Origin: a virus
Reading direction: 5' to 3' (one strand)
Virus record (IMG/VR): IMGVR_UViG_3300027985_001623
Location: 34,504-98,503 of that record
Length of the DNA: 64,000 bases
The translations under genes and the position numbers were made by a program. Every line of letters starts with the position of its first letter. The first letter of the stretch is position 1. The notes below the pieces were generated by a model. It did not search any database. It saw only the letters and a program-made list of their open reading frames with translations, and was not told the origin of the DNA. This document shows positions 1 through 64,000 of this stretch, one piece after another.

Positions 1-208
1 TTGCCGGGGAAGTCTTCACCGAAATCGTGGATTGCCCGTTTGGGGCAATCCGCCCAGTTGTGTTGCGGATATCACCAGCCAGCCGAGCGAATGCGGCGGT
101 CACCCGCCAGTGCTGAGGCAAAGTCGCTGACAACAACGTGAAAAGCACGTAGGCAGCGCCAAGTGCTTGCAGAATCTCAGTCCCGCTCGGGAATGTGGAG
201 AAGTCCAT
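1..208 (-). CDS. Small membrane protein, partial at left edge (holin-like candidate)
   Basis: Open frame on the minus strand from an ATG at 206-208 running off the window, so the C-terminus is missing. About 69 residues are visible. Residues 12-27 form one hydrophobic segment (LGAAYVLFTLLSATLP), followed by a basic and then polar stretch, which is the layout of a short single-pass membrane protein. It lies after the fibres with two other small membrane or coiled-coil genes, where tailed phages commonly keep lysis genes. The holin role is inference from size and place only. The start has only a weak ribosome site. Confidence 0.55.
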   Translation of the reverse strand, partial: MDFSTFPSGTEILQALGAAYVLFTLLSATLPQHWRVTAAFARLAGDIRNTTGRIAPNGQSTISVKTSPA

Positions 209-322
209 ACCCAGAACATTACAACGAATTACAGCGTTTCAAGGGTAAAATAACGCGATGTAGCGAAAATAAAACGGAGACATTACAGTGTCCCTGTAAT
301 GTTTTCCCTGTAGCGAAAATTA
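209..322. repeat. Intergenic block with short repeats and a hairpin
   Basis: Gap between two minus-strand genes. It holds two copies of GTAGCGAAAAT (about 257 and 312) and an inverted repeat ACATTACAG / CTGTAATGT with a five-base loop (about 281-303). On the plus strand that hairpin is followed by TTTT. Related ATTACA motifs lie just to the left. This could be a regulatory site for the last gene or a weak plus-strand terminator. Confidence 0.4.
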
Positions 323-562
323 CTAGCGTGCGCACGATTGCGTCGACTCTTTGTGGATCGTACGCGAGGTCGCGGCCCGGCGCTCGCAACGCCGAACTAG
401 GTTGTGGAGCTCCGCCACATGGGACTCTTGGGCCGACGCCTCAGAACGAAGGAGGTTTAAGTTTCGCGAAACTTTGGCGTCTAGCGCCTGCATTCGCTGC
501 CGACGTTGGCGACAGATCCCAAGAAAAACAAGAACACGGTGGAAGAAAGCGTTAATCGTCAT
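323..562 (-). CDS. Small protein with N-terminal hydrophobic stretch and helical tail
   Basis: 79 residues from the ATG at 560-562, which overlaps the end of the preceding gene by 11 bases. A GGTG motif sits upstream. An upstream ATG at 574 is possible. Residues about 3-16 (INAFFHRVLVFLGI) are hydrophobic and the rest is charged and probably coiled coil. The translational coupling with the preceding membrane protein suggests a lysis pair (holin/antiholin or spanin-like), but no diagnostic motif is present and no lipobox was seen. Confidence 0.5.
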   Translation of the reverse strand: MTINAFFHRVLVFLGICRQRRQRMQALDAKVSRNLNLLRSEASAQESHVAELHNLVRRCERRAATSRTIHKESTQSCAR

Positions 563-806
563 GTTTTTCACCATCTTTGAGCGCGCCGGAGCGTGCTAAG
601 GCCTGTTCGAGACTTGAAACCGCAACGCTATGGTTGCGCACGACCTCGATTACGCGTGCTGACGCTTCGGTCAGATACGCTTCAAATTTACGTTGCGTGG
701 TTCGTCGTTCACGTCGTTCGATAAAATAGAGAGCTATGAACACGCTTGACATGGCGTGAGCGCCATAGATTTGTAAAAAGGACGCGAGGCTCTCTAGGTT
801 TTCCAT
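552..806 (-). CDS. Small membrane protein with cytoplasmic coiled coil (holin candidate)
   Basis: 84 residues. One hydrophobic span at about residues 8-29 (LQIYGAHAMSSVFIALYFI) is followed by a highly charged helical domain (ERRERRTTQRKFEAYL). The size, single membrane span and position after the tail-fibre genes resemble phage holins, but there is no sequence signature. It is the first gene of a small overlapping group. Confidence 0.55.
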   Translation of the reverse strand: MENLESLASFLQIYGAHAMSSVFIALYFIERRERRTTQRKFEAYLTEASARVIEVVRNHSVAVSSLEQALARSGALKDGEKHDD

Positions 807-905
807 GTTTACGTCACATTAAAAAGGATCCGTGGATACGTGAGCTCCGCCAAGATCTCAATCGGAACGGGTTCTTGTCGTCGAAGTGTCATCAATCGCT
901 GCGTT
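807..905. other. Intergenic gap
   Basis: About 100 bases between the fibre gene ending at 906 and the small membrane gene starting at 806. No hairpin, promoter or small gene was recognised here. Confidence 0.4.
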
Positions 906-1742
906 TCACGGGAACACCGTGAGTGTCATGATTGAACCGGCCATCAGTGTCGCATCCTGCCCCGACGACGCCGCGGCCCAGATGACCTCCATATTTCCAC
1001 CAGATGCGTGGGCTGTGAACATGGCCTCGTAGACAGTGATTCTATCGCTGTTGGATGTCGGGATATTCCCAGAGGTCGCGCATACTGTATTGTTTCTGTC
1101 CTCGTTCGCTAAACTAGTCGTACCTGAGGCGCGACTAGTCACATGAAACGTAGCATCGGCCCAAAGATCGGCCGGAGTGTTCGCGCAGTTTATTCCGATG
1201 CGGCCGGCCGCATGGCCCCCTGTCAAAACCCGATGAACCGCCCTGATCCTGACTCGATGGCGCTTCCCGGCAGTGAGGGGAATCGCGTCCCAACCAGTGA
1301 CCGCAGCTGCCGTTGTGCTCGACCGGTTGAAGTTCGATGCGAGTCGATACGATGTTTCGACCGCACCGGATGCGGCGGCAGGTGTGGTCCAACCGTACCC
1401 TCCGGCTGGTAGTCGCGTCCAGACTTGGCTGGCCGTCCCACCAACCGCAGGCGAATCCGCAGGAGGGTCAAGCCCATCATGCGCAGCGACAATTGCATCG
1501 AGAGCCGAGGTCTCTGGCGCCGTCAGCGGCCCACTTCCTTCGAATTCAAACGCCCATGTGCGACCGGTTGGATCGTCAACATCAGGGATGCTCCCTGTCC
1601 CTTTATTGGCGACTCGCACCATCTCGATATTCGTCGTTATCGCCGCGTCCGCCGCGACAGTATCGATGAGCTTACGTGGCTTTATCGTGTTTCCGCCTTT
1701 TCCAACGAATGCTGTCTCTGGGTAGATAACTTGGAACGTCAT
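906..1742 (-). CDS. Putative tail fibre / receptor-binding accessory protein
   Basis: 278 residues starting at an ATG (1740-1742) just past the stop of the large fibre gene, with AGGATAA as ribosome site. The sequence is rich in Thr, Ala and Gly with beta-type alternation and lacks membrane segments. The C-terminal half (about 120-278) reads like a beta-sandwich tip domain. As the last gene after baseplate and fibres it most likely encodes a distal fibre subunit or tip. No family was identified, so the function is inferred from position and composition. Confidence 0.6.
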   Translation of the reverse strand: MTFQVIYPETAFVGKGGNTIKPRKLIDTVAADAAITTNIEMVRVANKGTGSIPDVDDPTGRTWAFEFEGSGPLTAPETSALDAIVAAHDGLDPPADSPAVGGTASQVWTRLPAGGYGWTTPAAASGAVETSYRLASNFNRSSTTAAAVTGWDAIPLTAGKRHRVRIRAVHRVLTGGHAAGRIGINCANTPADLWADATFHVTSRASGTTSLANEDRNNTVCATSGNIPTSNSDRITVYEAMFTAHASGGNMEVIWAAASSGQDATLMAGSIMTLTVFP

Positions 1743-1743
1743 A

Positions 1744-4700
1744 TTATCCTGCAACGTGGTGAATTGACAAAGTGGTCATGTTTGCGATTGTGTTTGGGGA
1801 ACCGCCAAAATTCGTCACGTACATCCGAAGTTGATCGTTTACGGCGAACGTGTAAAACCCCTCAGCGGACATTGTCGTGTAGTTATCGGTTGCCTGCTCG
1901 GCGGAGCTGCGTTGCCCCTGAATAACTGTCGTAAAAGAACCGCCGACTCCTCGCATGAGTTCCATCAGGATGGAACCAACTCCGGATGTTGACGCGAAGA
2001 AGCTCAAGTTCCCGAGCATTCTTACAGTGCAGGCGCGCGTGAAAAGCCACGTTCCTGCACCATCGAATGTTAAGTAATCTGAGTTCGCTGCGACAGTCGC
2101 AAGGTCGAATCCAATGTAGTTCGACCCCGTGATGAGAGCCCCCGTCGTCCTCTTTGCAGCCGCCAGAGTGTTGATCCCAATCTCGATCCACGGAGAATTC
2201 GCGGATGATGCCGACCGCAACTGATAAACTCTCGAAGACGTCCCGTTATCCCGGTAGTAAAGCGCGCCGGGGAGGGCTGTTATAAGCCCATTGGGGTTTC
2301 GCGTCCCCGAGTACTGCTGCGTCAGCGCCCCATTCGACCCAGTTGCCTCCAGTGACGCTACGAGCCCCGTGTCTCCGACCGTCGATGAAATGAGTGTTGA
2401 GCCGGAGTCTTCGACGACAAGGCTGGAGCCCTGAAGAGTTAGGCCGCCCGTACCGTCCGATCGTGGGACGCGATTGTCAACCGTTCCGACTGAACCGCCG
2501 ATCGTGCCAGATCCCCCACCACCACCACCGCCAACCGTGAACTGTGATCCGAACTTGCCAGCACTGCGAAATACAGCATTTACTGAATTGAGCTGCGTAG
2601 TTCCCTGTTTTACGATCAGGTATGTACAAAGCGCGAATCCGGCTAGGAACGGGTCAGTGGCGAATATGGCATCCGCTATACCGGATATCGCCTCGGCCGA
2701 GCTATTGTAGACGTTTTGCCCGTAGTGCACCCGGATCGTCTGTGAGCTGGACTCATGATAGATCCGCTGCACCGTCCATTTGTTGACCGGCACCGCAGCT
2801 AATGTCCCGGTCCCATCGTCGTAATTATCTGGGTCGATGCTTGTCACTGGAACAGTAATAGCGAACCCACTTGGCTCCCCAGGATCCCTGCGAAGATACC
2901 CCCAGGTCACTGGGCTAATCAACGGATCGATTCCGAGTGAGCGTTGCGTTCGATCAATGTCATAATTGACGCCGTAAGCCCACGTTTCGCCAGCGGACTT
3001 TGACATCTCTAGCGTTGTACCGGCCCCAACCCATGAGAACGCGTTCCCTGAGACATTTATCGCCCCAAAGATCCCAGCGAACTGAGCAAACTCGCCCCCA
3101 AAATCGTAGGAAGCGTAAGTAAAAACCACGAAATCTGAAATCGATGTACCGTTCGGATGCGCAACGCGTCCGAGCACAATGAGCGAACGCTTCTGTGCCT
3201 CAGTAAACGCAACATCGCTTTGAACAACGGATCCGGCAGAATCAATCGCAATCCAAGTTGTCGATCGAGTCGCCAAGTAGGTCAAGGTGATCGCCGTTAG
3301 TCCGGACCATTCAACTCTCGTTACTGTCGGAAGCGGGGCAGTCGCCGATACAATCCACCCGAACCCGTCACTGAGATCAAACTTCGCGGGGTCAGCATTG
3401 ATACTGAAAACGCCGCCCTGGTACACACCAGTCGACTGGAAATATTGGAAATCATTGACATACGCGAGGATGTTCGCGCCCTGCCGAACACGGACATCGG
3501 TCGGGGGTATCCAAAGCGCTTGCGCTGGAACTACAGCAGAGTTAGTTGCTGTCAATGCGAGTTGAAGCGAGGACAAAAGCGCTCGACCCTGGTTGTCCCA
3601 GTAATAAGTGCCCCCTGTAGCAACCCGAACCCCGTCTAAAGTTGACCCGTCGACAATAACGTCAGCATTATTTCGAGTAGCGCGAATCCAGTAATACCCA
3701 CCAGCGCCCGGCACCCATGATGTGAGTTCATCCGGTGCCCACATAACGACAGTCTGATCGATGTCAGTAATATAGGATAGCGCCGTGAAAGTCGCCCACG
3801 TACCGACACCGGTAGAGTAGTGAAAACTAAGCTCCAACCCCTGCCCAGGTGGAACCACCCCGAAATCAAAATGGACACTTGAGAACTGCGTGGAATGTCC
3901 AACGTAAACAGGGTCTGCTGTCGTTGGCCACGTTGCCACACTACCCCCACCCCCGCTAGACAAAGCAACCGTCTGGTCAACCGCGCCCGGATCAACTAAG
4001 ACTTGAGTTGCGTTCGTACGACTGCCATGCGTTACGCGAGCAACCCCCACATTCCCACTTGCCGCAATAGCTGAAGCCTTAACAGTGGTCCCTGTATTGC
4101 CGAGTGCCATTGCGGCCACCGACGCCGCGCCAGCTGCGGCTGCGGTCTGGAGCTCCATAACTAGAGCACCGTAGACACCGCCCCGTAAAATGTCAAACGT
4201 GTCGACAACAAGCTTTAGAAACTTGCCCCGCGTGTAACCATTCAAGCCGTGAGTTGCGCCTACAGAAATTAGGCCATCGGTTACCGTGTCCGAGTAGATG
4301 CCAAGGCGCGCCAAATTGTTGAGAAAACCGAGATCGGATAAAGTTACAGCACTACCTTGCGCATTGTTGCCAAGTGTTCCGTTAGTCCGAACCAGCGCAT
4401 TGTCAGTACTCCCCAGAGTACCAATGATGCCTTGAGGAACGGTTTCAAGGCGGTAACGTTGCGCTGTCTGGTCGTAAAATAAGATCACCGCCGAAAGCGG
4501 GGCTACAACATAATCAGCTAAATTAGGGCAGATTACTCGGCTAACAGGAGTGGACGCCAAAGATTGATGAGCAATCGTGATGTTCCCACCTGTATCGGTG
4601 TTAAAGAACACTTTAGTGAGCGTGATTGGCACACCAAAACCAGTGATAATCTGGTTCCCGATAGTCCCCTGCAAAATGTGCGTCGCAACATCAAAATCCG

Positions 4701-5265
4701 TGGGGGTGTAGTCGTCTTCTTGGCTTGCAAGCGTCGTTGGCGTAATAACAACGGGAGACCCTCCACTTCCCGGAGTCAATGCGTCAAGCTTTTCAAGCGC
4801 CTGATAAAGGAGCTTCCTTGACGCATTATTGTCGCCATCCCAGCCGAAGGGTTGGCCACCCAAGTTCATCTCGTCTGGCTTCCCTCCCGCTCCAGTTAGA
4901 GGGAGCGGGTCCGGATTTCGCTGGTACGGAGGGGCGATAAGACCCAAGGGAAATGGGACCGCGAAACACCGGATATCCGTTTCCGTGTCCGTCACCACCG
5001 TACCCGCAACCGTCAGACGAAGTCTATACGTCCCCGCCACATCGGGAGTAAACGCAAACGTCGTTGTTGGTCCGGGGCCCTGCACCGTGAGCGGTACTGC
5101 GCTTCCTGGCGGCACATAGAGCATTTCGTACTTCCAAGAAATAACGCCCGTGTCATCACCGTTAGAAACAGTGCACGCGCCGTCAGTAAGCGTGCCGACC
5201 ACTCCCTCGCCAGCCAAGCCAGAGTTGGGCCCCTGAATGAATCGAATTAGTGCTTGTACGGCCAT
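1744..5265 (-). CDS. Large tail fibre protein
   Basis: 1173 residues, the longest gene in the window. The N-terminus (about 1-100) looks like an Ig-like beta domain. A Gly-rich hinge of eight glycines in nine residues occurs at about 930, followed by the repetitive polar segment common in trimeric fibre shafts (GSSLVVEDSGSTLI and similar), then a C-terminal beta-rich knob. It sits directly after the putative upstream fibre or baseplate gene. It probably forms the host-recognition fibre. The receptor is unknown. Confidence 0.75.
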   Translation of the reverse strand: MAVQALIRFIQGPNSGLAGEGVVGTLTDGACTVSNGDDTGVISWKYEMLYVPPGSAVPLTVQGPGPTTTFAFTPDVAGTYRLRLTVAGTVVTDTETDIRCFAVPFPLGLIAPPYQRNPDPLPLTGAGGKPDEMNLGGQPFGWDGDNNASRKLLYQALEKLDALTPGSGGSPVVITPTTLASQEDDYTPTDFDVATHILQGTIGNQIITGFGVPITLTKVFFNTDTGGNITIAHQSLASTPVSRVICPNLADYVVAPLSAVILFYDQTAQRYRLETVPQGIIGTLGSTDNALVRTNGTLGNNAQGSAVTLSDLGFLNNLARLGIYSDTVTDGLISVGATHGLNGYTRGKFLKLVVDTFDILRGGVYGALVMELQTAAAAGAASVAAMALGNTGTTVKASAIAASGNVGVARVTHGSRTNATQVLVDPGAVDQTVALSSGGGGSVATWPTTADPVYVGHSTQFSSVHFDFGVVPPGQGLELSFHYSTGVGTWATFTALSYITDIDQTVVMWAPDELTSWVPGAGGYYWIRATRNNADVIVDGSTLDGVRVATGGTYYWDNQGRALLSSLQLALTATNSAVVPAQALWIPPTDVRVRQGANILAYVNDFQYFQSTGVYQGGVFSINADPAKFDLSDGFGWIVSATAPLPTVTRVEWSGLTAITLTYLATRSTTWIAIDSAGSVVQSDVAFTEAQKRSLIVLGRVAHPNGTSISDFVVFTYASYDFGGEFAQFAGIFGAINVSGNAFSWVGAGTTLEMSKSAGETWAYGVNYDIDRTQRSLGIDPLISPVTWGYLRRDPGEPSGFAITVPVTSIDPDNYDDGTGTLAAVPVNKWTVQRIYHESSSQTIRVHYGQNVYNSSAEAISGIADAIFATDPFLAGFALCTYLIVKQGTTQLNSVNAVFRSAGKFGSQFTVGGGGGGGSGTIGGSVGTVDNRVPRSDGTGGLTLQGSSLVVEDSGSTLISSTVGDTGLVASLEATGSNGALTQQYSGTRNPNGLITALPGALYYRDNGTSSRVYQLRSASSANSPWIEIGINTLAAAKRTTGALITGSNYIGFDLATVAANSDYLTFDGAGTWLFTRACTVRMLGNLSFFASTSGVGSILMELMRGVGGSFTTVIQGQRSSAEQATDNYTTMSAEGFYTFAVNDQLRMYVTNFGGSPNTIANMTTLSIHHVAG

Positions 5266-5268
5266 GTT

Positions 5269-6951
5269 TTAGTGCCCGATCCAGAAACCTTGAATTTTGT
5301 AAGACCCGCTAGTGAGTGTCAAGGGAATCGACCCGACACCATTAGCAGCAACAGTAATCACCATTTTATAGGCAGAAGACGAGGCAACGCCAATGATGTC
5401 AGTGGACGGTAAAACGAAATCAAACGTTGCACGAAGCTCGCTTGTGTTGCCCGATGGAATGCCGACAAACGAAAACTCTTTCGAGTTGTTTACTGCATTT
5501 CCTAGACCGTCCTGAAACTCAACCGTGACGACGAAGTTCTCCGTGATAGCTCCCGGAGTTACTAGCAACCCAAGCTCTACAGTGATGCCAGAACAGTAAC
5601 CCGGGATAGCTCCGGCTTGTGTGGCTACTGTGCCGAACGACACCTCTTTCGTCACAAACCCGGTGCCGGCGGCCGAAGAAATCGTGTCGAAAATAAACGG
5701 GCCATTAGCCCCCGCAACAAAACCGTCGCGACGAACAACTGTCGACACGTTGCCGAACGTCTCTTGACGAAAAATTGCAACGACGGACGCCGGATGCGTG
5801 CCTATGATTCCGTAATCGGCGGGGAGCAGTACGGGTGCGGATAGCTTCCCGCTACTAAGCACATCGCACGAAAGGCTGTCCGCTATAATGTATAGCCCCC
5901 AGTTGTCGGAAGGTTCTCGTTCACCGGTTATCGCTGAGTTGCCCGTGGTGTATCGACTCCAGCGGGGCAAACCGTAGGGCTCTACTGCGAGAACGTACAT
6001 CCATCGCGCCGAGTTTGGCGTAGCCATCGACACGGCGTAATCGCTAGTCGTAAACGCCCAATTCGTCGTTTCAACATCGGGTCCGCCAGGCCGAGTTGGT
6101 GCGATACGTCCGCGCATTCGATAATAACCATGGACAGTGAACGAGCCACTAAACGAGTTTGTCGTATTCGCTTGCAGATCAAACGTCCCCCCGATCTGCG
6201 TGCCAGAATTGTTCATCCCGTAATAGTGCCCGTTCTTAGCAATGAACCTATTGCCGAGAACCATTCTCGTATCGCCGCTAATGCGGCTGGCCAGCAAAGG
6301 CCGAACGTCGTAGAGGTCAACATCGGCGAAAGTCGACGTAGCCCCGTTATGAATGAGCACGCAAAGCGGCAACGACCCCGTGGTGACCCCAGGATACCCG
6401 GCCCCAGAAGATCCTTGGCGAATAGTAAATTGCAGTGACACCTGCAACGTATTCGTTAGCAAAGTGGCCGTAAACACACCCGTCGTCGGATTATAGATAT
6501 CCTGGCTCGTCGTGGTTATGGTCTCAACAAGTGCCGCTTCAACAATGTCAATTCGAATGCCTGACCCGTTCGCAACAAACGGCAACTCCGTAGCACTCGT
6601 CACGCCATCCGAGCTCACCAGCATGTAGTCCGAATCAACCGCGGAATTGTAACTGGTCGTTGTCCCGTGAACACCGAGAATGCCGGGCGACACGAGAAGG
6701 TAGTTTGAAAACGGGCGTACCTTCAGACCAGTGGTGACATCCGCCGAAACTCCCGTGCCGTTTACCGGAGAAACAAATTCGTTCCATGAGCTGTTATCAG
6801 AATTGCCCAACACAAACGAGTCGTTGTACATCCGGCGAAAAGCGTTAGTAAACGATGCTGCCGTGAAGTGCTGCAAAGCGTTTATGTCCGTGGACAACGC
6901 TCGGGATAAGTTTTGGATAACTTGTGTTTTTACGCCGCTGTTGTTGCTCAT
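5269..6951 (-). CDS. Tail fibre attachment / baseplate-peripheral structural protein
   Basis: 560 residues, Asn-, Thr- and Gly-rich. It starts MSNNSGVKTQVIQNLSRALS. The N-terminal 200 residues contain the phrase LLVSPGILGVHG, and the rest looks like repeated beta segments, which fits a baseplate-to-fibre adaptor or a short fibre. It lies four bases from the large fibre gene and after the baseplate gene ending at 6963. The role is inferred from order and composition. Confidence 0.65.
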   Translation of the reverse strand: MSNNSGVKTQVIQNLSRALSTDINALQHFTAASFTNAFRRMYNDSFVLGNSDNSSWNEFVSPVNGTGVSADVTTGLKVRPFSNYLLVSPGILGVHGTTTSYNSAVDSDYMLVSSDGVTSATELPFVANGSGIRIDIVEAALVETITTTSQDIYNPTTGVFTATLLTNTLQVSLQFTIRQGSSGAGYPGVTTGSLPLCVLIHNGATSTFADVDLYDVRPLLASRISGDTRMVLGNRFIAKNGHYYGMNNSGTQIGGTFDLQANTTNSFSGSFTVHGYYRMRGRIAPTRPGGPDVETTNWAFTTSDYAVSMATPNSARWMYVLAVEPYGLPRWSRYTTGNSAITGEREPSDNWGLYIIADSLSCDVLSSGKLSAPVLLPADYGIIGTHPASVVAIFRQETFGNVSTVVRRDGFVAGANGPFIFDTISSAAGTGFVTKEVSFGTVATQAGAIPGYCSGITVELGLLVTPGAITENFVVTVEFQDGLGNAVNNSKEFSFVGIPSGNTSELRATFDFVLPSTDIIGVASSSAYKMVITVAANGVGSIPLTLTSGSYKIQGFWIGH

Positions 6952-6962
6952 GGTGGTTCCGC

Positions 6963-8174
6963 TTACAAAGGTTCTTGAATAAGGTTATAGCCAACGCCTG
7001 CGGCGTGCTTGGAAAGAAGGAGGTCCCAAATAGCTCGATAGAAAGCCCCGCTATACGTCGAGTAGCCATCGTAAGCGGAATCTTTCGCGGTTAGGCCAGG
7101 GGCATCATACGCATTCGCCAACGGATACGCAGCAGCAGGCGAAACGTCATAACAAAGCCCAAAATCGCGAGAGTCGTTGACACGCGGAACTTCAACAAGA
7201 AAGAATCCGCGTGAATCGATTGAGTTTACGAGCAACTTAAACCGGTCACTCGGGCGAAACGCGGGGATCATATCCCACGCGAAATTACGATCCGGATTTT
7301 GCGGGGCGTCAGAACTACTACCAGCATCATAGTAGATCCCCGTGAAATTCGGGTACCCAATTTCTCGCAGCGTGCACGACCACGCCGGGTTACGTGCTCG
7401 AAGCAGTCGGTTGACACCACGAGTAATCGCCGCCGGAGAGACCGTGTCGGGAGACTCCGTCACGCGGAGACGAAACTCGTCGTCACTTTCAAACTCGTTC
7501 CTGAGAATGCCGAAATCTCGGGCTCGCGCATCTAAGTCCGCCGACCTGCCGCCACTGGTGGGGTTAATTTGTCGAATCGTCACTGACGGGTCAAAAGTCA
7601 CCGGATCCGTCACAAGATACCGGATCTCCGCAACCTCCCCGGCGATTATCTCACCGTTGCGTGCGACAAGCTCGCCTGTCGTGTTGTACTCGAAACCAAC
7701 ATCGACAGCCTCAATTGGCACCAAAAACGGACCTAAGTTCAAAGCGTCAAACGCCTGATCGACTGTCGTGACAAAATCTCGCCCGTCAACCGTGCCCACC
7801 CGTGTTCCGCGTTTCAGCGTGTACGCCGAAGTATCTGTCTTCCAAATCTCAATGAACCCAGTTGATTTGAGCCCGCCATCCGCGGTTATCACGTACGAAC
7901 CACACTCAAAGTTATTGATGCTCGTAGAAATGCGCGCAGCAATCTTAGCATTCGCTTGAAGCAACTCGTAACCGCTGTTTTTAGAGGCTTTTAGTCCAGC
8001 AATGTAGTCGCTTGGATAGGCTCGATCGAGAACACCAAGAAAATACACTTGCCCCTGCACTACTGCCGTACACGTGACTTTCGCCCCAGTTACCGGAGGG
8101 GCAATCTCGGGCGCTAGTGTCCACGAGGTGATTCCCGCGGGCTCCGTCGTCGTATACTGCACCGAATACGCCAT
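6963..8174 (-). CDS. Putative baseplate/tail protein (tail protein I-like position)
   Basis: 403 residues when started at the ATG at 8172-8174, which shares TAATG with the stop of the preceding gene and follows GGGAGCTCC. A longer frame to 8234 would overlap that gene. The segment around residues 200-280 (RSADLDARARDFGILRNEFESDDEFRLRV, given here as its first and last parts RSADLDARAR...FRLRV) resembles baseplate J-like proteins, where a DLDALAxxxGL...E.D...R motif is common. The C-terminal part has the Tyr-rich look of P2 gpI-type proteins. It follows the J-like gene by one small gene. Confidence 0.65.
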   Translation of the reverse strand: MAYSVQYTTTEPAGITSWTLAPEIAPPVTGAKVTCTAVVQGQVYFLGVLDRAYPSDYIAGLKASKNSGYELLQANAKIAARISTSINNFECGSYVITADGGLKSTGFIEIWKTDTSAYTLKRGTRVGTVDGRDFVTTVDQAFDALNLGPFLVPIEAVDVGFEYNTTGELVARNGEIIAGEVAEIRYLVTDPVTFDPSVTIRQINPTSGGRSADLDARARDFGILRNEFESDDEFRLRVTESPDTVSPAAITRGVNRLLRARNPAWSCTLREIGYPNFTGIYYDAGSSSDAPQNPDRNFAWDMIPAFRPSDRFKLLVNSIDSRGFFLVEVPRVNDSRDFGLCYDVSPAAAYPLANAYDAPGLTAKDSAYDGYSTYSGAFYRAIWDLLLSKHAAGVGYNLIQEPL

Positions 8175-8518
8175 TAAAGGAGCTCCCCCGCCGAGTTGAA
8201 CGCGTAAATAACCAGACGCGGGTTGTCCGGCCAAATAGGGCGGCCTTGCGGCGCATTTCTGCTGATAGAGAGCTGAAATCGTTGGTACCCCGCATCAACG
8301 ACAGGCGTAATCAACGACCCAGAGAACAACGGCATAAACCCTATGCCAGAAGACGGGTCGCCAGCGTAAGCGAACTCTTGCATCGTAGCGCCAGCATAGA
8401 AAATGCCCACAATGACGTGTGTCAAAGTATTCGGATTATCCGTGCGCACATCAAACCCCAACGCCTGTGTGGGATCGATGGGGCCCGCCACCGGAAACAC
8501 ATTAACGACTTCGATCAT
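8174..8518 (-). CDS. Small baseplate-region protein of unknown function
   Basis: 114 residues, beta-rich and without membrane segments. It begins MIEVVNVFPVAGPIDP. It overlaps the J-like gene by four bases and the next gene by TAATG, so all three are translationally coupled. The sequence looks like an Ig-like or fibronectin-like small domain (early hydrophobic strands, phrase FDVRTDNPNTLTHVIVGIFY). Probably a minor baseplate component, but no homologous family was recognised. Confidence 0.6.
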   Translation of the reverse strand: MIEVVNVFPVAGPIDPTQALGFDVRTDNPNTLTHVIVGIFYAGATMQEFAYAGDPSSGIGFMPLFSGSLITPVVDAGYQRFQLSISRNAPQGRPIWPDNPRLVIYAFNSAGELL

Positions 8519-9681
8519 GCAGACACCTGTAAGTAGGAAGCTACAGTGATGAGACTCTCACTCGTTCGAAACGCCGTGGTTGCACCCGCCACCAAATCAG
8601 ACGTGGGCGAAACAACGGACCCGCCGAGCGGTTCAACACCAGGAACTCTGGCGATCGCGTTATCCAAATCCGCAATAACCAAGTTTTCGCCTGAAGTGAG
8701 GCCGTTGACGTAATCTTGAGCAAACGCCTTTGCTTGGCTCAAAACAGAGGCCTCTTCGAACCCCAAACGAACGCGCAAAGCTAGCGTAATAGCAACAAGC
8801 GAAACAACACCAACCGAAGTCACCACATAGATGCCAGCAGCTCGAAACTCTTCAAGCGCGGCATTCACGGAAGTAGCCAAACTTTGAGCCTGTGCATCGT
8901 AAACTGGTGTCGTCTCGGATGCTTGAACAAACTGTTCAGCAAACTGGTCGGTCACGACCACTTGCACCCAACGAGCAGGATCCCCGAATTCGTTAGTCGC
9001 ATCATAAGCTGCGGCAGTTCGAACCCCCGGAACGGTCAACGCCCCACGAACCAACGCCGGATGTGTGCCTCGATACGCCGTTGAATAGAAAAGTTGTGCG
9101 CGTGACCGTAGTTCTGAATCAAGTTCGGCATTCCCGGCGCCAACAGTCGCCAGCGCATTTGAAACCGTGAGGTCACTCGGCGCTCCAACAACAGCTGCTG
9201 GAATCGACGTAATGGTTCCGGGGCGCGCGTGCTGGTCCAAGCCGGCCAATGTCGATACAACGGCCACGGTGACTGGCCCAGTTGACGCTGTTGGAAACGA
9301 CGCAGCGGCAGTCGTCAAAAACTCCGTGCCCGACGCGGTGGTGACCTTCGTGCCCACTGGTATCGTGAACCCCAAAGCAACGGGCGTTGTCGTCCGAAAC
9401 TGCACCTCCCCAAGGGCGGGAGTGGCTCCGTTCCGAGTAAGCCGATACCGGTCGAAAACAAGACGGTCCAATTTTTCTTTGGCCGCCGAAGTCAAAAACG
9501 AATCCGCCGTAACCCGCGCCAATTGGCCGACCAGCTCATCCCCAACAACCGCCCCCGCGGCGACAATCGCATTCGCGTCGGTTCCGGGACGATCGACCAC
9601 TTCGCGAGTCAACGAAGGTGAACGCGAAAGTACCTCGTCACGGGCGATCTTGAAAAGTTGGGGGAACGTTGGCGTATCCAT
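8515..9681 (-). CDS. Baseplate J-like protein (Mu gp47 / P2 gpJ family)
   Basis: 388 residues. Diagnostic features are the N-terminal helical part with FLTSAAKEKLDRLVFDRYRL, the central IPVGTKVTTASGTEFLTT strand motif, ELDSELRSRAQLFYSTAYRGT, then a region on numbering and pairing of polynomial-like strands, and a C-terminal LDNAIARVPGV. These match the baseplate wedge J family, which forms the periphery of contractile-tail baseplates and connects to the gp25-like protein encoded just upstream. Length is normal for the family. Confidence 0.9.
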   Translation of the reverse strand: MDTPTFPQLFKIARDEVLSRSPSLTREVVDRPGTDANAIVAAGAVVGDELVGQLARVTADSFLTSAAKEKLDRLVFDRYRLTRNGATPALGEVQFRTTTPVALGFTIPVGTKVTTASGTEFLTTAAASFPTASTGPVTVAVVSTLAGLDQHARPGTITSIPAAVVGAPSDLTVSNALATVGAGNAELDSELRSRAQLFYSTAYRGTHPALVRGALTVPGVRTAAAYDATNEFGDPARWVQVVVTDQFAEQFVQASETTPVYDAQAQSLATSVNAALEEFRAAGIYVVTSVGVVSLVAITLALRVRLGFEEASVLSQAKAFAQDYVNGLTSGENLVIADLDNAIARVPGVEPLGGSVVSPTSDLVAGATTAFRTSESLITVASYLQVSA

Positions 9682-9712
9682 TGTGCGAACTCAAACTTTC
9701 AGTGATCAAGCG

Positions 9713-10525
9713 TCATTGTACCACTGTCGATGGTAGAGGAATGGAGAGCTCGACGCGTTGCCCAGTTCGGCGCAAATGCGCAGAAACCCCGACGATCATA
9801 ACATGATCCGCCGAGAGGCTCACTCGAACCGCCACATTTTCTAGCTCTGGTTCCCGCGAAACCCCGTCAGATAGCTTTTTCTGAAAACCGATCAGGTCAG
9901 TCGTTGTCGGTGTGTTTTTTGCGGTAATCCCCTGCCCGTAACGGACATCTGCAAGGTGAAAGAACTCTGCCTGCGCTGTCACAATTCGCCGCACAATAAG
10001 TTTTCGCATGAGCTGCGCGCCAGATTCCTTGCGGTAATCCCCGTCGGTACCAATAACGAGTCCTCCGTTGAGCTGATCACCTTCTACCTGAGGATTGAAC
10101 AAATCAAGAAGTGGTCGCCGAGCCACGATTGGCGTCTGCACCGACGGCATTCCCAGAAAGTTGCCGTATTTTGGTTCGACAAACGGCTCCCCTAAGTACC
10201 CGACAAGGTTTGCCGCAATCACCTGGTAGCCCGTGAAACTCGACGTAAACGGCTGCGTCATGACGAACTCTACGGCCAAAACCGTGGAAGGCACTGCGCG
10301 GCTCGCCAGGAGTGCAACAACCTCCGCCGTGTCCAAATTGGTGAGTACAAAATTTGACAAATTTGAAGCGTCAGTCGGTCCAATCGGTGAATTGAAGGTT
10401 GGGCGCGCGGAAAAAACAACAATGAACGACTGTGATGATGACGCGTAAGCGCGCTCAACCCAGAATCCGGACCCTGAAGTCGAGCCCCCGCCCCAGCCCG
10501 TTCCGAACGAAGTTCCCCAAGCCAT
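9713..10525 (-). CDS. Baseplate wedge protein with gp25-like C-terminus
   Basis: 270 residues. The first 25 residues are Gly/Ser/Trp-rich. The C-terminal 100 residues (YGQGITAKNTPTTTDLIGF, then ...EPELENVAVRVSLS and a final strand pair) fit the gp25/GPW-like wedge domain, which is normally about 110-140 residues, so an extra N-terminal domain of about 150 residues is fused here. It lies between the spike-like and J-like genes, the normal place for gp25. The assignment is by motif shape and order. Confidence 0.65.
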   Translation of the reverse strand: MAWGTSFGTGWGGGSTSGSGFWVERAYASSSQSFIVVFSARPTFNSPIGPTDASNLSNFVLTNLDTAEVVALLASRAVPSTVLAVEFVMTQPFTSSFTGYQVIAANLVGYLGEPFVEPKYGNFLGMPSVQTPIVARRPLLDLFNPQVEGDQLNGGLVIGTDGDYRKESGAQLMRKLIVRRIVTAQAEFFHLADVRYGQGITAKNTPTTTDLIGFQKKLSDGVSREPELENVAVRVSLSADHVMIVGVSAHLRRTGQRVELSIPLPSTVVQ

Positions 10526-10526
10526 A

Positions 10527-11375
10527 CTAGCTACAAAATCCTTTCAGGCTTCCCAACGATATTCGGCCCCACTGTGCCGCGGCAGCCGAGGCCGCACTAG
10601 CCAGCGCTGTAGCAGCCGCGGCCGAAGGGGCAACCGCCGGGAACGTGCCGGCCAGCGCCCCCCAAGACGTGGCGTCGGCAGTCGCACTTGCTGCAAGACT
10701 CGATAACATGGCCGCCGCTCCGGAGCCCGCAACTGTCGGATCGTTCACGCGAGCAATCCCCAAAGTCGCCGACTCGCCAATCTTCATCAATGGGGCGTCC
10801 AACGTAACGTTCGCTGAGCTGGCGATATTGACCTTCGCTGAACCCGTGATTTCCACGGTCGTATCAGCGGAAATCACGACCCGCGAACCGCCTGTCGCGA
10901 CGACCTCAAAAGTGGAGCCTCCAGAAAGCTCAATCTTGACCGCACCGCTTTGGCGCGCAATGACACGCACCGTATTACCGTCTTCAAGGCGAAACGTGGG
11001 CATTGACGTGGGCTCATCCGTGGTCGGACTATCGTTCTCAGCGAGCTCTATCGGCGGCTTCGCCCCAGCGTGCCAGAGCCGTGAAATTATGATCGGGCCC
11101 TCCCCTGGGTCACCTTGTGGCGTGACCACGGCAATGAGATCCCCCGTTTTGAGCGGAACGTACCCGCCGAATCCATCACCAACGTACCCAGAACCAATTA
11201 GCGCCGTGTCCGTCTCACCATCCGGCAGATAGGTGATGTCCGCAAAAAGGCCCTTTTCTGGGTCGAATCCGAGTTCGGTGACCTTGGCGCGAGAAACCCA
11301 AGTCCGGGGGTCTATCCCCGGGCGAGACACCAGTGCCGAAAGTCGCCCCGCATCAACTGAAGAAGGTTGACGCAT
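10527..11375 (-). CDS. Baseplate spike protein (Mu gp45 / gpV-like)
   Basis: 282 residues. An N-terminal OB-like domain (about 25-110: WVSRAKVTELGFDPEKGLFA, then a GDLIAVVTPQGDP...GPIIISRLWH segment) is followed by short repeats typical of the trimeric beta-helical spike (RLEDGNTVRVIARQSGAVKIEL, here RLEDGNT and GAVKIELSGG, then STFEVVATGGSRVVIS, TTVEITGSAKVNIASSANV). An Ala-rich C-terminal helix region (225-275) is unusual. This protein would puncture the cell envelope. It lies next to the hub gene. Confidence 0.85.
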   Translation of the reverse strand: MRQPSSVDAGRLSALVSRPGIDPRTWVSRAKVTELGFDPEKGLFADITYLPDGETDTALIGSGYVGDGFGGYVPLKTGDLIAVVTPQGDPGEGPIIISRLWHAGAKPPIELAENDSPTTDEPTSMPTFRLEDGNTVRVIARQSGAVKIELSGGSTFEVVATGGSRVVISADTTVEITGSAKVNIASSANVTLDAPLMKIGESATLGIARVNDPTVAGSGAAAMLSSLAASATADATSWGALAGTFPAVAPSAAAATALASAASAAAAQWGRISLGSLKGFCS

Positions 11376-11376
11376 A

Positions 11377-13299
11377 TTATCGACTCCTCAGTGGTGAACG
11401 TGGTGGTGGTGTAGCGGTCACAACGTGGTCACCCTCGACGACTGTGTGGCTGGCTTTGATAACATGATCGCCTTCGACCATAATCGACGTTGGTCTTACC
11501 TGCCCGCGGTCTCGGCGTTTTTTGGATTTTCCAGCCAGTCCCGCCGTAATATTGTGGTCTTCAGTAAATACTATATTATCGTCAGCTGCGAACTCGGTAA
11601 CATCGCTCCAACGCGCTACCACGTAATTGACAAAATCAAGACCGATCTTCATTCCAGCATTATCGGTCCACGTGTACTTTACGTTGGTCACCAAAAAGTA
11701 GTTTTGTAGCTCGTTGATCTGCGAACGAGACGTCGCGACAAGAACCCTGGCAAGCGTGTTGTTACCCAAAGTCTGCGTCAGGACGTCAACCTGTTCCTCA
11801 AACGACGTTCGGTGGTGGTCAGTGAGAGTAGAAACGAGCGGCGCGCCAGACCGAACCGCGCGTGTGTCGACGAGCAACTCAACGCCATCTCCGGGAGCTA
11901 GCGTCAGCAAATCCGGATCAGTCATGTCTCCGCCGAAACTGGCCAGATTCGAGGTTTCGATCGTACCCCCCATTTCCGCGCGACCGACTTGATTGAAGAT
12001 CGATTTAGCGATTTCCACCAGACGCTCAGGGTTCGTAATCCCAGGCACGCGGACATTAACGATCTCCTCCATTGGTGGGGCTTTGCCAGGCGCGTACTTG
12101 GTCGACTTTGGCGGATCCACGCGTGGGGGCCACAAACCGTAAACCATCGTCCCCCCGACCTCCCCAGAATCTGGGTCATGGCAGAATGTTCGGATCACCT
12201 TCGGCTTTGCCCAACCCCCGAACTTTCGATGATACGCCATCGAAAGAACATCACGACCGTAAACGAGCCGTCGAAATCGAAGAGCTGGGCTAATCAGCGT
12301 ATTCGATACGGAATCAATTAAACGCTCTCGACCATCTGCAAAAGGCGTCGGGTTAGTAATCGGATCCACGGGGCCACGAAGCTTATCGTAAACCGTAGAG
12401 CCGGACCGAATAATCAAGTGCCCTACGCCATTAAAATAAGGAACGCCCCCAACGAGATAGCAGAACCGGACAATTAGGTCCCAAAAGCTCATGCTGCTCC
12501 CTAGCACGTTAGATGGCGGAGAAGGTCGCCCGCCTCTACGTTTTCCCTTTGCGCCTCTGCGATGTCGAGGAACGTCTTGTAAGCCTGCGGGGGCCGGAAT
12601 AACGCCACCTGGCCAATCGTTACGATTTGAGTAGACCGTGAACGCCTCGAAGAAAGGGTTAAACGCCAATATGTCCGCGACAACTTGATCGATGGGCTTC
12701 GACAAATCTAAGCTGTCCAGGAGCGTGCGATCCGCCCCAGGCAAAACGTTGATCGGTGTGTCCAGAAGTACGCCACGCATATCACGGCCCGTGAGCTCGA
12801 CAGTGGACCCTGAATCGCCGTGAAGAACCTCCCAGTCATCCACCACCCCGAGCATTCGCATAGTGTTGGTGTTTGGGCTCCCTGAATCAGTCAGCGTCCT
12901 TAGGATTGACAGCCGCGCACCATTCACCTCAACGCCGCGCATCCCTCGTGCGAAATCTCCAGGGGCAACAACTCCCGTGTGCAATTCAACAGACGCTGCG
13001 GCTACCGTACGCGGGTCAATTGGCAACTCCCGAAAGTCAAACGTGGCCTTCCACTTCCCAGCTTGGCGGTATCCAGGAAATTCAATCTGTGCCGATTTTG
13101 GAACGCGCTGGAGAACCGAAGAAAGCTGGGCGTCGCCCGTGCGCAAAATCAAGGGCTGAGAAACCTTGACGGCGCCTGTCTTGGAAGGGTTTTCCAGCCC
13201 GTCCTCCGTGCTTACCGGCTTACCGTCAGTCGTTATCGTCAAGTTCTCGTCAAACTTGATCCGAAAATTAACGACCACTGACGGAATAAACGTGCTCAT
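11377..13299 (-). CDS. Baseplate hub protein (gpD / gp27-like)
   Basis: 640 residues. It carries the hub signature VELTGRDMRGVLLDTPI followed by LSKPIDQVVADIL, as in late control gene D proteins, and a linker FWDLIVRFCYLVGGVPYFNG typical of the second hub domain. The C-terminal 50 residues contain a repeat of the form VEGDHVIKASHTV / VEGDHVVTATPPP. Its stop overlaps nothing, and its start overlaps the LysM gene stop by four bases. It joins the tail tube to the spike. It is longer than P2 gpD (about 390), mainly through internal insertions. Confidence 0.85.
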   Translation of the reverse strand: MSTFIPSVVVNFRIKFDENLTITTDGKPVSTEDGLENPSKTGAVKVSQPLILRTGDAQLSSVLQRVPKSAQIEFPGYRQAGKWKATFDFRELPIDPRTVAAASVELHTGVVAPGDFARGMRGVEVNGARLSILRTLTDSGSPNTNTMRMLGVVDDWEVLHGDSGSTVELTGRDMRGVLLDTPINVLPGADRTLLDSLDLSKPIDQVVADILAFNPFFEAFTVYSNRNDWPGGVIPAPAGLQDVPRHRRGAKGKRRGGRPSPPSNVLGSSMSFWDLIVRFCYLVGGVPYFNGVGHLIIRSGSTVYDKLRGPVDPITNPTPFADGRERLIDSVSNTLISPALRFRRLVYGRDVLSMAYHRKFGGWAKPKVIRTFCHDPDSGEVGGTMVYGLWPPRVDPPKSTKYAPGKAPPMEEIVNVRVPGITNPERLVEIAKSIFNQVGRAEMGGTIETSNLASFGGDMTDPDLLTLAPGDGVELLVDTRAVRSGAPLVSTLTDHHRTSFEEQVDVLTQTLGNNTLARVLVATSRSQINELQNYFLVTNVKYTWTDNAGMKIGLDFVNYVVARWSDVTEFAADDNIVFTEDHNITAGLAGKSKKRRDRGQVRPTSIMVEGDHVIKASHTVVEGDHVVTATPPPRSPLRSR

Positions 13300-14408
13300 T
13301 CAAAGCCAACCTTTCCAATACCTTGCCCAGGATTAGGCTTCGGAATAAGGACAATCTGCCCCGCAGTAAGCTCCGCGGAAGACAGATTGTTGAAAAGCAT
13401 AATTCGTTGCCACTCGTAAGGCGTATTGTAGTACTTTTTCGAAACGTCGCGTAAATCTTCGCCGGCGCGCGCGGCATAGGTAGCAAGAATATCACCGTCC
13501 ACTTGAGTCGAAAGCTGCTGCGCGTTCTCGTTAGCTTGACTCTTCATGAACTTGGCCCACGCTTTCATTTCCTGCCGATACCGCTCGGCTTCAAGCTTTT
13601 CTTCAGGCGACTGCGACCCAACCGGGTTGGTCCCGTTCATAGTGCTTGAGACCGTGCTGTCTAAATACGCAGCCATCAAGTCGGCTTCCGCGCTAATGCT
13701 CCCGAGTATAGAGATCAACCCTTTAACCGCGCGAACGGGAGCAAGAATGCTACGCACTGCCGACGCAATCTGATCCTCTAAATTGTAAATTAAATTTTGA
13801 ATGCCGTTCACAAAACCAACGAGCTGGTTCGTGAACGACGTCAATAGGCCAAAGTTTATTGGTAGTCGAATACTATCGAGCAAATCAAAAGCGGAAAACA
13901 TCGATCCACCGACATCGCCCATCGACGTAAACGTATTAAACGTTGCAGCACCAATAGGCTCATCGCGGGCCACCCATGTGAAATCCATGGACCAGCCAAC
14001 GTCATTATAGTTATCCCAACTCTTCTCAAAATCTTCGAGAAACCCGATACGCACCGTTGTCAGCCAAGATACCCGGAGCAAGGATCCAACCCGGCAAATG
14101 TCATCGAAAATTTCGACAGCCTCAGAAGCTAAAAGAATCGGCCTATTATCAACCTGAAACGGGGGCGTATCCCCACTAAACGCCGTATTCAAGTACTTGG
14201 TCTTCCACATGCCCCGCAGCACGGTCGGGACTTCTTTTGAACCAAGCAACGTAGCAGTCCCTTGGGGAGAGCCCGGCAGCCAGGTGACCTCCATCCGCTG
14301 CTTGGTGCGCAACGTAAATGGTCGGTACGGCAAGGCGCGCCCGACAAGCGTTATTTCCCGTTTGTTGCCGGTCAATTCTTTGATGATGAACGGGCCTGCG
14401 GTTGGCAT
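13296..14408 (-). CDS. LysM-domain baseplate/tail protein
   Basis: 370 residues. The C-terminal 55 residues form a LysM-type domain (DILATYAARAGEDLRDVSKK ... QRIMLFNN ... LTAGQIVLIPKP), as found in the protein between tape measure and hub in many myophages (Mu-, XkdP- and gp53-like). The N-terminal part (GRALPYRPFTLRTKQRMEVT) is the domain usually seen in those proteins. It overlaps the hub gene by ATGA. It probably helps initiate tube assembly at the baseplate. Confidence 0.8.
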   Translation of the reverse strand: MPTAGPFIIKELTGNKREITLVGRALPYRPFTLRTKQRMEVTWLPGSPQGTATLLGSKEVPTVLRGMWKTKYLNTAFSGDTPPFQVDNRPILLASEAVEIFDDICRVGSLLRVSWLTTVRIGFLEDFEKSWDNYNDVGWSMDFTWVARDEPIGAATFNTFTSMGDVGGSMFSAFDLLDSIRLPINFGLLTSFTNQLVGFVNGIQNLIYNLEDQIASAVRSILAPVRAVKGLISILGSISAEADLMAAYLDSTVSSTMNGTNPVGSQSPEEKLEAERYRQEMKAWAKFMKSQANENAQQLSTQVDGDILATYAARAGEDLRDVSKKYYNTPYEWQRIMLFNNLSSAELTAGQIVLIPKPNPGQGIGKVGFE

Positions 14409-14411
14409 AGC

Positions 14412-16550
14412 TTAGCGCACTCCAAAAATAGGGCTAAACCCAGATTCAAGTCGCTGCTCGCCGAGCTTGCCTAGGTCATTAGCAAACGCGACAGCGATTT
14501 GATCAGGGTTCATCCCCTCCTCGAATTTCTGTGTGATATCAAATCGGCTATACCGAAAATCCATCACCGCCCGGCCGCCCCCGCCGCGAGCTTTGGGAAC
14601 GGTCAAACTTCCTGCGTCCGTGGCAGGAACGTTTATGGCGGGTGCGTCAATCCGAGCCATCAATTTTTCGAGCCACGAAGGCCCGTCTGACGAACTCGTT
14701 TGGAGTCCAGAAAAGGCGGACTGCATCGAAATGCCCCCGCTCTTCTCAGTCTTGTCGGCAACGACCTTGAGAATGCTTCCGAGCCAAGCAATAAAATCAG
14801 AAATGACGTTAATAAGCGCCGTGAAAATATTGCTCGCCACATTAAAGACAGGCAAGAGCATTTTCAAAAAGACTTCGTAGAGCTTATATGCTGTTACGGC
14901 CAAGATTCGAATAACCGGATTCAAAAACTCGCCGATAGCTCGAAACAAGTTGCCCGCAGCTTTCCAAATCTGGTTCAGCGCCGGCCGCAACATAACGAGG
15001 AACACGCGAGAAACTTCGATAACGTGCCCGATGAAAATACCCACTGGCTCAGCAACGGCAAAAATCATCGACATGAACCCGCCCAGTGCATTGCCGAGCA
15101 CATCCCCGATGAGCGTAGCGACAGTAAATACAGCATTGCCAATCTGAGCCAGCGGTTCAAGCATCGCCCCGCCGTAAGCCGCCATCTGACTCAAGATGTC
15201 TGAAAAAAGCTGACCATTCGAGACGAGTTCGCCAATGACTACAGCAACGAGTGCGACCGGACCCGTCGCAGCACCAAGTGCTGCTAGCCCTCCCGCAGCG
15301 ACGCCTCCGGCTCCGCTTTTATCTGCCATGCTCGCGATACCACTGACAGCCTGGCTTGCTACAGACCCGACAGTGCCAAGAATCTTTTGAACTCCTGGCA
15401 TAGCAGCAACCTCTTGAAGTTTAGTGCCAAAGACACCAATAATGTTGATACCCGAACTAACTCCGGAAACAAGCGCTTCCGAAATCATTCGACCAACATT
15501 CACAACGCGCGTACCAATCGATTGCAAATGGCCATCCGAATCAAGGAGGCTATCATTAATCGCCCCTAAACTCGTTTTCATCGCGTCAAAAACAGGCGCA
15601 GTCCCGAGCCGCGTCAAGTACTCGATATTGGAGATCAACGCACCTTTCATTGCGTCGTAGCTGGTCTCCGCCCGATCCAGCATCGGTTGGAGCCGATCCA
15701 TTGCCTTGGCCAGCAAATCAGCGCGCTCGGGTGCGGTCATCTCGTTGAACGACCGCGCCGTGATGCCTGCCTGCCCCTCAAGCTTCCGTATGATCGGCAA
15801 AATAGCTTGAAACGACCGCACATTACCGCCGGCTCGGCCCTGATCGGCCTGAAGCATCAAGTTCAAATCGCGACCGGCCTGCGGAGCGTCAACACCGAGA
15901 GTTTTTGTGATCGCGGTGTAGCGGTTGGAAAACGCCGTCATCTTATCGAGCGTTCCACCAACCGCCCCTTGCAGCGCACCAAGCCCTGCACGAAAGACCT
16001 GAATGTACTCGTCCGCACTACCTGGCAACTTCGCCGCCGCAATGCGAATCTTCTCGATGACCGCCTCAGCATGGACCATCGACTTGTCAAACTCGTTAAC
16101 GATGCCCAAGCCAACTAAAAACCCGGCGATCTGAATGTGCGTCTTCTCGAATGAGTTTCCAAGTTCGGAAACCTTCAATGCCGCAAAACCAAGACCAAGT
16201 CCTGCAAGGGCAACACCGACCATGCTCAACGGGGACAAAAGTGTGGACAGTCCCGCCCCGATCGCTGAAATAGCCTCGCCACCCATCGAGGCCAAGCGCA
16301 TGAAGGAGGCCCCCACACCATGATTCGCGGCGACGAGGTTCTTCGCAGCCCCAATCGGCTGTCGATACGTTCGCTCAACGACGGACATCGTCACCCGCTG
16401 AGAAGCAGCAAAACGAGCCGACGCTGCGGAAGCAGCCGAAGCGGCCCCACCAGCCGCGTTCATCGTTCTCGTCAAGTGCGCCGCGGCAGCCGACGCTTTG
16501 TCGACAACCGTGAACGTAGTTCGTACTTCGCGCTCGACGTTGGATGCCAT
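14412..16550 (-). CDS. Tail tape measure protein
   Basis: 712 residues. N-terminal helical region with Ala repeats (AGGAASAASAASARFAASQ), then a hydrophobic patch at about 105-128 (LLSPLSMVGVALAGLGLGF), a second hydrophobic patch at about 418-450 and a third at about 500-545. The composition and position right after the frameshifted chaperones fit a tape measure. By the general rule of about 0.15 nm per residue the tail would be about 105 nm, which is an inference. It also would form part of the DNA channel during ejection. Confidence 0.85.
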   Translation of the reverse strand: MASNVEREVRTTFTVVDKASAAAAHLTRTMNAAGGAASAASAASARFAASQRVTMSVVERTYRQPIGAAKNLVAANHGVGASFMRLASMGGEAISAIGAGLSTLLSPLSMVGVALAGLGLGFAALKVSELGNSFEKTHIQIAGFLVGLGIVNEFDKSMVHAEAVIEKIRIAAAKLPGSADEYIQVFRAGLGALQGAVGGTLDKMTAFSNRYTAITKTLGVDAPQAGRDLNLMLQADQGRAGGNVRSFQAILPIIRKLEGQAGITARSFNEMTAPERADLLAKAMDRLQPMLDRAETSYDAMKGALISNIEYLTRLGTAPVFDAMKTSLGAINDSLLDSDGHLQSIGTRVVNVGRMISEALVSGVSSGINIIGVFGTKLQEVAAMPGVQKILGTVGSVASQAVSGIASMADKSGAGGVAAGGLAALGAATGPVALVAVVIGELVSNGQLFSDILSQMAAYGGAMLEPLAQIGNAVFTVATLIGDVLGNALGGFMSMIFAVAEPVGIFIGHVIEVSRVFLVMLRPALNQIWKAAGNLFRAIGEFLNPVIRILAVTAYKLYEVFLKMLLPVFNVASNIFTALINVISDFIAWLGSILKVVADKTEKSGGISMQSAFSGLQTSSSDGPSWLEKLMARIDAPAINVPATDAGSLTVPKARGGGGRAVMDFRYSRFDITQKFEEGMNPDQIAVAFANDLGKLGEQRLESGFSPIFGVR

Positions 16551-16555
16551 GGGAG

Positions 16556-16801
16556 CTAGTCGATGTCCTGTGGGCTAAACTGACGTTTTTCGTCAGCCAT
16601 GATCTGTGCGATTTCCTCGGATAAAATCGCGAGTTCCGACATAGTCCGCTCAAGCAGAGACGGAATTTGCTGGTGCGCGTATCTGCCTAGGAAGGCGAAC
16701 ACCTGAAAGAGGCGTCGCTGGTGAGAAAACTCAGACCGCACCAAAGCCTGAGCAAGCTGGGCCAAGCTAATCGCTACCCGACCTCCGTTCGCTGACTGGA
16801 C
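16556..16801 (-). CDS. Tail assembly chaperone, C-terminal part made by -1 frameshift (gpGT-like)
   Basis: This frame has no ATG start. Its only in-frame candidate is a TTG at 16765 without a good ribosome site. It stays open leftwards into the preceding chaperone gene, where the heptamer T_TTT_TTG (16807-16801 on the minus strand) lies in the correct phase for a -1 slip. Slippage after Leu119 of the first protein adds 12 residues of linker (VQSANGGRVAIS) and the 69-residue tail, giving a 200-residue fusion. The arrangement copies lambda G/GT and most tailed phages. The fusion chaperones the tape measure. Confidence 0.85.
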   Translation of the reverse strand, partial: VQSANGGRVAISLAQLAQALVRSEFSHQRRLFQVFAFLGRYAHQQIPSLLERTMSELAILSEEIAQIMADEKRQFSPQDID

Positions 16802-17157
16802 AAAAAAGACTTCGTGTCTCCGTCCTCAACGTTGTGAATTGCCCCGTACGCGGTAATCACCAACTGCCGCACCTTCGCCATACCCGGAGCCATGGAGGCC
16901 CAGAATTTATCGGTAGTGTTGTCCGCAGTTGTCATCCGCTCGTCGTTGATGTAGCGAAGACACGCCTTGGCCAGCTCGTAGCCAAGAGCGATCGGATCCC
17001 TCCCCGCTCGGGAAGTAGCCATGAGCTCCTCCTTTGAAAGAAGTTCGATGATCCCGATTTTTCGCACCCCACTCAGTTGAGCGAGAGCTTCGGGGACCTC
17101 GAACCAGTAGATGGGTCGCGTAATTTCGGGAGTTGTGAAGTTGATGTCCGGAGTCAT
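16774..17157 (-). CDS. Tail assembly chaperone (gpG-like)
   Basis: 127 residues, acidic and helical. It starts at an ATG (17155-17157) after AAGGTGATCAC and lies between tail tube and tape measure. The gene stops nine bases before the TTG of the next frame, and contains the slippery heptamer T_TTT_TTG near its end (codons 117-119: Ser-Phe-Leu). Family role: assists tube polymerisation around the tape measure and is not in the mature virion. Function is inferred from order and the frameshift. Confidence 0.8.
   Translation of the reverse strand: MTPDINFTTPEITRPIYWFEVPEALAQLSGVRKIGIIELLSKEELMATSRAGRDPIALGYELAKACLRYINDERMTTADNTTDKFWASMAPGMAKVRQLVITAYGAIHNVEDGDTKSFLSSQRTEVG
16801..16807 (-). promoter_or_regulatory. 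-1 ribosomal frameshift slippery site T_TTT_TTG
   Basis: Minus-strand bases read TCT TTT TTG in the frame of the first chaperone, so both the P-site and A-site codons can re-pair after slipping one base back (TTT-TTT). The -1 frame is open from here through the second chaperone. No obvious downstream pseudoknot was checked. Confidence 0.85.
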
Positions 17158-17166
17158 GTGATCACC

Positions 17167-17601
17167 TTAAAGCGGAAGCACCTGAGCGTTGCTTGACGCC
17201 AAAGAGATCTTGAACGATCCAAAGTCAGAACGCGAGTTAAAGTTGAACGGTAGCGGGCCGAACTCCGCGTTGAGAATGACAATTCGCGCGCGCGCTCCCG
17301 AAGGAAACGACATCGTGCATTTGATGTTGATCTGCGTCCCCGGCTCGCGACGTCGCGCCTTATTGACGATGTCGAGCACCAACTTCAGAACGGCCGGACT
17401 GTCGAAATGGAACTCGGCCTCACCCTCGATGCCATCAAAAATGGCGTCATACTCCTGCGAAGTCTGACCAAGGTAGCCTTCTTCAAGAATTTTGTTCTTG
17501 AAGGTAAAGCTAAACGACTTCACGTGGTTTAGCGCGTCCTGAGGCTGCCCGTTAACGACACTTAGAATTTCGACCTCTTGTCCCTTAATACGCTGTCCCA
17601 T
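17167..17601 (-). CDS. Tail tube protein
   Basis: 144 residues, a normal length for a tube subunit. It begins MGQRIKGQEVEILSVVNGQP, has a central EYDAIFDGIEGEAEFHFDSP segment and ends with strands RIVILNAEFGPLPF and FKISLASSNAQVLPL, a layout seen in XkdM/gp19-type tube proteins. It precedes the chaperones and follows a strong terminator, so it starts a separate transcription unit of its own. Its leader is about 100 bases long. Confidence 0.8.
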   Translation of the reverse strand: MGQRIKGQEVEILSVVNGQPQDALNHVKSFSFTFKNKILEEGYLGQTSQEYDAIFDGIEGEAEFHFDSPAVLKLVLDIVNKARRREPGTQINIKCTMSFPSGARARIVILNAEFGPLPFNFNSRSDFGSFKISLASSNAQVLPL

Positions 17602-17702
17602 GGTGATTCTCGACTTCCTGGTGGTCGCGCTCCGGGGGCGATGTCAGCTTTCAAGCGTTTCTGGCAAAGGCAATGGCAGCGCGTACCAGAAAGCGAAGGT
17701 GT
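17602..17702. other. Leader upstream of the tail tube gene
   Basis: About 100 bases between the terminator and the tube start. A promoter for a highly expressed tube transcript should lie here or upstream, but no box pair matching the early consensus was found. The AGGAAGTCGAG stretch just upstream of the start is a reasonable ribosome site. Confidence 0.35.
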
Positions 17703-17746
17703 AAAAAATAGGGCCCCATTCAGGTTTCAGCTGAATGGGGCCCTAT
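17703..17746 (-). terminator. Rho-independent terminator after the small regulator gene
   Basis: Perfect 16-bp stem (17708-17723 with 17731-17746, sequence ATAGGGCCCCATTCAG and its complement), 7-base loop. On the minus strand the stem runs into a T-tract (17703-17708). There is no T-tract for the plus strand. It separates the RHH-like gene at 17835-18062 from the tail tube gene. Confidence 0.92.
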
Positions 17747-17834
17747 CCTCCGGAAGGAGTGCGACACCGTGACACGCCCCCGAGGCGAGTCCATCTAAAG
17801 ACTACCGGCTTGACTCGGGAGCAGCAAGTAAAAC

Positions 17835-18062
17835 CTATGAATCGCCGAGAACTCTTTTGATTTCAGCCCAAAGTGTCATCCGAATAATGTCGGCGATCGC
17901 CAACGGAGTTCGACCGGGAGATCCCGCGTTTAAGTGGGCTTGAAGCTGCCGTAGCTTCGTATTGAGCGATTCATCGACACGCACCATGAGCTGGATATTC
18001 AAACCGCCGGGGGCTTTGCGCGGGGCGCCGCCTTTCGTTCGAGCGTTCTCCGGATTTTGCAT
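17835..18062 (-). CDS. Ribbon-helix-helix-like small regulator
   Basis: 75 residues from the ATG at 18060-18062 (a TTG at 18077 is less likely). A basic N-terminus (ENARTKGGAPRKAPGG) precedes a strand LNIQLMVRVDESL and two helices (NTKLRQLQAHLNA and LAIADIIRMTLWAEIKRVL), the order of an Arc/MetJ-type RHH DNA-binding fold. A TATAGT hexamer lies 15 bases upstream of the start, so the transcript may have a very short leader. It sits alone between sheath and tube genes, flanked by two terminators. It might regulate the structural genes. Confidence 0.65.
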   Translation of the reverse strand: MQNPENARTKGGAPRKAPGGLNIQLMVRVDESLNTKLRQLQAHLNAGSPGRTPLAIADIIRMTLWAEIKRVLGDS

Positions 18063-18077
18063 AGCGCAACAATACAA

Positions 18078-18440
18078 CTATACGAGCCGGGGGTTTGAAG
18101 TTTTTGTCAGAGTGCGCGATCCGCGACGCGAAGCGGACAGAGACCCGACGAAAAGCGCGAAGCGCTTTGAGAAGGGTCTCTGTAACTATCGCCTGAAATG
18201 TACGCTATAAGAGACAAACTTTTGGTTAAAGCTCGATGCAGCCCTGCCGGCCCGCATCTCGCTGAGATATCGTGAAAGTGATCTTTTGTCAACGTAAAAA
18301 ATCAGACCTCGATTTAACCCGGCTGGGTATGCGTCTAGGCTGTTTTTTATGAGCGATCAACGCGCTACACAATGATCGCCCCGTACGCAAGCAAACTGAA
18401 AAACCGCTCCGGGATCTAACCTCATTGTCCGGCTAAAAAT
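18078..18440. other. Long non-coding gap with structured repeat
   Basis: Nearly 400 bases (to the sheath terminator 18535) without a convincing gene. The small frames here are not gene-like. Contains a large hairpin at 18138-18182 (separate entry). Otherwise only A/T-rich patches such as GACGTAAAAAATC. Probably regulatory space or remnants between transcription units. Confidence 0.4.
18138..18182. repeat. Extended two-part hairpin
   Basis: Outer stem CAGAGACCC / GGGTCTCTG (18138-18146 with 18174-18182), symmetric five-base internal loops (GACGA and GAGAA), inner stem AAAGCGC / GCGCTTT (18152-18158 with 18162-18168) and loop GAA. It lacks a T-tail on either strand, so it is not a standard terminator. 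It may be part of a structured RNA or a protein site. Confidence 0.6.
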
Positions 18441-18534
18441 CTATTTCAGCGTACGTCTTAAAATTTCGAGCTTCTTCAAAAATGGAAGCGTTGCGAACGG
18501 CGTTTTAGCTCTGTGTATCTCTTCGAATTCTGGA

Positions 18535-18563
18535 TAAAAAGAACCCCCGATAGGCTCGGGGGT
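18535..18563 (-). terminator. Rho-independent terminator after the tail sheath gene
   Basis: Stem ACCCCCGA / TCGGGGGT (18543-18550 with 18556-18563), five-base loop, and on the minus strand TTCTTTTT follows (18535-18542). It lies about 200 bases past the sheath stop at 18769. Confidence 0.88.
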
Positions 18564-18768
18564 CAGAGGCCTGCCGGTCGAGGCGAGGGCCGGCACCAGG
18601 TTCGTCGTTATAGCGGTAGAACCCCGCCCCACCCAGAGCGGCATCCGCTGGGATGCGTCGCGTACCGTTACGGCCAGGTGGATTGTCGTTGCAAGCAACG
18701 CATATTGGAAAAGTAGCATAGTGCTTCGGGCAAATCTACTTTTTGTGTATTTACCCGAAATCGAGCGT

Positions 18769-21249
18769 TTAGGCGGCTTCGAATGTTACGTTCTCGCCGA
18801 TGTTGGTTTGAAGCGCGATGAAGTCCATAGACGCCATCGTTCGCACACTGAGGATAACGACGAATATCCCTTTGGCTTCGAGCGCGAGAGTGTTTCCCGA
18901 CGTGTCATCGATTTGGTAGTCGATGATGCGTTGAGCCGGCGGATTGTTCTCGCTTTTGAGCTCCTGCATAAACGCTTCGATTTCGCCAATTGCGGAGTCT
19001 TTGTTACGTTCCACGAGCGGCAACTTGCAAAATTGCACGAGCCTTCGAGCGATTGAATCCTGTATGAAGTCCGCCATTCGCCGACGCGAGATGTTTTTTT
19101 CGCCGGAAATAAGGCTGGTCGTAATGCCCGATTGGACGATTGGACCCACGACACGGTCGATCCGCAGCGCGCACACCCCCCGATTTCTGAGCGTGATGTA
19201 ATCGTCCTTCTCTAAGTTCTGCACTCCAGTTTGGAGCCCCAAAACACTCGCCAGAAGTTCTGGAACGGGGGCCGCAGCCTGGCCGATATTCCGCTCTGGA
19301 GCGATGTTCGACATCAACGATGCAGTCCACGTGCTGAACGCGATATCGAGGACGCCATCAACCGTGGTCAGCCCGTTCGCGAGCTTGATCCGCGTGCCAA
19401 CAGCTTCGGGAATGTAAGTTCGGGCCCCGGGCCACGAGTAGACCACCCGCTCGGCTCGATATGCTCCGACGCCAGGCGACGTCGCGCCGACCACCGTGTC
19501 TAGTGAGGTCGTGGTCAACTCAGGGCTCAAAATCGCGATACGGCCGAGCCCATCGCTACTCGCTGAAAGTGCATTTGACCGTAACGCCGATCGAATGTTG
19601 GCACTCGTTCGTGCGGAGACGATTAGGTTGATTTCCGACACGGGTGTGGCATCGGAAATCATTGCGGCCAGGGCTGTCGTGTAGGCGGCATCGATTAGCG
19701 CCGCATTTGGGGCATTTAGCCCCTGAAGCGCGGCCACAAATGCCATGGCCGTGATTGGATGCAGGCGCCCCGCGAGACCGGACAGCGGATCGGCCGTGTC
19801 CCCGGTGAGGGCGGGAGGTTGGCTGATCGGCGCCACGAGCTCCCCTAGCGGGTAAACGCCGTCAACGACGCCGCCAGTAGCGTTTGTCACGGGTCGGACA
19901 GGGGTGGAGAACCCTCCGGGGTCATTCTGGTCGTAGCCGCCAGCTCCCGTGGCGCCAAGCACAACAACCGGCGCCGAGTCGGCATCGGAGCTGACGTGCA
20001 CGCGCCATGGAACGTTCGCCGCAGCCGTCCAGGCGAAGTTGGCTCCATCGAGACGTTCGACAGTTAGGTTCGTCCCCGAAACCGCGTCCGTTGCAACTCG
20101 GTAAGTTCCGCCGCCAGTTGGCGCAATTGCTCCGAGGTTGTCGTAGCCGATGACAATGACGTCACCCTTCTTGAGGCCCACATCGCCGTCATCTCGTGTG
20201 ATGGCTGCCCAATCGATCCCGTCGACAAACCCTTGGTCGTATACGGGGGCTGTAGTGTAGATCGTGGTGAGTCGCGCGCGAATGTAGAAAGCTGGAACTG
20301 CATTGATTGTGTTCTCGGCCCAATCGCTTGGCGCCGAGAACTCGATCGTTTGCCCTGCACTAACGGCGGCTGTGAACCCAACCGTTCCATCGGTGACAGT
20401 TAGCGCGGCCCAAGCCGAGCCGTTCCAATATTCCCAAGTGACCACGCCTCCAACGCCTTGCGTTCCGCCTGTGTTGTTCAGCGTGATTTTGGTGAATTGC
20501 TCTGCCATGCCGAACGCGACAAAGTCGGCGACGGTGCCCAACGCGTCCCAAGGAGTGAAATTAGCTACGGTCTCGTCGTTAAATTCGGTGGTTTGGTCGA
20601 CAAACACCGTCCCCCCTGTGTTCGCTTGCCAAACTTGCAGGGCAGCCGACGCGGAGACAAACACTTGCGTTGCCGCCGATGCTCCGCCGAGTAGCTGCCC
20701 CGCGAGACCGGTGGCGAGGGTATCGAACGCAGTGAAGTTGATGCGCTTTGCGATCAGCACACGACCACCGGTGCTGTTCCGGAACTCCCGCCCGGGGGTG
20801 ATCGTGGCCCCTTGGACCGGAACGACTGGGAGGGCATCTTCTTGTGAAGAGCACAACGGTAGCTCTCGGAAAAAACGGGCTCCGACATTCGATGTAAGGT
20901 TGACCGGCGCGATAATTAGACGGCTGAATCGCTTGTTTCGAATCGCTGCGAAACCGTTTCCACCTGCGCGTCCGAAGTCCCCGAGAGTCGGGTCAAAGGA
21001 GCCAACCTTGTTGAGCAGGTCTTGGCTGGTAGTGACCGCGACCGGCCGCACAAACGTCGTGACGTTGCCGCTTCCGTCCACGTCCGTGGCGTAAGACATG
21101 TCGGGGAATTCACCAACCAACCCGACGACGCCCGTACTGACTCCTTCGATGGAGCCGGTAGGGGCGAGATCGATGATGTTGACGCCCTCGATTTGTGAAA
21201 GAACTTCAGTTCCCGGAAAGTATGAAAATCGTCGGATGAATCCTGGCAT
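18769..21249 (-). CDS. Tail sheath protein, unusually long
   Basis: 826 residues. The C-terminal 190 residues carry the sheath signature: YSWPGARTYIPE, the ITLRNRGVCALRID segment, ISRRRMADFIQDSIAR and the final SVRTMASMDFIALQTNIGE. The N-terminus (MPGFIRRFSYFPGTEVLSQI ... GLVGEFP) fits sheath domain I. Typical sheaths are about 350-660 residues. The middle (about 150-470, with beta-rich strings such as TKITLNNTGGTQGVGGVVTW) is an extra, probably surface-exposed insertion. Terminator follows. The contractile sheath drives tube injection. Confidence 0.9.
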   Translation of the reverse strand: MPGFIRRFSYFPGTEVLSQIEGVNIIDLAPTGSIEGVSTGVVGLVGEFPDMSYATDVDGSGNVTTFVRPVAVTTSQDLLNKVGSFDPTLGDFGRAGGNGFAAIRNKRFSRLIIAPVNLTSNVGARFFRELPLCSSQEDALPVVPVQGATITPGREFRNSTGGRVLIAKRINFTAFDTLATGLAGQLLGGASAATQVFVSASAALQVWQANTGGTVFVDQTTEFNDETVANFTPWDALGTVADFVAFGMAEQFTKITLNNTGGTQGVGGVVTWEYWNGSAWAALTVTDGTVGFTAAVSAGQTIEFSAPSDWAENTINAVPAFYIRARLTTIYTTAPVYDQGFVDGIDWAAITRDDGDVGLKKGDVIVIGYDNLGAIAPTGGGTYRVATDAVSGTNLTVERLDGANFAWTAAANVPWRVHVSSDADSAPVVVLGATGAGGYDQNDPGGFSTPVRPVTNATGGVVDGVYPLGELVAPISQPPALTGDTADPLSGLAGRLHPITAMAFVAALQGLNAPNAALIDAAYTTALAAMISDATPVSEINLIVSARTSANIRSALRSNALSASSDGLGRIAILSPELTTTSLDTVVGATSPGVGAYRAERVVYSWPGARTYIPEAVGTRIKLANGLTTVDGVLDIAFSTWTASLMSNIAPERNIGQAAAPVPELLASVLGLQTGVQNLEKDDYITLRNRGVCALRIDRVVGPIVQSGITTSLISGEKNISRRRMADFIQDSIARRLVQFCKLPLVERNKDSAIGEIEAFMQELKSENNPPAQRIIDYQIDDTSGNTLALEAKGIFVVILSVRTMASMDFIALQTNIGENVTFEAA

Positions 21250-21288
21250 GTCGTTTTCTTTCTTTTGAAAGTCGTTGGTTCGCCGGCT

Positions 21289-21951
21289 TTAGAGGTCACC
21301 TTCTTCGGTCAGGATGACGCGCGTTTGCGGAATCATGGTCGGCTTATTCCCAGCGGGGACGTATTGGGGGACATTAGCAGTCACTGCAATGACGGCCTTT
21401 CGCCAATTTCGGTTAGCGTTAGACACACTGTCATCGTAGAGGACAAGCTTTTTTTCGTATGTCGCGTGCGCGCCAAAGTAGAATGGCAACATCAAACGGA
21501 CGCCGCTCATCCAATTAACCGGTTCGAGCGCATCTTCAAGCGCGGCTACAAGACCCATGCGTTCGGTAATATCTGCCGCCCAAACGATAACCGCGAAGTC
21601 CTGCTGTATTTCACTAGGACTTCGTAAATAGCGTTTTGTGCCGTCGCTGATTTCTGTCAAAATTGGGCTAAAAGTTGATGTGTCGTAAAGTGCATCAACG
21701 GCGCCAACGATAGCGAGCGCTGGGTATTCGCCAACAGAAGTCGGTTCGGACCAAACTTGATGAACTTTCTTGAAACCTAGCTTTCGGCCGAGCCAGTCCA
21801 TTTCAACGGGGGCCAGATATTGCGCGAGTCCGCGTGCCAGAGCAGTTCGACCGTCCGTGTGGCGAGTGTAAGTGAGCTGTTGTTCTTGGGTCGGGTGGGC
21901 CACGAGCTGCGCGAGCAAGGCCACATCGTCAACAGGTTTAGGAGCAACCAT
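21289..21951 (-). CDS. Tail terminator / completion protein
   Basis: 220 residues. The central part (SEPTSVGEYPALAIVGAVDA, DFAVIVWAADITERMGLVAA and LEDALEPVNWMSGVRLMLPF) resembles Mu gp37-like tail terminator proteins, which cap the tube end. It lies between the HK97-gp10-like gene and the sheath. Its ATG overlaps the stop of the preceding gene by one base. Confidence 0.65.
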   Translation of the reverse strand: MVAPKPVDDVALLAQLVAHPTQEQQLTYTRHTDGRTALARGLAQYLAPVEMDWLGRKLGFKKVHQVWSEPTSVGEYPALAIVGAVDALYDTSTFSPILTEISDGTKRYLRSPSEIQQDFAVIVWAADITERMGLVAALEDALEPVNWMSGVRLMLPFYFGAHATYEKKLVLYDDSVSNANRNWRKAVIAVTANVPQYVPAGNKPTMIPQTRVILTEEGDL

Positions 21952-22451
21952 TAGCGGGCTCCTTTCGCGAGAATGCGGTCAATCATCTGTGTGAGGCCAT
22001 TTTCGATCCCCCGCGATATCTCAGCGTGGTTTCGCGGATCGGTGAGAACCCTCCGAGCCTCGATGCCATCGCGACCGATTTTGCGGGCAACTGCGAATGC
22101 TGTCGCTCGACCACCGCCGAGTTTATCGCGCACCCAATCAAGGATGCCGTCAACTGGTGGTGGTCGAGCTCCCGCGCGGCGCCCATCTTCGACGAAGACA
22201 GCGTGCGGTTCAACATTCCAAATTGTGAGGTACATTTTTTGGGTACCGCCGTACGTGCGAAATCGCCAGCCAGTTTGAAATCGTCGACGCCAACGGATAT
22301 TGGCGGATAACGTGGTCAATAGCCGAACGCTGTTTTGACCAACGGTGTTGAGCACTTGCTGCTGTTCTTTTCGCAGTGAAATGCCAAATTTGCGCTCGTA
22401 CTCCCCAATACGGGGATCCTTTCGAACGTCAACGACAAATTTAACGGTCAT
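21951..22451 (-). CDS. HK97 gp10-like tail completion/neck protein
   Basis: 166 residues. Shows the family pattern of a helical N-terminus, TGWRFRTYGGTQKMYLTIWN, and VEPHAVFVEDGRRAGARPP. The AVFVEDGRRAGARPP...ILDWVRDKLGG segment is common in minor tail proteins of the gp10 type. It overlaps the neighbouring neck gene by four bases. Confidence 0.75.
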   Translation of the reverse strand: MTVKFVVDVRKDPRIGEYERKFGISLRKEQQQVLNTVGQNSVRLLTTLSANIRWRRRFQTGWRFRTYGGTQKMYLTIWNVEPHAVFVEDGRRAGARPPPVDGILDWVRDKLGGGRATAFAVARKIGRDGIEARRVLTDPRNHAEISRGIENGLTQMIDRILAKGAR

Positions 22452-23023
22452 TGAAGCTCTCCGTATCGTGTGCGATCATCAATCGCTTTGTTGAGGAATA
22501 TCGACCATTCGAAATTGAGCTGGTCTGCATTTGGAGCGGATCCAACAGTGAACCGGCGTCGAATGCCAGTTCCATCTTCCTGCATGTAAAAGACCTCCCA
22601 AAAGAAATCGACGTCATCAGGGATAGACTCCCCGTTCGGAACAACACCGCCGCGACCAATCAGCAAGTCCTCGGAATAGCGGAGTGAGATCTCCGACACG
22701 CGAACTCGCCCGTCTTCGATAACTCCAGCGCTTTCTGTTTCGCGACGAATGTAGGAGGCGTCAGACACCAAGGGGGTCGGAAGAAGCCGTATCGTGCACG
22801 CCACTTGTTCAGTGCCTATACCGCGCTCGCCACCAGACCAACGCGTCCAAACGAGAAAAACCTGATCCGGTCGCGCGCCAAGTTTGGTGTAGAGATCGCG
22901 AATTTTATCGGCAGTGCAGACCAACGAGCTGAGCAATGTGCGCCCAAGTCCTGGACCATCGAGGACGGTGAAATCGCTCGGGTCACAAGTGCAGGACGTC
23001 GTTTTGCAACTTTGGCAAGCCAT
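22448..23023 (-). CDS. Neck/head-tail joining protein with N-terminal Cys cluster
   Basis: 191 residues. The N-terminus MACQSCKTTSCTC contains four Cys within 10 residues and could bind zinc. The rest (DQVFLVWTRWSGGERGIGTE, RVRVSEISLRYSEDLLIGRG) is beta-rich. It lies between the adaptor-like gene and the gp10-like gene, where neck proteins are encoded. No exact family recognised. Confidence 0.6.
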   Translation of the reverse strand: MACQSCKTTSCTCDPSDFTVLDGPGLGRTLLSSLVCTADKIRDLYTKLGARPDQVFLVWTRWSGGERGIGTEQVACTIRLLPTPLVSDASYIRRETESAGVIEDGRVRVSEISLRYSEDLLIGRGGVVPNGESIPDDVDFFWEVFYMQEDGTGIRRRFTVGSAPNADQLNFEWSIFLNKAIDDRTRYGELQ

Positions 23024-23026
23024 AGG

Positions 23027-23470
23027 TTACCGCACGGGAACAGAGCTGCCCGGCCCAGACCTTCGAGCTCGCGACGAGAACCAGTATTTCGGAGCACCAA
23101 GCACGTCGGCAAGCCGGCTCGCCCAACGCATGTACTCACGTTCAAGTGAATCAGTGGCTAGTTGGCCGCGATATCTGAGTGGGTGAAGCGTCATTTTACC
23201 CAGACTCTCAACCCCAAGTTGGCAAAGTTGCTCGACCATAGCCGCTTCGATTTTGTCGAGTACGCACAAGATTTTGCGCACGCGCGCTACGGAGAGATTG
23301 TTGACAATGTTGTTCAACGATTGTTCGAGCAAAAATACGGTCTGTAGCGGTTGCGGAATACCCAACTGAATGGACGGCGCAAACTCAGTCAGGAGATACC
23401 CCATGTGATAGCGGCAACGCTCCTTATCCGACTCAGTCAAAGAGTCTACTGTGATTGCTGGTCCAGCCAT
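23027..23470 (-). CDS. Head-tail adaptor-like protein
   Basis: 147 residues, mostly helical, with a SLNNIVNNLSVARVRKILCVL helix and a C-terminal EYMRWASRLADVLGAPKY helix. The composition and place (two genes after the capsid) fit a gp6/gp15-type head-tail connector. Family membership is inferred. Confidence 0.6.
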   Translation of the reverse strand: MAGPAITVDSLTESDKERCRYHMGYLLTEFAPSIQLGIPQPLQTVFLLEQSLNNIVNNLSVARVRKILCVLDKIEAAMVEQLCQLGVESLGKMTLHPLRYRGQLATDSLEREYMRWASRLADVLGAPKYWFSSRARRSGPGSSVPVR

Positions 23471-23473
23471 TGG

Positions 23474-23851
23474 TTAGCCTCCCTTTTTCTCGCTGAGGAG
23501 GACACCCATCCGTTTGAACTCTTCGACAGCGCCGTCTCCAAATTTCGCGTCGGACACAACAGAGTCGATTTTCAGGGGCAGCAGCTGGCCTTTCCACGCA
23601 ACAGTCACCTTGCGCTTTACGTAGAACACGGGTCCTCGCGAGCGGCTGATCGGCTCCTGCACTTTCACCGCGCCACGCTCTTCTTTCACTTGAGCGCGAT
23701 TCAGCACGGGCTCGACGAAATCATCTGGCGTCGCTGCTGCGATAGGCTTTTCTGGAGTGACCGTTTGCGTGTCGAGACCCGATGTGTTCGTCTCCGGAGC
23801 CGTGACGCGAACGTGAGCGATGGTGTCTTTGGAACTTGATGCTTTGGACAT
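23474..23851 (-). CDS. Small head-region protein
   Basis: 125 residues started at the ATG at 23849-23851, after AGGCACACC. A longer frame to 23992 crosses the terminator and is rejected. The N-terminal half is low-complexity (Thr, Glu, Pro) and the C-terminal 60 residues are basic and beta-like (SRGPVFYVKRKVTVAWKGQL). Located just after the major capsid protein, it may be a head accessory protein. Confidence 0.55.
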   Translation of the reverse strand: MSKASSSKDTIAHVRVTAPETNTSGLDTQTVTPEKPIAAATPDDFVEPVLNRAQVKEERGAVKVQEPISRSRGPVFYVKRKVTVAWKGQLLPLKIDSVVSDAKFGDGAVEEFKRMGVLLSEKKGG

Positions 23852-23915
23852 GGTGTGCCTATGAAAGTCTACCGCGATAGCTAAGGAAAGTGCCAGAAAC
23901 GAATTTGAAACCAAG

Positions 23916-23947
23916 AAAAAAGCCAGCGATTCGGTGCTGGCTTTTTT
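23916..23947. terminator. Bidirectional terminator after the major capsid gene
   Basis: Hairpin with stem AAAAAAGCCAGC and its complement (23916-23927 with 23936-23947), loop GATTCGGT. T-tracts flank on both strands, so it works either way. It lies 23 bases past the capsid stop on the minus strand. Confidence 0.95.
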
Positions 23948-23969
23948 GATCACTTTTAGTGAGAAGCGA

Positions 23970-25364
23970 TCAGGCATGTTCGAGACATGCAAATCGCTTG
24001 TATCGCGCCGACGATCCGGTGGCTGCGTCCGTTCGCGCGGGCCAGTCGGCGATGATTTTCCACGTCGTGGAAATGGTGTCTTGCGTTCGGTTGAGCGGCG
24101 CCCGAATGACCATCTGAATCCGTTCCGCGAAAACTTCGATGCCGTTGTTGGTAACCGAAATTGGGGAGACTTTGCCGGTTACGCCAACTTCAGTGATGAG
24201 TTGTGCGAGATCAGCAAAGTACTCAATGATGCCCCCTTGTGCCGTGAACAACATGCGGTGAACTTCAAGGCCACCCACCGAACCATTGGCGGTGAGTTCG
24301 CCGGGGAACGGATCGCGATCCGTGAACACGTTCGTCGATCCGTTGACTACCGTGTCGATTCTCGGGCATTCAGAGTTTCGGTAGAACGCCGTACCGAGCA
24401 ACTGACCGAGCGCAAACTCCTTGTACATGTAGTAATCCGGCAGGCTCGTGAGGAGTCGCTGGAATTCATCGTCCGCGAAAAGCTCGGTCAAGCTCATCGG
24501 ATCCAGGTGCGCATGGAATCGCCCGTCTGAGTGCTCAGGCACGTTTTGCGACCAGAAGTTCTGAACCACACTTCGGACCCCAGCTAGCGTAGCGATGTCA
24601 CCGCCTGAAAGGTCACGAACGGAGTTTCCGCCGCCAGCACGGACAATGTGGGATTTATCCACGCTGTAGACAGCATCGCCGTCTGCTGCGGTGGCGGCCG
24701 CGTCCAAGAGCAAAATGCCTGGACCGTAGATGTCACCAGCAACATCTGGCGTGAAGCCAATGACGTTCCGGGTAATCGCCGGGCCTGCTTCAATCGTGAT
24801 TGAAAGCGGATTCGAGGCCGAGACGGGACCGAAAGCGACCGCACTGGCTCCGGGCAACGACGGATTCCGTGCTGTAGTGAATCCATTGAGTCGTTTGACG
24901 CGCATTGACGTGGAAGCTACGGTCGCACCATCCGCGACGGTCCATCCACTCAACGCCGCCGCATACATGCGATTTCGAGTGACGCGGTTGATGGTCTGGG
25001 CCCCTTGAAGCCCGACTTTCTTTCCGTTCTGCATGAAGAGACTGGCAATAGCCAGCATTGAAGACGGCATCGCCGTGTCAATCGTCCCGGAGTACTGCTG
25101 GAGTTGCGCGGTCCACTGTTCGATAGAATACGAGGCTGGAATGGGGTCCGTTCCCGGAACAAGGGGTCTCGCGTCAACAGCCATCAACCCATCGCCGGAG
25201 AAGATTTGGCTATCGCCAGCCACCCCGTTCCAAACTTTGGGCATGGCTTCAGAACGGAACAAGAGGTTTGGAAAAAGAGCGTCCTGAAAGGCTCTTTCCA
25301 AGTAACCTTCTTGCGTGATTGCGCGAACTTCTGGACTTTGGGTGATGACTGAAAAATCGGGCAT
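23970..25364 (-). CDS. Major capsid protein
   Basis: 464 residues. The N-terminal MPDFSVITQSPEVRAI helix is followed by YSIEQWTAQLQQYSGTIDT, and the C-terminal half has FHAHLDPMSLTELFADDEF and FALGQLLGTAFYRNSECP, which is the style of N4-gp56-type coat proteins with an HK97-like fold. It follows a scaffold gene and precedes a strong terminator, as expected for the most abundant head protein. It contains an extra Ala/Asp-rich segment at about 230-250. Confidence 0.9.
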   Translation of the reverse strand: MPDFSVITQSPEVRAITQEGYLERAFQDALFPNLLFRSEAMPKVWNGVAGDSQIFSGDGLMAVDARPLVPGTDPIPASYSIEQWTAQLQQYSGTIDTAMPSSMLAIASLFMQNGKKVGLQGAQTINRVTRNRMYAAALSGWTVADGATVASTSMRVKRLNGFTTARNPSLPGASAVAFGPVSASNPLSITIEAGPAITRNVIGFTPDVAGDIYGPGILLLDAAATAADGDAVYSVDKSHIVRAGGGNSVRDLSGGDIATLAGVRSVVQNFWSQNVPEHSDGRFHAHLDPMSLTELFADDEFQRLLTSLPDYYMYKEFALGQLLGTAFYRNSECPRIDTVVNGSTNVFTDRDPFPGELTANGSVGGLEVHRMLFTAQGGIIEYFADLAQLITEVGVTGKVSPISVTNNGIEVFAERIQMVIRAPLNRTQDTISTTWKIIADWPARTDAATGSSARYKRFACLEHA

Positions 25365-25385
25365 GGCTTGATCTCTGTGAGTTGG

Positions 25386-26180
25386 TTAGTGAACGCCGGA
25401 GCTTGGGTCGTGCAACCCGAGTTTAGCTAAACCTGCACGGTACTCTTCCACGGTCATGTCCTTCGCCCGTTTTACAGGGGGCGCCTTTTTCGAGGCTTCA
25501 TCCGCCGCGGATGCTTTGGCGGCGTCGTCACCCTTAGATTCAGTGCCCGTTGTGGCTGGAATGACTGTGGCTTCGTACAGTGTCGGGTGTGTGGATTTGA
25601 GCGTGGCCCTAAAGAACTTCTTGGCGTCAAATGCCGCTAAGTCCTTCGGGGTTTGGCCAGAAAGGGACTTGCGCACCAAGTGGAGTGCGTAATCAACGTC
25701 TTGGACTCCATGCCGGACAGCCTCGACACGGAGCTCGGACTCGGCTTGTAGCGCTTCAAGTTGTGCGGTTGCTTGTTTTCGGGCGCGTACTTCGTTCGCG
25801 TGCAATTGCTGTACGCGTTGGTAATCAGCCTGAAGCCGCCGCACGTCAACGGTTGGCGCGGATTCGGCTGCTTCGGGTGCTGCTTTTTTAGAAGTCGTGG
25901 CGGTCTTCTTAACGGGTTTCTTGGGCATTTCAGGTGTCGCTTTTTTCTTGGTCGCTTCGGCTGCCATCTCAGCCCAACTTGAGAAGCCTGCTTTTTGTGC
26001 TTCGAGATTGAGCTCGTCCAGGGCGGCTTTACGCCCCTTTTCGCGTTCCGCTTCTTTGATCGAAGCCATAGATGACGTCGGGATGGTCAAAGTTTTGGGT
26101 TCTCCAACTGGCGGCGCTTCCGGTTCCGCGGGCGGAGTTTCTTGAGGCGAGGCTGGTTCGGGTGGTTTTGTTTCTGGCAT
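25386..26180 (-). CDS. Capsid scaffold protein
   Basis: 264 residues, Pro/Glu-rich at the start (TPPAEPEAPPVGEP), then a long coiled-coil (about 95-150: RRLQADYQRVQQLHANEVRA) and a C-terminal helical hook (KRAKDMTVEEYRAGLAKLGL). This is the classic shape of a scaffold that assembles and is then lost from the head. It lies immediately before the capsid gene. Confidence 0.8.
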   Translation of the reverse strand: MPETKPPEPASPQETPPAEPEAPPVGEPKTLTIPTSSMASIKEAEREKGRKAALDELNLEAQKAGFSSWAEMAAEATKKKATPEMPKKPVKKTATTSKKAAPEAAESAPTVDVRRLQADYQRVQQLHANEVRARKQATAQLEALQAESELRVEAVRHGVQDVDYALHLVRKSLSGQTPKDLAAFDAKKFFRATLKSTHPTLYEATVIPATTGTESKGDDAAKASAADEASKKAPPVKRAKDMTVEEYRAGLAKLGLHDPSSGVH

Positions 26181-26308
26181 GGTCTGACCTTTTTTTCGGG
26201 ATCCTCGTCTTCATCAACAATTCACCGCTGTTGCACGTCGAGATTAACTGCTCTCGTGGGCATAGCGACGAAGGTGTCAAATACTCGGGACAGAACGTGG
26301 GAGGAAAT
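26181..26308. other. Intergenic gap between scaffold and the 150-residue head gene
   Basis: About 130 bases with no CDS. An AAAGG ribosome site for the scaffold lies at its left end. Confidence 0.4.
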
Positions 26309-26330
26309 GTAACCCTAAAATTCGGGTTAC
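26309..26330 (-). terminator. Weak terminator-like hairpin at the end of the 150-residue head gene
   Basis: GTAACCC / GGGTTAC stem (26309-26315 with 26324-26330) around loop TAAAATTC, overlapping the stop codon. The T-rich run after it is short (ATTTCC). A low-efficiency terminator or an RNA stability element. Confidence 0.4.
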
Positions 26331-26779
26331 GGACTTGCGGTTTTGAACGTTGACGTGAGCCCCTGCATTCGGGGGAAGTAGGAGAGTACGAATGCTGTGA
26401 CACCAGCTTCGAACGTGATGGTGGTCCCGTCATCGCTGACTGTCGCGACGGTCGCCGACGCAGTCCCGCCAACATCAGTCATTTGCCGAGGGCCAGCCGC
26501 GGCAGCACCGGCCGTTACACGAACCGATGAAATGTGGCCGATTGCGGGCAAGTTTGTGCCGGCTGGCAACGCTGGATCAATCCCCACAATTGTTGCGGCC
26601 GCTTTAACGGCAGCCGTGGTGATGTCAAACGACGTTGCAGACGCGAGACCAACAAGGGTAACCTTAACCGGACTAAGTGCGTAGCCAATTTGACCAGACC
26701 GCATCGCGTCGGGAAGAGTTGGCGGGAGCGCGTTGTTAAGCGCATACTGGAGCGTTTGGTTGACGTTGATGGTGGTCAT
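26327..26779 (-). CDS. Putative capsid decoration / head structural protein
   Basis: 150 residues, Ala/Thr-rich (26 Ala and 20 Thr in total by eye), beta-like, no charge clusters. It starts MTTINVNQTLQYALNNA after GGAAAGTGAACC. It lies just ahead of the scaffold and capsid genes, where head decoration or vertex proteins are common. The function is inferred from place and composition. Confidence 0.55.
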   Translation of the reverse strand: MTTINVNQTLQYALNNALPPTLPDAMRSGQIGYALSPVKVTLVGLASATSFDITTAAVKAAATIVGIDPALPAGTNLPAIGHISSVRVTAGAAAAGPRQMTDVGGTASATVATVSDDGTTITFEAGVTAFVLSYFPRMQGLTSTFKTASP

Positions 26780-26782
26780 GGT

Positions 26783-26935
26783 TCACTTTCCTTTGCCGGA
26801 ATTTGCCCTGCCAACAGTAGGCCGCTTACTTGGTGCCGGAGGCTCTGGCGGGCGGAAATTCTTTGGGTCATTTTTTGCTTCCGCGTTGGTTCGTGCGGTT
26901 CGAGGCTGTCCTGCCGGTTTTACGCCTTTGAACAT
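26783..26935 (-). CDS. Small Pro/Lys-rich head-region protein
   Basis: 50 residues (ATG at 26933-26935; ribosome site GGGAAGGG). Sequence begins MFKGVKPAGQPRTARTNAE. Strongly basic and Pro-rich, so probably disordered. Its end supplies the ribosome site of the next gene. No family recognised. Confidence 0.55.
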   Translation of the reverse strand: MFKGVKPAGQPRTARTNAEAKNDPKNFRPPEPPAPSKRPTVGRANSGKGK

Positions 26936-26978
26936 TGGTAAGGCCCTTCCCAAACTCCGAACATCGTTGGAGCTCCGT

Positions 26979-27013
26979 TAAAAATCCTAGCGCTTTCAGT
27001 ACAGAATCGCTAG
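26979..27013 (-). terminator. Terminator downstream of the acidic-tail head gene
   Basis: CTAGCG / CGCTAG stem (26987-26992 with 27008-27013) with an inner TTC/GAA pairing, followed on the minus strand by GATTTTTAAC. It begins 44 bases past the TAA of the acidic tail (27057). Confidence 0.75.
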
Positions 27014-27056
27014 CCGTCATTATTCGTTGTTCGAAAATTTCTTTTCGCTCGTGTTT

Positions 27057-27702
27057 TTACTGATCGTTCTCGTCCTCACCAGCATCGTCTTCGCTCTCGT
27101 CCTCGCCTTCTTCTTCTTCTTCTTCTTCTTCTTCTTCTTCTTCTTCGCTCTCGCCTTCTTCTTCTTCTTCGCTCTCGCCTTCTTCTTCTTCTTCTTCTTC
27201 TTCTTCTTCTTCTTCTTCTTCTTCTTCTTCTTCTTCGCTATCGTCCGTCCTCAGGTGGGGACTCCGGAGCCAAAGTGGTGTCAGATTCCGTGGAGCTATC
27301 CGGTCGAATGATATCCGAGGTCAGCGGAGCTGCACGGAATAGCCACATCCCGAAATCTTCGAGTTCCGTAATCAACCCAATACTTTGAAGGTGTTGCGCC
27401 AACGAGGTGGCCTCGTCGAACGTCAAGTCCTGAACGCCGCTAAGCGCATCGACCAGCTCGGCTGGCGCATCCTCAAGCACGTTTTTGATGAGAACGGTGT
27501 CCAAATGAGACGGCTCAAATTTTTGATCGCCCATTACTTCCGCGGACAAGTCCTCCCACGCGAAATCGAGTTCGGAGCCATGCTTTTCAAGTGCGACTCG
27601 AAGGTTTTCGAGTCGCGTCTCGGGGACCTCAGAATTCGAAGCCGTTTCGTTTGACGGTTCTCCATAGCGGACAAAAGATTGCAGTGTTTTTGCGTTTAAC
27701 AT
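27057..27702 (-). CDS. Head-region protein with poly-Glu tail, frame broken at the tail
   Basis: From the ATG at 27700-27702 (5 bases past the Mu F-like stop) the frame reads about 154 residues (MLNAKTLQSFVRYGEPSNE...) and then stops with TAG at 27238-27240. Directly after that codon, in the +1 frame, DDSE is followed by 19 Glu and then GES, five Glu, GES, 13 Glu and an acidic end to TAA at 27057-27059. Read continuously the protein has about 213 residues with a tail of 61. One extra G in GGAC before the stop, or a +1 shift, explains the break. The tail-less ORF is also possible. Confidence 0.65.
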
Positions 27703-27707
27703 GTTGA

Positions 27708-28637
27708 TCACTTTACTGGGGAACGGAATCCCCGTTCCATTGTGTAGGTTGGGACATTCCAACCTGGCATCCAAGGCAGAATAATAGCGCGATCGTTAGG
27801 ACGATTTGGTGGGTGGCTCCAAGAGCCTCCGATGAGCGAAGATTTGACCGGCGCATCGGGAGGCATGACAAACAACCTTCCGGGCCGAGCGACCTGCCCA
27901 TGAAGCGCCATCGAATCAAGCCCAACTCGATTATCGAGCGGAAGCCCGGTTGAATCGCTCACAAGTTCCGTCCAACGAGATCGGACTCCTGCGAATTCCG
28001 GTTCGTTGGCTAGGTCTTCGAGAAGTACTGTTTGCGCGTTGTTGAAAAGCGAATTTGCGGTTGTTCGAACCACGCGTTCGACTTTCCACCAGGACTCGTC
28101 AAGACCGATTGCTGCCGCCGAAACGACGTCAGACCCTTTGAGGTCCGTGATGGGAATATCGCTAAATCGCGACAGCACGGAAATTGCCAATTCTTGTGAG
28201 ATGGCTCGGGATACTTGGGCTTGCGTAATCGCCCGAGCTGCGCGCTGCGCCTGCATCAAGCGTTGGCGACGTTCCGCGTCCGTAAGGGTTACCGACAAGC
28301 GAGAGACTCGACGAAATAGCCGTTCCAGCAAAAGTGCTGCCTCCACACCCGAGTCGTTCCCAACATCCTCCAGCACGGATTCAGCCTTTTCGCCAATTGG
28401 CACCACGGCTTCTTCGATGAATCTTCGCACGAGAATTTCGCGGTCCCGCTTCACGAACGCGCGCGTATTCCCTTTGAGAATTTTGTTGAGACCGGTCACG
28501 ATTTGCCCGATCGCCCGCTCTCGTATGCGGTTCGCCGGGGCCAATGCCGTGCGGTCCAGGAATCTTCGCATCAAGAGATGCGCGGCAGTAATGGCGGCGA
28601 GCAAATCATGGTGCTGACGTTTTTGTTCGTCTGTCAC
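27708..28637 (-). CDS. Minor head protein, Mu gpF-like
   Basis: 309 residues from a GTG with ribosome site GGAGAG. The C-terminal 120 residues hold the phage head morphogenesis motif: VRTTANSLFNNAQTVLLEDL, then RSRWTELVSDSTGLPLDNRV and the PPNRPNDRAIILPW ending. The N-terminal 150 residues are helical and Arg-rich. Mu F-like proteins act early in procapsid assembly and sit between portal and scaffold, as here. Confidence 0.85.
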   Translation of the reverse strand: MTDEQKRQHHDLLAAITAAHLLMRRFLDRTALAPANRIRERAIGQIVTGLNKILKGNTRAFVKRDREILVRRFIEEAVVPIGEKAESVLEDVGNDSGVEAALLLERLFRRVSRLSVTLTDAERRQRLMQAQRAARAITQAQVSRAISQELAISVLSRFSDIPITDLKGSDVVSAAAIGLDESWWKVERVVRTTANSLFNNAQTVLLEDLANEPEFAGVRSRWTELVSDSTGLPLDNRVGLDSMALHGQVARPGRLFVMPPDAPVKSSLIGGSWSHPPNRPNDRAIILPWMPGWNVPTYTMERGFRSPVK

Positions 28638-28968
28638 GCGAAATCTCTCCGTCGTCCAGCAAGCAGTTTGTCGCCCAGTTCCACAACTGGTGCTTTAGGC
28701 CGCACCAGGAATGCCGGATCCACCAGAACAGGAGCCACTTCGCGATTGCGATAGCGGCTTTTCTGGTGATCACAATATTTGTCATGGTGTCCCGCCCGTA
28801 ATAGAGGTCAAACGCGTCACCCCGAGGGACCAGTGCAATTTCCCCGTACTCGCCCTGTTTCCAGACACGAGGCAGCATCGCTGCGCCTGGTAAAACGTCG
28901 CGACCACGGAAATCTTCATCGAGAAGCCAACGACTGAGGCGAAATGCAGCTTCTTGGCGAAGGTTCAT
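28606..28968 (-). CDS. Head-region protein of unknown function
   Basis: 120 residues, Trp-rich C-terminus (KWLLFWWIRHSWCGLKHQLW), overlapping the next gene by 32 bases. N-terminus is charged and helical. One possible hydrophobic segment at about 75-90 may associate with membranes or a protein groove. No family recognised. Confidence 0.55.
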   Translation of the reverse strand: MNLRQEAAFRLSRWLLDEDFRGRDVLPGAAMLPRVWKQGEYGEIALVPRGDAFDLYYGRDTMTNIVITRKAAIAIAKWLLFWWIRHSWCGLKHQLWNWATNCLLDDGEISRDRRTKTSAP

Positions 28969-29687
28969 GATCCAGCTACGATCAAATTAAGGTACGCCGA
29001 TCCTTTTAGCCAGAAGCTGTCCGAAGAAATCGAATCTAACTCCGCAAAAAAGTTGCCCGTGATCACCACGGCGTTTCCAGTACCAGTGGCGCCCAGATTT
29101 GTACTCGCGAACCCAATCGTCGCGTTCGCCGTTGAATTGGCGACGCGTGCGAACTGCCCTGGCTCAACACTTTCAATGAGAAGTTGTCCACTCGAAGCTA
29201 CCGTGGCGAGTGGCGCGTAGCCTTCTAAAGCGAGCTGGCTATTGATGGCTCGCGCCACGTCGCTGGCCGACTGTGCGGCCGCAGTGAAAGTGACCAAAAT
29301 CGTTGCATCCGTGTCGAAGCCACCGGTTAGGGCGTTGTACGTCTGCAAGTCGAATTCGAAGGTTTCACCCCCGACAAACCCGGTCGGGAAGATGCCGGCA
29401 CTTCCGAGCCAGCTCGCTTTTTGGCCGATCAGAAGCATGACCGTACTGCCCTGAACGGCGGATAGCGCTAAAAAGTCGACTGTCTCCATTTCGTCGACCA
29501 GAGGCATTTGCGTGAAGCCGCTCGGCGAATTCAGCGAGTACGAAGTGAGTGTCCGGACTGCCGCATCGAAGGTCTTGGTTCCGCCCTCAAACCCGAAGAC
29601 CACCTGATTTTCAGATTCGGAACATCCACAACCGGCCCCGGCGTCTGCGATGCCGAGTGTTGCGATGAACGAGATGGTTGTGGACAT
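28965..29687 (-). CDS. Putative virion structural protein
   Basis: 240 residues, beta-rich with CGCSESEN near the N-terminus (two Cys), Thr/Ala/Phe-rich body. It overlaps the next gene by four bases. Long enough for a head or neck ring protein; no family recognised. The upstream 128-base gap has an inverted repeat. Confidence 0.55.
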   Translation of the reverse strand: MSTTISFIATLGIADAGAGCGCSESENQVVFGFEGGTKTFDAAVRTLTSYSLNSPSGFTQMPLVDEMETVDFLALSAVQGSTVMLLIGQKASWLGSAGIFPTGFVGGETFEFDLQTYNALTGGFDTDATILVTFTAAAQSASDVARAINSQLALEGYAPLATVASSGQLLIESVEPGQFARVANSTANATIGFASTNLGATGTGNAVVITGNFFAELDSISSDSFWLKGSAYLNLIVAGS

Positions 29688-29815
29688 GCTGCGAGATTAC
29701 CACGAGCTCCACTCATCGCGAGTCGTCAAAAATTTTTGGGCTGTCGCGAGTGGTGAATGCGTAGCGTGTGACTTTTGTCACTTTATAGGCGCAAATGGCG
29801 CCAAACCTGGCGATC
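29688..29815. other. Intergenic gap with small inverted repeat
   Basis: 128 bases between genes of the same direction. The inverted repeat GTGAC-TTTT-GTCAC (29768-29781) is the only notable site. No promoter matching the early consensus. Confidence 0.4.
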
Positions 29816-30250
29816 TCAACGCCGAATTTGCGGGCTCACAATTAGGCCACCGAGGTCGCCGAAGACGACTCGGTTCGTCACATCCGGGCCACGCTCGATA
29901 TCGACCACGCACCACGAGGGTTTTTTTGCTAACGCAGACTCAAACGATTTCTGGCACCGGGTGCACGAGTACGTGATCGATTCTCGAAAATATTTGGTCA
30001 CCGTGCCGGTCGAATTGCGGAGCTCGATCAGCGATTCGGTGACTTGTGCTTCGATGACGGGATCCCCCGTGTACATCGGAACAAGTCCGCGGCGCACTGC
30101 TTCTTGAGCTTCAACCATCACGATGGCTCGCACGACTGGCCGACAGCCACACCCCGAGCACTTAGCCGTAGGGGGGAACGCGTGTTTACGGTGATACTCC
30201 TGCGGTGTTGAGTTGCCGTTATCAAATTTTCGTACGTGTCGGCGCGACAT
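29816..30250 (-). CDS. Zinc-ribbon-like protein near the head genes
   Basis: 144 residues from the ATG at 30248-30250. Cys pairs CSGCGC (about residue 31) and CTRC (about residue 96) suggest a zinc-binding fold, with an intervening helix MVEAQEAVRRGLVPMY. Function unknown. It overlaps the HAD-like gene by 29 bases. Confidence 0.6.
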   Translation of the reverse strand: MSRRHVRKFDNGNSTPQEYHRKHAFPPTAKCSGCGCRPVVRAIVMVEAQEAVRRGLVPMYTGDPVIEAQVTESLIELRNSTGTVTKYFRESITYSCTRCQKSFESALAKKPSWCVVDIERGPDVTNRVVFGDLGGLIVSPQIRR

Positions 30251-30689
30251 GGGGGGCTCCATACTGGTTGGCGACCTCCCCCCAGCTTAGACCGCCAGGG
30301 CCTAACTTCAAAGCGCGGTCATCGATAAAGATATCGACTGTCGGCTTCCCACCAGTGCCCTCATCAATGGCGTCAAAAATACCGTCTAACTCGCGATTGA
30401 CGAAAGCGACCATTTCGTCAAACCGAGCTTGGTTGGTGCGGTAATGCACCACCATCGCAGCGTCGGTGGACCGTGGTGGTTTTTTGGCGAGCGGGTTGAG
30501 CCGCCAATCGCGACGATGGTGTAGTGACGCACGGGCACTCCAGAGCAGCAAAATGTGCCCGGCGGCTTTCAACTGTTGAAGCGCTTGAACAGCGCCCGGA
30601 ACAAAGCGAAATTTTCCGTCTATCTGGTCGTAGGGCTTATCCGTGAGCACGATGGTGTCATCAAAGTCGACTGCGATTCGCATGATCAT
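30222..30689 (-). CDS. HAD-superfamily phosphatase-like protein
   Basis: 155 residues. Motif I DFDDTIV (about residues 8-14) has the nucleophile and acid Asp pair, WSARAS (about 50) resembles motif II and FIDDRA (about 129) matches the motif IV DD. Likely a small nucleotidase- or phosphatase-type enzyme, perhaps acting on nucleotides or polynucleotide ends. The ATG at 30687-30689 is chosen (30683 also possible). Its specific substrate cannot be stated. Confidence 0.75.
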   Translation of the reverse strand: MIMRIAVDFDDTIVLTDKPYDQIDGKFRFVPGAVQALQQLKAAGHILLLWSARASLHHRRDWRLNPLAKKPPRSTDAAMVVHYRTNQARFDEMVAFVNRELDGIFDAIDEGTGGKPTVDIFIDDRALKLGPGGLSWGEVANQYGAPHVAPTRTKI

Positions 30690-30726
30690 GGGATACGCCC
30701 TACGCTGGGTAGGCGCAAGGGCGACG

Positions 30727-30933
30727 CTACGCTGAGCAGGCACAAAAACGATCGCGCGATGCACACAATTCGTGCGGCCGCATAACGGTTGCGGCCTCCA
30801 TTGCTTGGAGCGCTTGAGTGGCGGTCAGCTCGTTCGTGAACAAGAGCGTGGCTCCGTTAAGGCCGTAGCACTCGCGCACGATACCTTTTTGCTCCATCTC
30901 GCGAACTTGCGCCACGGTTAGACCGTGCTCCAT
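30727..30933 (-). CDS. Small protein of unknown function
   Basis: 68 residues from an ATG at 30931-30933 (GGA nine bases upstream). Helical N-terminus (TVAQVREMEQKGIVRECY) and Cys-rich end (LCASRDRFCACSA). A longer reading frame to 31266 overlaps the next gene antagonistically and is rejected. Confidence 0.45.
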   Translation of the reverse strand: MEHGLTVAQVREMEQKGIVRECYGLNGATLLFTNELTATQALQAMEAATVMRPHELCASRDRFCACSA

Positions 30934-30961
30934 TGCGAAATCCAAGCGCGCGTAATAGGCC

Positions 30962-31468
30962 CTAACCGCTGGCTGCTTTTCTGGTGGCTCGCTGCTCACG
31001 CTCAAGCGCGAGCTTTTGTTTTCGTTCAGCACTTTTAGCTCTGTTTCTAGCCCTGGAGATTCTGTTCTTCGCGTCTTTCCAGGGCTTAGAAGCGCGAAGA
31101 TTGAGCTCATTACGGCAGCAGTAGCGCCGCACTTGAGAAGCTCGCTCGATGCCTGCATCGAGATAGCCGGCGCGGGCAAAATCCTCAATCGCCCTAAAAT
31201 CGAGGTTCCACCGATCAACCCAGAATTCCGCAGAGCCCCACCCATCTTTAGGATCCAGGTGCTCAAGTACGCGGTAGACCACGTTGGTTTTGGTGTCGCG
31301 GGCGATGTCGCCAGCTCGAAGTTTTAGGTCAAGTGCCTTCGGCACAATGGCCGAAACGCAGTCAACGGGATTGCCAAATCTGTCGCGACATTCTAGGTCC
31401 TTTGCAGGGCGTGGAAAGTCAGGCGTTTGCCAAACGACCCGACTGTTTCTGATGATCCGCGTAGCCAT
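30962..31468 (-). CDS. Portal-proximal protein of unknown function
   Basis: 168 residues starting MATRIIRNSRVVWQTPDFPR. Middle: CRDRFGNPVDCVSAIVPKAL and VYRVLEHLDPKDGW. C-terminal helix basic (KRISRARNRAKS and KQKLALEREQRATRK, shown in parts). It is the gene directly after the portal. No known family. Confidence 0.6.
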   Translation of the reverse strand: MATRIIRNSRVVWQTPDFPRPAKDLECRDRFGNPVDCVSAIVPKALDLKLRAGDIARDTKTNVVYRVLEHLDPKDGWGSAEFWVDRWNLDFRAIEDFARAGYLDAGIERASQVRRYCCRNELNLRASKPWKDAKNRISRARNRAKSAERKQKLALEREQRATRKAASG

Positions 31469-31539
31469 GGCGCACGCCACATTCTGAACGACCTTTGCGC
31501 CAATTGCAAGGGTAAATGCGTGCGCGAGACCTAAACAGC

Positions 31540-33192
31540 TTATTCTGGTGCAACAAGCCCGCGCAATGCTGCGTCAAGCGGATCTTCCGAACCTTCTTGA
31601 CGTTTTTTCTCGACGGCTTCCTCAATGAGTCGAATCGTCGCGACCGGGTCTTCGATGTCGAGGAACGGAGCGATAAACTCAACAGCGTTTCGCTGGTCGA
31701 TTATTTTGTAGGTCACGTAAGCCGCCCCAACCGCTTCAACCGCGCGCTGGATTGCAGCAAGCGAGGGCGCATAATATTGTGGCCATTTCAACGTGACATT
31801 CCGCCCGCGCCCTAGTTTGCGGTCAACGTACTCCCAATTACCGTCTTCAAGTTCCACCTTTTTTGGTGGAAGCTGGATTTTTTGGACAATAATGCTCGTG
31901 GACCCATCGTTGCCACGAATCGTTTTGCGGCTTGTCAATCGCTGCGCCGCGTAAAGCACCTTGGTGAGTAGCCGCTTAATCCCGCGCTCACCGTACTGCT
32001 CGCGAAACCCATCGGCGCGTTCAGTCATGGCCGAATATTGGTGATTCACTTCGAGTTCGGACCTCGCCGGCCCGTTGTCCGATTGGTAATCGAGTTGGCA
32101 TCTGGTAATCGTCAAAATGCGCTTTTCGAGATCGTCAGCGAGCTTTTGAGCGCGATCGATGCCCGATCCGGTCATCTCCAAGTAGGTGACCGTTCCACCC
32201 TTCTCAACTTGGATGGCGTTATTTGAACCTTTCTTGATTTCATCAAATTCGGCGTCTGCTGCGATGCCAAGTGTCGGATCGCAGTTGCTCTTCGTGCCGC
32301 GACTTGCCTGAGAAAGGAGCGCGTCCAGTTCTTCGATAAGTTCGAACGCTCCGTAGCAGTCAGGGTCCCCGTCTGCGCCTTCGTTGTTTTCCTCGTTTTG
32401 AATCCAGACAACCGGACAGAACCCAAACCCGTGCGGAACTTCCTCGCTTGGATATTGCCTCCAGTCAGGCTCCGATCCGTCGTCTGAAACCGGAACTTTG
32501 TCCCACACCGTGTCCGACAGAGTGTCAATGAGCCGCCGATACCAAAACCACCGCTTGACCTTCCGGCCTTTCACCATCACGTCAACAGGGTACTGAAATC
32601 GTTTATCTAAAGAACGGAGTTCAAGCACGGCTCGGTCTTCCCACGTAGGTGTGCACCAAGTCGTATTGTGTCGCTCCAAGATCGGCTTTCCATTGACGAA
32701 CTTGAATCCTATCGCGCAACTACCTCGACCTCCCCCGTCAGTCCGCAATGCAATAGCTGTCGCCCAGAGTTGCGTTTCTTCAATAAATGCGTTCAACCAA
32801 TCTTCGGTCTCAGGATCGTCGCATTTGACTGTCGGGTGGCGCTTCGACGAAAAAAGTAACCCTGTAAATTTCGCAACAATCGCTCGCGCTAAAAAGTATG
32901 GAGTTGACGGCCTTCGAAATTTTATCGGTAACGTAAGCCCGATGTCTTCATACCCGGACGGAACGAACCCGCTTTTGTAAACGGATAGAGTCTCTTCTTC
33001 GTCGAGCTCTTTGTGCCCATTCCAGTCAATCGCGCGATTTTCGTAGAGACTGCACCGATAATAATGCCAGTACTTGAGCAACCGTTTCTGACGCATCGTC
33101 AGCTTTTCGGGCTCTTCACTCCCGGATAAGTCCGGCACGTTCTCAATAAACGCTCGCGTTGAGTTCAGGTCGACAATGGTGAGGCTGCTCAT
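31540..33192 (-). CDS. Portal protein
   Basis: 550 residues, the usual size. Features: acidic linker at the N-terminus, PSTPYFLARAIVAKFTGLLF, LLSQASRGTKSNCDPTLGI, and the C-terminal helical stretch with SGIDRAQKLADDLEKRILTI. This matches the dodecameric portal that forms the DNA gate and docks the terminase. It lies between terminase and the head genes. Confidence 0.88.
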   Translation of the reverse strand: MSSLTIVDLNSTRAFIENVPDLSGSEEPEKLTMRQKRLLKYWHYYRCSLYENRAIDWNGHKELDEEETLSVYKSGFVPSGYEDIGLTLPIKFRRPSTPYFLARAIVAKFTGLLFSSKRHPTVKCDDPETEDWLNAFIEETQLWATAIALRTDGGGRGSCAIGFKFVNGKPILERHNTTWCTPTWEDRAVLELRSLDKRFQYPVDVMVKGRKVKRWFWYRRLIDTLSDTVWDKVPVSDDGSEPDWRQYPSEEVPHGFGFCPVVWIQNEENNEGADGDPDCYGAFELIEELDALLSQASRGTKSNCDPTLGIAADAEFDEIKKGSNNAIQVEKGGTVTYLEMTGSGIDRAQKLADDLEKRILTITRCQLDYQSDNGPARSELEVNHQYSAMTERADGFREQYGERGIKRLLTKVLYAAQRLTSRKTIRGNDGSTSIIVQKIQLPPKKVELEDGNWEYVDRKLGRGRNVTLKWPQYYAPSLAAIQRAVEAVGAAYVTYKIIDQRNAVEFIAPFLDIEDPVATIRLIEEAVEKKRQEGSEDPLDAALRGLVAPE

Positions 33193-33233
33193 GGTGGCTC
33201 TTCCTAAAGCGTATCGTGTTGTTCGAGAAGGTG

Positions 33234-34766
33234 TTAGCGATTAACGAGCGAGAGTCGCCCAAAGCGGCCGACTGGTTTTTTGACACGGGCGGCTTCTCGC
33301 GCGAACCAGGATGCCATCAAACGATCACCCGTGTGCGCTTTTGGATCATAGTATAACATCTCGGTGATCCATTTTACGATTTCCGGGTCCACCGCAACAC
33401 CCCCGCGCGCCGGGATGAGCCATTTTTGTAGGGACATTTCCGTGGCGAGAGATTCGAGGCCGAATTCGGGATTGTTTTTGTTGGCGCCCGTGTTGAACGG
33501 AATCACTGGAACTGCACTTCTGTCCTTTGAAAAGTCGAGGATGAATTGCTGCGCCGCGTTGGATTCGACCATGACAATCGAATGGTATCGCCGGTGCACA
33601 TCGTGAATGCGATCAACAATGTCAGGGCCGTTCCAGCGGCCGGACTGGATTTCGAGGACTTCGCGAAGCTCGTTTTCGGGGTGCACCAGGATGGTGAAAA
33701 GAACCGTCAGGTCGGATCCGTCGCGATCTCGGACACCTAGGTCGACGCCCGTGTAGACGCGGAAACCTGGAGGTACGAAATCCAACGCGTGGGTTCGCGG
33801 CCGTCCCTCGCCCAGATCGAGGCACGTCTGAATCCACGCTTCCTTGAACCTCGACTCGTCGTCTGTTCGTGCCAGGCATAGGAGAGACCGTGCGAATTCG
33901 ACGGGCCCTAGGATCGATTTGGCCTGCTCAATCCGCTCAAGCGGCCAGCGGTCCGGCCAAGTAATCACACCGTCTTCGATGACGGAGTACCGCACGGCCA
34001 CCCATTCAGGGCGTGCCGCCCAGCGGTGCATGATGTCGTCTTTATGCCAGGCCGTGCCGACACAAAGGACTCGCGCATTTCGAGTTAATCGGCCTTCAAC
34101 GGTCGATCGGAACCAGTTGTAGAGCGTGTTTCGTTGGTTCGCGGTTAGCGTGTTCTCGTAATCGAGAATGTCATCGATAATGAGAAGGTCAACGCGCGCG
34201 CTGAGGATGTTCCCGTGGACCCCTAACGTTCGAACCGACGGGTCCTTCGCATTCGAGTCTCGAACGACAAAAATTTCGTGCCCTGTCCAAGTTCGCGTAG
34301 GGTCCCGCTTCAAATGCGGCGCGACCCGGTGCAATTCAGGAGATTGCTCGATATAGCGCGCAATCGTTGTGCAGATTTTTTGCCCCTGAGCGTCAGTGTT
34401 GGAAATGATCGCTACGCGGAGATTGGGGTTCCGGCTCAGCTCGTACAAGACGCGGCCGATCGACAGGCTCGACGTTTTGCCGGATTCGATGTGCGACCAA
34501 ATCAGAACCCGCTTGTTTGCCGTGACGAGGTCCTGCCACTCTTGCTGCATTGGCTGAACGAAGATCGGCTCGCCCGTTTCTTCGTCACGGAGAACGTAGG
34601 CGTTGAACGCCGCGGGATCGACGCGAGCGCGTGCGACAAGGGCTTCTTCAAGCTCCTCCAGGGTGTCGAGAACTTCATTCGGAGCGCTGTCGAGGAGCTC
34701 CAAATCGTCGTCGGTTAGCGATTTTGCTGACGCGTGGCCGATCGTCACCCGTTCAATCTGCCACAT
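33234..34766 (-). CDS. terL: Terminase large subunit
   Basis: 510 residues. ATPase: Walker A-like IESGKTS (about 93-99), Walker B LLIIDD (about 194-199, with the Asp-Asp variation), motif C-like GTAW (237-240). Nuclease: VDLGVRD (341-347), MVES (399-402) and GDRLMA (480-485) provide the acidic metal ligands. It packages DNA into the procapsid and cuts it. No small-terminase gene was recognised next to it. Confidence 0.92.
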   Translation of the reverse strand: MWQIERVTIGHASAKSLTDDDLELLDSAPNEVLDTLEELEEALVARARVDPAAFNAYVLRDEETGEPIFVQPMQQEWQDLVTANKRVLIWSHIESGKTSSLSIGRVLYELSRNPNLRVAIISNTDAQGQKICTTIARYIEQSPELHRVAPHLKRDPTRTWTGHEIFVVRDSNAKDPSVRTLGVHGNILSARVDLLIIDDILDYENTLTANQRNTLYNWFRSTVEGRLTRNARVLCVGTAWHKDDIMHRWAARPEWVAVRYSVIEDGVITWPDRWPLERIEQAKSILGPVEFARSLLCLARTDDESRFKEAWIQTCLDLGEGRPRTHALDFVPPGFRVYTGVDLGVRDRDGSDLTVLFTILVHPENELREVLEIQSGRWNGPDIVDRIHDVHRRYHSIVMVESNAAQQFILDFSKDRSAVPVIPFNTGANKNNPEFGLESLATEMSLQKWLIPARGGVAVDPEIVKWITEMLYYDPKAHTGDRLMASWFAREAARVKKPVGRFGRLSLVNR

Positions 34767-34812
34767 CCTTGGAAACGTGACCAGATTTCAGAAAGACGCT
34801 AATAGCGATCGC

Positions 34813-35097
34813 TCAGGTATCGTGAGCTGAGTCGGTGTCCTCCGGTGCGCTGCGCGTCGCGATTTTGTCGGCCTTTCGCTGCACGGGGATCGGCGGGTAC
34901 TTCAAACACGCGACCCAAATGTCTCCGGGTACCAAGGTGCCGACCTGCGTGGTCACCCAGATTTTCAAGCAGCGATCGAACTTGAGCACGTTGCCTTGGG
35001 GATCCAAATCAATGTGCTTGGGATTGACGAGTCCAAAGATGCTGAGCCCTTTGGACCCAGCTTGGTTTGATCGAAGAAGTGTTGTCGATTTTGTCAT
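34813..35097 (-). CDS. Small protein beside the terminase, unknown function
   Basis: 94 residues. The start MTKSTTLLRSNQAGSKGLSI and the beta-type middle (KIWVTTQVGTLVPGDIWVAC) are not diagnostic. Its place beside the large terminase makes it a candidate small subunit, but no HTH is obvious, so confidence in that role is low. Confidence 0.5.
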   Translation of the reverse strand: MTKSTTLLRSNQAGSKGLSIFGLVNPKHIDLDPQGNVLKFDRCLKIWVTTQVGTLVPGDIWVACLKYPPIPVQRKADKIATRSAPEDTDSAHDT

Positions 35098-35112
35098 GGT
35101 CTGCTCGTTTGT

Positions 35113-35217
35113 TCAACGTGTGATTACTTTAATAAGCTGTACCAATAAAATCGCGCCTACGGTGGCAGCAATAAACGCCGAGATAACTAGTTCAAATTTT
35201 AGGTGGCGTACACACAT
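35113..35217 (-). CDS. Short membrane protein
   Basis: 34 residues (ATG 35215-35217, strong GGGAGG ribosome site). A single membrane span (LVISAFIAATVGAILLVQLI) with a basic N-terminus (MCVRHLK). Presence of a good ribosome site and clean start support a real microprotein. Confidence 0.65.
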   Translation of the reverse strand: MCVRHLKFELVISAFIAATVGAILLVQLIKVITR

Positions 35218-35232
35218 TAGAAGCCTCCCTAC

Positions 35233-35517
35233 CTACAACGCGCATCCCTCTTGTAAAATAGTTCGGCAAGCTTCAACAATTAACGCCTCTCGTTCCGCGA
35301 TGCACACCGATCGCGGGCTTCGGCGCCGACATCGGTCAAACTCAATTGCCGGGTGAGCGTGCGTTCGAGCCCACGCGAACGATCTAAATGTGCACTCCAT
35401 TCGGTATTGGGTGGCGGCTTCTTGGTAGTTCACGACAGCAACCGCGTGCCAGTACCGAGCTTCTTCGAGAAGTATATGGTAGCGGAAGATCACGGAGAAT
35501 AACGCGACGGTAATCAT
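35233..35517 (-). CDS. Small protein with hydrophobic N-terminus
   Basis: 94 residues. Hydrophobic N-terminus MITVALFSVIFRYHILL may be a signal anchor, then helix YWHAVAVVNYQEAATQYRME and a Cys-rich end (CRRRSPRSVC, AEREALIVEACRTILQEGCA). Overlaps the next gene by four bases. Confidence 0.55.
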   Translation of the reverse strand: MITVALFSVIFRYHILLEEARYWHAVAVVNYQEAATQYRMECTFRSFAWARTHAHPAIEFDRCRRRSPRSVCIAEREALIVEACRTILQEGCAL

Positions 35518-35717
35518 GTGGGCTCCTTTGAGGCACTCCGCAACGGGGAGCCTTGTAAGTTGTGGCGTGCCAAGTACCCGCGCACACGAGTTGCAAGAGG
35601 AGAGTGCGGGTCTAGCTTCGTTAGGCGCTGGACCATCATCCGACAGAGCATAGCCAACTCTTGGACCATGATGTCGGAGCTTTTATCCGAGTCTGTAGAT
35701 TCGATCGAATCCGCCAT
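35514..35717 (-). CDS. Small helical protein
   Basis: 67 residues. Met/Leu-rich helix (IMVQELAMLCRMMVQRLTKL) with acidic start. The stop overlaps the next ATG. No family. Confidence 0.55.
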   Translation of the reverse strand: MADSIESTDSDKSSDIMVQELAMLCRMMVQRLTKLDPHSPLATRVRGYLARHNLQGSPLRSASKEPT

Positions 35718-35721
35718 GCTG

Positions 35722-36060
35722 CTAACCTACTTTTCCACATTTCTCGATTTTCCAATCGACTGTCGTTTGTGTTTTGACGTGACAAATCATTGTAGCTCGC
35801 CAAGTTTCACCTTGGGCCGGTTCATCATCGCTCCCGTCGTCGCTCCACACGAGCCGACAAGCCGCAACCTCGATCTTTTTCTCGCTGTCGAACTCGTCAT
35901 CCCAGGTGTGGCCGTGTGGTGGGTCTGCTTCACTTTGCCAGATTTTAATCGCGTGCTCTGGTGAGACTGCTTCGCACTCCCAACCACGCGAAAAATTTTC
36001 AAGCGGTTCGAGCCAAACACGGTAAGTACGTTTTAAGTCGCGCGGATTTGAATTGCTCAT
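35722..36060 (-). CDS. Small alpha/beta accessory protein
   Basis: 112 residues from the ATG 36058-36060. YRVWLEPLENFSRGWE at the N-terminus then EAVSPEHAIKIWQ, the common strand-helix pattern of small phage accessory proteins (the AEDAA/W motif). The end CHVKTQTTVDWKIEKCGKVG contains two Cys. Confidence 0.55.
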   Translation of the reverse strand: MSNSNPRDLKRTYRVWLEPLENFSRGWECEAVSPEHAIKIWQSEADPPHGHTWDDEFDSEKKIEVAACRLVWSDDGSDDEPAQGETWRATMICHVKTQTTVDWKIEKCGKVG

Positions 36061-36067
36061 CGTGGGC

Positions 36068-36403
36068 TCAGTTTGCAGGTTGCCACAAGGTCTGGTTGGC
36101 AAGCCAGGCGGCGACGGCTTGTTTGGCATCGACCGGGATTGTCAAAGCCGGTTCTAAGTCGTGTTCGTCGGTTCCCGGAACTGGAACTTTCGTAAAGGTC
36201 ACAATCGCCGCTAGCGGGGTTACGGTATCTCCACCAGCGTCTACGTGACGCGTACCGCTTGGAAGCAGGTCCTCCCAACCGATGTTTGTCGCTTGTTCTT
36301 GCATGTTGACGTGCTGGAGCACTGCGAACGTCCCCTCCCGGCCTTGAAGCACGAGAGCAGCAAAGGTGAACGTGTGATTTTGGTATTGGAGTAGTTCGTA
36401 CAT
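36068..36403 (-). CDS. Accessory protein, stand-alone version of a fused domain
   Basis: 111 residues. YELLQYQNHTFTFAALVLQG ... NIGWEDLLPSGTRHVDAGGD ... PLAAIVTF ... IPVDAKQAVAAWLA. The same pattern appears in residues about 100-230 of the larger protein at 44310-45251 (YTYGDRTFSIAALVIAG, LPDGTYDGETTHPAAIVTF), so this is one module that also exists as part of a fusion. Function unknown. Confidence 0.6.
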   Translation of the reverse strand: MYELLQYQNHTFTFAALVLQGREGTFAVLQHVNMQEQATNIGWEDLLPSGTRHVDAGGDTVTPLAAIVTFTKVPVPGTDEHDLEPALTIPVDAKQAVAAWLANQTLWQPAN

Positions 36404-36484
36404 TTTGAGTTGCTCGAATTTGTATTTTTCTACACTAGTGACCCTAGGTATACGAGGGCCAAAGATCTCTAATTACAGCTTGAA
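36404..36484. other. Intergenic gap
   Basis: A/T-rich, no gene, no clear hairpin. Confidence 0.4.
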
Positions 36485-36640
36485 TTAGCCAGACAGCTTT
36501 TGAGCTTGTAGGTGTCCAAGGGTTGCTAGATGTTCGTGAACCATGCCGATAAACGCCGTGAGTTCACCGTCCAAGTCCATTAGTCGATAGGTCTTGAAGC
36601 CACAAGCAACGAGGTTTTTCGCATCGCCACGCCGCCACAC
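36485..36640 (-). CDS. Possible small protein
   Basis: 51 residues from a GTG start preceded by GGAGG only four bases away. Reads MWRRGDAKNLVACGFKTYRL then MDLDGELTAFIGMVHEHLAT. The second ATG could be the true start (31 residues). Spacing is short, hence low confidence. It fills a 300-base gap otherwise without genes. Confidence 0.35.
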   Translation of the reverse strand: MWRRGDAKNLVACGFKTYRLMDLDGELTAFIGMVHEHLATLGHLQAQKLSG

Positions 36641-36701
36641 TGCACCTCCGTAGCGAACTTAGGATCGCCCGGTTTTACGTCACGTAACGCGTAGAAAAAT
36701 T

Positions 36702-37379
36702 CTAATTCTTTACTGTCAGGGTCCACGTTAATCCTCCCCCGGAATCGCTACAAAAGCCAGGTGCGTTGATCTCGTCGAGGTAAATTTGTGTATCTTCCCG
36801 AGATGCGTATCTATCCTTTACAACGGTAAATCTACGAAGTTGTGGGTCCCAATTGACGCACATACTTGCATGTCGTAAGGCGGTCAGATCTGGAAATCTA
36901 CCACGAAGCTCGGGAGCTGCTTGGTAGTGAAGCACGACGATTGATAAAGCTTTGAAGCTGCTTAGTCGCGTAACAATGTTCGCAGACTCACTCGTCATTG
37001 GGGCGTCAATACGCCAAACAGCGTCTGTCGGGGCAGCTACCCACAATGAAAGGTCGTAAGGTGCGATAACCAGGAAAAGCCCCTCCCAATGTAGACCGTG
37101 CAGGTTCAACGTGGCCTGCGAAATGGGCTGCGCTTTGGACAGTTTGGCCCACTCTTCCAACTCGCACTCAACACGGTGCATGTAGGTTGCGTATGCGAGG
37201 AGTTCAGCCGCGGATGCCGGCCGTGTCATGTCGAAGAGCTCCAACGAGGTCCCCCTTATTCGCGCGAAGCTTTGACCGCCTGCATCTCGAAACAGGAAAG
37301 ACGCCCCGGAATTGTTTGTCACCCATTCGATACCGTTTGGACGATCCGGAATAGCATTGAGTTGCTCAAGTTGAATCAT
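36702..37379 (-). CDS. Paralogue with EQLNAIP N-terminal motif
   Basis: 225 residues from the ATG at 37377-37379. N-terminal MIQLEQLNAIPDRPNGIEWV is nearly the same as in the protein at 39056-39664 (MITIEQLNAIPGRPDGMEWV), and a second conserved helix reads LAYATYMHRVECELEEW. The C-terminal part (DLTALRHASMCVNWDP) is unique. Function unknown; probably an accessory protein from an expanded family. Confidence 0.6.
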   Translation of the reverse strand: MIQLEQLNAIPDRPNGIEWVTNNSGASFLFRDAGGQSFARIRGTSLELFDMTRPASAAELLAYATYMHRVECELEEWAKLSKAQPISQATLNLHGLHWEGLFLVIAPYDLSLWVAAPTDAVWRIDAPMTSESANIVTRLSSFKALSIVVLHYQAAPELRGRFPDLTALRHASMCVNWDPQLRRFTVVKDRYASREDTQIYLDEINAPGFCSDSGGGLTWTLTVKN

Positions 37380-37483
37380 AAATTTCCCCTGCCTCCACAT
37401 CTTTGGTGCGGACAGCTCAAAAGCACACGAACTATTTTCGCGCTTATATGGCGCGCTTGATTTTTATTGCGCAAGCAGCGCGT

Positions 37484-38143
37484 CTAGTGGCATTCACACG
37501 GGCACGATGTCTTGTCGCAAAATGCCCCCTTGCCTGAACCGCTCGCGCATTCTCGACACGGTGTTGGGCACGCCGTGCATGGAATTTGATGGTCATAGCG
37601 GCTGTCCCAAACCGTGTGTTCGTCCTTGCACCGATCACAGACATAGCCCTCCCGTTCAGCAATGGCTTTTACCCACGCTCTCGTGACGCGTCGCCATTCC
37701 CGTTTTTCGCTTTGTGGGAGGTCGAAAAAGCGGGCGCGAGAGTGTGCTTCAGACAGCCAGCGTTTGGCGTCCTCTACGGAAATCCGAAATACGCAATCTA
37801 AAGCACGTTCGTGGTTTTTGATGCCGACAGCGGCCTCTTTGCTGAACTCCGGCGCCTCCACAAGCGTCAAGTCCACTGTTACGGGACCAATTTTCGGAGG
37901 CAGTTCAAGCTTTGACCCCGGTTCAAGCATGAATTCAAGTTGCTCGACGAGCAGCCGCCCCGCCCGTGTAAGAAAAATCGGACGCCTTGTGAGCGAAAAA
38001 TCATCAGGGTTCTCGATTAACCCCAGGGCAAAAAGTTGCGCGGAGCACTCTTCAGTAACCCCACACATGTTGGCGTCGACGGTTATGTGCTTAGCGGCAA
38101 TCAATAAAGCACGTTGCGTTCGGGTTAATTGCGCGTCGTTCAT
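37484..38143 (-). CDS. Accessory protein with zinc-like C-terminus
   Basis: 219 residues. Helical N-terminus (AQLTRTQRALLIAAKHITVD) like other members of a winged-helix-looking group, then SEKREWRRVTRAWVKAIAER, and a C-terminal cysteine cluster (CDRC, CTACPTPCREC, CPCECH) that probably binds zinc. Overlaps the next gene by four bases. Confidence 0.6.
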   Translation of the reverse strand: MNDAQLTRTQRALLIAAKHITVDANMCGVTEECSAQLFALGLIENPDDFSLTRRPIFLTRAGRLLVEQLEFMLEPGSKLELPPKIGPVTVDLTLVEAPEFSKEAAVGIKNHERALDCVFRISVEDAKRWLSEAHSRARFFDLPQSEKREWRRVTRAWVKAIAEREGYVCDRCKDEHTVWDSRYDHQIPCTACPTPCRECASGSGKGAFCDKTSCPCECH

Positions 38144-38739
38144 AGGATTCTCACATGCTCTTCACCGACGACGGCGAAGATTTTTCCGGCTTTCGTGACA
38201 CGAATTTGAACTGAGCCGACGCCGGTTTCGAGACTGTAAAATGCTTGGCCCTGGTGCTCGGCTAGGCTTTTGATTTGGAGCTGCGCGCGATCGGTCCCCA
38301 GATGTTTTGTACCGTCGTTTCCGTCTTCCACCGGACACTGCGCGATTTCAACCGCTTCCCCATCTGTTGGTTCACCGTATGGGCCTATCCCGGTAAGCAT
38401 GAACTGACAATGGGCAGCCACGACATGATAGTCGCCCACCTCGTCAGCCGAGGCGCCACTCGGCGGGGCACATTCGGAAATGTAGTTGGCTACCTCTTGT
38501 AGGCGCTCGCGTTCGACAGGGATCCATTTGGCATCGTAGGTTGCGAGAGCGGCATTACCGGAGGTCGTGAGCATCAACTCAAGCGGATCCCCGTCTTCAT
38601 CCTCGCTCCATGTAATGAGCTCCATCTGAAATAAAGTTTCAACGCAGAAGCTCTCCGGCAGCTCCGTTTCGTCTTCGCAGTAGAGCGTTTTTATACAGCG
38701 CAGAGCGAATGCTTGTTTGTGTGTCAATTCAATTGTCAT
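38140..38739 (-). CDS. Accessory protein with helical N-terminal motif
   Basis: 199 residues. ELTHKQAFALRCIKTLYCED at the N-terminus, the LT-x-x-Q-x-x-A-x-R pattern shared with proteins at 37484, 40557 and 46166, then an acidic middle and beta-like C-terminus. Overlaps on both ends. No function known. Confidence 0.55.
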   Translation of the reverse strand: MTIELTHKQAFALRCIKTLYCEDETELPESFCVETLFQMELITWSEDEDGDPLELMLTTSGNAALATYDAKWIPVERERLQEVANYISECAPPSGASADEVGDYHVVAAHCQFMLTGIGPYGEPTDGEAVEIAQCPVEDGNDGTKHLGTDRAQLQIKSLAEHQGQAFYSLETGVGSVQIRVTKAGKIFAVVGEEHVRIL

Positions 38740-39059
38740 CTCATCCTCCTAGGCGGATTCCCGCAATGCAGACAATGGGTAAAGGTTCCCTGGCCTGGTG
38801 AGCATCGGTCTTCGGAGAAGTTCTTGGGCCATTCGCTTCGCTCCAACGGCAGATGGTAGTGCACAACGTCGCCAGGTTTCAGGCGATCGCGTACCGTTTC
38901 TGGAGTGATAGCTTCCCACGCGGCCTCGCTTATCGATCCGTACCAAGGATAGCAGCACCCGCCCGCTCCATCGGAGCAAAGCCTGCACCATCGCTTGCGC
39001 CGATGTCGGCGAATCATCCGCTTTGATTTGCGGCGTGATTGTTTTTGGCGGTAGGTCAT
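38736..39059 (-). CDS. Basic protein with two Cys pairs
   Basis: 107 residues from the ATG at 39057-39059. Arg/Lys-rich start (KQSRRKSKRMIRRHRRKR), then CRLC, CCYP, and CLHCGN at the end, consistent with a zinc-binding fold of four or more Cys. Middle: VRDRLKPGDVVHYHLPLERS, an OB-like strand region. Function unknown. Confidence 0.55.
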   Translation of the reverse strand: MTYRQKQSRRKSKRMIRRHRRKRWCRLCSDGAGGCCYPWYGSISEAAWEAITPETVRDRLKPGDVVHYHLPLERSEWPKNFSEDRCSPGQGTFTHCLHCGNPPRRMR

Positions 39060-39664
39060 TCGATCACCTCCCAATTAACGACGAATCCTCCTTTATTCCT
39101 AACAAGTCGCACCGTGACAGTCTCCTCGTCTATGCCGTTGTACCATGGGTCTAGATCGGCATAGGTGGCGATAAAAACGGAAAGAGCTTCACTTGCCCCA
39201 TCTTTCCAGCTGACCTCCGGATAGTTGCCATCCTCATCGTGATTGCTTTGGCGCACGATGTGCTCGCCAATATCTTCAAGATCGAAGCACTCGTCTGGAT
39301 AGGCCCTCGATGATGGGGTGATTTCAACTTCAACAATATCGGATTCCTCGTTGCTTTCGTCGAGTTTATCGAGTGCGTACTGAATCGCATCACGACGAGT
39401 GCACACTGTCGAACCATCAAGGAACTTCTCCTCGTGCCCCATCCGCTCAATCTCGATCTCGACGCGGCGGATGTAGGTCGCGAAGCTGTAGAGCGTTCGA
39501 GTGTCGTCGTGCGGAACGGTCCAAATTGCCACGGCACCGTCGACGATGCTGGCATATGCAACGCGACTCTCGTCGGTCAGGATCGTGCCGCGATGGCTTT
39601 CGTTCACCCACTCCATCCCGTCAGGCCGCCCAGGAATCGCATTGAGTTGTTCGATGGTAATCAT
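39056..39664 (-). CDS. Paralogue with EQLNAIP N-terminal motif
   Basis: 202 residues from the ATG at 39662-39664 (a longer frame to 39772 is not supported). Starts MITIEQLNAIPGRPDGMEWV, followed by a central ATYIRRVEIEIE helix similar to that of the 36702 protein. C-terminal half is acidic and different. Overlaps the neighbouring genes. Confidence 0.6.
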   Translation of the reverse strand: MITIEQLNAIPGRPDGMEWVNESHRGTILTDESRVAYASIVDGAVAIWTVPHDDTRTLYSFATYIRRVEIEIERMGHEEKFLDGSTVCTRRDAIQYALDKLDESNEESDIVEVEITPSSRAYPDECFDLEDIGEHIVRQSNHDEDGNYPEVSWKDGASEALSVFIATYADLDPWYNGIDEETVTVRLVRNKGGFVVNWEVIE

Positions 39665-40035
39665 GTTGGTTTCCTTAAAATTTCCTTCATCATCTCGTAC
39701 GTCTTGGGAGCCCGCCCTTTGTTGCACTTGTCGGCCATCTCTTGCTCTAGCAACGCGGTCAACTCGTCCCATCGGTCGACGAGTCGCGACCAGGCCGACG
39801 AAACCCCGCGCATCGCCTGCATTCTCCCATGAAACTCAGGCACCGACTTCAACAGCTCCATGCAACGACGCAAGTCTGAGGGGTCGTGAGGATGACACGG
39901 GACGTTTCGAAAATGCCGCGACCGGCATGGCAAGCCTGTGAAAGTTTCGAACATCTGCTCACTGCTCAATCCGCGCTCGCCGTCTGCGAGCCAGTTTGCA
40001 GCGGCTTTTGAAAGGAAAAATGCGGTATTACTCAT
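39661..40035 (-). CDS. Small phage accessory protein (MSNTAFFLSKAA type)
   Basis: 124 residues from the ATG at 40033-40035 with a strong GGAGGTG ribosome site. MSNTAFFLSKAAANWLADGE and LRRCMELLKSVPEFHG are characteristic of a hypothetical protein family that recurs in many phage accessory regions. Function unproven. Confidence 0.65.
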   Translation of the reverse strand: MSNTAFFLSKAAANWLADGERGLSSEQMFETFTGLPCRSRHFRNVPCHPHDPSDLRRCMELLKSVPEFHGRMQAMRGVSSAWSRLVDRWDELTALLEQEMADKCNKGRAPKTYEMMKEILRKPT

Positions 40036-40310
40036 GTCACCACCTCCAACGGTGGTGGCCCCACCAAGGCACGAAGCGCTGCGCATATGTCTTTCGCACT
40101 GTCGAATCGCTCGAATCCGATTAGGTCCCAACGACCTTTAATCAGCGCACCCAATGCGATGAACCCCTCGGTATCCCAACGAGCCAACAGCAATGCCTCA
40201 CCCGTTGGGTCGCACGGGTGCGGTCGGCATATTGATGCAGACTCGCCGTGCTTTCGCCATTCGATGCCGTCGGCGATGAAGGTTGCTTCCTTATCAGCTT
40301 TCTCACTCAT
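40032..40310 (-). CDS. Small accessory protein
   Basis: 92 residues from ATG 40308-40310 (MSEKADKEATFIADGIEWR). Beta-rich middle (CRPHPCDPTGEALLLARWDT) and C-terminal helix AKDICAALRALVGPPPLEVV. No family. Confidence 0.55.
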   Translation of the reverse strand: MSEKADKEATFIADGIEWRKHGESASICRPHPCDPTGEALLLARWDTEGFIALGALIKGRWDLIGFERFDSAKDICAALRALVGPPPLEVVT

Positions 40311-40569
40311 ATTCACCCCACGCTCTATAATAAAAGAATCCACCACCATTCCCATCATAATCGCAGTCAGTAAAAACTTCAATCTTTTCCGGCGCCCGAA
40401 TGGGGTTCGCCGTATCGTTCACGAAGATGATTTCGCGGCCGCTGCCGCCCTTCAAATCAACCTGCTTGGCCCACTTCGCCGCAGCGTCGCACTCGGTTTT
40501 CGCGTCGATTAGGACGTGTCCAGTCACGTCGTGGGAGTGAGAGATTTCGAAGGTTTTCAGGCATTCCAT
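40303..40569 (-). CDS. Small accessory protein, strand-helix type
   Basis: 88 residues from the ATG 40567-40569 (MECLKTFEISHSHDVTGH). A TECDAAAKWAKQV helix follows two strands, the pattern of the many small phage proteins that have an EAxxAAxxW segment. The C-terminus is aromatic (GGFFYYRAWGEYE). Confidence 0.55.
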   Translation of the reverse strand: MECLKTFEISHSHDVTGHVLIDAKTECDAAAKWAKQVDLKGGSGREIIFVNDTANPIRAPEKIEVFTDCDYDGNGGGFFYYRAWGEYE

Positions 40570-40985
40570 GAGCGTTCTTCCTCTGCATCCCATTTGCAAA
40601 ACTCGATGAAGCTTGAGAACGAGTCACCATATTCCCGGTATCGCTGATAACGTTGCTGGCCTCGCGTGAGCTTTGGAGCGGGCGGAAGCCCATATGCCTC
40701 TCGCACTTCGTTTTCGGTGAATTTACGATCTTCGGCTTTACGCCACGTCATGCCGAGCAGCGCGATGCAACCTGCGTCGGTGACCCAAAAACAGATGTCA
40801 CCTTTGCCGAGAAACGCGACTTCCTGAGACGTTGCGAGCCCGCGCTCTTTCAGCGACGACCAGATTGGATCCTGCGCGTCGCAGACAAAGCGGTTGCGGT
40901 AGGCCGTTCTGCGGTTGCGCCCGAGTTGCAGCCCTAGGGCGTGACACATGAGTTCGCGTTCTTCGGGGGTTAGTTCGGCGGTCAT
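40557..40985 (-). CDS. Accessory protein, LTPEE family
   Basis: 142 residues. TAELTPEERELMCHALGLQ, YRNRFVCDAQDPIWSSLKER and FWVTDAGCIALLG match a protein pattern common in phage accessory regions and reminiscent of a winged helix. Function unknown. Overlaps the next gene start by four bases. Confidence 0.6.
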   Translation of the reverse strand: MTAELTPEERELMCHALGLQLGRNRRTAYRNRFVCDAQDPIWSSLKERGLATSQEVAFLGKGDICFWVTDAGCIALLGMTWRKAEDRKFTENEVREAYGLPPAPKLTRGQQRYQRYREYGDSFSSFIEFCKWDAEEERSWNA

Positions 40986-41242
40986 TCAAATTCTTCCTCC
41001 TTGAGCAATCTTGCCCCGTAATCGAGGGCCGGTTCTCCGTACGCAATAACCGATGCGACGAAGTCGCTACCGACCTTCCGAACGAACAGATTCACGCCAT
41101 CACTCTGCGAGAACGCGTAGTCACACGCGCTGTCGTATTTTTCCGCGTACTTTGTAGCCGCAGACGTCACGCTTGATGCAGGAATGATTTTGGCGCAATC
41201 TTCATCACCGTCGTTGGGATCCCATACCTTGTATTTGTTCAT
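40982..41242 (-). CDS. Small strand-helix accessory protein
   Basis: 86 residues (MNKYKVWDPNDGDEDCAKI). ASSVTSAATKYAEKYDSACD helix, then strands LFVRKVGSDFVASVIAYG. Same fold type as the 40303 and 35722 proteins, probably paralogous. No known activity. Confidence 0.55.
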   Translation of the reverse strand: MNKYKVWDPNDGDEDCAKIIPASSVTSAATKYAEKYDSACDYAFSQSDGVNLFVRKVGSDFVASVIAYGEPALDYGARLLKEEEFE

Positions 41243-41598
41243 AAGTCTGGCAATTTTTCGAGCTCTCGCTTGGTCATCTCGATGACTTCGACTTCTAGTA
41301 CATCACCGATCTCAGCATTTGCAGCCCATAATTGCAGTGAGCAAGCGAGACCACGTTCATCCGTGATTTCAACGGGTGTCCAATGTTCGCCGTCGGTGAC
41401 TTCCGGGGGAAATTTGATGCACCGCACGCGCGGACTATCATCCGGCCCCTCATCGTCAAGGTCGCTTGTGGCGTGTGGCGTTACTCCAGCCGGGTCCGCG
41501 TCCTTTTCAGCGAATCGATGAAGTTCGCATGGCTTCACGTTTGCGTACGCGCTTGGGGAGGTCCAGCAGGCGGGGCACTGCGTTAGCTCGGTGGTCAC
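41239..41598 (-). CDS. Small protein with Cys pair
   Basis: 119 residues from a GTG whose triplet overlaps the preceding stop (GTGA). LTQCPACWTSP and KPCELHRFAE near the N-terminus suggest a zinc site; the C-terminus VGDVLEVEVIEMTKRELE is beta plus helix. Unknown. Confidence 0.5.
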   Translation of the reverse strand: MTTELTQCPACWTSPSAYANVKPCELHRFAEKDADPAGVTPHATSDLDDEGPDDSPRVRCIKFPPEVTDGEHWTPVEITDERGLACSLQLWAANAEIGDVLEVEVIEMTKRELEKLPDL

Positions 41599-41828
41599 TC
41601 CTTCACCATCCTCTCTTGAATCATGAAAATAAAGTTTGCGACGTCGGCCGCTTCATGAATAGCCGGATTCTGAAAGAACTCGGCAAGCTCTTCATGAAAC
41701 CTCGAAATTAGATGCTCAACCGGATCGTCCAACCAGCCGGCTCGACCCTTGTCGCAACCGGCCTCCATCTTTTCGTGCATCGCCTTGTACCATGCACTGC
41801 ATCGCTGTAACTGTTCTTCTCTTGTCAT
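41595..41828 (-). CDS. Accessory protein, KGRxGWxDD module (stand-alone)
   Basis: 77 residues (MTREEQLQRCSAWYKAMHEK). The conserved segment DKGRAGWLDDPVEHLISRFH and AADVANFIFMIQERM aligns with the N-terminal part of the 44310-45251 protein (SKGREGWRDDSALSLIARLH, AAYVFMAADK). An all-helical module, resembling MazG-like helices only loosely. Confidence 0.6.
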   Translation of the reverse strand: MTREEQLQRCSAWYKAMHEKMEAGCDKGRAGWLDDPVEHLISRFHEELAEFFQNPAIHEAADVANFIFMIQERMVKE

Positions 41829-42145
41829 TTCGCAATTTCCTCAACCGCCTCGTAGCTCAAAGCGTTATGCAAAATAAGAATCTCCCGCCCCTCGATCCAA
41901 CATTCAGTATCCGAGTGGTCTCGGTACCAGCGTAGCTCCCACACCCCTGAGTTCGTTCGTGCCTTCCACATTTTTCCAGCGTAAACACCACTCGGCATCG
42001 ATCGGCTATACTCCGCCAGTTGTAAAAACGTTTGTTCATACATGACCGCGTGCGTGTCATCTACAAGGATTAGCTGCGGGGCTGGCTGGATCCAATATCT
42101 CCCTAAGGGATTGGTCATTTCGGGGATTTCGTTATTTGGGGTCAT
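41825..42145 (-). CDS. Small accessory protein
   Basis: 106 residues. QPAPQLILVDDTHAVMYEQT, KMWKARTNSGVWELRWYRDH, and a final helix. Overlaps both neighbours. No family recognised. Confidence 0.5.
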   Translation of the reverse strand: MTPNNEIPEMTNPLGRYWIQPAPQLILVDDTHAVMYEQTFLQLAEYSRSMPSGVYAGKMWKARTNSGVWELRWYRDHSDTECWIEGREILILHNALSYEAVEEIAK

Positions 42146-42651
42146 TTCGCCATCTCTTCAACTCTGCAAGTGCTGCGCGTGCGAGGTCGTATCGAACGAA
42201 CCCACGCGTTCTTGGTACATAAAGTGGGTGCCGCGGGTCCCCGTTTTTGGTCACACCTAAACAAAGTGCATCCGGGTAAAGGGTAACCATGTTGTGAGCT
42301 TGCTGTTGAGCAAGCGTGTTCGCTCCCCCAAGCAAAAACGATCTTGTCTAACAACGGCACGTCGTTGTCACTCCCGACGGAGTCTTCGACGCGTGCCAAC
42401 TCCTTTGGATTCGTCGCGCGATAGGCAAAAAGATTGCGAACAACGAGGCCGTGAAAACCGTAGTCTTGCGAAAACTGAGCACACCGCCGGATAGTCGGGT
42501 CGTCCTCCCCTGCATCGGCAGTGGACGGGTTCAGCATCACCCACGTGAGCATCGCTCCATCGCCCCATCGCCTCCCGAGCTCGTAGCGGTAGCGTTGACA
42601 CGGGGAGATTGTCGCCCAGCTCTCCGTGTATTTGATGCGATGAGTGGTCAT
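42132..42651 (-). CDS. DUF1643-family protein with a frame break
   Basis: From the ATG at 42649-42651 the frame shows MLNPSTADAGEDDPTIRRCA and NLFAYRATNPKELARVEDSV, the DUF1643 core. It then runs VFAWG and degrades into Cys/Pro-rich sequence with a late stop. Another frame, overlapping after a G5 run (plus-strand C5, 42325-42329), reads ANTLAQQQAHNMVTLYPDAL, CLGVTKNGDPRHPLYVPR, which is the expected family C-terminus (GLTKDGxPRHPLYLP). With four Gs the frames join to about 172 residues, stop near 42132. Likely indel or recent inactivation. Confidence 0.75.
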
Positions 42652-43130
42652 TTCGCCGCCTTCCATGCCGCGAGAGCGGCTTCGAGGCGAGAGGCTGCTT
42701 TATTTCGTCCGCGATCTCGCAGCTTGCGGACAAGCGTTTGCATAGATGAGAGACTGGACCAGCGACCCCGCTGACCAATGTGCAGATCAACTGAGGAAAC
42801 TCCAACAGGCGGGAAGACGAATCTCCCTGCCAGTTCTGTCGCTTTACGCCAAAGCTTAGCTTCAGATAATTGCTTCGGCGCTGGTCGGTAATCGTTTGGC
42901 AAGCCATCGACGACTTCAAGCTCCATGGCCGTGTTGTGCTGTTCTTCATCTACAAACTCGTGGTCCAAACACTCTAAAGGTCCAAGCATCGCGTCCGAGT
43001 TGAGTGCGTTCCATGCTGCTGCCTTCATCGCATCTTCATCGGACGGATTGCCGTCAAACTCGAAATGAAAAGTGTACTCGGCCTTTGCGTGAACGACAGC
43101 ACTGACGACTACGGATTTTTTGGTGCTCAT
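42648..43130 (-). CDS. Accessory protein of unknown function
   Basis: 160 residues. Starts MSTKKSVVVSAVVHAKAEYT (strand) with AWNALNSDAMLGPLECLD helix, C-terminal half basic with a VRKLRDRGRNKAASRLEAA helix. Overlaps neighbours by four bases. No family. Confidence 0.55.
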   Translation of the reverse strand: MSTKKSVVVSAVVHAKAEYTFHFEFDGNPSDEDAMKAAAWNALNSDAMLGPLECLDHEFVDEEQHNTAMELEVVDGLPNDYRPAPKQLSEAKLWRKATELAGRFVFPPVGVSSVDLHIGQRGRWSSLSSMQTLVRKLRDRGRNKAASRLEAALAAWKAAK

Positions 43131-43450
43131 TTGGCCTCCAAATATTCATCGAGCACGTCACTGGCAATTTGCCGGACTACGTTGCTAGCGTCTTCATTTT
43201 TCATGCGCTGCACCAGCTCGGCAACGGCCGAATCTATGTGGTAGGTAAGCCCGTATAGCACTCCCTCACGAACGTAGTTTTTCTCGTGTGAGAGCAGCGG
43301 CACCAAGACCTCGCGCACAAGCGTTCCGTCTGACGAGCGTTGGCCGAAGTGTTCGGCGGCGAAAGTCAGGTCGGTTGGCTCCATAGTGCCGGAGCGGATG
43401 GACTGCTCAAGATCGGCGAGAGGCATCTCTTCAAAATTTCGCTTGGTCAC
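43127..43450 (-). CDS. HEAT-like helical repeat protein
   Basis: 107 residues from the GTG at 43448-43450, with GGAGGAAGCC as ribosome site and GTGA overlap with the preceding gene. Repeating amphipathic helices: TFAAEHFGQRSSDGTLVREV, LLSHEKNYVREGVLYGLT, SNVVRQIASDVLDEYLE. Consistent with a small HEAT/ARM-like adaptor. Partner unknown. Confidence 0.6.
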   Translation of the reverse strand: MTKRNFEEMPLADLEQSIRSGTMEPTDLTFAAEHFGQRSSDGTLVREVLVPLLSHEKNYVREGVLYGLTYHIDSAVAELVQRMKNEDASNVVRQIASDVLDEYLEAK

Positions 43451-43611
43451 GGCTTCCTCCACTTTCCCCGCTCTCGAACGGTTGGCGATGGCAAATCGGC
43501 CACTTTCTTCGCGTCCTCGTTCAATTTGTCCTCAACGAGTACGATTTTACCATCCTGAATGGCCGCCATGGCGATTATGGCTGCGAATTTGTTTACGTTT
43601 AGTGTGGTCAT
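43447..43611 (-). CDS. Small protein, 54 residues
   Basis: ATG 43609-43611, stop 43447-43449 shared as GTGA with the next gene. MTTLNVNKFAAIIAMAAIQD then KIVLVEDKLNEDAKKVADLP. Helix then charged tail. Confidence 0.6.
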   Translation of the reverse strand: MTTLNVNKFAAIIAMAAIQDGKIVLVEDKLNEDAKKVADLPSPTVRERGKWRKP

Positions 43612-43627
43612 GCCTTCACCTTCGTCG

Positions 43628-43993
43628 CTACGGTGTTCTATCCCAGTATTCGAGTTGCGCCCTCAAGAACTGAACATCAGTTCTATTTTGTGAGTGCCTG
43701 ACTGCGAGTTTGTCCCCATTAGCAAGCCAATAGCGAATAGTATGTGTTTGACAGCCAATAGTCACCTCATTCTCATTACGAGCGATCCGGTACCTGTAGC
43801 CACCGTCACCGGAGCCCCGGCCAGAGCCATCGCCAGCACCAAAGCCGAAGCCGTGGCCATCGCCAGCACCGAAGCCGGAGCTACGGCCAGCGCCGAAGCC
43901 ATAGCCATCGCCAAAGCCAGCGCCGAAGCCGTGGTCATCACCGGCGCCAGCACCAGAACCAGCGCCAGAACCAGAGCCCCAGCCCCTAGCCAC
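43628..43993 (-). CDS. Glycine-rich repeat protein with TIGCQTH tail
   Basis: 121 residues. First two thirds is a Gly/Asp/Phe repeat (GFGAGDGHGFGFGAGDGSGR and similar). The last third NEVTIGCQTHTIRYWLANGD is a compact motif that I recall as often following such repeats in phage proteins. The repeats may form a flexible or polyproline-II-like spacer. Adjacent to the DUF6948-like gene with an 8-base overlap. Confidence 0.6.
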   Translation of the reverse strand: MARGWGSGSGAGSGAGAGDDHGFGAGFGDGYGFGAGRSSGFGAGDGHGFGFGAGDGSGRGSGDGGYRYRIARNENEVTIGCQTHTIRYWLANGDKLAVRHSQNRTDVQFLRAQLEYWDRTP

Positions 43994-44297
43994 GCCACAC
44001 CCCTACCTTGGACAACGCCTGCTCGGCGGTTTGAGACAACTCCATTATTTCCCGCGCATCGTCAATCGTAGCAGTACTTACGACGGGGGAAATTTTTCCG
44101 CCGGTGATACCATTCGATGCAATGGCGAACGTGTCGAGAGCTCCGCTATCCCACCGCCAAATGCGCTGAACATCTGTAAGGATGGCGATGCCACCATCTT
44201 TTTGTTTGTGGGACCTGTAGCCCGCAAGAGTTCCGAAAAAAACGCCCGAGCCAGGGGCTCGAACAACTACTCGTTTACCAATCAGTGGGTGTTTCAT
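43986..44297 (-). CDS. DUF6948-like protein
   Basis: 103 residues. LIGKRVVVRAPGSGVFFGTL, AILTDVQRIWRWDSGALDTF and TIDDAREIMELSQTAEQAL match the DUF6948 pattern of small phage proteins, which in my experience often lie beside the Gly-rich repeat protein. Function unknown. Confidence 0.7.
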   Translation of the reverse strand: MKHPLIGKRVVVRAPGSGVFFGTLAGYRSHKQKDGGIAILTDVQRIWRWDSGALDTFAIASNGITGGKISPVVSTATIDDAREIMELSQTAEQALSKVGVWRG

Positions 44298-44309
44298 GTG
44301 TTTTACCTC

Positions 44310-45251
44310 TTAGTGTCCAGTATCGTCGGGGCTTGTTGTCCTCACCCCCAAAATACGCTCAAACTCTGCAATTGCGTTGTAGAGTTCGGGGTCGACCGGC
44401 TGGTCAGCCTCCCTAAATTCATCGCACACGCCACGAAGCTCCATGAGACCAATAAGAGCAGCCTTACGGCTAACGGCTACGGTTTCTGTAGCGGTGGGCG
44501 GGGCCTCGTTTTTGACGTAACCCGAAATACGCTCGTCCGCGGACGGGGGTAATCGGACAACGTCGACGCGGTTCCAACTAGCGGGATCGATAAGGTAGCG
44601 GGAAGCTGCTGGTTTCGCTGCTGCTTTGCTCCAGACAGGTACCGCCATCAGAGCACGCCACGCTTCTTCAAGCGGAACGGGGATGAAATTATTCGGCCGG
44701 ATGCTCCACTCGTCTGGTTCCCCCGTTTCATAGTTACTGCCGTACGCGAGTTCAGGCTGAAACGTCACGATCGCGGCGGGGTGGGTTGTCTCGCCGTCGT
44801 AAGTTCCGTCCGGCAGCAGGTCGGCCATGCTCTCGACTTCCAACCAGCCGTCCATACCCACGGTGTCCAAGACCGCGTACGTGTCGTTTATGCCAGCGAT
44901 GACAAGCGCGGCGATCGAAAAAGTGCGGTCGCCGTAGGTGTAGGAGGGCTCAGCCCCGTCCTTAGTGTGCGCATCTTCGTCGCTCGCTGCGTCTTCTTTC
45001 TTCTCGTCGACGCAAGCAGATTCAATCTCCAGTTTATCGGCCGCCATGAACACGTAAGCCGCGGCCGAGGCCGCGTGCCGGGGTGTTGGGTCGCGCAGAA
45101 CACGGGCAATTCGTTCGTGCAGTCTTGCGATGAGAGAAAGCGCGGAGTCATCCCGCCACCCCTCGCGACCTTTCGAGATGCCGTAAGCCATGACGGCTCG
45201 GAGCTCGTGGACCCAGTTCGCTACTTCGTTTAGTTGTTCTTCATCGGTCAT
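44310..45251 (-). CDS. Fusion accessory protein (KGRxGWxDD module plus AAIVTF module)
   Basis: 313 residues from the ATG at 45249-45251 (a GTG at 45257 is also possible). Residues about 1-80 share SKGREGWRDDSALSLIARLH and AAYVFMAADKLE with the stand-alone 41595 protein, and residues about 95-225 share the AALVIAG, LPDGTY, AAIVTF, IPV pattern with the stand-alone 36068 protein. A third unique C-terminal part (about 245-313) is acidic. Function unknown but the fusion suggests linked jobs. Confidence 0.65.
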   Translation of the reverse strand: MTDEEQLNEVANWVHELRAVMAYGISKGREGWRDDSALSLIARLHERIARVLRDPTPRHAASAAAYVFMAADKLEIESACVDEKKEDAASDEDAHTKDGAEPSYTYGDRTFSIAALVIAGINDTYAVLDTVGMDGWLEVESMADLLPDGTYDGETTHPAAIVTFQPELAYGSNYETGEPDEWSIRPNNFIPVPLEEAWRALMAVPVWSKAAAKPAASRYLIDPASWNRVDVVRLPPSADERISGYVKNEAPPTATETVAVSRKAALIGLMELRGVCDEFREADQPVDPELYNAIAEFERILGVRTTSPDDTGH

Positions 45252-45253
45252 AA

Positions 45254-45517
45254 TCACGTTTCCCCGTTCTGTTCATCGCAATCGTTCGGTCTACGTCGCT
45301 TTGGGACGCCGAGCTCGTCTAATAGCCGAATAATTCTCCATATTCCGTCGCCAACCGTTAGCCCATCGCAACCATTTTCTTCGTCAAAAATATCATCCGT
45401 AGCTTCTGTCAGCTTTCTGATTTTAAGCAAAGCAGTAACTAGCTCGGACTTTCGTTTCTTTACAAGCTCTTTGAACTCCGATTGCGGAATGGCGTTTAAT
45501 TGTTCTTCGTTGGGCAT
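45254..45517 (-). CDS. Small helical protein with EEQLNAIP start
   Basis: 87 residues, MPNEEQLNAIPQSEFKELVK, helices rich in Lys/Glu, ends PKRRRPNDCDEQNGET. Its start shares the EQLNAIP tag with the 36702 and 39056 proteins. TAATG coupling with the preceding gene, ribosome site GGAGAA. Confidence 0.6.
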   Translation of the reverse strand: MPNEEQLNAIPQSEFKELVKKRKSELVTALLKIRKLTEATDDIFDEENGCDGLTVGDGIWRIIRLLDELGVPKRRRPNDCDEQNGET

Positions 45518-45756
45518 TACGTCTTCTCCAGCCCCACTACCGGTAACACTTTAAGAAACAGATCGGATGAGTACACCTTCCGGGTTAGTTTGAGCAACTC
45601 AATAAACGTCAACGGTCGCCTAACTCCGTGTCTTCGGACGGGGTCCCTTCTCATTCGCCGCACACGACGAGCCCGGCACTTCTGCCGATATCCCTTTCGT
45701 TTGCGTGGTGGCCACTCGCTTTTACGCACTCCTTCGTTCAAAATAGAAACGCTCAT
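45517..45756 (-). CDS. Basic small protein
   Basis: 79 residues with many Arg/Lys (PPRKRKGYRQKCRARRVRR). Possible nucleic-acid binder. Overlaps both neighbours (ATGA/TAATG). Confidence 0.5.
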   Translation of the reverse strand: MSVSILNEGVRKSEWPPRKRKGYRQKCRARRVRRMRRDPVRRHGVRRPLTFIELLKLTRKVYSSDLFLKVLPVVGLEKT

Positions 45757-46169
45757 GTGGTCCCGTTCAAAATCTTCAGCACCTCAGACGCGCAAAACTG
45801 CTGACCAGGTTGCGTCACTGGACAGTTCAACGTCGCTTTACAGTAATCACGTATGCGTGATTGGACCTCCTGGAGCTGCTTGAGTTTAGCGCTCAAGTCT
45901 TCACCTCCGGTCCCATCGGCAGTCGGCTTCTTTTCGAACCAAGAAGGTTTTGGGAACCGCTCGGTGAACACGTATTTGTCCACTTCTTCGAACTCGATGT
46001 GTGAAGCTTCGGGCCAGTTCCTCAGAATCTCGACGAGGTCGTCTGCGTAGGCCACGACGACAGAGTAGCTTTTGTCAATGGCGTAGCCCGAGCACCAGTA
46101 CGGATGCTTGACCGGCCAATTGACGGCCCGATAATCATCACCATTTGTGTGGAATCGCGCGCGAATCAT
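45753..46169 (-). CDS. Accessory protein (MIRARFHTN family)
   Basis: 138 residues from the ATG at 46167-46169 (a 157-residue frame is rejected). MIRARFHTNGDDYRAVNWPV, WCSGYAIDKSYSVVVAYADD and YVFTERFPKPSWF fit a recurring phage domain. C-terminal half is a helix with DYCKATLNCP. Confidence 0.65.
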   Translation of the reverse strand: MIRARFHTNGDDYRAVNWPVKHPYWCSGYAIDKSYSVVVAYADDLVEILRNWPEASHIEFEEVDKYVFTERFPKPSWFEKKPTADGTGGEDLSAKLKQLQEVQSRIRDYCKATLNCPVTQPGQQFCASEVLKILNGTT

Positions 46170-46468
46170 TCTTCTCCCAAACAATCTTGAACCGTGTCTA
46201 TGGCTGCATAAAAATCGCAGCTCCATCCGGCTGAGCGAAGAGCCATCGCCTCACGGATGATGATTTTGAGTGCGGCCACGGGAATAACGACATGCCGCTC
46301 ATCGAACTCAGTGAGCGCTTTTTTTACGTCCTCGTACTCGTAGGTTACGCCGTCAAAGAACAGGCAGTTAGCGCTTGCGTATCCACGCGTAACGCCAGGG
46401 TCCTCTAGAAACATACGCGCCGCGTATGCTTGTTCGGAAGTGAGCTCAAGTTTAGGCTTCGGGTTCAT
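46166..46468 (-). CDS. Accessory protein with helical N-terminal motif
   Basis: 100 residues from the ATG at 46466-46468. KLELTSEQAYAARMFLEDPG shares the ELT-x-x-Q-x-x-A pattern with the 37484, 38140 and 40557 proteins; C-terminal MALRSAGWSCDFYAAIDTVQ helix. No family. Confidence 0.55.
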   Translation of the reverse strand: MNPKPKLELTSEQAYAARMFLEDPGVTRGYASANCLFFDGVTYEYEDVKKALTEFDERHVVIPVAALKIIIREAMALRSAGWSCDFYAAIDTVQDCLGEE

Positions 46469-47097
46469 GATTTCTTCCTTTTGCGCACTTTGGGTTTTTT
46501 GCCAGCGCGTCCGTCGGTTTCCCAATCAGCAGCATAGGCCGCGCCGGGACTCATAATGTTACCATTAGCGACGGCGTCGAGCACCATCGCTTCGGCAGCT
46601 TCTTGAAGACTTACACCACAACGCCAATCTAGGAATTTCGTCGAGCAGCAAAAATTGTGTTGTTCATTGACTTGGTCGGTGTCCAAAAATCGAAAATGCT
46701 GGGGTACTTTAACGCCGGCCACTGCTTCAAGTGCGGCGCGGTAATACGCGTCGAGCCATAGCCGTTCTTCGGCGGAGAACCCATCGAGTTTTTCTTCCGC
46801 GATTTGCCGGGGGGTCTTCTTTTGCGCTTGAAGTAACTTCGTCAAGTTAGCGTTAGCTTGTTCGAGTTGAGTTTGCGCTTCATCTAGATCGATTTCGAGC
46901 TGGACAATCTGATTTCGCGCTTTCCTCTCCAAGGCGCTGAAATTGGTATTCGCCTGATGCTGCTCTCTTTCGAGCCTCATAATTTGGGACTCCAACTCGC
47001 GGATTTCCACGTCTCGTTCGAGAAGCTGTTTGTGAAAAGCAGCTAACGCGTAGTTCAACGCGACGACGATGCCGTTACTCGCATTTTCGGCGGTCAT
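46465..47097 (-). CDS. Coiled-coil accessory protein
   Basis: 210 residues. A long coiled coil at about residues 20-95 (LLERDVEIRELESQIMRLER, QLEIDLDEAQTQLEQANANL) followed by a globular part (LDGFSAEERLWLDAYYRAAL, RFLDTDQVNEQHNFCCSTKF) and a basic tail (KKPKVRKRKKS). Unknown partner. Confidence 0.6.
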   Translation of the reverse strand: MTAENASNGIVVALNYALAAFHKQLLERDVEIRELESQIMRLEREQHQANTNFSALERKARNQIVQLEIDLDEAQTQLEQANANLTKLLQAQKKTPRQIAEEKLDGFSAEERLWLDAYYRAALEAVAGVKVPQHFRFLDTDQVNEQHNFCCSTKFLDWRCGVSLQEAAEAMVLDAVANGNIMSPGAAYAADWETDGRAGKKPKVRKRKKS

Positions 47098-47348
47098 GAC
47101 GTTTTACCTTTGCGTGGTGCAGGCAAAGGTTTTTTACGCGCCTTTTTTGTCGCTGCCGCCGCAGCGCGTTCTTCTACGATTCGCGCTTTTGCGAGCGCGA
47201 GCATTTTCGCTCGAACACCATTAGCGAATTGCATAATCAAGGTTTCGAACTCCATAAGTCCGCACTGCGCTCCCGACGAAACTCCAGCCGTCATGCGCCC
47301 GTCACTTGTGATTTTGACAGATACAGAATATTTTCGTTGCTTGGTCAT
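47094..47348 (-). CDS. Small basic protein
   Basis: 84 residues from the ATG at 47346-47348 (MTKQRKYSVSVKITSDGRMT). A beta-hairpin start, then helix MQFANGVRAKMLALAKARIV and a Lys/Ala-rich tail. Possibly DNA-binding. Shares start with stop of the previous gene. Confidence 0.5.
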   Translation of the reverse strand: MTKQRKYSVSVKITSDGRMTAGVSSGAQCGLMEFETLIMQFANGVRAKMLALAKARIVEERAAAAATKKARKKPLPAPRKGKTS

Positions 47349-47365
47349 GTAGTCTCTCACGTGCA

Positions 47366-47399
47366 AACACCGCTATTGGTGTTTCTCAATAGCGGTGTT
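47366..47399 (-). terminator. Hairpin between RyR-domain gene and the next gene
   Basis: 13-bp stem AACACCGCTATTG / CAATAGCGGTGTT (47366-47378 with 47387-47399), 8-base loop. Only three T follow on the minus strand, so it may be a weak terminator or attenuator. Confidence 0.5.
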
Positions 47400-47425
47400 C
47401 CCTAAACATTGTCTGCTGGCGAGCC

Positions 47426-47836
47426 TCAGAACGGGCTTATCAAACCCTCGTGAATCAGCATCGTTTTGGCGATGGCGCCAAAGATGTAGTCTTTGGCGCG
47501 CTGTTCTGGAGGAAGTTGCTCATAAGGGACAAAACACGGATGCTCTTTTTTGTCGGGGTCCTTAACGGACCCGTACTTCCACCCATCCTCGGCTTTCTCT
47601 GCGAGCCAAGATTCATGCGACGCCGACGGGGGCGCGTCCGGATGGGTTCGGTGAAATTGCACGCCATTGATGGCAGATCCAGTCTGCCAATCAGGAGCAT
47701 CCGACCAATGCGGTTGGCTATGGTCACCAAGCGCTGCACAATAGGCGCGATTTGCCTCATGACAAGTTTCTGCGATGCGCTCGATGGCGAGCCGCTCGGA
47801 AGCTAGCTGGTGTTGGTTGTCGGGTTGTGTGTTCAT
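47426..47836 (-). CDS. RyR-domain protein
   Basis: 136 residues. CHEANRAYCAALGDHSQPHW and GWKYGSVKDPDKKEHPCFVP give the RyR domain pattern (Pfam PF02026) in a small phage protein. FGAIAKTMLIHEGLISPF forms the C-terminal helix. RyR domains are named from ryanodine receptors. A role in binding ligands is suggested in the family, not shown. Confidence 0.8.
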   Translation of the reverse strand: MNTQPDNQHQLASERLAIERIAETCHEANRAYCAALGDHSQPHWSDAPDWQTGSAINGVQFHRTHPDAPPSASHESWLAEKAEDGWKYGSVKDPDKKEHPCFVPYEQLPPEQRAKDYIFGAIAKTMLIHEGLISPF

Positions 47837-48142
47837 TTCTCTCCAATAGGTCCGCTATCTTCGACGTTTCGCTTTTCGCCCAGGTTTCGCGGAATTTACC
47901 TGCATCGGTCGCCCCTACTAAAAACGACCTCTGGTGCGCCGTTGGGAATCGAACCCAAATTCGCCGGCCGGCGCAATTTTTTTGAGTGTGTGCTAATTTC
48001 GCATGACGAGACCTCCTTCGTCGGGCTTCGCGAGCCAAAGTTTCGCGGCAGATTTGGCTCGGGCTGGGATATCCGCTCTACCCGTGCGGTAAGAAGCAAG
48101 AGCCCAATTTTAGCGGCGAGCGCTTGCTTGGCGTGGTAATTC
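47837..48142. other. Intergenic region with tRNA-like element
   Basis: Over 300 bases without a convincing gene. Contains the tRNA-3'-end-like structure at 47932-47975 and a strong ribosome-site-like AAGGAGG followed by ATG CGA AAT TAG (about 48003-48020 on the minus strand), a three-codon reading frame. A longer frame over 47757-48038 was judged spurious because it reads through the tRNA-like element. Confidence 0.5.
47932..47975 (-). ncRNA. tRNA T-arm plus acceptor minihelix-like element
   Basis: On the minus strand: TGCGCCG, a ten-base insertion, TTGGG-TTCGATT-CCCAA (a perfect T-arm with consensus loop), CGGCGCA, then CC. The 7-bp acceptor and 5-bp T-stem pair perfectly and would stack like a tRNA upper half. 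No D-arm or anticodon arm exists, so it is not a usable tRNA. It could be the 3' end of a host tRNA at an attachment site, or a tRNA-like structure. Confidence 0.55.
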
Positions 48143-48352
48143 CTACGTGTTGCAGGCGATGCCGGCTTTGGCCATCATCGTCGCGTTTTGCAGCAGTGTG
48201 AGCGCGGCCGATTTCTCTCGGCTATCCGGTTGGCTGCTGTCGATGAGGTGAGCGAACGCTTTTGCCGTTTCTCCGATTGCGTCGTACTTTGGGATTTGGT
48301 CGGGTTTTGGCGCGTGGTAGGTGAACATATTGTTGATCTGGTCGGTCATCAT
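48143..48352 (-). CDS. acb2: Acb2-type anti-CBASS protein (Acb2/Tad1 domain)
   Basis: 69 residues, the usual size. FTYHAPKPDQIPKYDAIGET, AKAFAHLIDSSQPDSREKSA and the helix AALTLLQNATMMAKAGIA reproduce the Acb2 consensus (xYHAPKxxQxxKYxxIRxxA, LIDxxxPxSREKSxALxxLE, A..WANASIA). Family members bind cyclic di- and trinucleotides and block CBASS (and sometimes Thoeris) signalling by sequestering the messenger. Start is the ATG at 48350-48352 (or 48347-48349). It lies at the promoter-proximal end of the minus accessory block beside the iterons. Confidence 0.85.
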   Translation of the reverse strand: MMTDQINNMFTYHAPKPDQIPKYDAIGETAKAFAHLIDSSQPDSREKSAALTLLQNATMMAKAGIACNT

Positions 48353-48427
48353 GGTGTGCTGATCTCTGAGTGGTAGGTCGCTTCCTATTCTTTAGGGAGC
48401 GGTTGGATTTTCAAACAAAATTTTAAC
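48353..48427. promoter_or_regulatory. Upstream region of the Acb2 gene
   Basis: Contains an imperfect inverted repeat (CGCTTCCTA around TAGGGAGCG, about 48380-48402) and possible boxes TTGAAA-17-AGAATA on the minus strand. A promoter for the leftward accessory genes is expected here; the boxes are weak. Confidence 0.45.
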
Positions 48428-48515
48428 TTTTGCAATCTAGCGTGCGCCATTTTGCACCGCTTATTGCGCCGTTTTGCAATCTACCGTGCGCCGGTTTGCA
48501 ATCTGTCTTTATCTG
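48428..48515. repeat. Four tandem 22-bp iterons
   Basis: Units begin at 48428, 48450, 48472 and 48494, exactly 22 bp apart. The shared core is TTTTGCAATCT followed by CGTGCGCC; unit 2 keeps TTTTGCA and TGCGCC, unit 4 keeps GTTTGCAATCT. The spacing equals two helical turns. They lie between divergent genes and could be operators or replication iterons. Confidence 0.85.
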
Positions 48516-48530
48516 GGTAACCTAACTCCC

Positions 48531-48809
48531 GTGCCCGAAGAACCGGCCTTGCCCGCGCGAATCCGCGCCTACTATTCCAACTTGGGAGTGGCCCCCACGG
48601 CCATCACTGCCGCCTTTGGGAGAGTTTGCAACATCAGCTACCACACGGCTGCCAGCATCATGGCTGGACAGGCGGTGAGCCTCCCCGTGGCGAACCGAGT
48701 TGTGGAATTGAGCCCGATCGCCACAACGGTCACGGAGCTTGTCGAAGGAACCCATGAACAAGACGCGCAGAAACAGAGCACGCCGGCGCCGAGCCGAGCG
48801 AAGGGCTGA
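48531..48809 (+). CDS. Putative HTH-like regulator next to the iterons
   Basis: About 92 residues from the GTG at 48531-48533. No Shine-Dalgarno motif is near, so the transcript may be leaderless; an in-frame TTG at 48474 lies inside the iterons and is less likely. The segment ARIRAYYSNLGVAPTAITAA then FGRVCNISYHTAASIMAGQA looks like a small helix-turn-helix (Cro/phage repressor style). It lies immediately beside the iteron array, so it may bind it. Overlaps the next gene in another frame. Confidence 0.5.
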   Translation: MPEEPALPARIRAYYSNLGVAPTAITAAFGRVCNISYHTAASIMAGQAVSLPVANRVVELSPIATTVTELVEGTHEQDAQKQSTPAPSRAKG

Positions 48810-49032
48810 CGCAAACTGGCGATGCGTATTCGCGCCCCTGCAAGCTGCGGACCTCTACAAGAACATCGTGGCCCGGCTAGGTACAGCGGTGTGCAGCTCA
48901 CCAGAGTTCGTGATGCGCTTTCACGCCATTGAAGAAGAGCATCAAAAAATACTTGATGCGCTGCGAAAAGCAGAGCGCATAAACCCGGATAAACTTCGAA
49001 CGGAACTAGTGCACCGCACTAAAGACGATTGA
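48754..49032 (+). CDS. Basic small protein
   Basis: 92 residues from ATG 48754-48756 with GAAGGAACCC as ribosome site. Very basic N-terminus (RRNRARRRRAERRADANWR), then RFHAIEEEHQKILDALRKAE helix. Possibly nucleic-acid binding. Confidence 0.5.
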   Translation: MNKTRRNRARRRRAERRADANWRCVFAPLQAADLYKNIVARLGTAVCSSPEFVMRFHAIEEEHQKILDALRKAERINPDKLRTELVHRTKDD

Positions 49033-49053
49033 ACAACCCTGTACGAGTAAACC

Positions 49054-49254
49054 ATGTTAGGCATTAAAATCATAATCACACTCGCCACCGTGCTCTACAC
49101 GCAGCACTTGGTAATTCGACTTTTTGGGAGCCTCGGTAAAGGAGACAAAAATATCACCGTTCTCTGGATCGTACTCCTCATAACAACCACCATCGGCGTA
49201 GTTGCAGGCGTAGAGTTGGGGGGCATTGTTTGTTCTTTGCTTCAACGAATTTAG
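49054..49254 (+). CDS. Two-span membrane protein
   Basis: 66 residues. MLGIKIIITLATVLYTQHLV and ITVLWIVLLITTTIGVVAG form two membrane segments with a short loop. Weak ribosome site (GAGTAAACC). Function unknown; small early membrane proteins of phages often alter host membranes. Confidence 0.5.
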   Translation: MLGIKIIITLATVLYTQHLVIRLFGSLGKGDKNITVLWIVLLITTTIGVVAGVELGGIVCSLLQRI

Positions 49255-49270
49255 AGGGTGGGCGTAGTTG

Positions 49271-49486
49271 ATGTCCACTGATTGCAAAAAGACCGCATAC
49301 GAGGCAGAGCTCGGCTTTTTAACCGATGCTATGCTTGAAGTCGCGCGACACCGCTTAGCGGCTATCATTGCGGCGCACCCTACAGAGTCTTTGAACGAAC
49401 AATTTCGATTTTACGAAACTGTAAGTGACAGAGAACTCACTATTGAAATAAATCTGCGTGACGTAAGCCGCATTTTAGCCCTATGA
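49271..49486 (+). CDS. Small helical protein
   Basis: 71 residues from the ATG at 49271-49273 (GAGGGTGGG upstream). LTDAMLEVARHRLAAIIAAH and SDRELTIEINLRDVSRILAL. Ends in ATGA with the next gene. Confidence 0.5.
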   Translation: MSTDCKKTAYEAELGFLTDAMLEVARHRLAAIIAAHPTESLNEQFRFYETVSDRELTIEINLRDVSRILAL

Positions 49487-49647
49487 GCGGATTTCTTACC
49501 GCATCATCACACCAGACACAAAGCTTGAAACGAGTTTACAAGATGTACCTAGACCTTTGGCCATGGACAAATTCTTTCATTCACGCACTGAATTCCTTGG
49601 GAATTGACTGCAAGGAACTCCCTGGGCGCTCCGAAGATGACGACTGA
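49483..49647 (+). CDS. Small protein of 54 residues
   Basis: ATG 49483-49485 overlaps the preceding stop (ATGA). MSGFLTASSHQTQSLKRVYK, KMYLDLWPWTNSFIHALNSL, ends in GRSEDDD. Overlaps the next ATG by 11 bases. No family. Confidence 0.5.
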   Translation: MSGFLTASSHQTQSLKRVYKMYLDLWPWTNSFIHALNSLGIDCKELPGRSEDDD

Positions 49648-49978
49648 AGCGCGAGAGTATTTGCTCATCGGCTATGATGCGTTCGAAACCGTTTTCCGTG
49701 AAAACGGTGTTTACACGATCTGCTTATGGATGGACTGCGATGAGGACTTCAAAGAGGATGGAGCGGGCTACGAGTGGTTTTACGAGATCGATCTGCTAGA
49801 AATCGATGCGCGACGCATCGCTAAAGCAGGCGGCACTACGGCGCCTAAACTCTACGAAATCATTAGAACCGCACCTGAGATCCGCATCTACAAATATCAA
49901 TGGCGACAAGATTGGATTCTCGATCGAACATGCACGTTCGAGACGTTTCCGAAAGACTGCCTACCCAAAAAAGAATAA
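49637..49978 (+). CDS. Small acidic protein
   Basis: 113 residues from the ATG at 49637-49639. MTTEAREYLLIGYDAFETVF, CLWMDCDEDFKEDGAGYEW, then a long amphipathic region. Unknown. Confidence 0.55.
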   Translation: MTTEAREYLLIGYDAFETVFRENGVYTICLWMDCDEDFKEDGAGYEWFYEIDLLEIDARRIAKAGGTTAPKLYEIIRTAPEIRIYKYQWRQDWILDRTCTFETFPKDCLPKKE

Positions 49979-49982
49979 GCAC

Positions 49983-50291
49983 ATGCCTAAAAACAAAGAA
50001 ATCATAATTCGCGTGAGCGGTGTGGCCGGATGTGGTAAATCCGCGGTTATGGCCATTATCGCAAAAGCTCTTCAAGACGCCGGGTTCACGTCAGTGACTC
50101 AGCAACATCTCGATCAAGAGCCGTACAGCGTTGTCCGGGCGCTCGATATCGCGACGAGCGTCCGTGATTGCAAGCTGTCTATTCAAGAGCACTACATCGG
50201 CCGTGAGTTGCTAGTTCTCGACGATCCGCCGCGCGACCCAGAAGAAGTCCGAAGTCAAATGGGCGCCGTGCGGGCGTGGGCTCGAAAATAA
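49983..50291 (+). CDS. Small P-loop NTPase-like protein
   Basis: 102 residues from the ATG 49983-49985. Walker A GVAGCGKSA at residues 13-21 with a preceding strand IIIRVS, plus LLVLDDPP near residue 76 that may be Walker B (D-D). Much shorter than normal kinases, resembling small phage P-loop proteins. Last gene of the plus-strand island. Confidence 0.65.
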   Translation: MPKNKEIIIRVSGVAGCGKSAVMAIIAKALQDAGFTSVTQQHLDQEPYSVVRALDIATSVRDCKLSIQEHYIGRELLVLDDPPRDPEEVRSQMGAVRAWARK

Positions 50292-50318
50292 AAAACCACC
50301 CGCACAATTGCGGGTGGT
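50290..50318 (-). terminator. Terminator for the 50-56 kb minus-strand operon
   Basis: ACCACCCGC / GCGGGTGGT stem (50295-50303 with 50310-50318), loop ACAATT. On the minus strand the stem is followed by TTTTT. It lies beyond the last minus gene (50450) and converges with the plus-strand island. Confidence 0.88.
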
Positions 50319-50449
50319 CGATGGAATGAGTCGACTGAGCGTCTTGGAGAAGACGCCTTTGAAGCTAGCACCCGAAATTCGAACAGTCAATACCGGGCGT
50401 CAAAGTTTTCCAGCAGGGCTAAGCCTAGCCCTGCTAACCTTTCTGCCCT
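50319..50449. other. Gap between convergent transcription units
   Basis: About 130 bases without genes on either strand after the terminator. An antisense frame 50400-50693 overlaps the membrane gene and is not supported. Confidence 0.4.
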
Positions 50450-50623
50450 CTAAGGCCATCGCGTCCAAACCATGTAAAAAATAATCGCCGCGAGGACAAG
50501 GTGGACCAAAGAGAACCACCGAAACCCTGGGTCCCTCCGGCCCATTTTCCAGCACTCCCAGGCTGACCAAAGAGTCATTGCAGCCATGCACAAAAGGAAA
50601 GCTATGAGACGGGGGCTGCTCAT
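50450..50623 (-). CDS. Small two-span membrane protein
   Basis: 57 residues from the ATG at 50621-50623. LIAFLLCMAAMTLWSAWE and FSLVHLVLAAIIFYMVWT give two membrane spans with a short basic linker. It overlaps the previous gene by ATGA and follows GGAG. A longer frame to 50782 is a shadow. Confidence 0.6.
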   Translation of the reverse strand: MSSPRLIAFLLCMAAMTLWSAWECWKMGRRDPGFRWFSLVHLVLAAIIFYMVWTRWP

Positions 50624-51087
50624 CTTTGTCTCCTCGCCAGCTTTCGGGTTTCTTCCTCGTCGATAATTTCGCGTTGCATCTTCCGCAGTGCATCCCGTAT
50701 CGGAATCATCATCGGCACATACAGGTGCTCCAGTCGATCGACACCGTGGGTTTTCTTCCCAGCAACCCCGAAGGATATCCACCCCGTGGTGGAAACTTTC
50801 AAGGTAAAGGTGATCTCTCGATTCTTGCGCCTCGTTATCTTATCCCGAACGTCTGGGAAGACTGCCTCTCGCAGTGGCCCAGCCGGGGGTCTGTCAGCCT
50901 CCACGCAGTCGAGCGTAATAATCCGGTACTTCGCTTTGGATGCCGGAGAACGTTTTACCCACACGCCTAACGCCTCGATAGCTTCTCCAAGCGTTCGAAA
51001 CGTTTGGCTTCCGAGAGGGAGCGTTAAGTCGCTACTGTTCGCGGATTCTTTGGCTACAGCGAATCGCTTGGTTCCCATTTTACTCAT
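50620..51087 (-). CDS. Accessory protein of unknown function
   Basis: 155 residues. MSKMGTKRFAVAKESANSSD, LREAVFPDVRDKITRRKNRE, FTLKVSTTGWISFGVAGKKT, helix at end. Beta-sheet core with a basic C-terminal helix. Overlaps neighbours. Unknown. Confidence 0.55.
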   Translation of the reverse strand: MSKMGTKRFAVAKESANSSDLTLPLGSQTFRTLGEAIEALGVWVKRSPASKAKYRIITLDCVEADRPPAGPLREAVFPDVRDKITRRKNREITFTLKVSTTGWISFGVAGKKTHGVDRLEHLYVPMMIPIRDALRKMQREIIDEEETRKLARRQR

Positions 51088-51547
51088 TTTCGACGCGCAT
51101 CCTTTCTCGAAAGTTTCGGTCGAGGGTGTCTACCCGGCTCCTCATTTCGTCCAACAATGTGCGCAGTTCGTGGCGATGTATCATTGCTTCGGTGGGGGTC
51201 TTGTAGCAATAGCGCTCGATGTATGTCGCCAGGGAGTGGAGTTTAGCCACTATGTCGTCTGAGACAACCCTGAGTCTTTGTCTCTGCACCGCGAGGTTCC
51301 CGGCGGTGTCATCCATCTCCTCGAAGGTGGGAGGCGGGCGAAAACTCCATGCGGTCTTGGACTTCTCACGCAATGTATCCTTGTCGACTCGTATTTCGCT
51401 ACTCATATACTCATCACGGAGTATATAGAGGGTGCGTGTCTCCCGAGCCAAAGCATAAACGACACCGGTCCGAAGCCGTCTAAAGTACCGCGGCACCTTC
51501 GGTTCTCTACCCTTTTTTGTTGCTTTTTTAGCGTTCTTCTCCGTCAT
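51080..51547 (-). CDS. Basic coiled-coil protein
   Basis: 155 residues from the ATG at 51545-51547. MTEKNAKKATKKGREPKVPR basic start, KVPRYFRRLRTGVVYALARE, C-terminal coiled-coil with HRHELRTLLDEMRSRVDTLD. Unknown. Confidence 0.55.
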   Translation of the reverse strand: MTEKNAKKATKKGREPKVPRYFRRLRTGVVYALARETRTLYILRDEYMSSEIRVDKDTLREKSKTAWSFRPPPTFEEMDDTAGNLAVQRQRLRVVSDDIVAKLHSLATYIERYCYKTPTEAMIHRHELRTLLDEMRSRVDTLDRNFRERMRVENE

Positions 51548-51560
51548 CGTGGCTTTTCTT

Positions 51561-51695
51561 TCAGTAGTCGAGCAAGTATTTTTGGTAGTGGTCACATGCG
51601 GCCAGTACCGCGTTGTCGGTCTCCAATTTTCGGGCCCGGGCTTTCCACTCCTCCGTGGTGAGGACCTCAGATGGTAGTTCTTCAAAGATGTTCAT
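51561..51695 (-). CDS. Small helical protein, 44 residues
   Basis: ATG 51693-51695 right after the TGA of the neighbouring (frame-corrected) gene. MNIFEELPSEVLTTEEWKAR and ARKLETDNAVLAACDHYQKY. One amphipathic helix. Confidence 0.55.
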   Translation of the reverse strand: MNIFEELPSEVLTTEEWKARARKLETDNAVLAACDHYQKYLLDY

Positions 51696-51699
51696 GGCC

Positions 51700-51893
51700 T
51701 CACCGGAGTGCGTCGGGGTCGTAACTCTCGCGCTCCGGCGTCTCCACATCAACAAAGTGGCCCGCCGCCTCGTTATTTGCGACGCCCTGATCTTCTTCGA
51801 CTTTAAGAAGCTAGTTTTTGTGCCATGGGGTAGGGAGTCGAGCTCGCGAATGATTGCGATTCTCGTGTCCCAAGTGATGTCACGCGAACCCAT
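51700..51893 (-). CDS. Small protein with probable one-base frame break
   Basis: ATG at 51891-51893, MGSRDITWDTRIAIIRELDS then LPHGTKTSFLK. Directly after that the current frame turns into Arg-rich junk (RRRATLLMWRRRS), while the -1 frame reads VEEDQGVANNEAAGHFVDVE and TPERESYDPDALR before a TGA at 51700-51702. A missing A in the AAA run (51802-51804) or a -1 slip at C_TTA_AAG (51801-51807) would restore a protein of about 64 residues. A continuous 110-residue frame to 51561 is unlikely. Confidence 0.6.
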
Positions 51894-51895
51894 AA

Positions 51896-52213
51896 TCAGC
51901 CCAACTCGGCATCATCGCCATCCGAGTCGTCCGAGTCGTCCGAGTCGTCCTCCCCAAGGGCTTTGAAACCAACGGTGAGCACGTACATTTTACCGTTTAT
52001 TTCCGTTTCGAGCTCTCTCGAAACGCTGGCGTAGAGCCCTTCTGACGCGTAAAACTCCTCGTATTTGACCACCAGTTCCTCGAATACCTTCTGGTCAACG
52101 CTAGCCACCATAGACCGGGCTAATTTGCCGAATAGCTTTCCGTACTCGGCGAAAAATTTTGTGTAGTCTAAACCCTCTTGTTTCTGTTCTTCTTGTGTCA
52201 TGATAACGCTCAT
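51896..52213 (-). CDS. Small helical protein with acidic tail
   Basis: 105 residues. DYTKFFAEYGKLFGKLARSM helices, NGKMYVLTVGFKALG strand, and a DDSDDSDDSDGDD acidic repeat. ATGA coupling with the next gene. Acidic tails of this kind can mimic DNA or act as disordered linkers. Confidence 0.55.
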   Translation of the reverse strand: MSVIMTQEEQKQEGLDYTKFFAEYGKLFGKLARSMVASVDQKVFEELVVKYEEFYASEGLYASVSRELETEINGKMYVLTVGFKALGEDDSDDSDDSDGDDAELG

Positions 52214-52443
52214 TTCAACTTTTCTTCCTCAGGGTCCACGACTATCCCGTTTTTCACGCACACCGAAGCAGTGTGTGACCACGGCGTGCGCCCGCCAGTT
52301 ACGGGAACTTCAATTACACGCGCGCCGACGCTTTCGCATTTTTGTGCGTACTCGCGGTTGGTGTGATAACCCCAACCGATCAGCGCGAGACATAGGACGA
52401 TAGCGAAGATTAGCGGCCCGTTTGCGTGCATTTTTGTGCTCAT
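52210..52443 (-). CDS. Single-pass membrane protein
   Basis: 77 residues from the ATG at 52441-52443. LIFAIVLCLALIGWGY is a membrane segment near the N-terminus, then periplasm-type polar sequence with two Cys (CESVGARV, VCVKNGIVV). Confidence 0.55.
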   Translation of the reverse strand: MSTKMHANGPLIFAIVLCLALIGWGYHTNREYAQKCESVGARVIEVPVTGGRTPWSHTASVCVKNGIVVDPEEEKLK

Positions 52444-52727
52444 GATTCTCCTTCTCCACACGTGTGCTCCGTGCTGGTGAGCGCGTCGCGAATGATGCGG
52501 CTGCCCAACCCAGCAGCGATAAGCGCCCCATGACTTGACTCGTCAAGCCAAGCTATGGCGCAGTGATATCGATTACCGTTGTCCACCGTTCGCGTGGTCC
52601 AGCCGAGTGCCAGCACGTCGCACTCGCCCGCGAGCACGGCGTCGCGAACTCGGTCGAGGTCGGCTAGCATGGCCGCGCGACCTGTCGGGGCATACCCGAA
52701 CTGCTGTCCAATTTGGCGTACGCTCAT
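52440..52727 (-). CDS. Accessory protein of 95 residues
   Basis: From the ATG 52725-52727 (MSVRQIGQQFGYAPTGRAAM). LADLDRVRDAVLAGECDVLA, TTRTVDNGNRYHCAIAWLDE. A longer frame to 52925 has an atypical Arg-rich start. Function unknown. Confidence 0.55.
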   Translation of the reverse strand: MSVRQIGQQFGYAPTGRAAMLADLDRVRDAVLAGECDVLALGWTTRTVDNGNRYHCAIAWLDESSHGALIAAGLGSRIIRDALTSTEHTCGEGES

Positions 52728-52768
52728 GTCTTTTCCTTTAGCATAGCTCGAACTACCCGTTCGGACCG

Positions 52769-52984
52769 TTACCGAGAGTCCAGATCGAGTTCGCAGTACT
52801 CCGAACTGGTCGCGAGTAGATGGTCGTAGTCGCCGCTTTTTGCTCGTGCACGATATTCGTCCACGACCGCGGGCGGCACATCTGCGCGCTTGAGTGCCTT
52901 CACGCAAGCTGTTATGATAGCCCAAGCGTTTCCATCGAAAATAACGGCTGGAGGTTTCTTTATTTTGGTTCCGGGGACGTACAT
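52769..52984 (-). CDS. Small helical phage protein (NAWAIITACVKAL type)
   Basis: 71 residues. DGNAWAIITACVKALKRADV and SGDYDHLLATSSEYCELDLD resemble a widespread small phage family (NAFAIIG-KALR-AGV-SGDYDNLL). Function unknown. Start ATG 52982-52984 overlaps the previous gene end. Confidence 0.65.
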   Translation of the reverse strand: MYVPGTKIKKPPAVIFDGNAWAIITACVKALKRADVPPAVVDEYRARAKSGDYDHLLATSSEYCELDLDSR

Positions 52985-53952
52985 TTTAAGTTCTCCGATG
53001 ATTCGTATTCAAGGCATTGGGCAACTTGTTGAAACCACGCCGCGGCCTCGCGAACCTGATCGGCTGACAGCGAGAGCAGCAATTCGGCACTTCCACCCAT
53101 CGTAAACGTGTACATTCCCACAAAACGCCCTTCGCCCACTGTAAGTGTGGTCAACGTCACGCGTCGATCTAAATGCGAAAGTCTGAGCGGGTCCGGAGCG
53201 GCCGGCTGACCTCTTTTGGGACACTCTCGATTTTTCAACTTACCCGTGCCTCCGCATCGAGCCAGCAAAGCGCACACCAGCTTTTGGCTCTCTGCAAGCG
53301 CATGTTTGTGTTGGTCAACAATGGCGCCTTGCGCTTTAGTCGTTTCACGAAACTCATGACACTTTTCGTTGAACTGTTTTAACAGTTCATCGTAAAGTTG
53401 TTTTGCCCCTTTAAGACCTTGCCGGAGCACGCTCTCCTCGTGTTTCCAGTGCTTGCAAGAGTCAGCGATGACGCGTAGCGTTCGCACCTCGTCGCAAACT
53501 TCATGGTATTTTTCCGGTATTTCACGCACAAACTTGTCGTAGCGTTGTTGCGAAGCTTCAAGTTCTTGCGTCAGACTTTTGATTTTCTCGGTGAGCTTCT
53601 GGTTTTCCAGTACGGCGAGGGCACATCGAGCTGGCCACGATTCGGCCGGTTCTTGCACGTCGCTGCTTTCTTCGGAGGCCACGGGCTGGACTTGCTCAGG
53701 CTGCTCTCTCGAACCTGAGATTACATCGATGACCAAATCACGTTCGCCGAACGGAACTAGCCATCGATTTGTGTAACGTGCGTTATCTCCAAGCTCTCCC
53801 CACAAGTGTTTACCCGTCGTTCCCAGAAGCATCGGCACGGCGCTTTCAATATCGTCTTCGTAAACAACGAAGATGCCAGGCCGTTTGGTGTACCCCGCGT
53901 ACGCAGCATGGATAAGATCGATGAAGCTCAATTTCTTTTTTTCTTCGTGCAT
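52960..53952 (-). CDS. Long coiled-coil accessory protein
   Basis: 330 residues. Starts with a small globular N-terminus (KKLSFIDLIHAAYAGYTKRP), then a helical part (LENQKLTEKIKSLTQELEAS, QGLKGAKQLYDELLKQFNEK) and a C-terminal beta region (RRVTLTTLTVGEGRFVGMYT) with a GGTGKLKNRECP region. No enzymatic motif recognised. Confidence 0.6.
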   Translation of the reverse strand: MHEEKKKLSFIDLIHAAYAGYTKRPGIFVVYEDDIESAVPMLLGTTGKHLWGELGDNARYTNRWLVPFGERDLVIDVISGSREQPEQVQPVASEESSDVQEPAESWPARCALAVLENQKLTEKIKSLTQELEASQQRYDKFVREIPEKYHEVCDEVRTLRVIADSCKHWKHEESVLRQGLKGAKQLYDELLKQFNEKCHEFRETTKAQGAIVDQHKHALAESQKLVCALLARCGGTGKLKNRECPKRGQPAAPDPLRLSHLDRRVTLTTLTVGEGRFVGMYTFTMGGSAELLLSLSADQVREAAAWFQQVAQCLEYESSENLKCTSPEPK

Positions 53953-53964
53953 GTTTGTCGTCCT

Positions 53965-54366
53965 CTAAATATTTTCACTGAATACGTGCCAAGCGGCTTT
54001 GCAGAGCGTGAGGCGCTCTTGAATGTGGTAAGGTAAGAAAAGCCGCGACCACTTACGGCGCCAGTCGTCCTCGCAAACGGCTAAGCGCACGCATGTGCAA
54101 TGTGCGAGTGCATGAACGGTCTGCGCAACAAACGGCCGGTAGATGTGCGCTTCACTGGAACGCAGCCCGGTCACCAAAGCCTCCGCTAATCTTGCGCTGG
54201 CACGGAGCCACGTAGCTGCCACGAGCTGGTAGCGGCCGATTGTTGACGCCGTCGGTGATTCGGCGGCTCTGTATTTCGCCTCTTGTTCTTTGTAGAGGCG
54301 CCATAAAACAGCTTCAAGAGTGAACAGTCGCGCAACTTTTAGTTTCTTTTCAAGTTTCACAGACAT
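53965..54366 (-). CDS. Helical accessory protein
   Basis: 133 residues from the ATG at 54364-54366. KLEKKLKVARLFTLEAVLWR and QLVAATWLRASARLAEALVT, all helix. Overlaps the next gene by 17 bases. Confidence 0.55.
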   Translation of the reverse strand: MSVKLEKKLKVARLFTLEAVLWRLYKEQEAKYRAAESPTASTIGRYQLVAATWLRASARLAEALVTGLRSSEAHIYRPFVAQTVHALAHCTCVRLAVCEDDWRRKWSRLFLPYHIQERLTLCKAAWHVFSENI

Positions 54367-55177
54367 TGAACACCTCAATAGTCCATGGAGCTCCGCTGCT
54401 TGTGCCGCAAAACGTGACAACGTCTCCAGTTTGTTCGATAAACGAGGAAATAGCCCCCAGAAACGCGATTCCTTGGACAGAGAAGCGCTCTACGGCTACT
54501 TTGAGTGAGGCGCTTGGGTCTTTTCGGTAACTCGCGGCTGCCTCCGCCACGAGTTGCTCAATTTTTTCGAATCGAACTCCGAGGCGTGTCATAAGAAGCT
54601 CCGCAGCGCTCAGCTCTTTCTGACTAGGCGCCTCTTTAGGAGGCGCCTTCTCGTTTTGGCCCGCATCGTAGTCCGCAAAAAACATTGGTGCCACGTCGGC
54701 GACTTGCACTTCCCACGATGGTCCCCAAAATGTGGCCACCACACGCCCCGTGAGTGAAACCTCGAAGTGCGCTTTGCTGGCCTCACGACCCAAGTCGTAA
54801 AGCGCCTTGTCCGTTATGTCCGACCGGAAAATCGGATACTTCGAATTGTGCGCCTTCGCGAGCGCGACCGAGGTGTAGGTCGCGTGGGGGCTCACGGTCT
54901 GGTCAGGTACAGGATAAAGCATCACCAGGGTCCAAACGTGCTTGCTCGTCGGGCTTAACGGGCTTCGAAAAATCCGAAGCGGCGCCCCCTCTGGTGTGCC
55001 GTCGACAGCCGACGGCACGTTCGACGTCAAAACGAAGATTCGCTCTTCTTCCGAAAGGTCCACGTAGTTGAAGTAAACCGGTGCCCCGCCGGCTGCTACT
55101 GACTCGCGAGCCAAGTGTCGGAATTTCGCGGGGATCTTTTGGTCAGGGTTGTTCGGGATGAGGCTAGTGATGTTCAT
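54350..55177 (-). CDS. Accessory protein of unknown function
   Basis: 275 residues. SAVDGTPEGAPLRIFRSPLS, HVWTLVMLYPVPDQTVSPHA, a helical EKIEQLVAEAAASYRKDPSA and a beta-rich C-terminus. Probably two domains. No family recognised. Confidence 0.55.
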   Translation of the reverse strand: MNITSLIPNNPDQKIPAKFRHLARESVAAGGAPVYFNYVDLSEEERIFVLTSNVPSAVDGTPEGAPLRIFRSPLSPTSKHVWTLVMLYPVPDQTVSPHATYTSVALAKAHNSKYPIFRSDITDKALYDLGREASKAHFEVSLTGRVVATFWGPSWEVQVADVAPMFFADYDAGQNEKAPPKEAPSQKELSAAELLMTRLGVRFEKIEQLVAEAAASYRKDPSASLKVAVERFSVQGIAFLGAISSFIEQTGDVVTFCGTSSGAPWTIEVFNVCET

Positions 55178-55201
55178 GACTCTCTTCTCTTTGGTCCGAA
55201 A

Positions 55202-56356
55202 TCAGAAAAACAAATGAAAAATCCAATGCAAAAACGCAATCCCCTCAAAAGCAGCCGCCCCCAAGCCAAGGTAAAGGACCACCCGGGTTGCTCGATTAAC
55301 CTTCTGAATTCGCACCAAATGGCTCTCCACGAGGGCCAACTGCTGTTCGGCCTGCTCCGCCCGAGCAATCGAGGCATTCGCGTGGTCCACCAAAAGCAAA
55401 TCCGCCCCCACCAACCCGACTTCGTCCAATTGCTCCACCGAAAACCGCTCCCCGCCACTTCGAACCTCCCCCGCGAACCGTGCAGGGCACCGGCTCGGTT
55501 CACGCAAAGCAGGCGGCCTCCACGGCATCAGAGCCGGCGATTCAGGTGAGCGCCACTGTTCGACCATCTGAACCCCCGCTTCAGCAACCTTCTCAGCATC
55601 TTGCTCCCGCCAATAGGCATGGTCGTCGTACGCCACCGAAGGGCTCTCATTTCGCGCAACCTGATTAAATTCCATAGCAAACTCCACCGCTGAAAAGTAA
55701 ACCGCCACCTCCGGCACGCGGTACCATTGCGCGCCCGCAATGTGACAAATCTGTATCACCACGGCGTTTTCACGCATTTCAGTGACCAGACCCTTCCGAA
55801 GCACCTTGTAACACTCTTCCGTCAAATCCCGCCGCCGAACCAGAGCCGGCTTATCGGGGTCCATATTTCGAAACCGCGCCCAAAGGTCCACCACTCCAAA
55901 CGGTCGAGAAGCTGGCGGCTTCATAAAGGGCACGCTCAAAAGCAGTTTCCCCACGGGATTTTCCTCTAAAACTTCCTGCTCTTTGACCCCCGTGGTCGGC
56001 TCGGTTTCTGGCTCGGCACCGACGCCAGGTTCAACGTTTTCCGGGTAGTAAATCGCTACTTTCCAGGGGCCCGACATAGCACCCTGAGCATCACGGCCGG
56101 TGCAAAGATCGATTCGCGGGTTCTGAAAGCTGACCACGGTCGAGAACTCCGGAAATCCGGCGTGGGTAAAATCCGAAAGGTCTTCCCGACGAATTTTTAC
56201 CGGTCGGGTATGGCCCTGGGTGTTGTAACAGTCGATGAGGTCCAAGGTATTGACGCCCAGCTCCGGAGTTTTAGGGGTAAAAAACGGGTCACTTTCGCAA
56301 GGGTAGTCCGGGTACTGCGGGGACTTCGAAAAAATTTTGCTGATAAAATTTTTCAT
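55202..56356 (-). CDS. Large accessory protein with C-terminal membrane span
   Basis: 384 residues. First gene of the 56 to 50 kb operon. The N-terminal half is soluble (FTPKTPELGVNTLDLIDCYN, FNQVARNESPSVAYDDHAYW), a coiled coil at about 325-360 (HANASIARAEQAEQQLALVE) precedes one C-terminal transmembrane span (RVVLYLGLGAAAFEGIAFLH). It could anchor to the inner membrane by its C-terminus. Confidence 0.6.
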   Translation of the reverse strand: MKNFISKIFSKSPQYPDYPCESDPFFTPKTPELGVNTLDLIDCYNTQGHTRPVKIRREDLSDFTHAGFPEFSTVVSFQNPRIDLCTGRDAQGAMSGPWKVAIYYPENVEPGVGAEPETEPTTGVKEQEVLEENPVGKLLLSVPFMKPPASRPFGVVDLWARFRNMDPDKPALVRRRDLTEECYKVLRKGLVTEMRENAVVIQICHIAGAQWYRVPEVAVYFSAVEFAMEFNQVARNESPSVAYDDHAYWREQDAEKVAEAGVQMVEQWRSPESPALMPWRPPALREPSRCPARFAGEVRSGGERFSVEQLDEVGLVGADLLLVDHANASIARAEQAEQQLALVESHLVRIQKVNRATRVVLYLGLGAAAFEGIAFLHWIFHLFF

Positions 56357-56656
56357 GGGGGGTGGCGGCAGGTGGAGGGGAATCCGGAAGGGGGCTCCCG
56401 GCTCGGGGCTTCGGATTCTGCACTGAAAGCGTACGGGGGCTAAAATAAAAATAGTTCAAAATTTATTCTGAAACCGTGGATATTGGCCAAACAAACGAGG
56501 GTGCTGGGTAACGACCCACCGTCCCCCACCCCCCATATACCCCCAAAAAGTGTAAGGAGCCTTACCCAGCAGTCGAACTGGTAATGACGCTCACACTAAG
56601 AGGCGAGGCGATAGGAGCCACGGAGCGGGCTCGACAGGTGGAGCCTAGCGCGAGAC
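56357..56656. promoter_or_regulatory. 300-base gap with G/C-rich runs and inverted repeat
   Basis: Holds GCTGGGTAA (56503-56511) and its inverted partner TTACCCAGC (56562-56570) flanking three runs of five or six cytosines at 56523-56544 (CCCCC, CCCCCC, CCCCC). On the minus strand this has potential for a G-quadruplex. A possible minus promoter TTGGCC-17-AATAAA (about 56470) lies upstream of the 384-residue gene. A candidate regulatory or replication site. Confidence 0.45.
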
Positions 56657-56962
56657 CTAGCCCGCCACGTTAGCGGGCACACCGGGGCCGACACGGACCC
56701 AAATGAGCGAGTTCTCTCCGTCTTGCGTTGACACCCAGTCACCAGACCACCCAAGTCGGCTGGCGAGGGCACGTAGAGCCCACGTGTGGCGGCTCTGATT
56801 CGAGCCCGAAAAATTGTTTTCTACCTTGGCCCGCCGGCCAAGCCCCGCGGTTGCGAGGTAGTACGAGCTACCGTCCGCGCGAACCTTGTAAGTCGTTCGG
56901 ATGTTTTGAGTTTGCGAGTGGCGGGTGGAGGTATCGATGGGGGTTTGGCTTGGGGCGTTCAT
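56657..56962 (-). CDS. Small early-type protein
   Basis: 101 residues. Gln/Thr/Ser-rich start (APSQTPIDTSTRHSQTQNIR), then TTYKVRADGSSYYLATAGLG. Driven by the minus promoter at 57010-57038 which matches the early class. Function unknown. Confidence 0.6.
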   Translation of the reverse strand: MNAPSQTPIDTSTRHSQTQNIRTTYKVRADGSSYYLATAGLGRRAKVENNFSGSNQSRHTWALRALASRLGWSGDWVSTQDGENSLIWVRVGPGVPANVAG

Positions 56963-57009
56963 GGTAGGTGCCTTTCGAGGGAGCCGGCGAACCGGCCTCC
57001 ATGCAAATC

Positions 57010-57038
57010 ACTATACTCGGGGCGATCGCTTGGCGCAA
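57010..57038 (-). promoter_or_regulatory. Early-type promoter, minus strand
   Basis: On the minus strand TTGCGC, 17 bases, TATAGT (plus coordinates 57033-57038 and 57010-57015). It drives the gene at 56657-56962 and diverges from the plus promoter at 57132. Confidence 0.75.
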
Positions 57039-57131
57039 GTGCTTTTTGTTGCGCATGTGTAGCGTTAGGCGTAACAAGCGCAAAAGCTTGATTTCGCCCC
57101 CAAAAAGAGTGCGAATTTTGGACGTTAGGGC

Positions 57132-57160
57132 TTGCGTTGACCAAGTTAGAATCCTATATA
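57132..57160 (+). promoter_or_regulatory. Early-type promoter, plus strand
   Basis: TTGCGT (57132-57137), 17 bases, TATATA (57155-57160). It lies 38 bases before the gene at 57198. Confidence 0.75.
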
Positions 57161-57197
57161 GAAAGTACACCGAAACAATCGGAACAGGATCCAGCAA

Positions 57198-57398
57198 ATG
57201 ACCAGTTTAATAATATCTGCACTGTTTCTCATCGTTTACCAAGGCGAATGTCCGGGGGCGGCCTATTTCATCGACGCCTACGACGAAGTCGACATAATCG
57301 AGGGCCACGTCCTTGTGGAGGGTTGTAGCGTGCCGTTCACTGTCGAGTTCGACGAAACGGACATCGAAGCCAAATACCGAAGGCTCAAGGGCGAATAA
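57198..57398 (+). CDS. Small protein with secretion-like N-terminus
   Basis: 66 residues. MTSLIISALFLIVYQGECPG is a signal-peptide-like or membrane segment, followed by DAYDEVDIIEGHVLVEGCS. Weak ribosome site. Followed by a hairpin. Confidence 0.55.
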   Translation: MTSLIISALFLIVYQGECPGAAYFIDAYDEVDIIEGHVLVEGCSVPFTVEFDETDIEAKYRRLKGE

Positions 57399-57403
57399 AC
57401 TAG

Positions 57404-57433
57404 CCGGCAAACTTTATTCCCTAGGTTTGCCGG
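57404..57433 (+). terminator. Hairpin after the 57198 gene
   Basis: CCGGCAAAC / GTTTGCCGG (57404-57412 with 57425-57433), 12-base loop. No T-run follows, so it may be a Rho-type or protein-assisted stop. Confidence 0.4.
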
Positions 57434-57738
57434 GATACTGGACGCTTTTCGGCCGAAAAAGTGTCTCACGAAACCGGTCGCTGACACGGCGGGGGACTCG
57501 TGCGATTGAAGAGCGATTTTGAACGCTAGCCCGGCGTAAAGTGCGGTTTTCGAAAAAGGCCACTTTTCGACCCTTGTTTTATTACGCAAAATGCTTATAC
57601 TATAAGTGTAGGACCGGGTTAGCAATAGATTCAATGCTCAAAATCGAGCTGAATCTACAGTGATATAAGACAAAACTAGTGAATTCTGTTCAGAATTCGA
57701 GAAATGGATAGCGTAAAGAGGCGAAAACAGCCTCCGAA
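57434..57738. promoter_or_regulatory. Regulatory gap with hairpin, promoter and palindrome
   Basis: No gene. Contains TTGTTT-16-TATACT (57574-57579 and 57596-57601), nested inverted repeat TAGATTCA...TGAATCTA (57626-57633 with 57650-57657; inner GCTC/GAGC) and palindrome GAATTCTG-TT-CAGAATTC (57681-57698). Looks like an operator-rich promoter region. Confidence 0.55.
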
Positions 57739-58026
57739 CTAGGATGCGGTGTGCGCGCTGGCAGGCGGTTCTTTGGGGGGTGGATTGTCGTTTATTTGGG
57801 CAGTTGGCGGGTTTGATTGGGGTTGTGCGGGGTGGTAGGGCGTATTGTGTGAAGCTGGCGGGTTATCTGGGGTGGGTGTGTCTAGGGGGTGTTTGGGCAT
57901 TAGGCCTGTAGCTTGTGGTGGTGGGGGTATTTGGTGGAGGGGCTCAGGGGTGCACGGTGTGGGCTGTTTTAGTATTTGGCTTATGATCTCTGCGGGGTGG
58001 GTTGTTTTTCTAGACTGGTCGCCCAA
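57739..58026 (-). CDS. Possible Pro-rich small protein
   Basis: 95 residues from a TTG, Pro/Thr/Gln-rich (TPDNPPASHNTPYHPAQPQS). Low-complexity, possibly disordered. Located downstream of two smaller genes on the leftward early transcript, just after two 23-base direct repeats. Coding status uncertain because the plus strand is extremely G/T-rich. Confidence 0.4.
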   Translation of the reverse strand: MGDQSRKTTHPAEIISQILKQPTPCTPEPLHQIPPPPQATGLMPKHPLDTPTPDNPPASHNTPYHPAQPQSNPPTAQINDNPPPKEPPASAHTAS

Positions 58027-58083
58027 GATTAGTTCAGATTATATAAGCGGCGATAGGGGCGCCCGAGATTAGTTCAGATTATA
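58021..58083. repeat. Two 23-base direct repeats, 40 bases apart
   Basis: GCCC(A/G)AGATTAGTTCAG followed by ATTATAT (58021-58043 and 58061-58083). On the minus strand each contains TATAAT, so they could be tandem promoter boxes or operators. The GTTCAGATTAT part also appears in the leader at 60757-60768. Confidence 0.65.
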
Positions 58084-58135
58084 TGCCGGTGTGGGCATGA
58101 GATACGGGGAAGATTGGGCCCACGTGTGCAGTGTT

Positions 58136-58354
58136 TCATGGGTAGTGATAGCGGACGGGCTCCGGAGCCGGCCAAGTTTTCCGCAGTTCTTCCAGTGCGT
58201 CGTAAATTCGCTCGAAAAGCTCGGGGGTGGGTTTCCGTTGTAGCCGTGTAGGCAGTGACCTCTTTGGTGCGTTGAAGCGCGAGGTGGGCTTCGTCGAGTT
58301 CGGTTGCGTAGAAACTAACCTCGCGCTGACGTTCGCTTCTGGTGAGCGTGTCAT
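58136..58354 (-). CDS. Small leftward protein
   Basis: 72 residues. Polar, then KPTPELFERIYDALEELRKT helix and a YHYP end. No Shine-Dalgarno. Lies on the leftward transcript from the promoter at 58651. Confidence 0.5.
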   Translation of the reverse strand: MTRSPEANVSARLVSTQPNSTKPTSRFNAPKRSLPTRLQRKPTPELFERIYDALEELRKTWPAPEPVRYHYP

Positions 58355-58377
58355 GGGGGGTGCGCGGGGGGTGGGTT

Positions 58378-58407
58378 GTGGAGCCTCAAAAGCTTTTGAG
58401 GCTCCAC
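58378..58407. repeat. Perfect 30-bp palindrome
   Basis: The sequence beginning GTGGAGCCTCAAAAG is its own reverse complement with its end. Without loop separation or T-run it is an unusual terminator-like or operator palindrome. It lies between the 55- and 72-residue genes. Confidence 0.55.
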
Positions 58408-58432
58408 AAACGGGGTGGGTTGTTTTTTGGGC

Positions 58433-58600
58433 TTACGCGAACGACCAGTCGCCGGCCGAGTAGGTGGCGAGAGTTCGGCACTCGTTGAACGTGCGGGCCG
58501 TGGGTGCGTAGGTGGGGGCTGGATTGGCGAGGTCGGCCAGTTTGCGGGCGAAAGGGGCGATAGCGACGAGAGCGGTGGTGATGGCGAGAAAGGTAAACAT
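58433..58600 (-). CDS. Small secreted/membrane protein, 55 residues
   Basis: ATG 58598-58600, preceded by the A-rich leader CGAAAGAAAGACCCCCGAAA. MFTFLAITTALVAIAPFARK is a signal-like segment, then YAPTARTFNECRTLATYSAG. Driven by the promoter at 58651-58679 on the minus strand. Missing from longer ORF lists because it is short. Confidence 0.6.
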   Translation of the reverse strand: MFTFLAITTALVAIAPFARKLADLANPAPTYAPTARTFNECRTLATYSAGDWSFA

Positions 58601-58650
58601 TTTCGGGGGTCTTTCTTTCGGAGCTTCGCGGCTCCGTTCGGTGTGGTCCT

Positions 58651-58679
58651 GTTATAATTCTTTGCTTTCTTTGATGCAA
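58651..58679 (-). promoter_or_regulatory. Early-type promoter, minus strand
   Basis: On the minus strand TTGCAT, 17 bases, TATAAC (58674-58679 and 58651-58656), followed by the A/G-rich leader. Divergent to 58755. Confidence 0.8.
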
Positions 58680-58754
58680 GTGTTTTTCTTGACTTAATTG
58701 GCGCGAATAGCGGTGAGCGTGGCAATGGCGCACCATAGGCTCGTTCTGAAACAC

Positions 58755-58783
58755 TTGCGTCAAGTAAAACAAAGAACTATAAA
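58755..58783 (+). promoter_or_regulatory. Early-type promoter
   Basis: TTGCGT (58755-58760), 17 bases, TATAAA (58778-58783); leader GGAGGCACCTCGAAAGAAAG. Drives the gene at 58811. Confidence 0.8.
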
Positions 58784-58810
58784 GGAGGCACCTCGAAAGA
58801 AAGACCCGCC

Positions 58811-59110
58811 ATGAAAGTCGCACTCAAATTCGAAATCCGCGTTGACCCGCAATATCCAAATTCTGCCCGCTGGTACGTTTCCGGGACGGTTGGTCGCACC
58901 AAAGTTGCTGGCGAAACGTCAATGCACGTACACCGGCACATCACGTCAGCTGACCGGTTCGAAGCAACGGCTCACGGTGCAGATTATGTTTCGCGAGTGA
59001 ATCGCGTGGATGGTCGCGGGGCACCGTCTGATTTCGCCCGGTGTCTTATTGGGCAAGAATTCAAGAAAGTCGCGTGCGCATGGCTTCGCGGCGAAGATGG
59101 CGCCAACTAG
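58811..59110 (+). CDS. Small early protein
   Basis: 99 residues. KVALKFEIRVDPQYPNSARW, ADRFEATAHGADYVSRVNRV. Ribosome site GGAGG further upstream. Own promoter and leader. Function unknown. Confidence 0.6.
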   Translation: MKVALKFEIRVDPQYPNSARWYVSGTVGRTKVAGETSMHVHRHITSADRFEATAHGADYVSRVNRVDGRGAPSDFARCLIGQEFKKVACAWLRGEDGAN

Positions 59111-59124
59111 TACAAAGAAATAAC

Positions 59125-59153
59125 TTGCACTAGTTAAAGCAAAGAACTATAAC
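59125..59153 (+). promoter_or_regulatory. Early-type promoter
   Basis: TTGCAC (59125-59130), 17 bases, TATAAC (59148-59153), then CAAGAACACCCCCGAAAGAA. Drives the gene at 59186. Confidence 0.85.
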
Positions 59154-59185
59154 AAGAACACCCCCGAAAGAAAGCAGCTCACGCC

Positions 59186-59617
59186 ATGAACACCAAAATC
59201 GACTTCACCGTTTTCGCGCCCATCCTCGAAACCCTCCGCAACAAAGGCGAAGTATACTTCATTGATTTGCTGGCCTATATCGCCGGCGCAATCGAGAACG
59301 GTCGGGCTCCGCAATACTGGTCGCGCTACCTCAACGATGCGCAAGTGCAGATTTCGAGCCGCCGAGCCCATCCGGGCGCTGTCGATGTTTGCCTCGAACC
59401 GATGGAACGAGCACTCGAACTGCTCAAGGCGTACGACGGAAACACGGGGCTGTCGTGGTATTTCGGCGTTTACACGATATCAGACGCAAGCCTCGCGCAA
59501 CTTGACGTCGCAGCGTACGTAGCCATGGCTCCCGACCATTTCGCAACCTGGTTTACTGCTCGTTGCTCGGCAGCCCGAAACGCCTACGAAGCGCGCCTCG
59601 CCCGGCACGACGTCTGA
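59186..59617 (+). CDS. Small early protein
   Basis: 143 residues. TKIDFTVFAPILETLRNKGE, LDVAAYVAMAPDHFATWFTA. Helical. No enzyme motif seen. Confidence 0.6.
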   Translation: MNTKIDFTVFAPILETLRNKGEVYFIDLLAYIAGAIENGRAPQYWSRYLNDAQVQISSRRAHPGAVDVCLEPMERALELLKAYDGNTGLSWYFGVYTISDASLAQLDVAAYVAMAPDHFATWFTARCSAARNAYEARLARHDV

Positions 59618-59666
59618 TTTCGCGCTAGTCTAGCGAGTTTGGCGCTAAATAAGTCAAGAAAAACGC

Positions 59667-59695
59667 TTGCGTCAAGTAAAGCAAGTTGGTAGAAC
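59667..59695 (+). promoter_or_regulatory. Early-type promoter
   Basis: TTGCGT (59667-59672), 17 bases, TAGAAC (59690-59695). Leader CTCGAAAGAAAGCCCC. Drives the two-gene cassette at 59723. Confidence 0.75.
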
Positions 59696-59722
59696 TTGGG
59701 TGTCTCGAAAGAAAGCCCCGCC

Positions 59723-60205
59723 ATGAACAAAGCCGAAATCGCCCGAACCGTCGCCACCTACGAAGCCGAGCAAGACGCCCGCAATCGTGCGAATCCGCAC
59801 CTTGCGAACATTCAAACCCAAATCCGTCAAGGTCTTGTGGTCGAAATGGTCGCGTTCGAGAAGGATTTGACGCGCTACTGGGCAGCAAGCCGGAAACTCG
59901 AACGGGCGCTCGAACTGCTCAAGGTGGGAGACGACTCAATGCCGGTTGAGAAAGCTCGCAAGCTTTGGGACGCGATGGAGCGCCACGCCGTTTCAACGGC
60001 CATGGCTTGCACGGTCAACGCGAATTCGACCCGGCTCGCAACCGAACTAAGCCTCGCGACGGAGCAAAACGCCGTCGCTCGATTGGAGCGTCGACAAGCT
60101 CGCGCTACGGTGGCAAGCCGTGCGGGCACGGAGCAATCGACAAGTCATGCTAGCGCGGCGGCGGCAAGCTACGAAAAAGAGCTGCGCATCGCGTTTCGCC
60201 GTTAG
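59723..60205 (+). CDS. Helical early protein
   Basis: 160 residues from the ATG at 59723-59725. KAEIARTVATYEAEQDARNR, AVARLERRQARATVASRAGT. Long helices and an Arg-rich C-terminus suggest nucleic-acid or protein binding. Confidence 0.6.
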   Translation: MNKAEIARTVATYEAEQDARNRANPHLANIQTQIRQGLVVEMVAFEKDLTRYWAASRKLERALELLKVGDDSMPVEKARKLWDAMERHAVSTAMACTVNANSTRLATELSLATEQNAVARLERRQARATVASRAGTEQSTSHASAAAASYEKELRIAFRR

Positions 60206-60240
60206 GCGGTGCACTTCCCTAGCACAAAAAGAGTCCAAAA

Positions 60241-60663
60241 ATGGTCGTTCAATTTTTATCGCAAACCCACCTTGCCGTGATCGCGGCGCACATCACCCGC
60301 ACGGAGCTTACAAATGTGCCGTTCTATTCGCAAGCGGATCACGCCAAAGCGTTTCAAGAACGCTTCACGAGCGTATTCGAGGACCTCGCCCACGCCAATC
60401 TACAAGCGTTTCGCTGGCGATACGGCGCTTTGGTTTCGGCGGTTTCGTGCCATAAACCGCCGGCCGACGGTAGCGACCCAAAGTACCAGCGCGCCCCGAT
60501 CGCCGTCCTCAAGGCCGCGTATCAGTTCCTTGACCAGTGCGCAACGGGGTTCCAGTGGCGAACGCTCGCCGGCTGCCAACACGTGGACGCGTTGATTCGC
60601 GACTTCGTTAGGATGCTTCCCGGCTATGCGGAAGCGCCCGATTTTATCGACGACTGCACTTGA
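60241..60663 (+). CDS. Early protein, second gene of a cassette
   Basis: 140 residues. VVQFLSQTHLAVIAAHITRT, DLAHANLQAFRWRYGALVSA, VLKAAYQFLDQCATGFQWRT. No promoter box nearby, so it is probably co-transcribed with the 59723 gene. Confidence 0.6.
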   Translation: MVVQFLSQTHLAVIAAHITRTELTNVPFYSQADHAKAFQERFTSVFEDLAHANLQAFRWRYGALVSAVSCHKPPADGSDPKYQRAPIAVLKAAYQFLDQCATGFQWRTLAGCQHVDALIRDFVRMLPGYAEAPDFIDDCT

Positions 60664-60707
60664 CGCACGCTTGGCGAGACTAGCGCGAACTAAAACAAAA
60701 AAAGAAC

Positions 60708-60736
60708 TTGCACTAGTTAAAGCAAAGAACTATAAC
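60708..60736 (+). promoter_or_regulatory. Early-type promoter
   Basis: TTGCAC (60708-60713), 17 bases, TATAAC (60731-60736), leader CAAGAACACCCCGAGAGAAA. Drives the genes at 60767 and probably 61282. Confidence 0.85.
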
Positions 60737-60766
60737 AAGAACACCCCGAGAGAAAGAGTTCAGATT

Positions 60767-61228
60767 ATGAGCATGGCGCAAAAATTCGTTTTCGCAGGTG
60801 TTAAAACGCAACTCACAAAATTTGGATACGTTCGCAAACCAGCGCTTTTGCGGATGCTCCGAAGCGCGGATGTCCAGCTTCTCACGCGTTACCGACATAC
60901 CGATGATTATCAATGGGATGCGGCGTGTCGAGCCGAAGAGGGTATCGAGCGATGCCCCCTCGACCTCGCACGCGACATCGAAAAGAACGGAAGCGACGGC
61001 TGGCGAGCCGAGCCCGGGAAAACTCCGAACACCGTCGAAATCCATTGCTACCACTTTCTCTCGCTTATTTTGCAGTACAAGCCCGAAATGCACGACACGA
61101 CACCAGCAAGCGACGACTTGGAAACCCGAGCCCGCGCCAAAATTCGTGCACGAATCGAGCACGCCGAAATGCAACGCGAGCTTGAAGCCCGCCTTGAGGC
61201 CAATCCCTACGCGGAACTCTTGAGCTAG
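60767..61228 (+). CDS. Small early protein
   Basis: 153 residues from the ATG at 60767-60769. MSMAQKFVFAGVKTQLTKFG, FLSLILQYKPEMHDTTPASD, C-terminal helical part ARIEHAEMQRELEARLEANP. Unknown. Confidence 0.6.
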   Translation: MSMAQKFVFAGVKTQLTKFGYVRKPALLRMLRSADVQLLTRYRHTDDYQWDAACRAEEGIERCPLDLARDIEKNGSDGWRAEPGKTPNTVEIHCYHFLSLILQYKPEMHDTTPASDDLETRARAKIRARIEHAEMQRELEARLEANPYAELLS

Positions 61229-61281
61229 GCAACCCGCAAGAACAAAACAAGAACGCCACCTCAAAAGAAAAAGTTCAGACC

Positions 61282-61767
61282 ATGCGCATGACACTAGCCC
61301 ACAACCCGAACACCTTCGCCACACCGCAACCCGCAATCGCGACCATTGAAAGCGACAAATGGACCGTCGAAACACTCACGCGATTCGCCGCCGAGCACAA
61401 CGCAGAGCCAGCAAGCGAAACACGTCTCGCATGGATTGCGGAGCATCTCCCCGCGAGAGCGCAACTCTCAACCACGCAAATGGTTCAACTGATCACGGTT
61501 CGCCGTGTTGCCTATGATGGCACGGTTACGCTTCCACATGGCCGTTATCACCGATTGTCACGGGGGAAAGGCTGGGCGCGATTAGGCCGTGGCGATAATG
61601 TGCAGTGGGGTGCGAATACGGGAAAAACGTGGCGCGTCACGTCGCCGGGCGAGTGGACCGTCCAAAGTTCGGACGGGTTCGACCGGGACGAGACGACAAC
61701 GTGGGAAGTGTACGCGTTGGACTTTCACTCGGACACGGGCGCCCATCGTTGGCTAATCGCCGACTAG
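61282..61767 (+). CDS. Early protein, second gene of its cassette
   Basis: 161 residues. MRMTLAHNPNTFATPQPAIA, a beta-rich C-terminal half RGDNVQWGANTGKTWRVTSP. The leader keeps CAAAAGAAAAAG but no promoter. A strong terminator follows. Confidence 0.6.
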   Translation: MRMTLAHNPNTFATPQPAIATIESDKWTVETLTRFAAEHNAEPASETRLAWIAEHLPARAQLSTTQMVQLITVRRVAYDGTVTLPHGRYHRLSRGKGWARLGRGDNVQWGANTGKTWRVTSPGEWTVQSSDGFDRDETTTWEVYALDFHSDTGAHRWLIAD

Positions 61768-61791
61768 CTGCTTCCACGTTCACACCTCACT

Positions 61792-61833
61792 AGAGCCCAT
61801 TCGGAAACCGTTTCCGAATGGGCTCTTTTCGTT
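61792..61833 (+). terminator. Strong plus-strand terminator
   Basis: 16-bp perfect stem AGAGCCCATTCGGAAA and its complement (61792-61807 with 61811-61826), loop CCG, followed by TTTCGTTT. It ends the 60767-61767 cassette. Confidence 0.93.
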
Positions 61834-61900
61834 TAGGCCTGTCTACCCGCTATACGCGCGCTCATAGCGAGTTTGGCGCCAACTAGTTCAAGAAAAGAAC

Positions 61901-61929
61901 TTGCGTCAAGTAAAGCAAAGAACTATAAC
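61901..61929 (+). promoter_or_regulatory. Early-type promoter
   Basis: TTGCGT (61901-61906), 17 bases, TATAAC (61924-61929), leader CAAGAACACCACCCCGAGAG. Drives the gene at 61963. Confidence 0.85.
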
Positions 61930-61962
61930 AAGAACACCACCCCGAGAGAAAGAGTCCAGACC

Positions 61963-62307
61963 ATGACCACCGACACCGAAATCACCGCACGAATCACGTT
62001 TTCCGAACTCTGCTCGCCCACGGGTCGAATGACCGTCGCCAGCATGAATGCGCTTCTGAACTCGCAGCAAATCCCCACCGGGCGCGGTTATTTCAAAACC
62101 TCGGTCGAAGTATGCACGCCCGCGGGTCGAATCAGCGTGCCGATCGACCTTGAGCCCGGCGGGTACTATGACGTCGCGAATTCAGCCCGTGCTCGCTTGG
62201 CCGGCTCCCGCCATGTCGCCACATTAACGCCTTCCCTGGACACGCCGACCCGCCGCGCGCGCATCGACGTAATGACCCGAATCGTTGCGGAGCTTGACGG
62301 CCTCTAG
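61963..62307 (+). CDS. Small early protein
   Basis: 114 residues from ATG 61963-61965. MTTDTEITARITFSELCSPT, TPRRARIDVMTRIVAELDGL (shown from TPTRRAR). Beta-rich middle. Unknown. Confidence 0.6.
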   Translation: MTTDTEITARITFSELCSPTGRMTVASMNALLNSQQIPTGRGYFKTSVEVCTPAGRISVPIDLEPGGYYDVANSARARLAGSRHVATLTPSLDTPTRRARIDVMTRIVAELDGL

Positions 62308-62340
62308 CGTCACTTGCGCTAGTTAGGTCAAGAAAAACAC

Positions 62341-62369
62341 TTGCGTACGTTATAGCCGTGCGCTAGAAA
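62341..62369 (+). promoter_or_regulatory. Early-type promoter
   Basis: TTGCGT (62341-62346), 17 bases, TAGAAA (62364-62369). It has a divergent spacer and a true AAGGAG ribosome site before the gene at 62392. Confidence 0.7.
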
Positions 62370-62391
62370 CGATCAACCCTAAGGAGCCGCC

Positions 62392-62799
62392 ATGAACACC
62401 GCCCCGCAATCTCCCGAATTCGAGAACCTACTCGAACGCGCCGAAAGTCTACTCGATACGCACATCACCGCCATTTTGACCCACGCAAACGCATGGATTC
62501 AAGTGGGTCACTTGAGCTTGCACGACATCCGCACGGAGCGGACTGAGTTCACGCTACACGTGGGCGGCGATGGTTCCGTGCCCACGGCGAAAAACTTCGC
62601 GTGCGTGTATTGGATGGGCGGCACGGAACCGCCGCGCGCTTGGGCGATGGCACTCGCGATTGCCCAACGTCGGCCGGACATGCTGGCGGAGTTTATCGGC
62701 CAGCACGCGGTCGACCACATCATCGAAGTTACGAATCTCGACGTGGCCGAAATCGTCATGCGTCTAGAAAGCAGCAGAAGCCAACATGAGACGACTTAA
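62392..62799 (+). CDS. Small early protein
   Basis: 135 residues. SPEFENLLERAESLLDTHIT, AMALAIAQRRPDMLAEFIGQ. Helical, with a good ribosome site (AAGGAG). Overlaps the next gene by 14 bases. Confidence 0.6.
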   Translation: MNTAPQSPEFENLLERAESLLDTHITAILTHANAWIQVGHLSLHDIRTERTEFTLHVGGDGSVPTAKNFACVYWMGGTEPPRAWAMALAIAQRRPDMLAEFIGQHAVDHIIEVTNLDVAEIVMRLESSRSQHETT

Positions 62800-62953
62800 A
62801 AAATCCCGCCCCTTGCTACCGTTCGTTCGCCGAAAACGCTCCACGCGGCGCGGAAGCGCCTTGGCGATGTTCTTTTACGGCCTGGGTGTTTTGTTTGGCG
62901 CCGTAATAATCACGTCATGGTTCAAAAAGGACCGGAGGACCGGCGATGGATAA
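62786..62953 (+). CDS. Small basic membrane protein, 55 residues
   Basis: ATG 62786-62788, MRRLKKSRPLLPFVRRKRST, membrane span MFFYGLGVLFGAVIITSW. Strongly positive N-terminus. Overlaps both neighbours. Confidence 0.6.
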   Translation: MRRLKKSRPLLPFVRRKRSTRRGSALAMFFYGLGVLFGAVIITSWFKKDRRTGDG

Positions 62954-63527
62954 GTTGGTCGATTACGCGTGCACGGTGTGCTTTGTGGAGTTCCAAGCCG
63001 GTGACCACGGCGTGATTGCGTGTCCGAAGTGTCAGAAACCGCACACGGTTTCGTTGCAATCCGTACTCGTCGAGTTTTTCGGCGAGGATTGGCGCAAATG
63101 TGGGCCCATCAAACCGAACGACTATTACACGGCTTGGATTTTTGCCCATGTTGACCAACAAACAAAGGGTTACGGGCAATGCGAACAGGTCACGGCCGCA
63201 ATGGTGCAGGCCTTCCCGGAGCTTGAGCGCCGAAAGGGCATCATTCGTACCTTGTGTTGGGGCGAGCGAACGCATTGGTGGTGCCGAACCGCCGGTGGGG
63301 CCATCGTAGACCCCACCGCGGGGCAGTTTCCTGGGCACTCGACGCAACCGTCGCGCCTCGTGGCAAAAGCGATTTACGAAGATATGTCGGACTGCACCGA
63401 TGAGGAGTTGGCGGATCGGGTACCTAGTGGCGTATGCGCAAATTGCGGGACACCGGTTTTTCACGGGGACTCGTTTTGTAGCACCGCGTGCCAAAACGCT
63501 ACGTTGCGATACCTGAACAGCATTTGA
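62946..63527 (+). CDS. Zinc-knuckle protein with papain/transglutaminase-like core
   Basis: 193 residues. CTVC and CPKC (residues 9-12, 27-30) make an N-terminal zinc site, CANC and CSTAC a second at the C-terminus. The core has GQCEQVTAAMVQAFPELERR, CWGERTHWWC and GAIVDPTAGQFP, giving a Cys-His-Asp order like transglutaminase- or papain-type hydrolases. Could be a protease or a deaminase-like enzyme. Catalytic roles are inferred. Confidence 0.6.
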   Translation: MDKLVDYACTVCFVEFQAGDHGVIACPKCQKPHTVSLQSVLVEFFGEDWRKCGPIKPNDYYTAWIFAHVDQQTKGYGQCEQVTAAMVQAFPELERRKGIIRTLCWGERTHWWCRTAGGAIVDPTAGQFPGHSTQPSRLVAKAIYEDMSDCTDEELADRVPSGVCANCGTPVFHGDSFCSTACQNATLRYLNSI

Positions 63528-63576
63528 TTTCGCGCAAGTTTGGTGAAGATGGCGCCAACTAGGGCAAAGAAATAAC

Positions 63577-63605
63577 TTGCACTAGTTAAAGCAAAGAATT
63601 ATAAC
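63577..63605 (+). promoter_or_regulatory. Early-type promoter
   Basis: TTGCAC (63577-63582), 17 bases, TATAAC (63600-63605), leader CAAGAGCACCCCGAAAGAAA. Drives the genes at 63633 and 63892. Confidence 0.85.
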
Positions 63606-63632
63606 AAGAGCACCCCGAAAGAAACGCAGACC

Positions 63633-63866
63633 ATGAGCACCACCACTCTTCAAACTTTCATCGTGCGAAACCCCTCCGACGAAAACGAAACCGAAGCCTG
63701 GACGTGTGAAGCCGCGTCAATGCGTGATGCCGCCCACCGGTACCTCGCGACGTTTTGGTCCGCCGAGCAGCGCGACAACGGAACCTGGTTCTCACCGACT
63801 TACACGGGGGACATCGACGGCGGTGACCTTGAGATTTTTGCGGTGTTTGAGGGATGCGGGGCCTAG
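63633..63866 (+). CDS. Small early strand-helix protein
   Basis: 77 residues. TTLQTFIVRNPSDENETEAW, CEAASMRDAAHRYLATFW. The pattern (strand, EAxxxxDAAxxW helix, strand) is like small accessory proteins at 35722 and 40303. Confidence 0.6.
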   Translation: MSTTTLQTFIVRNPSDENETEAWTCEAASMRDAAHRYLATFWSAEQRDNGTWFSPTYTGDIDGGDLEIFAVFEGCGA

Positions 63867-63891
63867 TTTTAGAAGGAAAGCAGTTCAGCCT

Positions 63892-64000
63892 ATGAGCATC
63901 AAAATTCATGTCATTGCAGATTCAGGCCAAGTTTTTCCGCAAACCCCCGTGAGTTCGTGGGGTGCTGCCGAGCAGGTGTGCATTCGCTACGCCCGGCGAT
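63892..64000 (+). CDS. Early gene, partial at right edge
   Basis: ATG 63892-63894 after AGAAGGAAAG. MSIKIHVIADSGQVFPQTPV then SSWGAAEQVCIRYARR; the gene runs off the window. The SWGAAEQVCIRYA helix is the same type as in the previous gene. Confidence 0.5.
   Translation, partial: MSIKIHVIADSGQVFPQTPVSSWGAAEQVCIRYARR

Follow-up and report, generated by a model that had tools for sequence, protein, structure and literature searches.

A hairpin protein of the Acb2/Tad1 family, a candidate cyclic-nucleotide sponge, encoded beside a RyR-domain gene in a virus genome

What is the function of the 69-codon gene at the head of the leftward accessory block in virus record IMGVR_UViG_3300027985_001623, and is that function shared by the gene beside it? 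The window, meaning the whole stretch of 64,000 nucleotides that was analysed, covers positions 34,504 to 98,503 of the record. An earlier note, made from the sequence alone, had described the gene product as an Acb2-type anti-CBASS sponge and had suggested that its neighbours might also be anti-defence genes. The 69-residue ORF that it had reported is present on the minus strand and intact, with its ATG at 48352; a second ATG at 48349, which would yield a protein of 68 aa, is favoured by the N-termini of relatives. The coordinates of the features are collected in Table 1.

Table 1. Features of the locus, the apparent NARP1 operon of the same record, and proteins in which the RyR and hairpin domains are joined
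Feature	Position or locus	Strand	Basis or remark
Acb2/Tad1 hairpin-family protein, candidate cyclic-nucleotide sponge	48143-48352	-	PF24729, phrog_1454, AlphaFold, Foldseek
RyR-domain protein, 136 aa, RyDEP family, candidate cADPR sponge or glycosidase	47426-47836	-	PF02026, ligand residues, fusions
Weak match to a sigma-70-like promoter (TTGAAA, 16 nt, AAGAAT)	48387-48414	-	Upstream of the sponge gene
Direct repeat in three copies (29-nt units at exactly 22-bp spacing), TTTTGCAATCTAGCGTGCGCC-like	48428-48500		Between the sponge gene and the divergent ORFs
Divergent ORF without known family	48474-48809	+	No Pfam or PHROG match
Apparent NARP1 (Adps/Namat) operon	5874-8203 of the whole record (locus L232; not part of the window)		Namat-like and Adps-like genes
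RyR then hairpin, 186 aa	L208		Above Pfam cut-offs
Hairpin then RyR, 256 aa	L204		Above Pfam cut-offs
RyR then Vs.4-like hairpin, 218 aa	L185		Above Pfam cut-offs
SUFG_00048 (Sulfitobacter phage phiCB2047-B, isolate), RyR + hairpin fusion	L231:2471-3034		Deposited as hypothetical protein

Family membership was assessed by profile searches. Among 24,736 Pfam models, the window protein matched PF24729 ('Acb2/Tad1, hairpin domain') with 55.7 bits (E=5.7e-15), for which the curated cut-off is 27 bits, and the alignment spans model positions 1-58 of 58; the match is well above chance. In PHROGs, phrog_1454 was matched at E=3.4e-18, together with PHROG 31113. The motifs YHAPK (residues 12-16), KYDAI (22-26) and LID...P.SREKS (36-48) listed in the earlier note are literally present, and the last one reads A.A.IA (A61, A63, I65, A66) rather than A..A.IA. 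The window protein is the sole hairpin-family copy in the 98.5-kb virus record, and the family was found in 0 of 14 control genomes. NCBIfam holds no model for the hairpin, and a phmmer search of the PDB with the single window protein returned no match.

Relatives are numerous. At E<=1e-3, tblastn with the window protein reached 91 phage records, the nearest of which, at 55-58% identity, come from Paenibacillus phages; most of these relatives were deposited as 'hypothetical' or 'phosphomannomutase'. IMG/VR scans gave 420 confirmed hairpin relatives, of which 80 were kept, and bacterial genomes added 74 more, Bacillota among them in large number. The label '(putative) phosphomannomutase' is carried by hairpin proteins of ~70 aa in both Paenibacillus and Brevibacillus phages (e.g. 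KT361655, MH460827, NC_028805), and on members of this family it is likely a mis-annotation.

The fold of the window protein was predicted with AlphaFold2 using 69 relatives, and the monomer model has a pLDDT of 93.8. Its helices, at residues 3-9, 17-40 and 45-68, comprise one short and two long antiparallel helices, a pattern that matches that of the published Acb2 protomer (PMC12043709). When the model was compared with 350,542 PDB chains using Foldseek, Vs.4 (7uq2) ranked first and second, at a TM of 0.65-0.70, Tad1 third, and Acb2 (8h2x) eleventh. With E-values above 1, which a hairpin this short leads one to expect, the order is a ranking that is suggestive rather than proof. The profile search and structure prediction that the earlier note had proposed as checks thus both returned the family that it had named.

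The sub-family is a different one. The motifs that had been taken to define the Acb2/Tad1 family instead mark a large stand-alone YHAPK...SREKS clade, of which the window protein is a member; YHAPK and SREKS are both absent from classical Acb2, represented by T4 Vs.4 and PaMx33 Acb2. The consensus of a 70-member alignment of this clade is MNxQIENNFxYHAPKEGQPEKYxAIREKAKELAYLIDExCPxSREKSLAxTxLExAVMWANASIARNE, and the median length of its members is ~70 aa. Vs.4 homologues constitute PHROG 717 (PMC10097602), which was not matched by the window protein in the PHROG profile search, and direct BLASTP against T4 Vs.4 produced no alignment; an assignment to Acb2 proper was rejected on these two results. 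Kinship to Acb2 is, as judged from sequence, visible only with profiles: hhalign of the clade profile against an Acb2-type alignment gave a probability of 96.4% (E=1.1e-9). A profile of 70 relatives searched against the PDB matched 'Acb2 homolog 43' (9ptq) at E=5.6e-6, Tad1 at 0.007 and Vs.4 at 0.8. Tad1 identity was likewise rejected, the window protein being 69 aa long, all helical, and lacking an antiparallel beta-sheet domain. The earlier note was therefore right about the family and overstated both the sub-family and the certainty of function.

Residues of known role were transferred from Vs.4 by aligning its N-terminal half and its second helix, without gaps, to those of the window protein. 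In Vs.4, cGAMP is contacted by Y8, H11, K23, R79 and F82, and the hexamer interface includes L29, A66, A73 and A77 (PMC10097602). The hexamer alanines correspond to A50, A57 and A61 of the window protein and are all kept, L29 is conservatively changed to F33, and the stacking Y8 is kept as Y12. This tyrosine is the one cGAMP contact of the five that is left, the others being replaced (H11 by P15, K23 by G27, R79 by A63, F82 by A66), and three of the five are absent throughout the clade. All core packing positions are retained, as are R45 and the SRE loop, which is invariant in the 70-member alignment.

Four positions set the window protein apart from its own clade. Arginine 27 is found in 142 of 148 relatives, W60 in 136, N62 in 147 and R67 in 125, and the window protein carries R27G, W60M, N62K and R67C. 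The scan pattern used to recover relatives could have inflated the counts at W60 and N62, and a recount was therefore made on the 76 members with the N-terminal pattern, which gave R27 in 74, W60 in 72, N62 in 76 and R67 in 70. The combination G/M/K/C at 27/60/62/67 occurs in no other clade member, and a DNA pattern for MMAKAGIA, by which relatives with the same substitutions were sought, found none in viral contigs. Departure at all four positions is seen in one of the 148 others, Curtobacterium phage Sunfish gp10, which is of a different subtype and was deposited as 'cyclic nucleotide sequestering protein'.

Judged by these residues, the window protein is best described as an Acb2 scaffold whose pocket is unusual, and the earlier designation as an anti-CBASS sponge holds for the scaffold and is too firm as to function, R27, W60, N62 and R67 having been lost. 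R27 matches the cGAMP-contacting K23 of Vs.4, and the ligand is uncertain for this reason. With the basic residue at 27 lost and R45 and the SRE loop kept, cyclic-dinucleotide binding is predicted to be weakened or altered. R45 aligns with R67 of PaMx33 Acb2, which we take to be part of the trinucleotide site, and on that assumed assignment binding of a cA3-like trinucleotide may be retained.

Two alternative readings bear on this pocket. The hairpin may have kept its fold and been retuned to sequester a signal other than the canonical cyclic dinucleotides of CBASS, for example a trinucleotide alone, the Tad1 ligand gcADPR or another nucleotide, a reading that we regard as rather unlikely. It would explain why four pocket-region positions changed together while scaffold and hexamer positions stayed, it accords with Sunfish gp10, which departs at all four and remains in the family, and the invariant SRE loop has its counterpart in the SREN of Tad1. 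A close orthologue would show whether the changed residues are under purifying selection, and none was available for a selection test because the terminase relatives L216 and L217 (64% identity) are fragmentary and lack the hairpin. We give somewhat less credence still to decay, in which the hairpin would fold but no longer bind ligand and the RyR protein would be the only working counter-defence gene here. Glycine in place of R27 and lysine in place of N62, the latter a residue present in all 76 N-terminal-pattern members, are what such loss might look like. Natural loss-of-function acb2 alleles exist in T2 and PaMx41 (PMC12657218). A decaying gene of 69 codons in a compact phage would, however, be expected to gain stops, whereas the frame is intact, the Pfam score high and the core packing kept.

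The next gene downstream encodes the RyR-domain protein, which matches PF02026 at E=8.2e-12 and shows sequence kinship with PDB entries of ryanodine-receptor repeats. Phage RyR-domain proteins (RyDEP) defeat Thoeris by hydrolysing or sequestering 2'cADPR and 3'cADPR, with H75, W78, H100 and D117 as ligand or catalytic residues (PMC13232231, a 2026 preprint). All four are present in the neighbour with identical spacing, as H74, W77, H99 and D116, and by these residues the protein belongs to the RyDEP family. It shares ~58% identity with the RyR portion of Pectobacterium phage protein CB1_68; the sponge-type homologue 7 of RyDEP comes from a Pectobacterium phage and is not necessarily CB1_68 (PMC13232231). 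The expectation that anti-defence genes would lie nearby is thereby supported for this next gene. The remaining neighbours (43986-47366 on the minus strand and 48739-53952) yielded no defence-related family, only weak AAA or coiled-coil matches and a DUF6948 protein (PF22253, E=2.2e-13), which is encoded at 43986-44297 on the minus strand, at the opposite end of the leftward block from the sponge gene.

The two domains are joined in other phages. PF24729 lies in frame with RyR in 3 of 34 IMG/VR relatives of the window RyR protein, and a further fusion is found in an isolate (Table 1); in a Bacillus canaveralius prophage (L118) the RyR and hairpin genes are directly adjacent. That both domain orders and two subtypes of hairpin are represented implies that the joining occurred independently. 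The domains usually occur apart: RyR was found in 2 of 50 hairpin records, and the hairpin in 3 of 36 records (34 RyR relatives and 2 terminase relatives). Where an RyR-relative record held both, they were fused in 3/3 cases. The reading of the window pair as one counter-signalling module therefore rests on fusion and adjacency, not on co-occurrence frequency, and it is made because other phages carry both domains in one polypeptide. The RyDEP preprint (PMC13232231) makes no mention of Acb2 or Tad1, nor of RyR fused to phage domains.

The fusions also bear on whether the hairpin is a sponge at all. It could instead be a structural or protein-binding helical hairpin whose place next to the RyR gene is incidental; the clade is widespread and its genomic settings varied, for example adjoining the portal gene in Gordonia phage ChisanaKitsune, and our literature search found no published ligand data for members of the YHAPK/SREKS clade. 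Another such setting is a 201-aa protein (L077:4001-4603) in which the hairpin domain comes first, at the N-terminus, then a lengthy acidic linker, then a C-terminal region without known family. Against a non-sponge role stand the RyR fusions, seen in either order across several phages, and the profile match to the solved 'Acb2 homolog 43', both of which point to the same functional area; we consider such a role improbable.

The reading that we prefer, and hold to be reasonably probable, is that the hairpin and RyR proteins form a two-gene module by which immune signals of two kinds, cyclic oligonucleotides and cADPR, are removed. It draws directly on the family match, the predicted monomer fold, the kept alanines and stacking tyrosine, the RyR ligand residues, the adjacency and the fusions. 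By analogy with solved members, the hairpin would assemble as a hexamer and would hold cyclic-oligonucleotide signals in its interface pockets, and such capture would keep the effectors of CBASS, and perhaps of type III CRISPR, switched off. The RyR partner would remove 2'/3'cADPR made by Thoeris TIR proteins, acting as a sponge or as a glycosidase, so that in an infection both CBASS and Thoeris might be blunted by one module. In hosts with Panoptes, a system that detects sponge activity, sponges can be a liability (PMC12657218).

RyDEP feeds NARP1 NAD+ repair, and a NARP1 operon was for this reason looked for; an apparent one was located elsewhere in the record. It contains a Nampt/Namat-type enzyme (NAPRTase, E=1.8e-37) that carries GSYTYQYQTRD and deviates from the published Namat signature in one residue, a Q, where N or V is typical at the third small position (PMC12774641). 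A PRPP-synthetase-like protein directly adjoins the Namat-like enzyme, in the place of Adps, and the pair would presumably work as NARP1.

The sponge gene is the first of the leftward block and has upstream of it an intergenic stretch followed by divergent plus-strand ORFs, which agrees with the promoter-proximal position given in the earlier note. The repeat core TGCAAANNGGCGCA has three copies in this stretch and none elsewhere in the 98.5-kb record at <=1 mismatch; the repeats are possible operators or iterons. The sigma-70-like match has 9 of 12 consensus positions, with 3 such sites found against 1.1 expected, and is no evidence of function. The true start of the divergent ORF probably lies further inside, and by its position the ORF is perhaps a small regulator. 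Repeats and divergent layout fit a regulated promoter region, and from this layout early expression of the sponge gene would be expected. Between the sponge and RyR genes, at 47932-47975 on the minus strand, lies a tRNA minihelix with a 7-bp acceptor stem, a 5-bp T-stem, the loop TTCGATT and a CCA end, without D or anticodon arms. Neither 60 shuffles of the window nor the remainder of the record contains its pattern, which has 4 matches in 1.69 Mb of loci. ARAGORN called no tRNA there, and the best Rfam match, mascRNA-menRNA, reached E=0.012 when 1 kb was searched and stayed below the gathering score. Possible identities for the minihelix are a remnant of a tRNA, an att-like site and a signal for processing by RNase P.

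Taken alone, the hairpin is a further member of a widespread family, and the stronger result lies in the RyR neighbour and in the fusions. What appears to be new is that the commonest stand-alone form of the family adjoins, and elsewhere is fused to, the RyR domain reported in 2026 to disarm Thoeris signals. Such fusions, being natural, speak strongly for joint function; annotators gain from them a rule for locating counter-defence genes and biochemists single proteins with two immune-signal pockets, and the four window substitutions provide a clean natural test of the residues that set ligand choice. As a broader and more tentative proposal, one we find conceivable rather than probable, phages may build a modular dual-signal sponge, in which the hairpin takes cyclic oligonucleotides and RyR takes cADPR isomers, as adjacent genes or as a fusion in either order, blunting CBASS and Thoeris; in this virus it would be backed by the apparent NARP1 operon for NAD+ repair, with the hairpin retuned to an unusual ligand.

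Compared with known systems, RyDEP proteins either hydrolyse or sequester cADPR, and the window copy may, as far as its sequence tells, act in either way. Vs.4 (7uq2) and PaMx33 Acb2 (8h2x) have their Pfam domain in common with the window protein, and differ from it in a longer inter-helix loop. Tad1 (PDB 7uav, 7uaw, 8kbe) possesses an N-terminal beta-sheet domain, absent from the window protein, that helps to form the gcADPR pocket; its C-terminal hairpin contains the segment SRENACALTHVEEALMWMN, which resembles the SREKS..ALT.LE.AVMWAN of the clade, with SREN where the clade has the SRE loop. The best PDB sequence match of the clade profile is 'Acb2 homolog 43' (9ptq, 76 aa), for which no publication was found; it lacks the YHAPK start of the clade, is about equal in length, and has REKS...LEEAMFFA in common with it.
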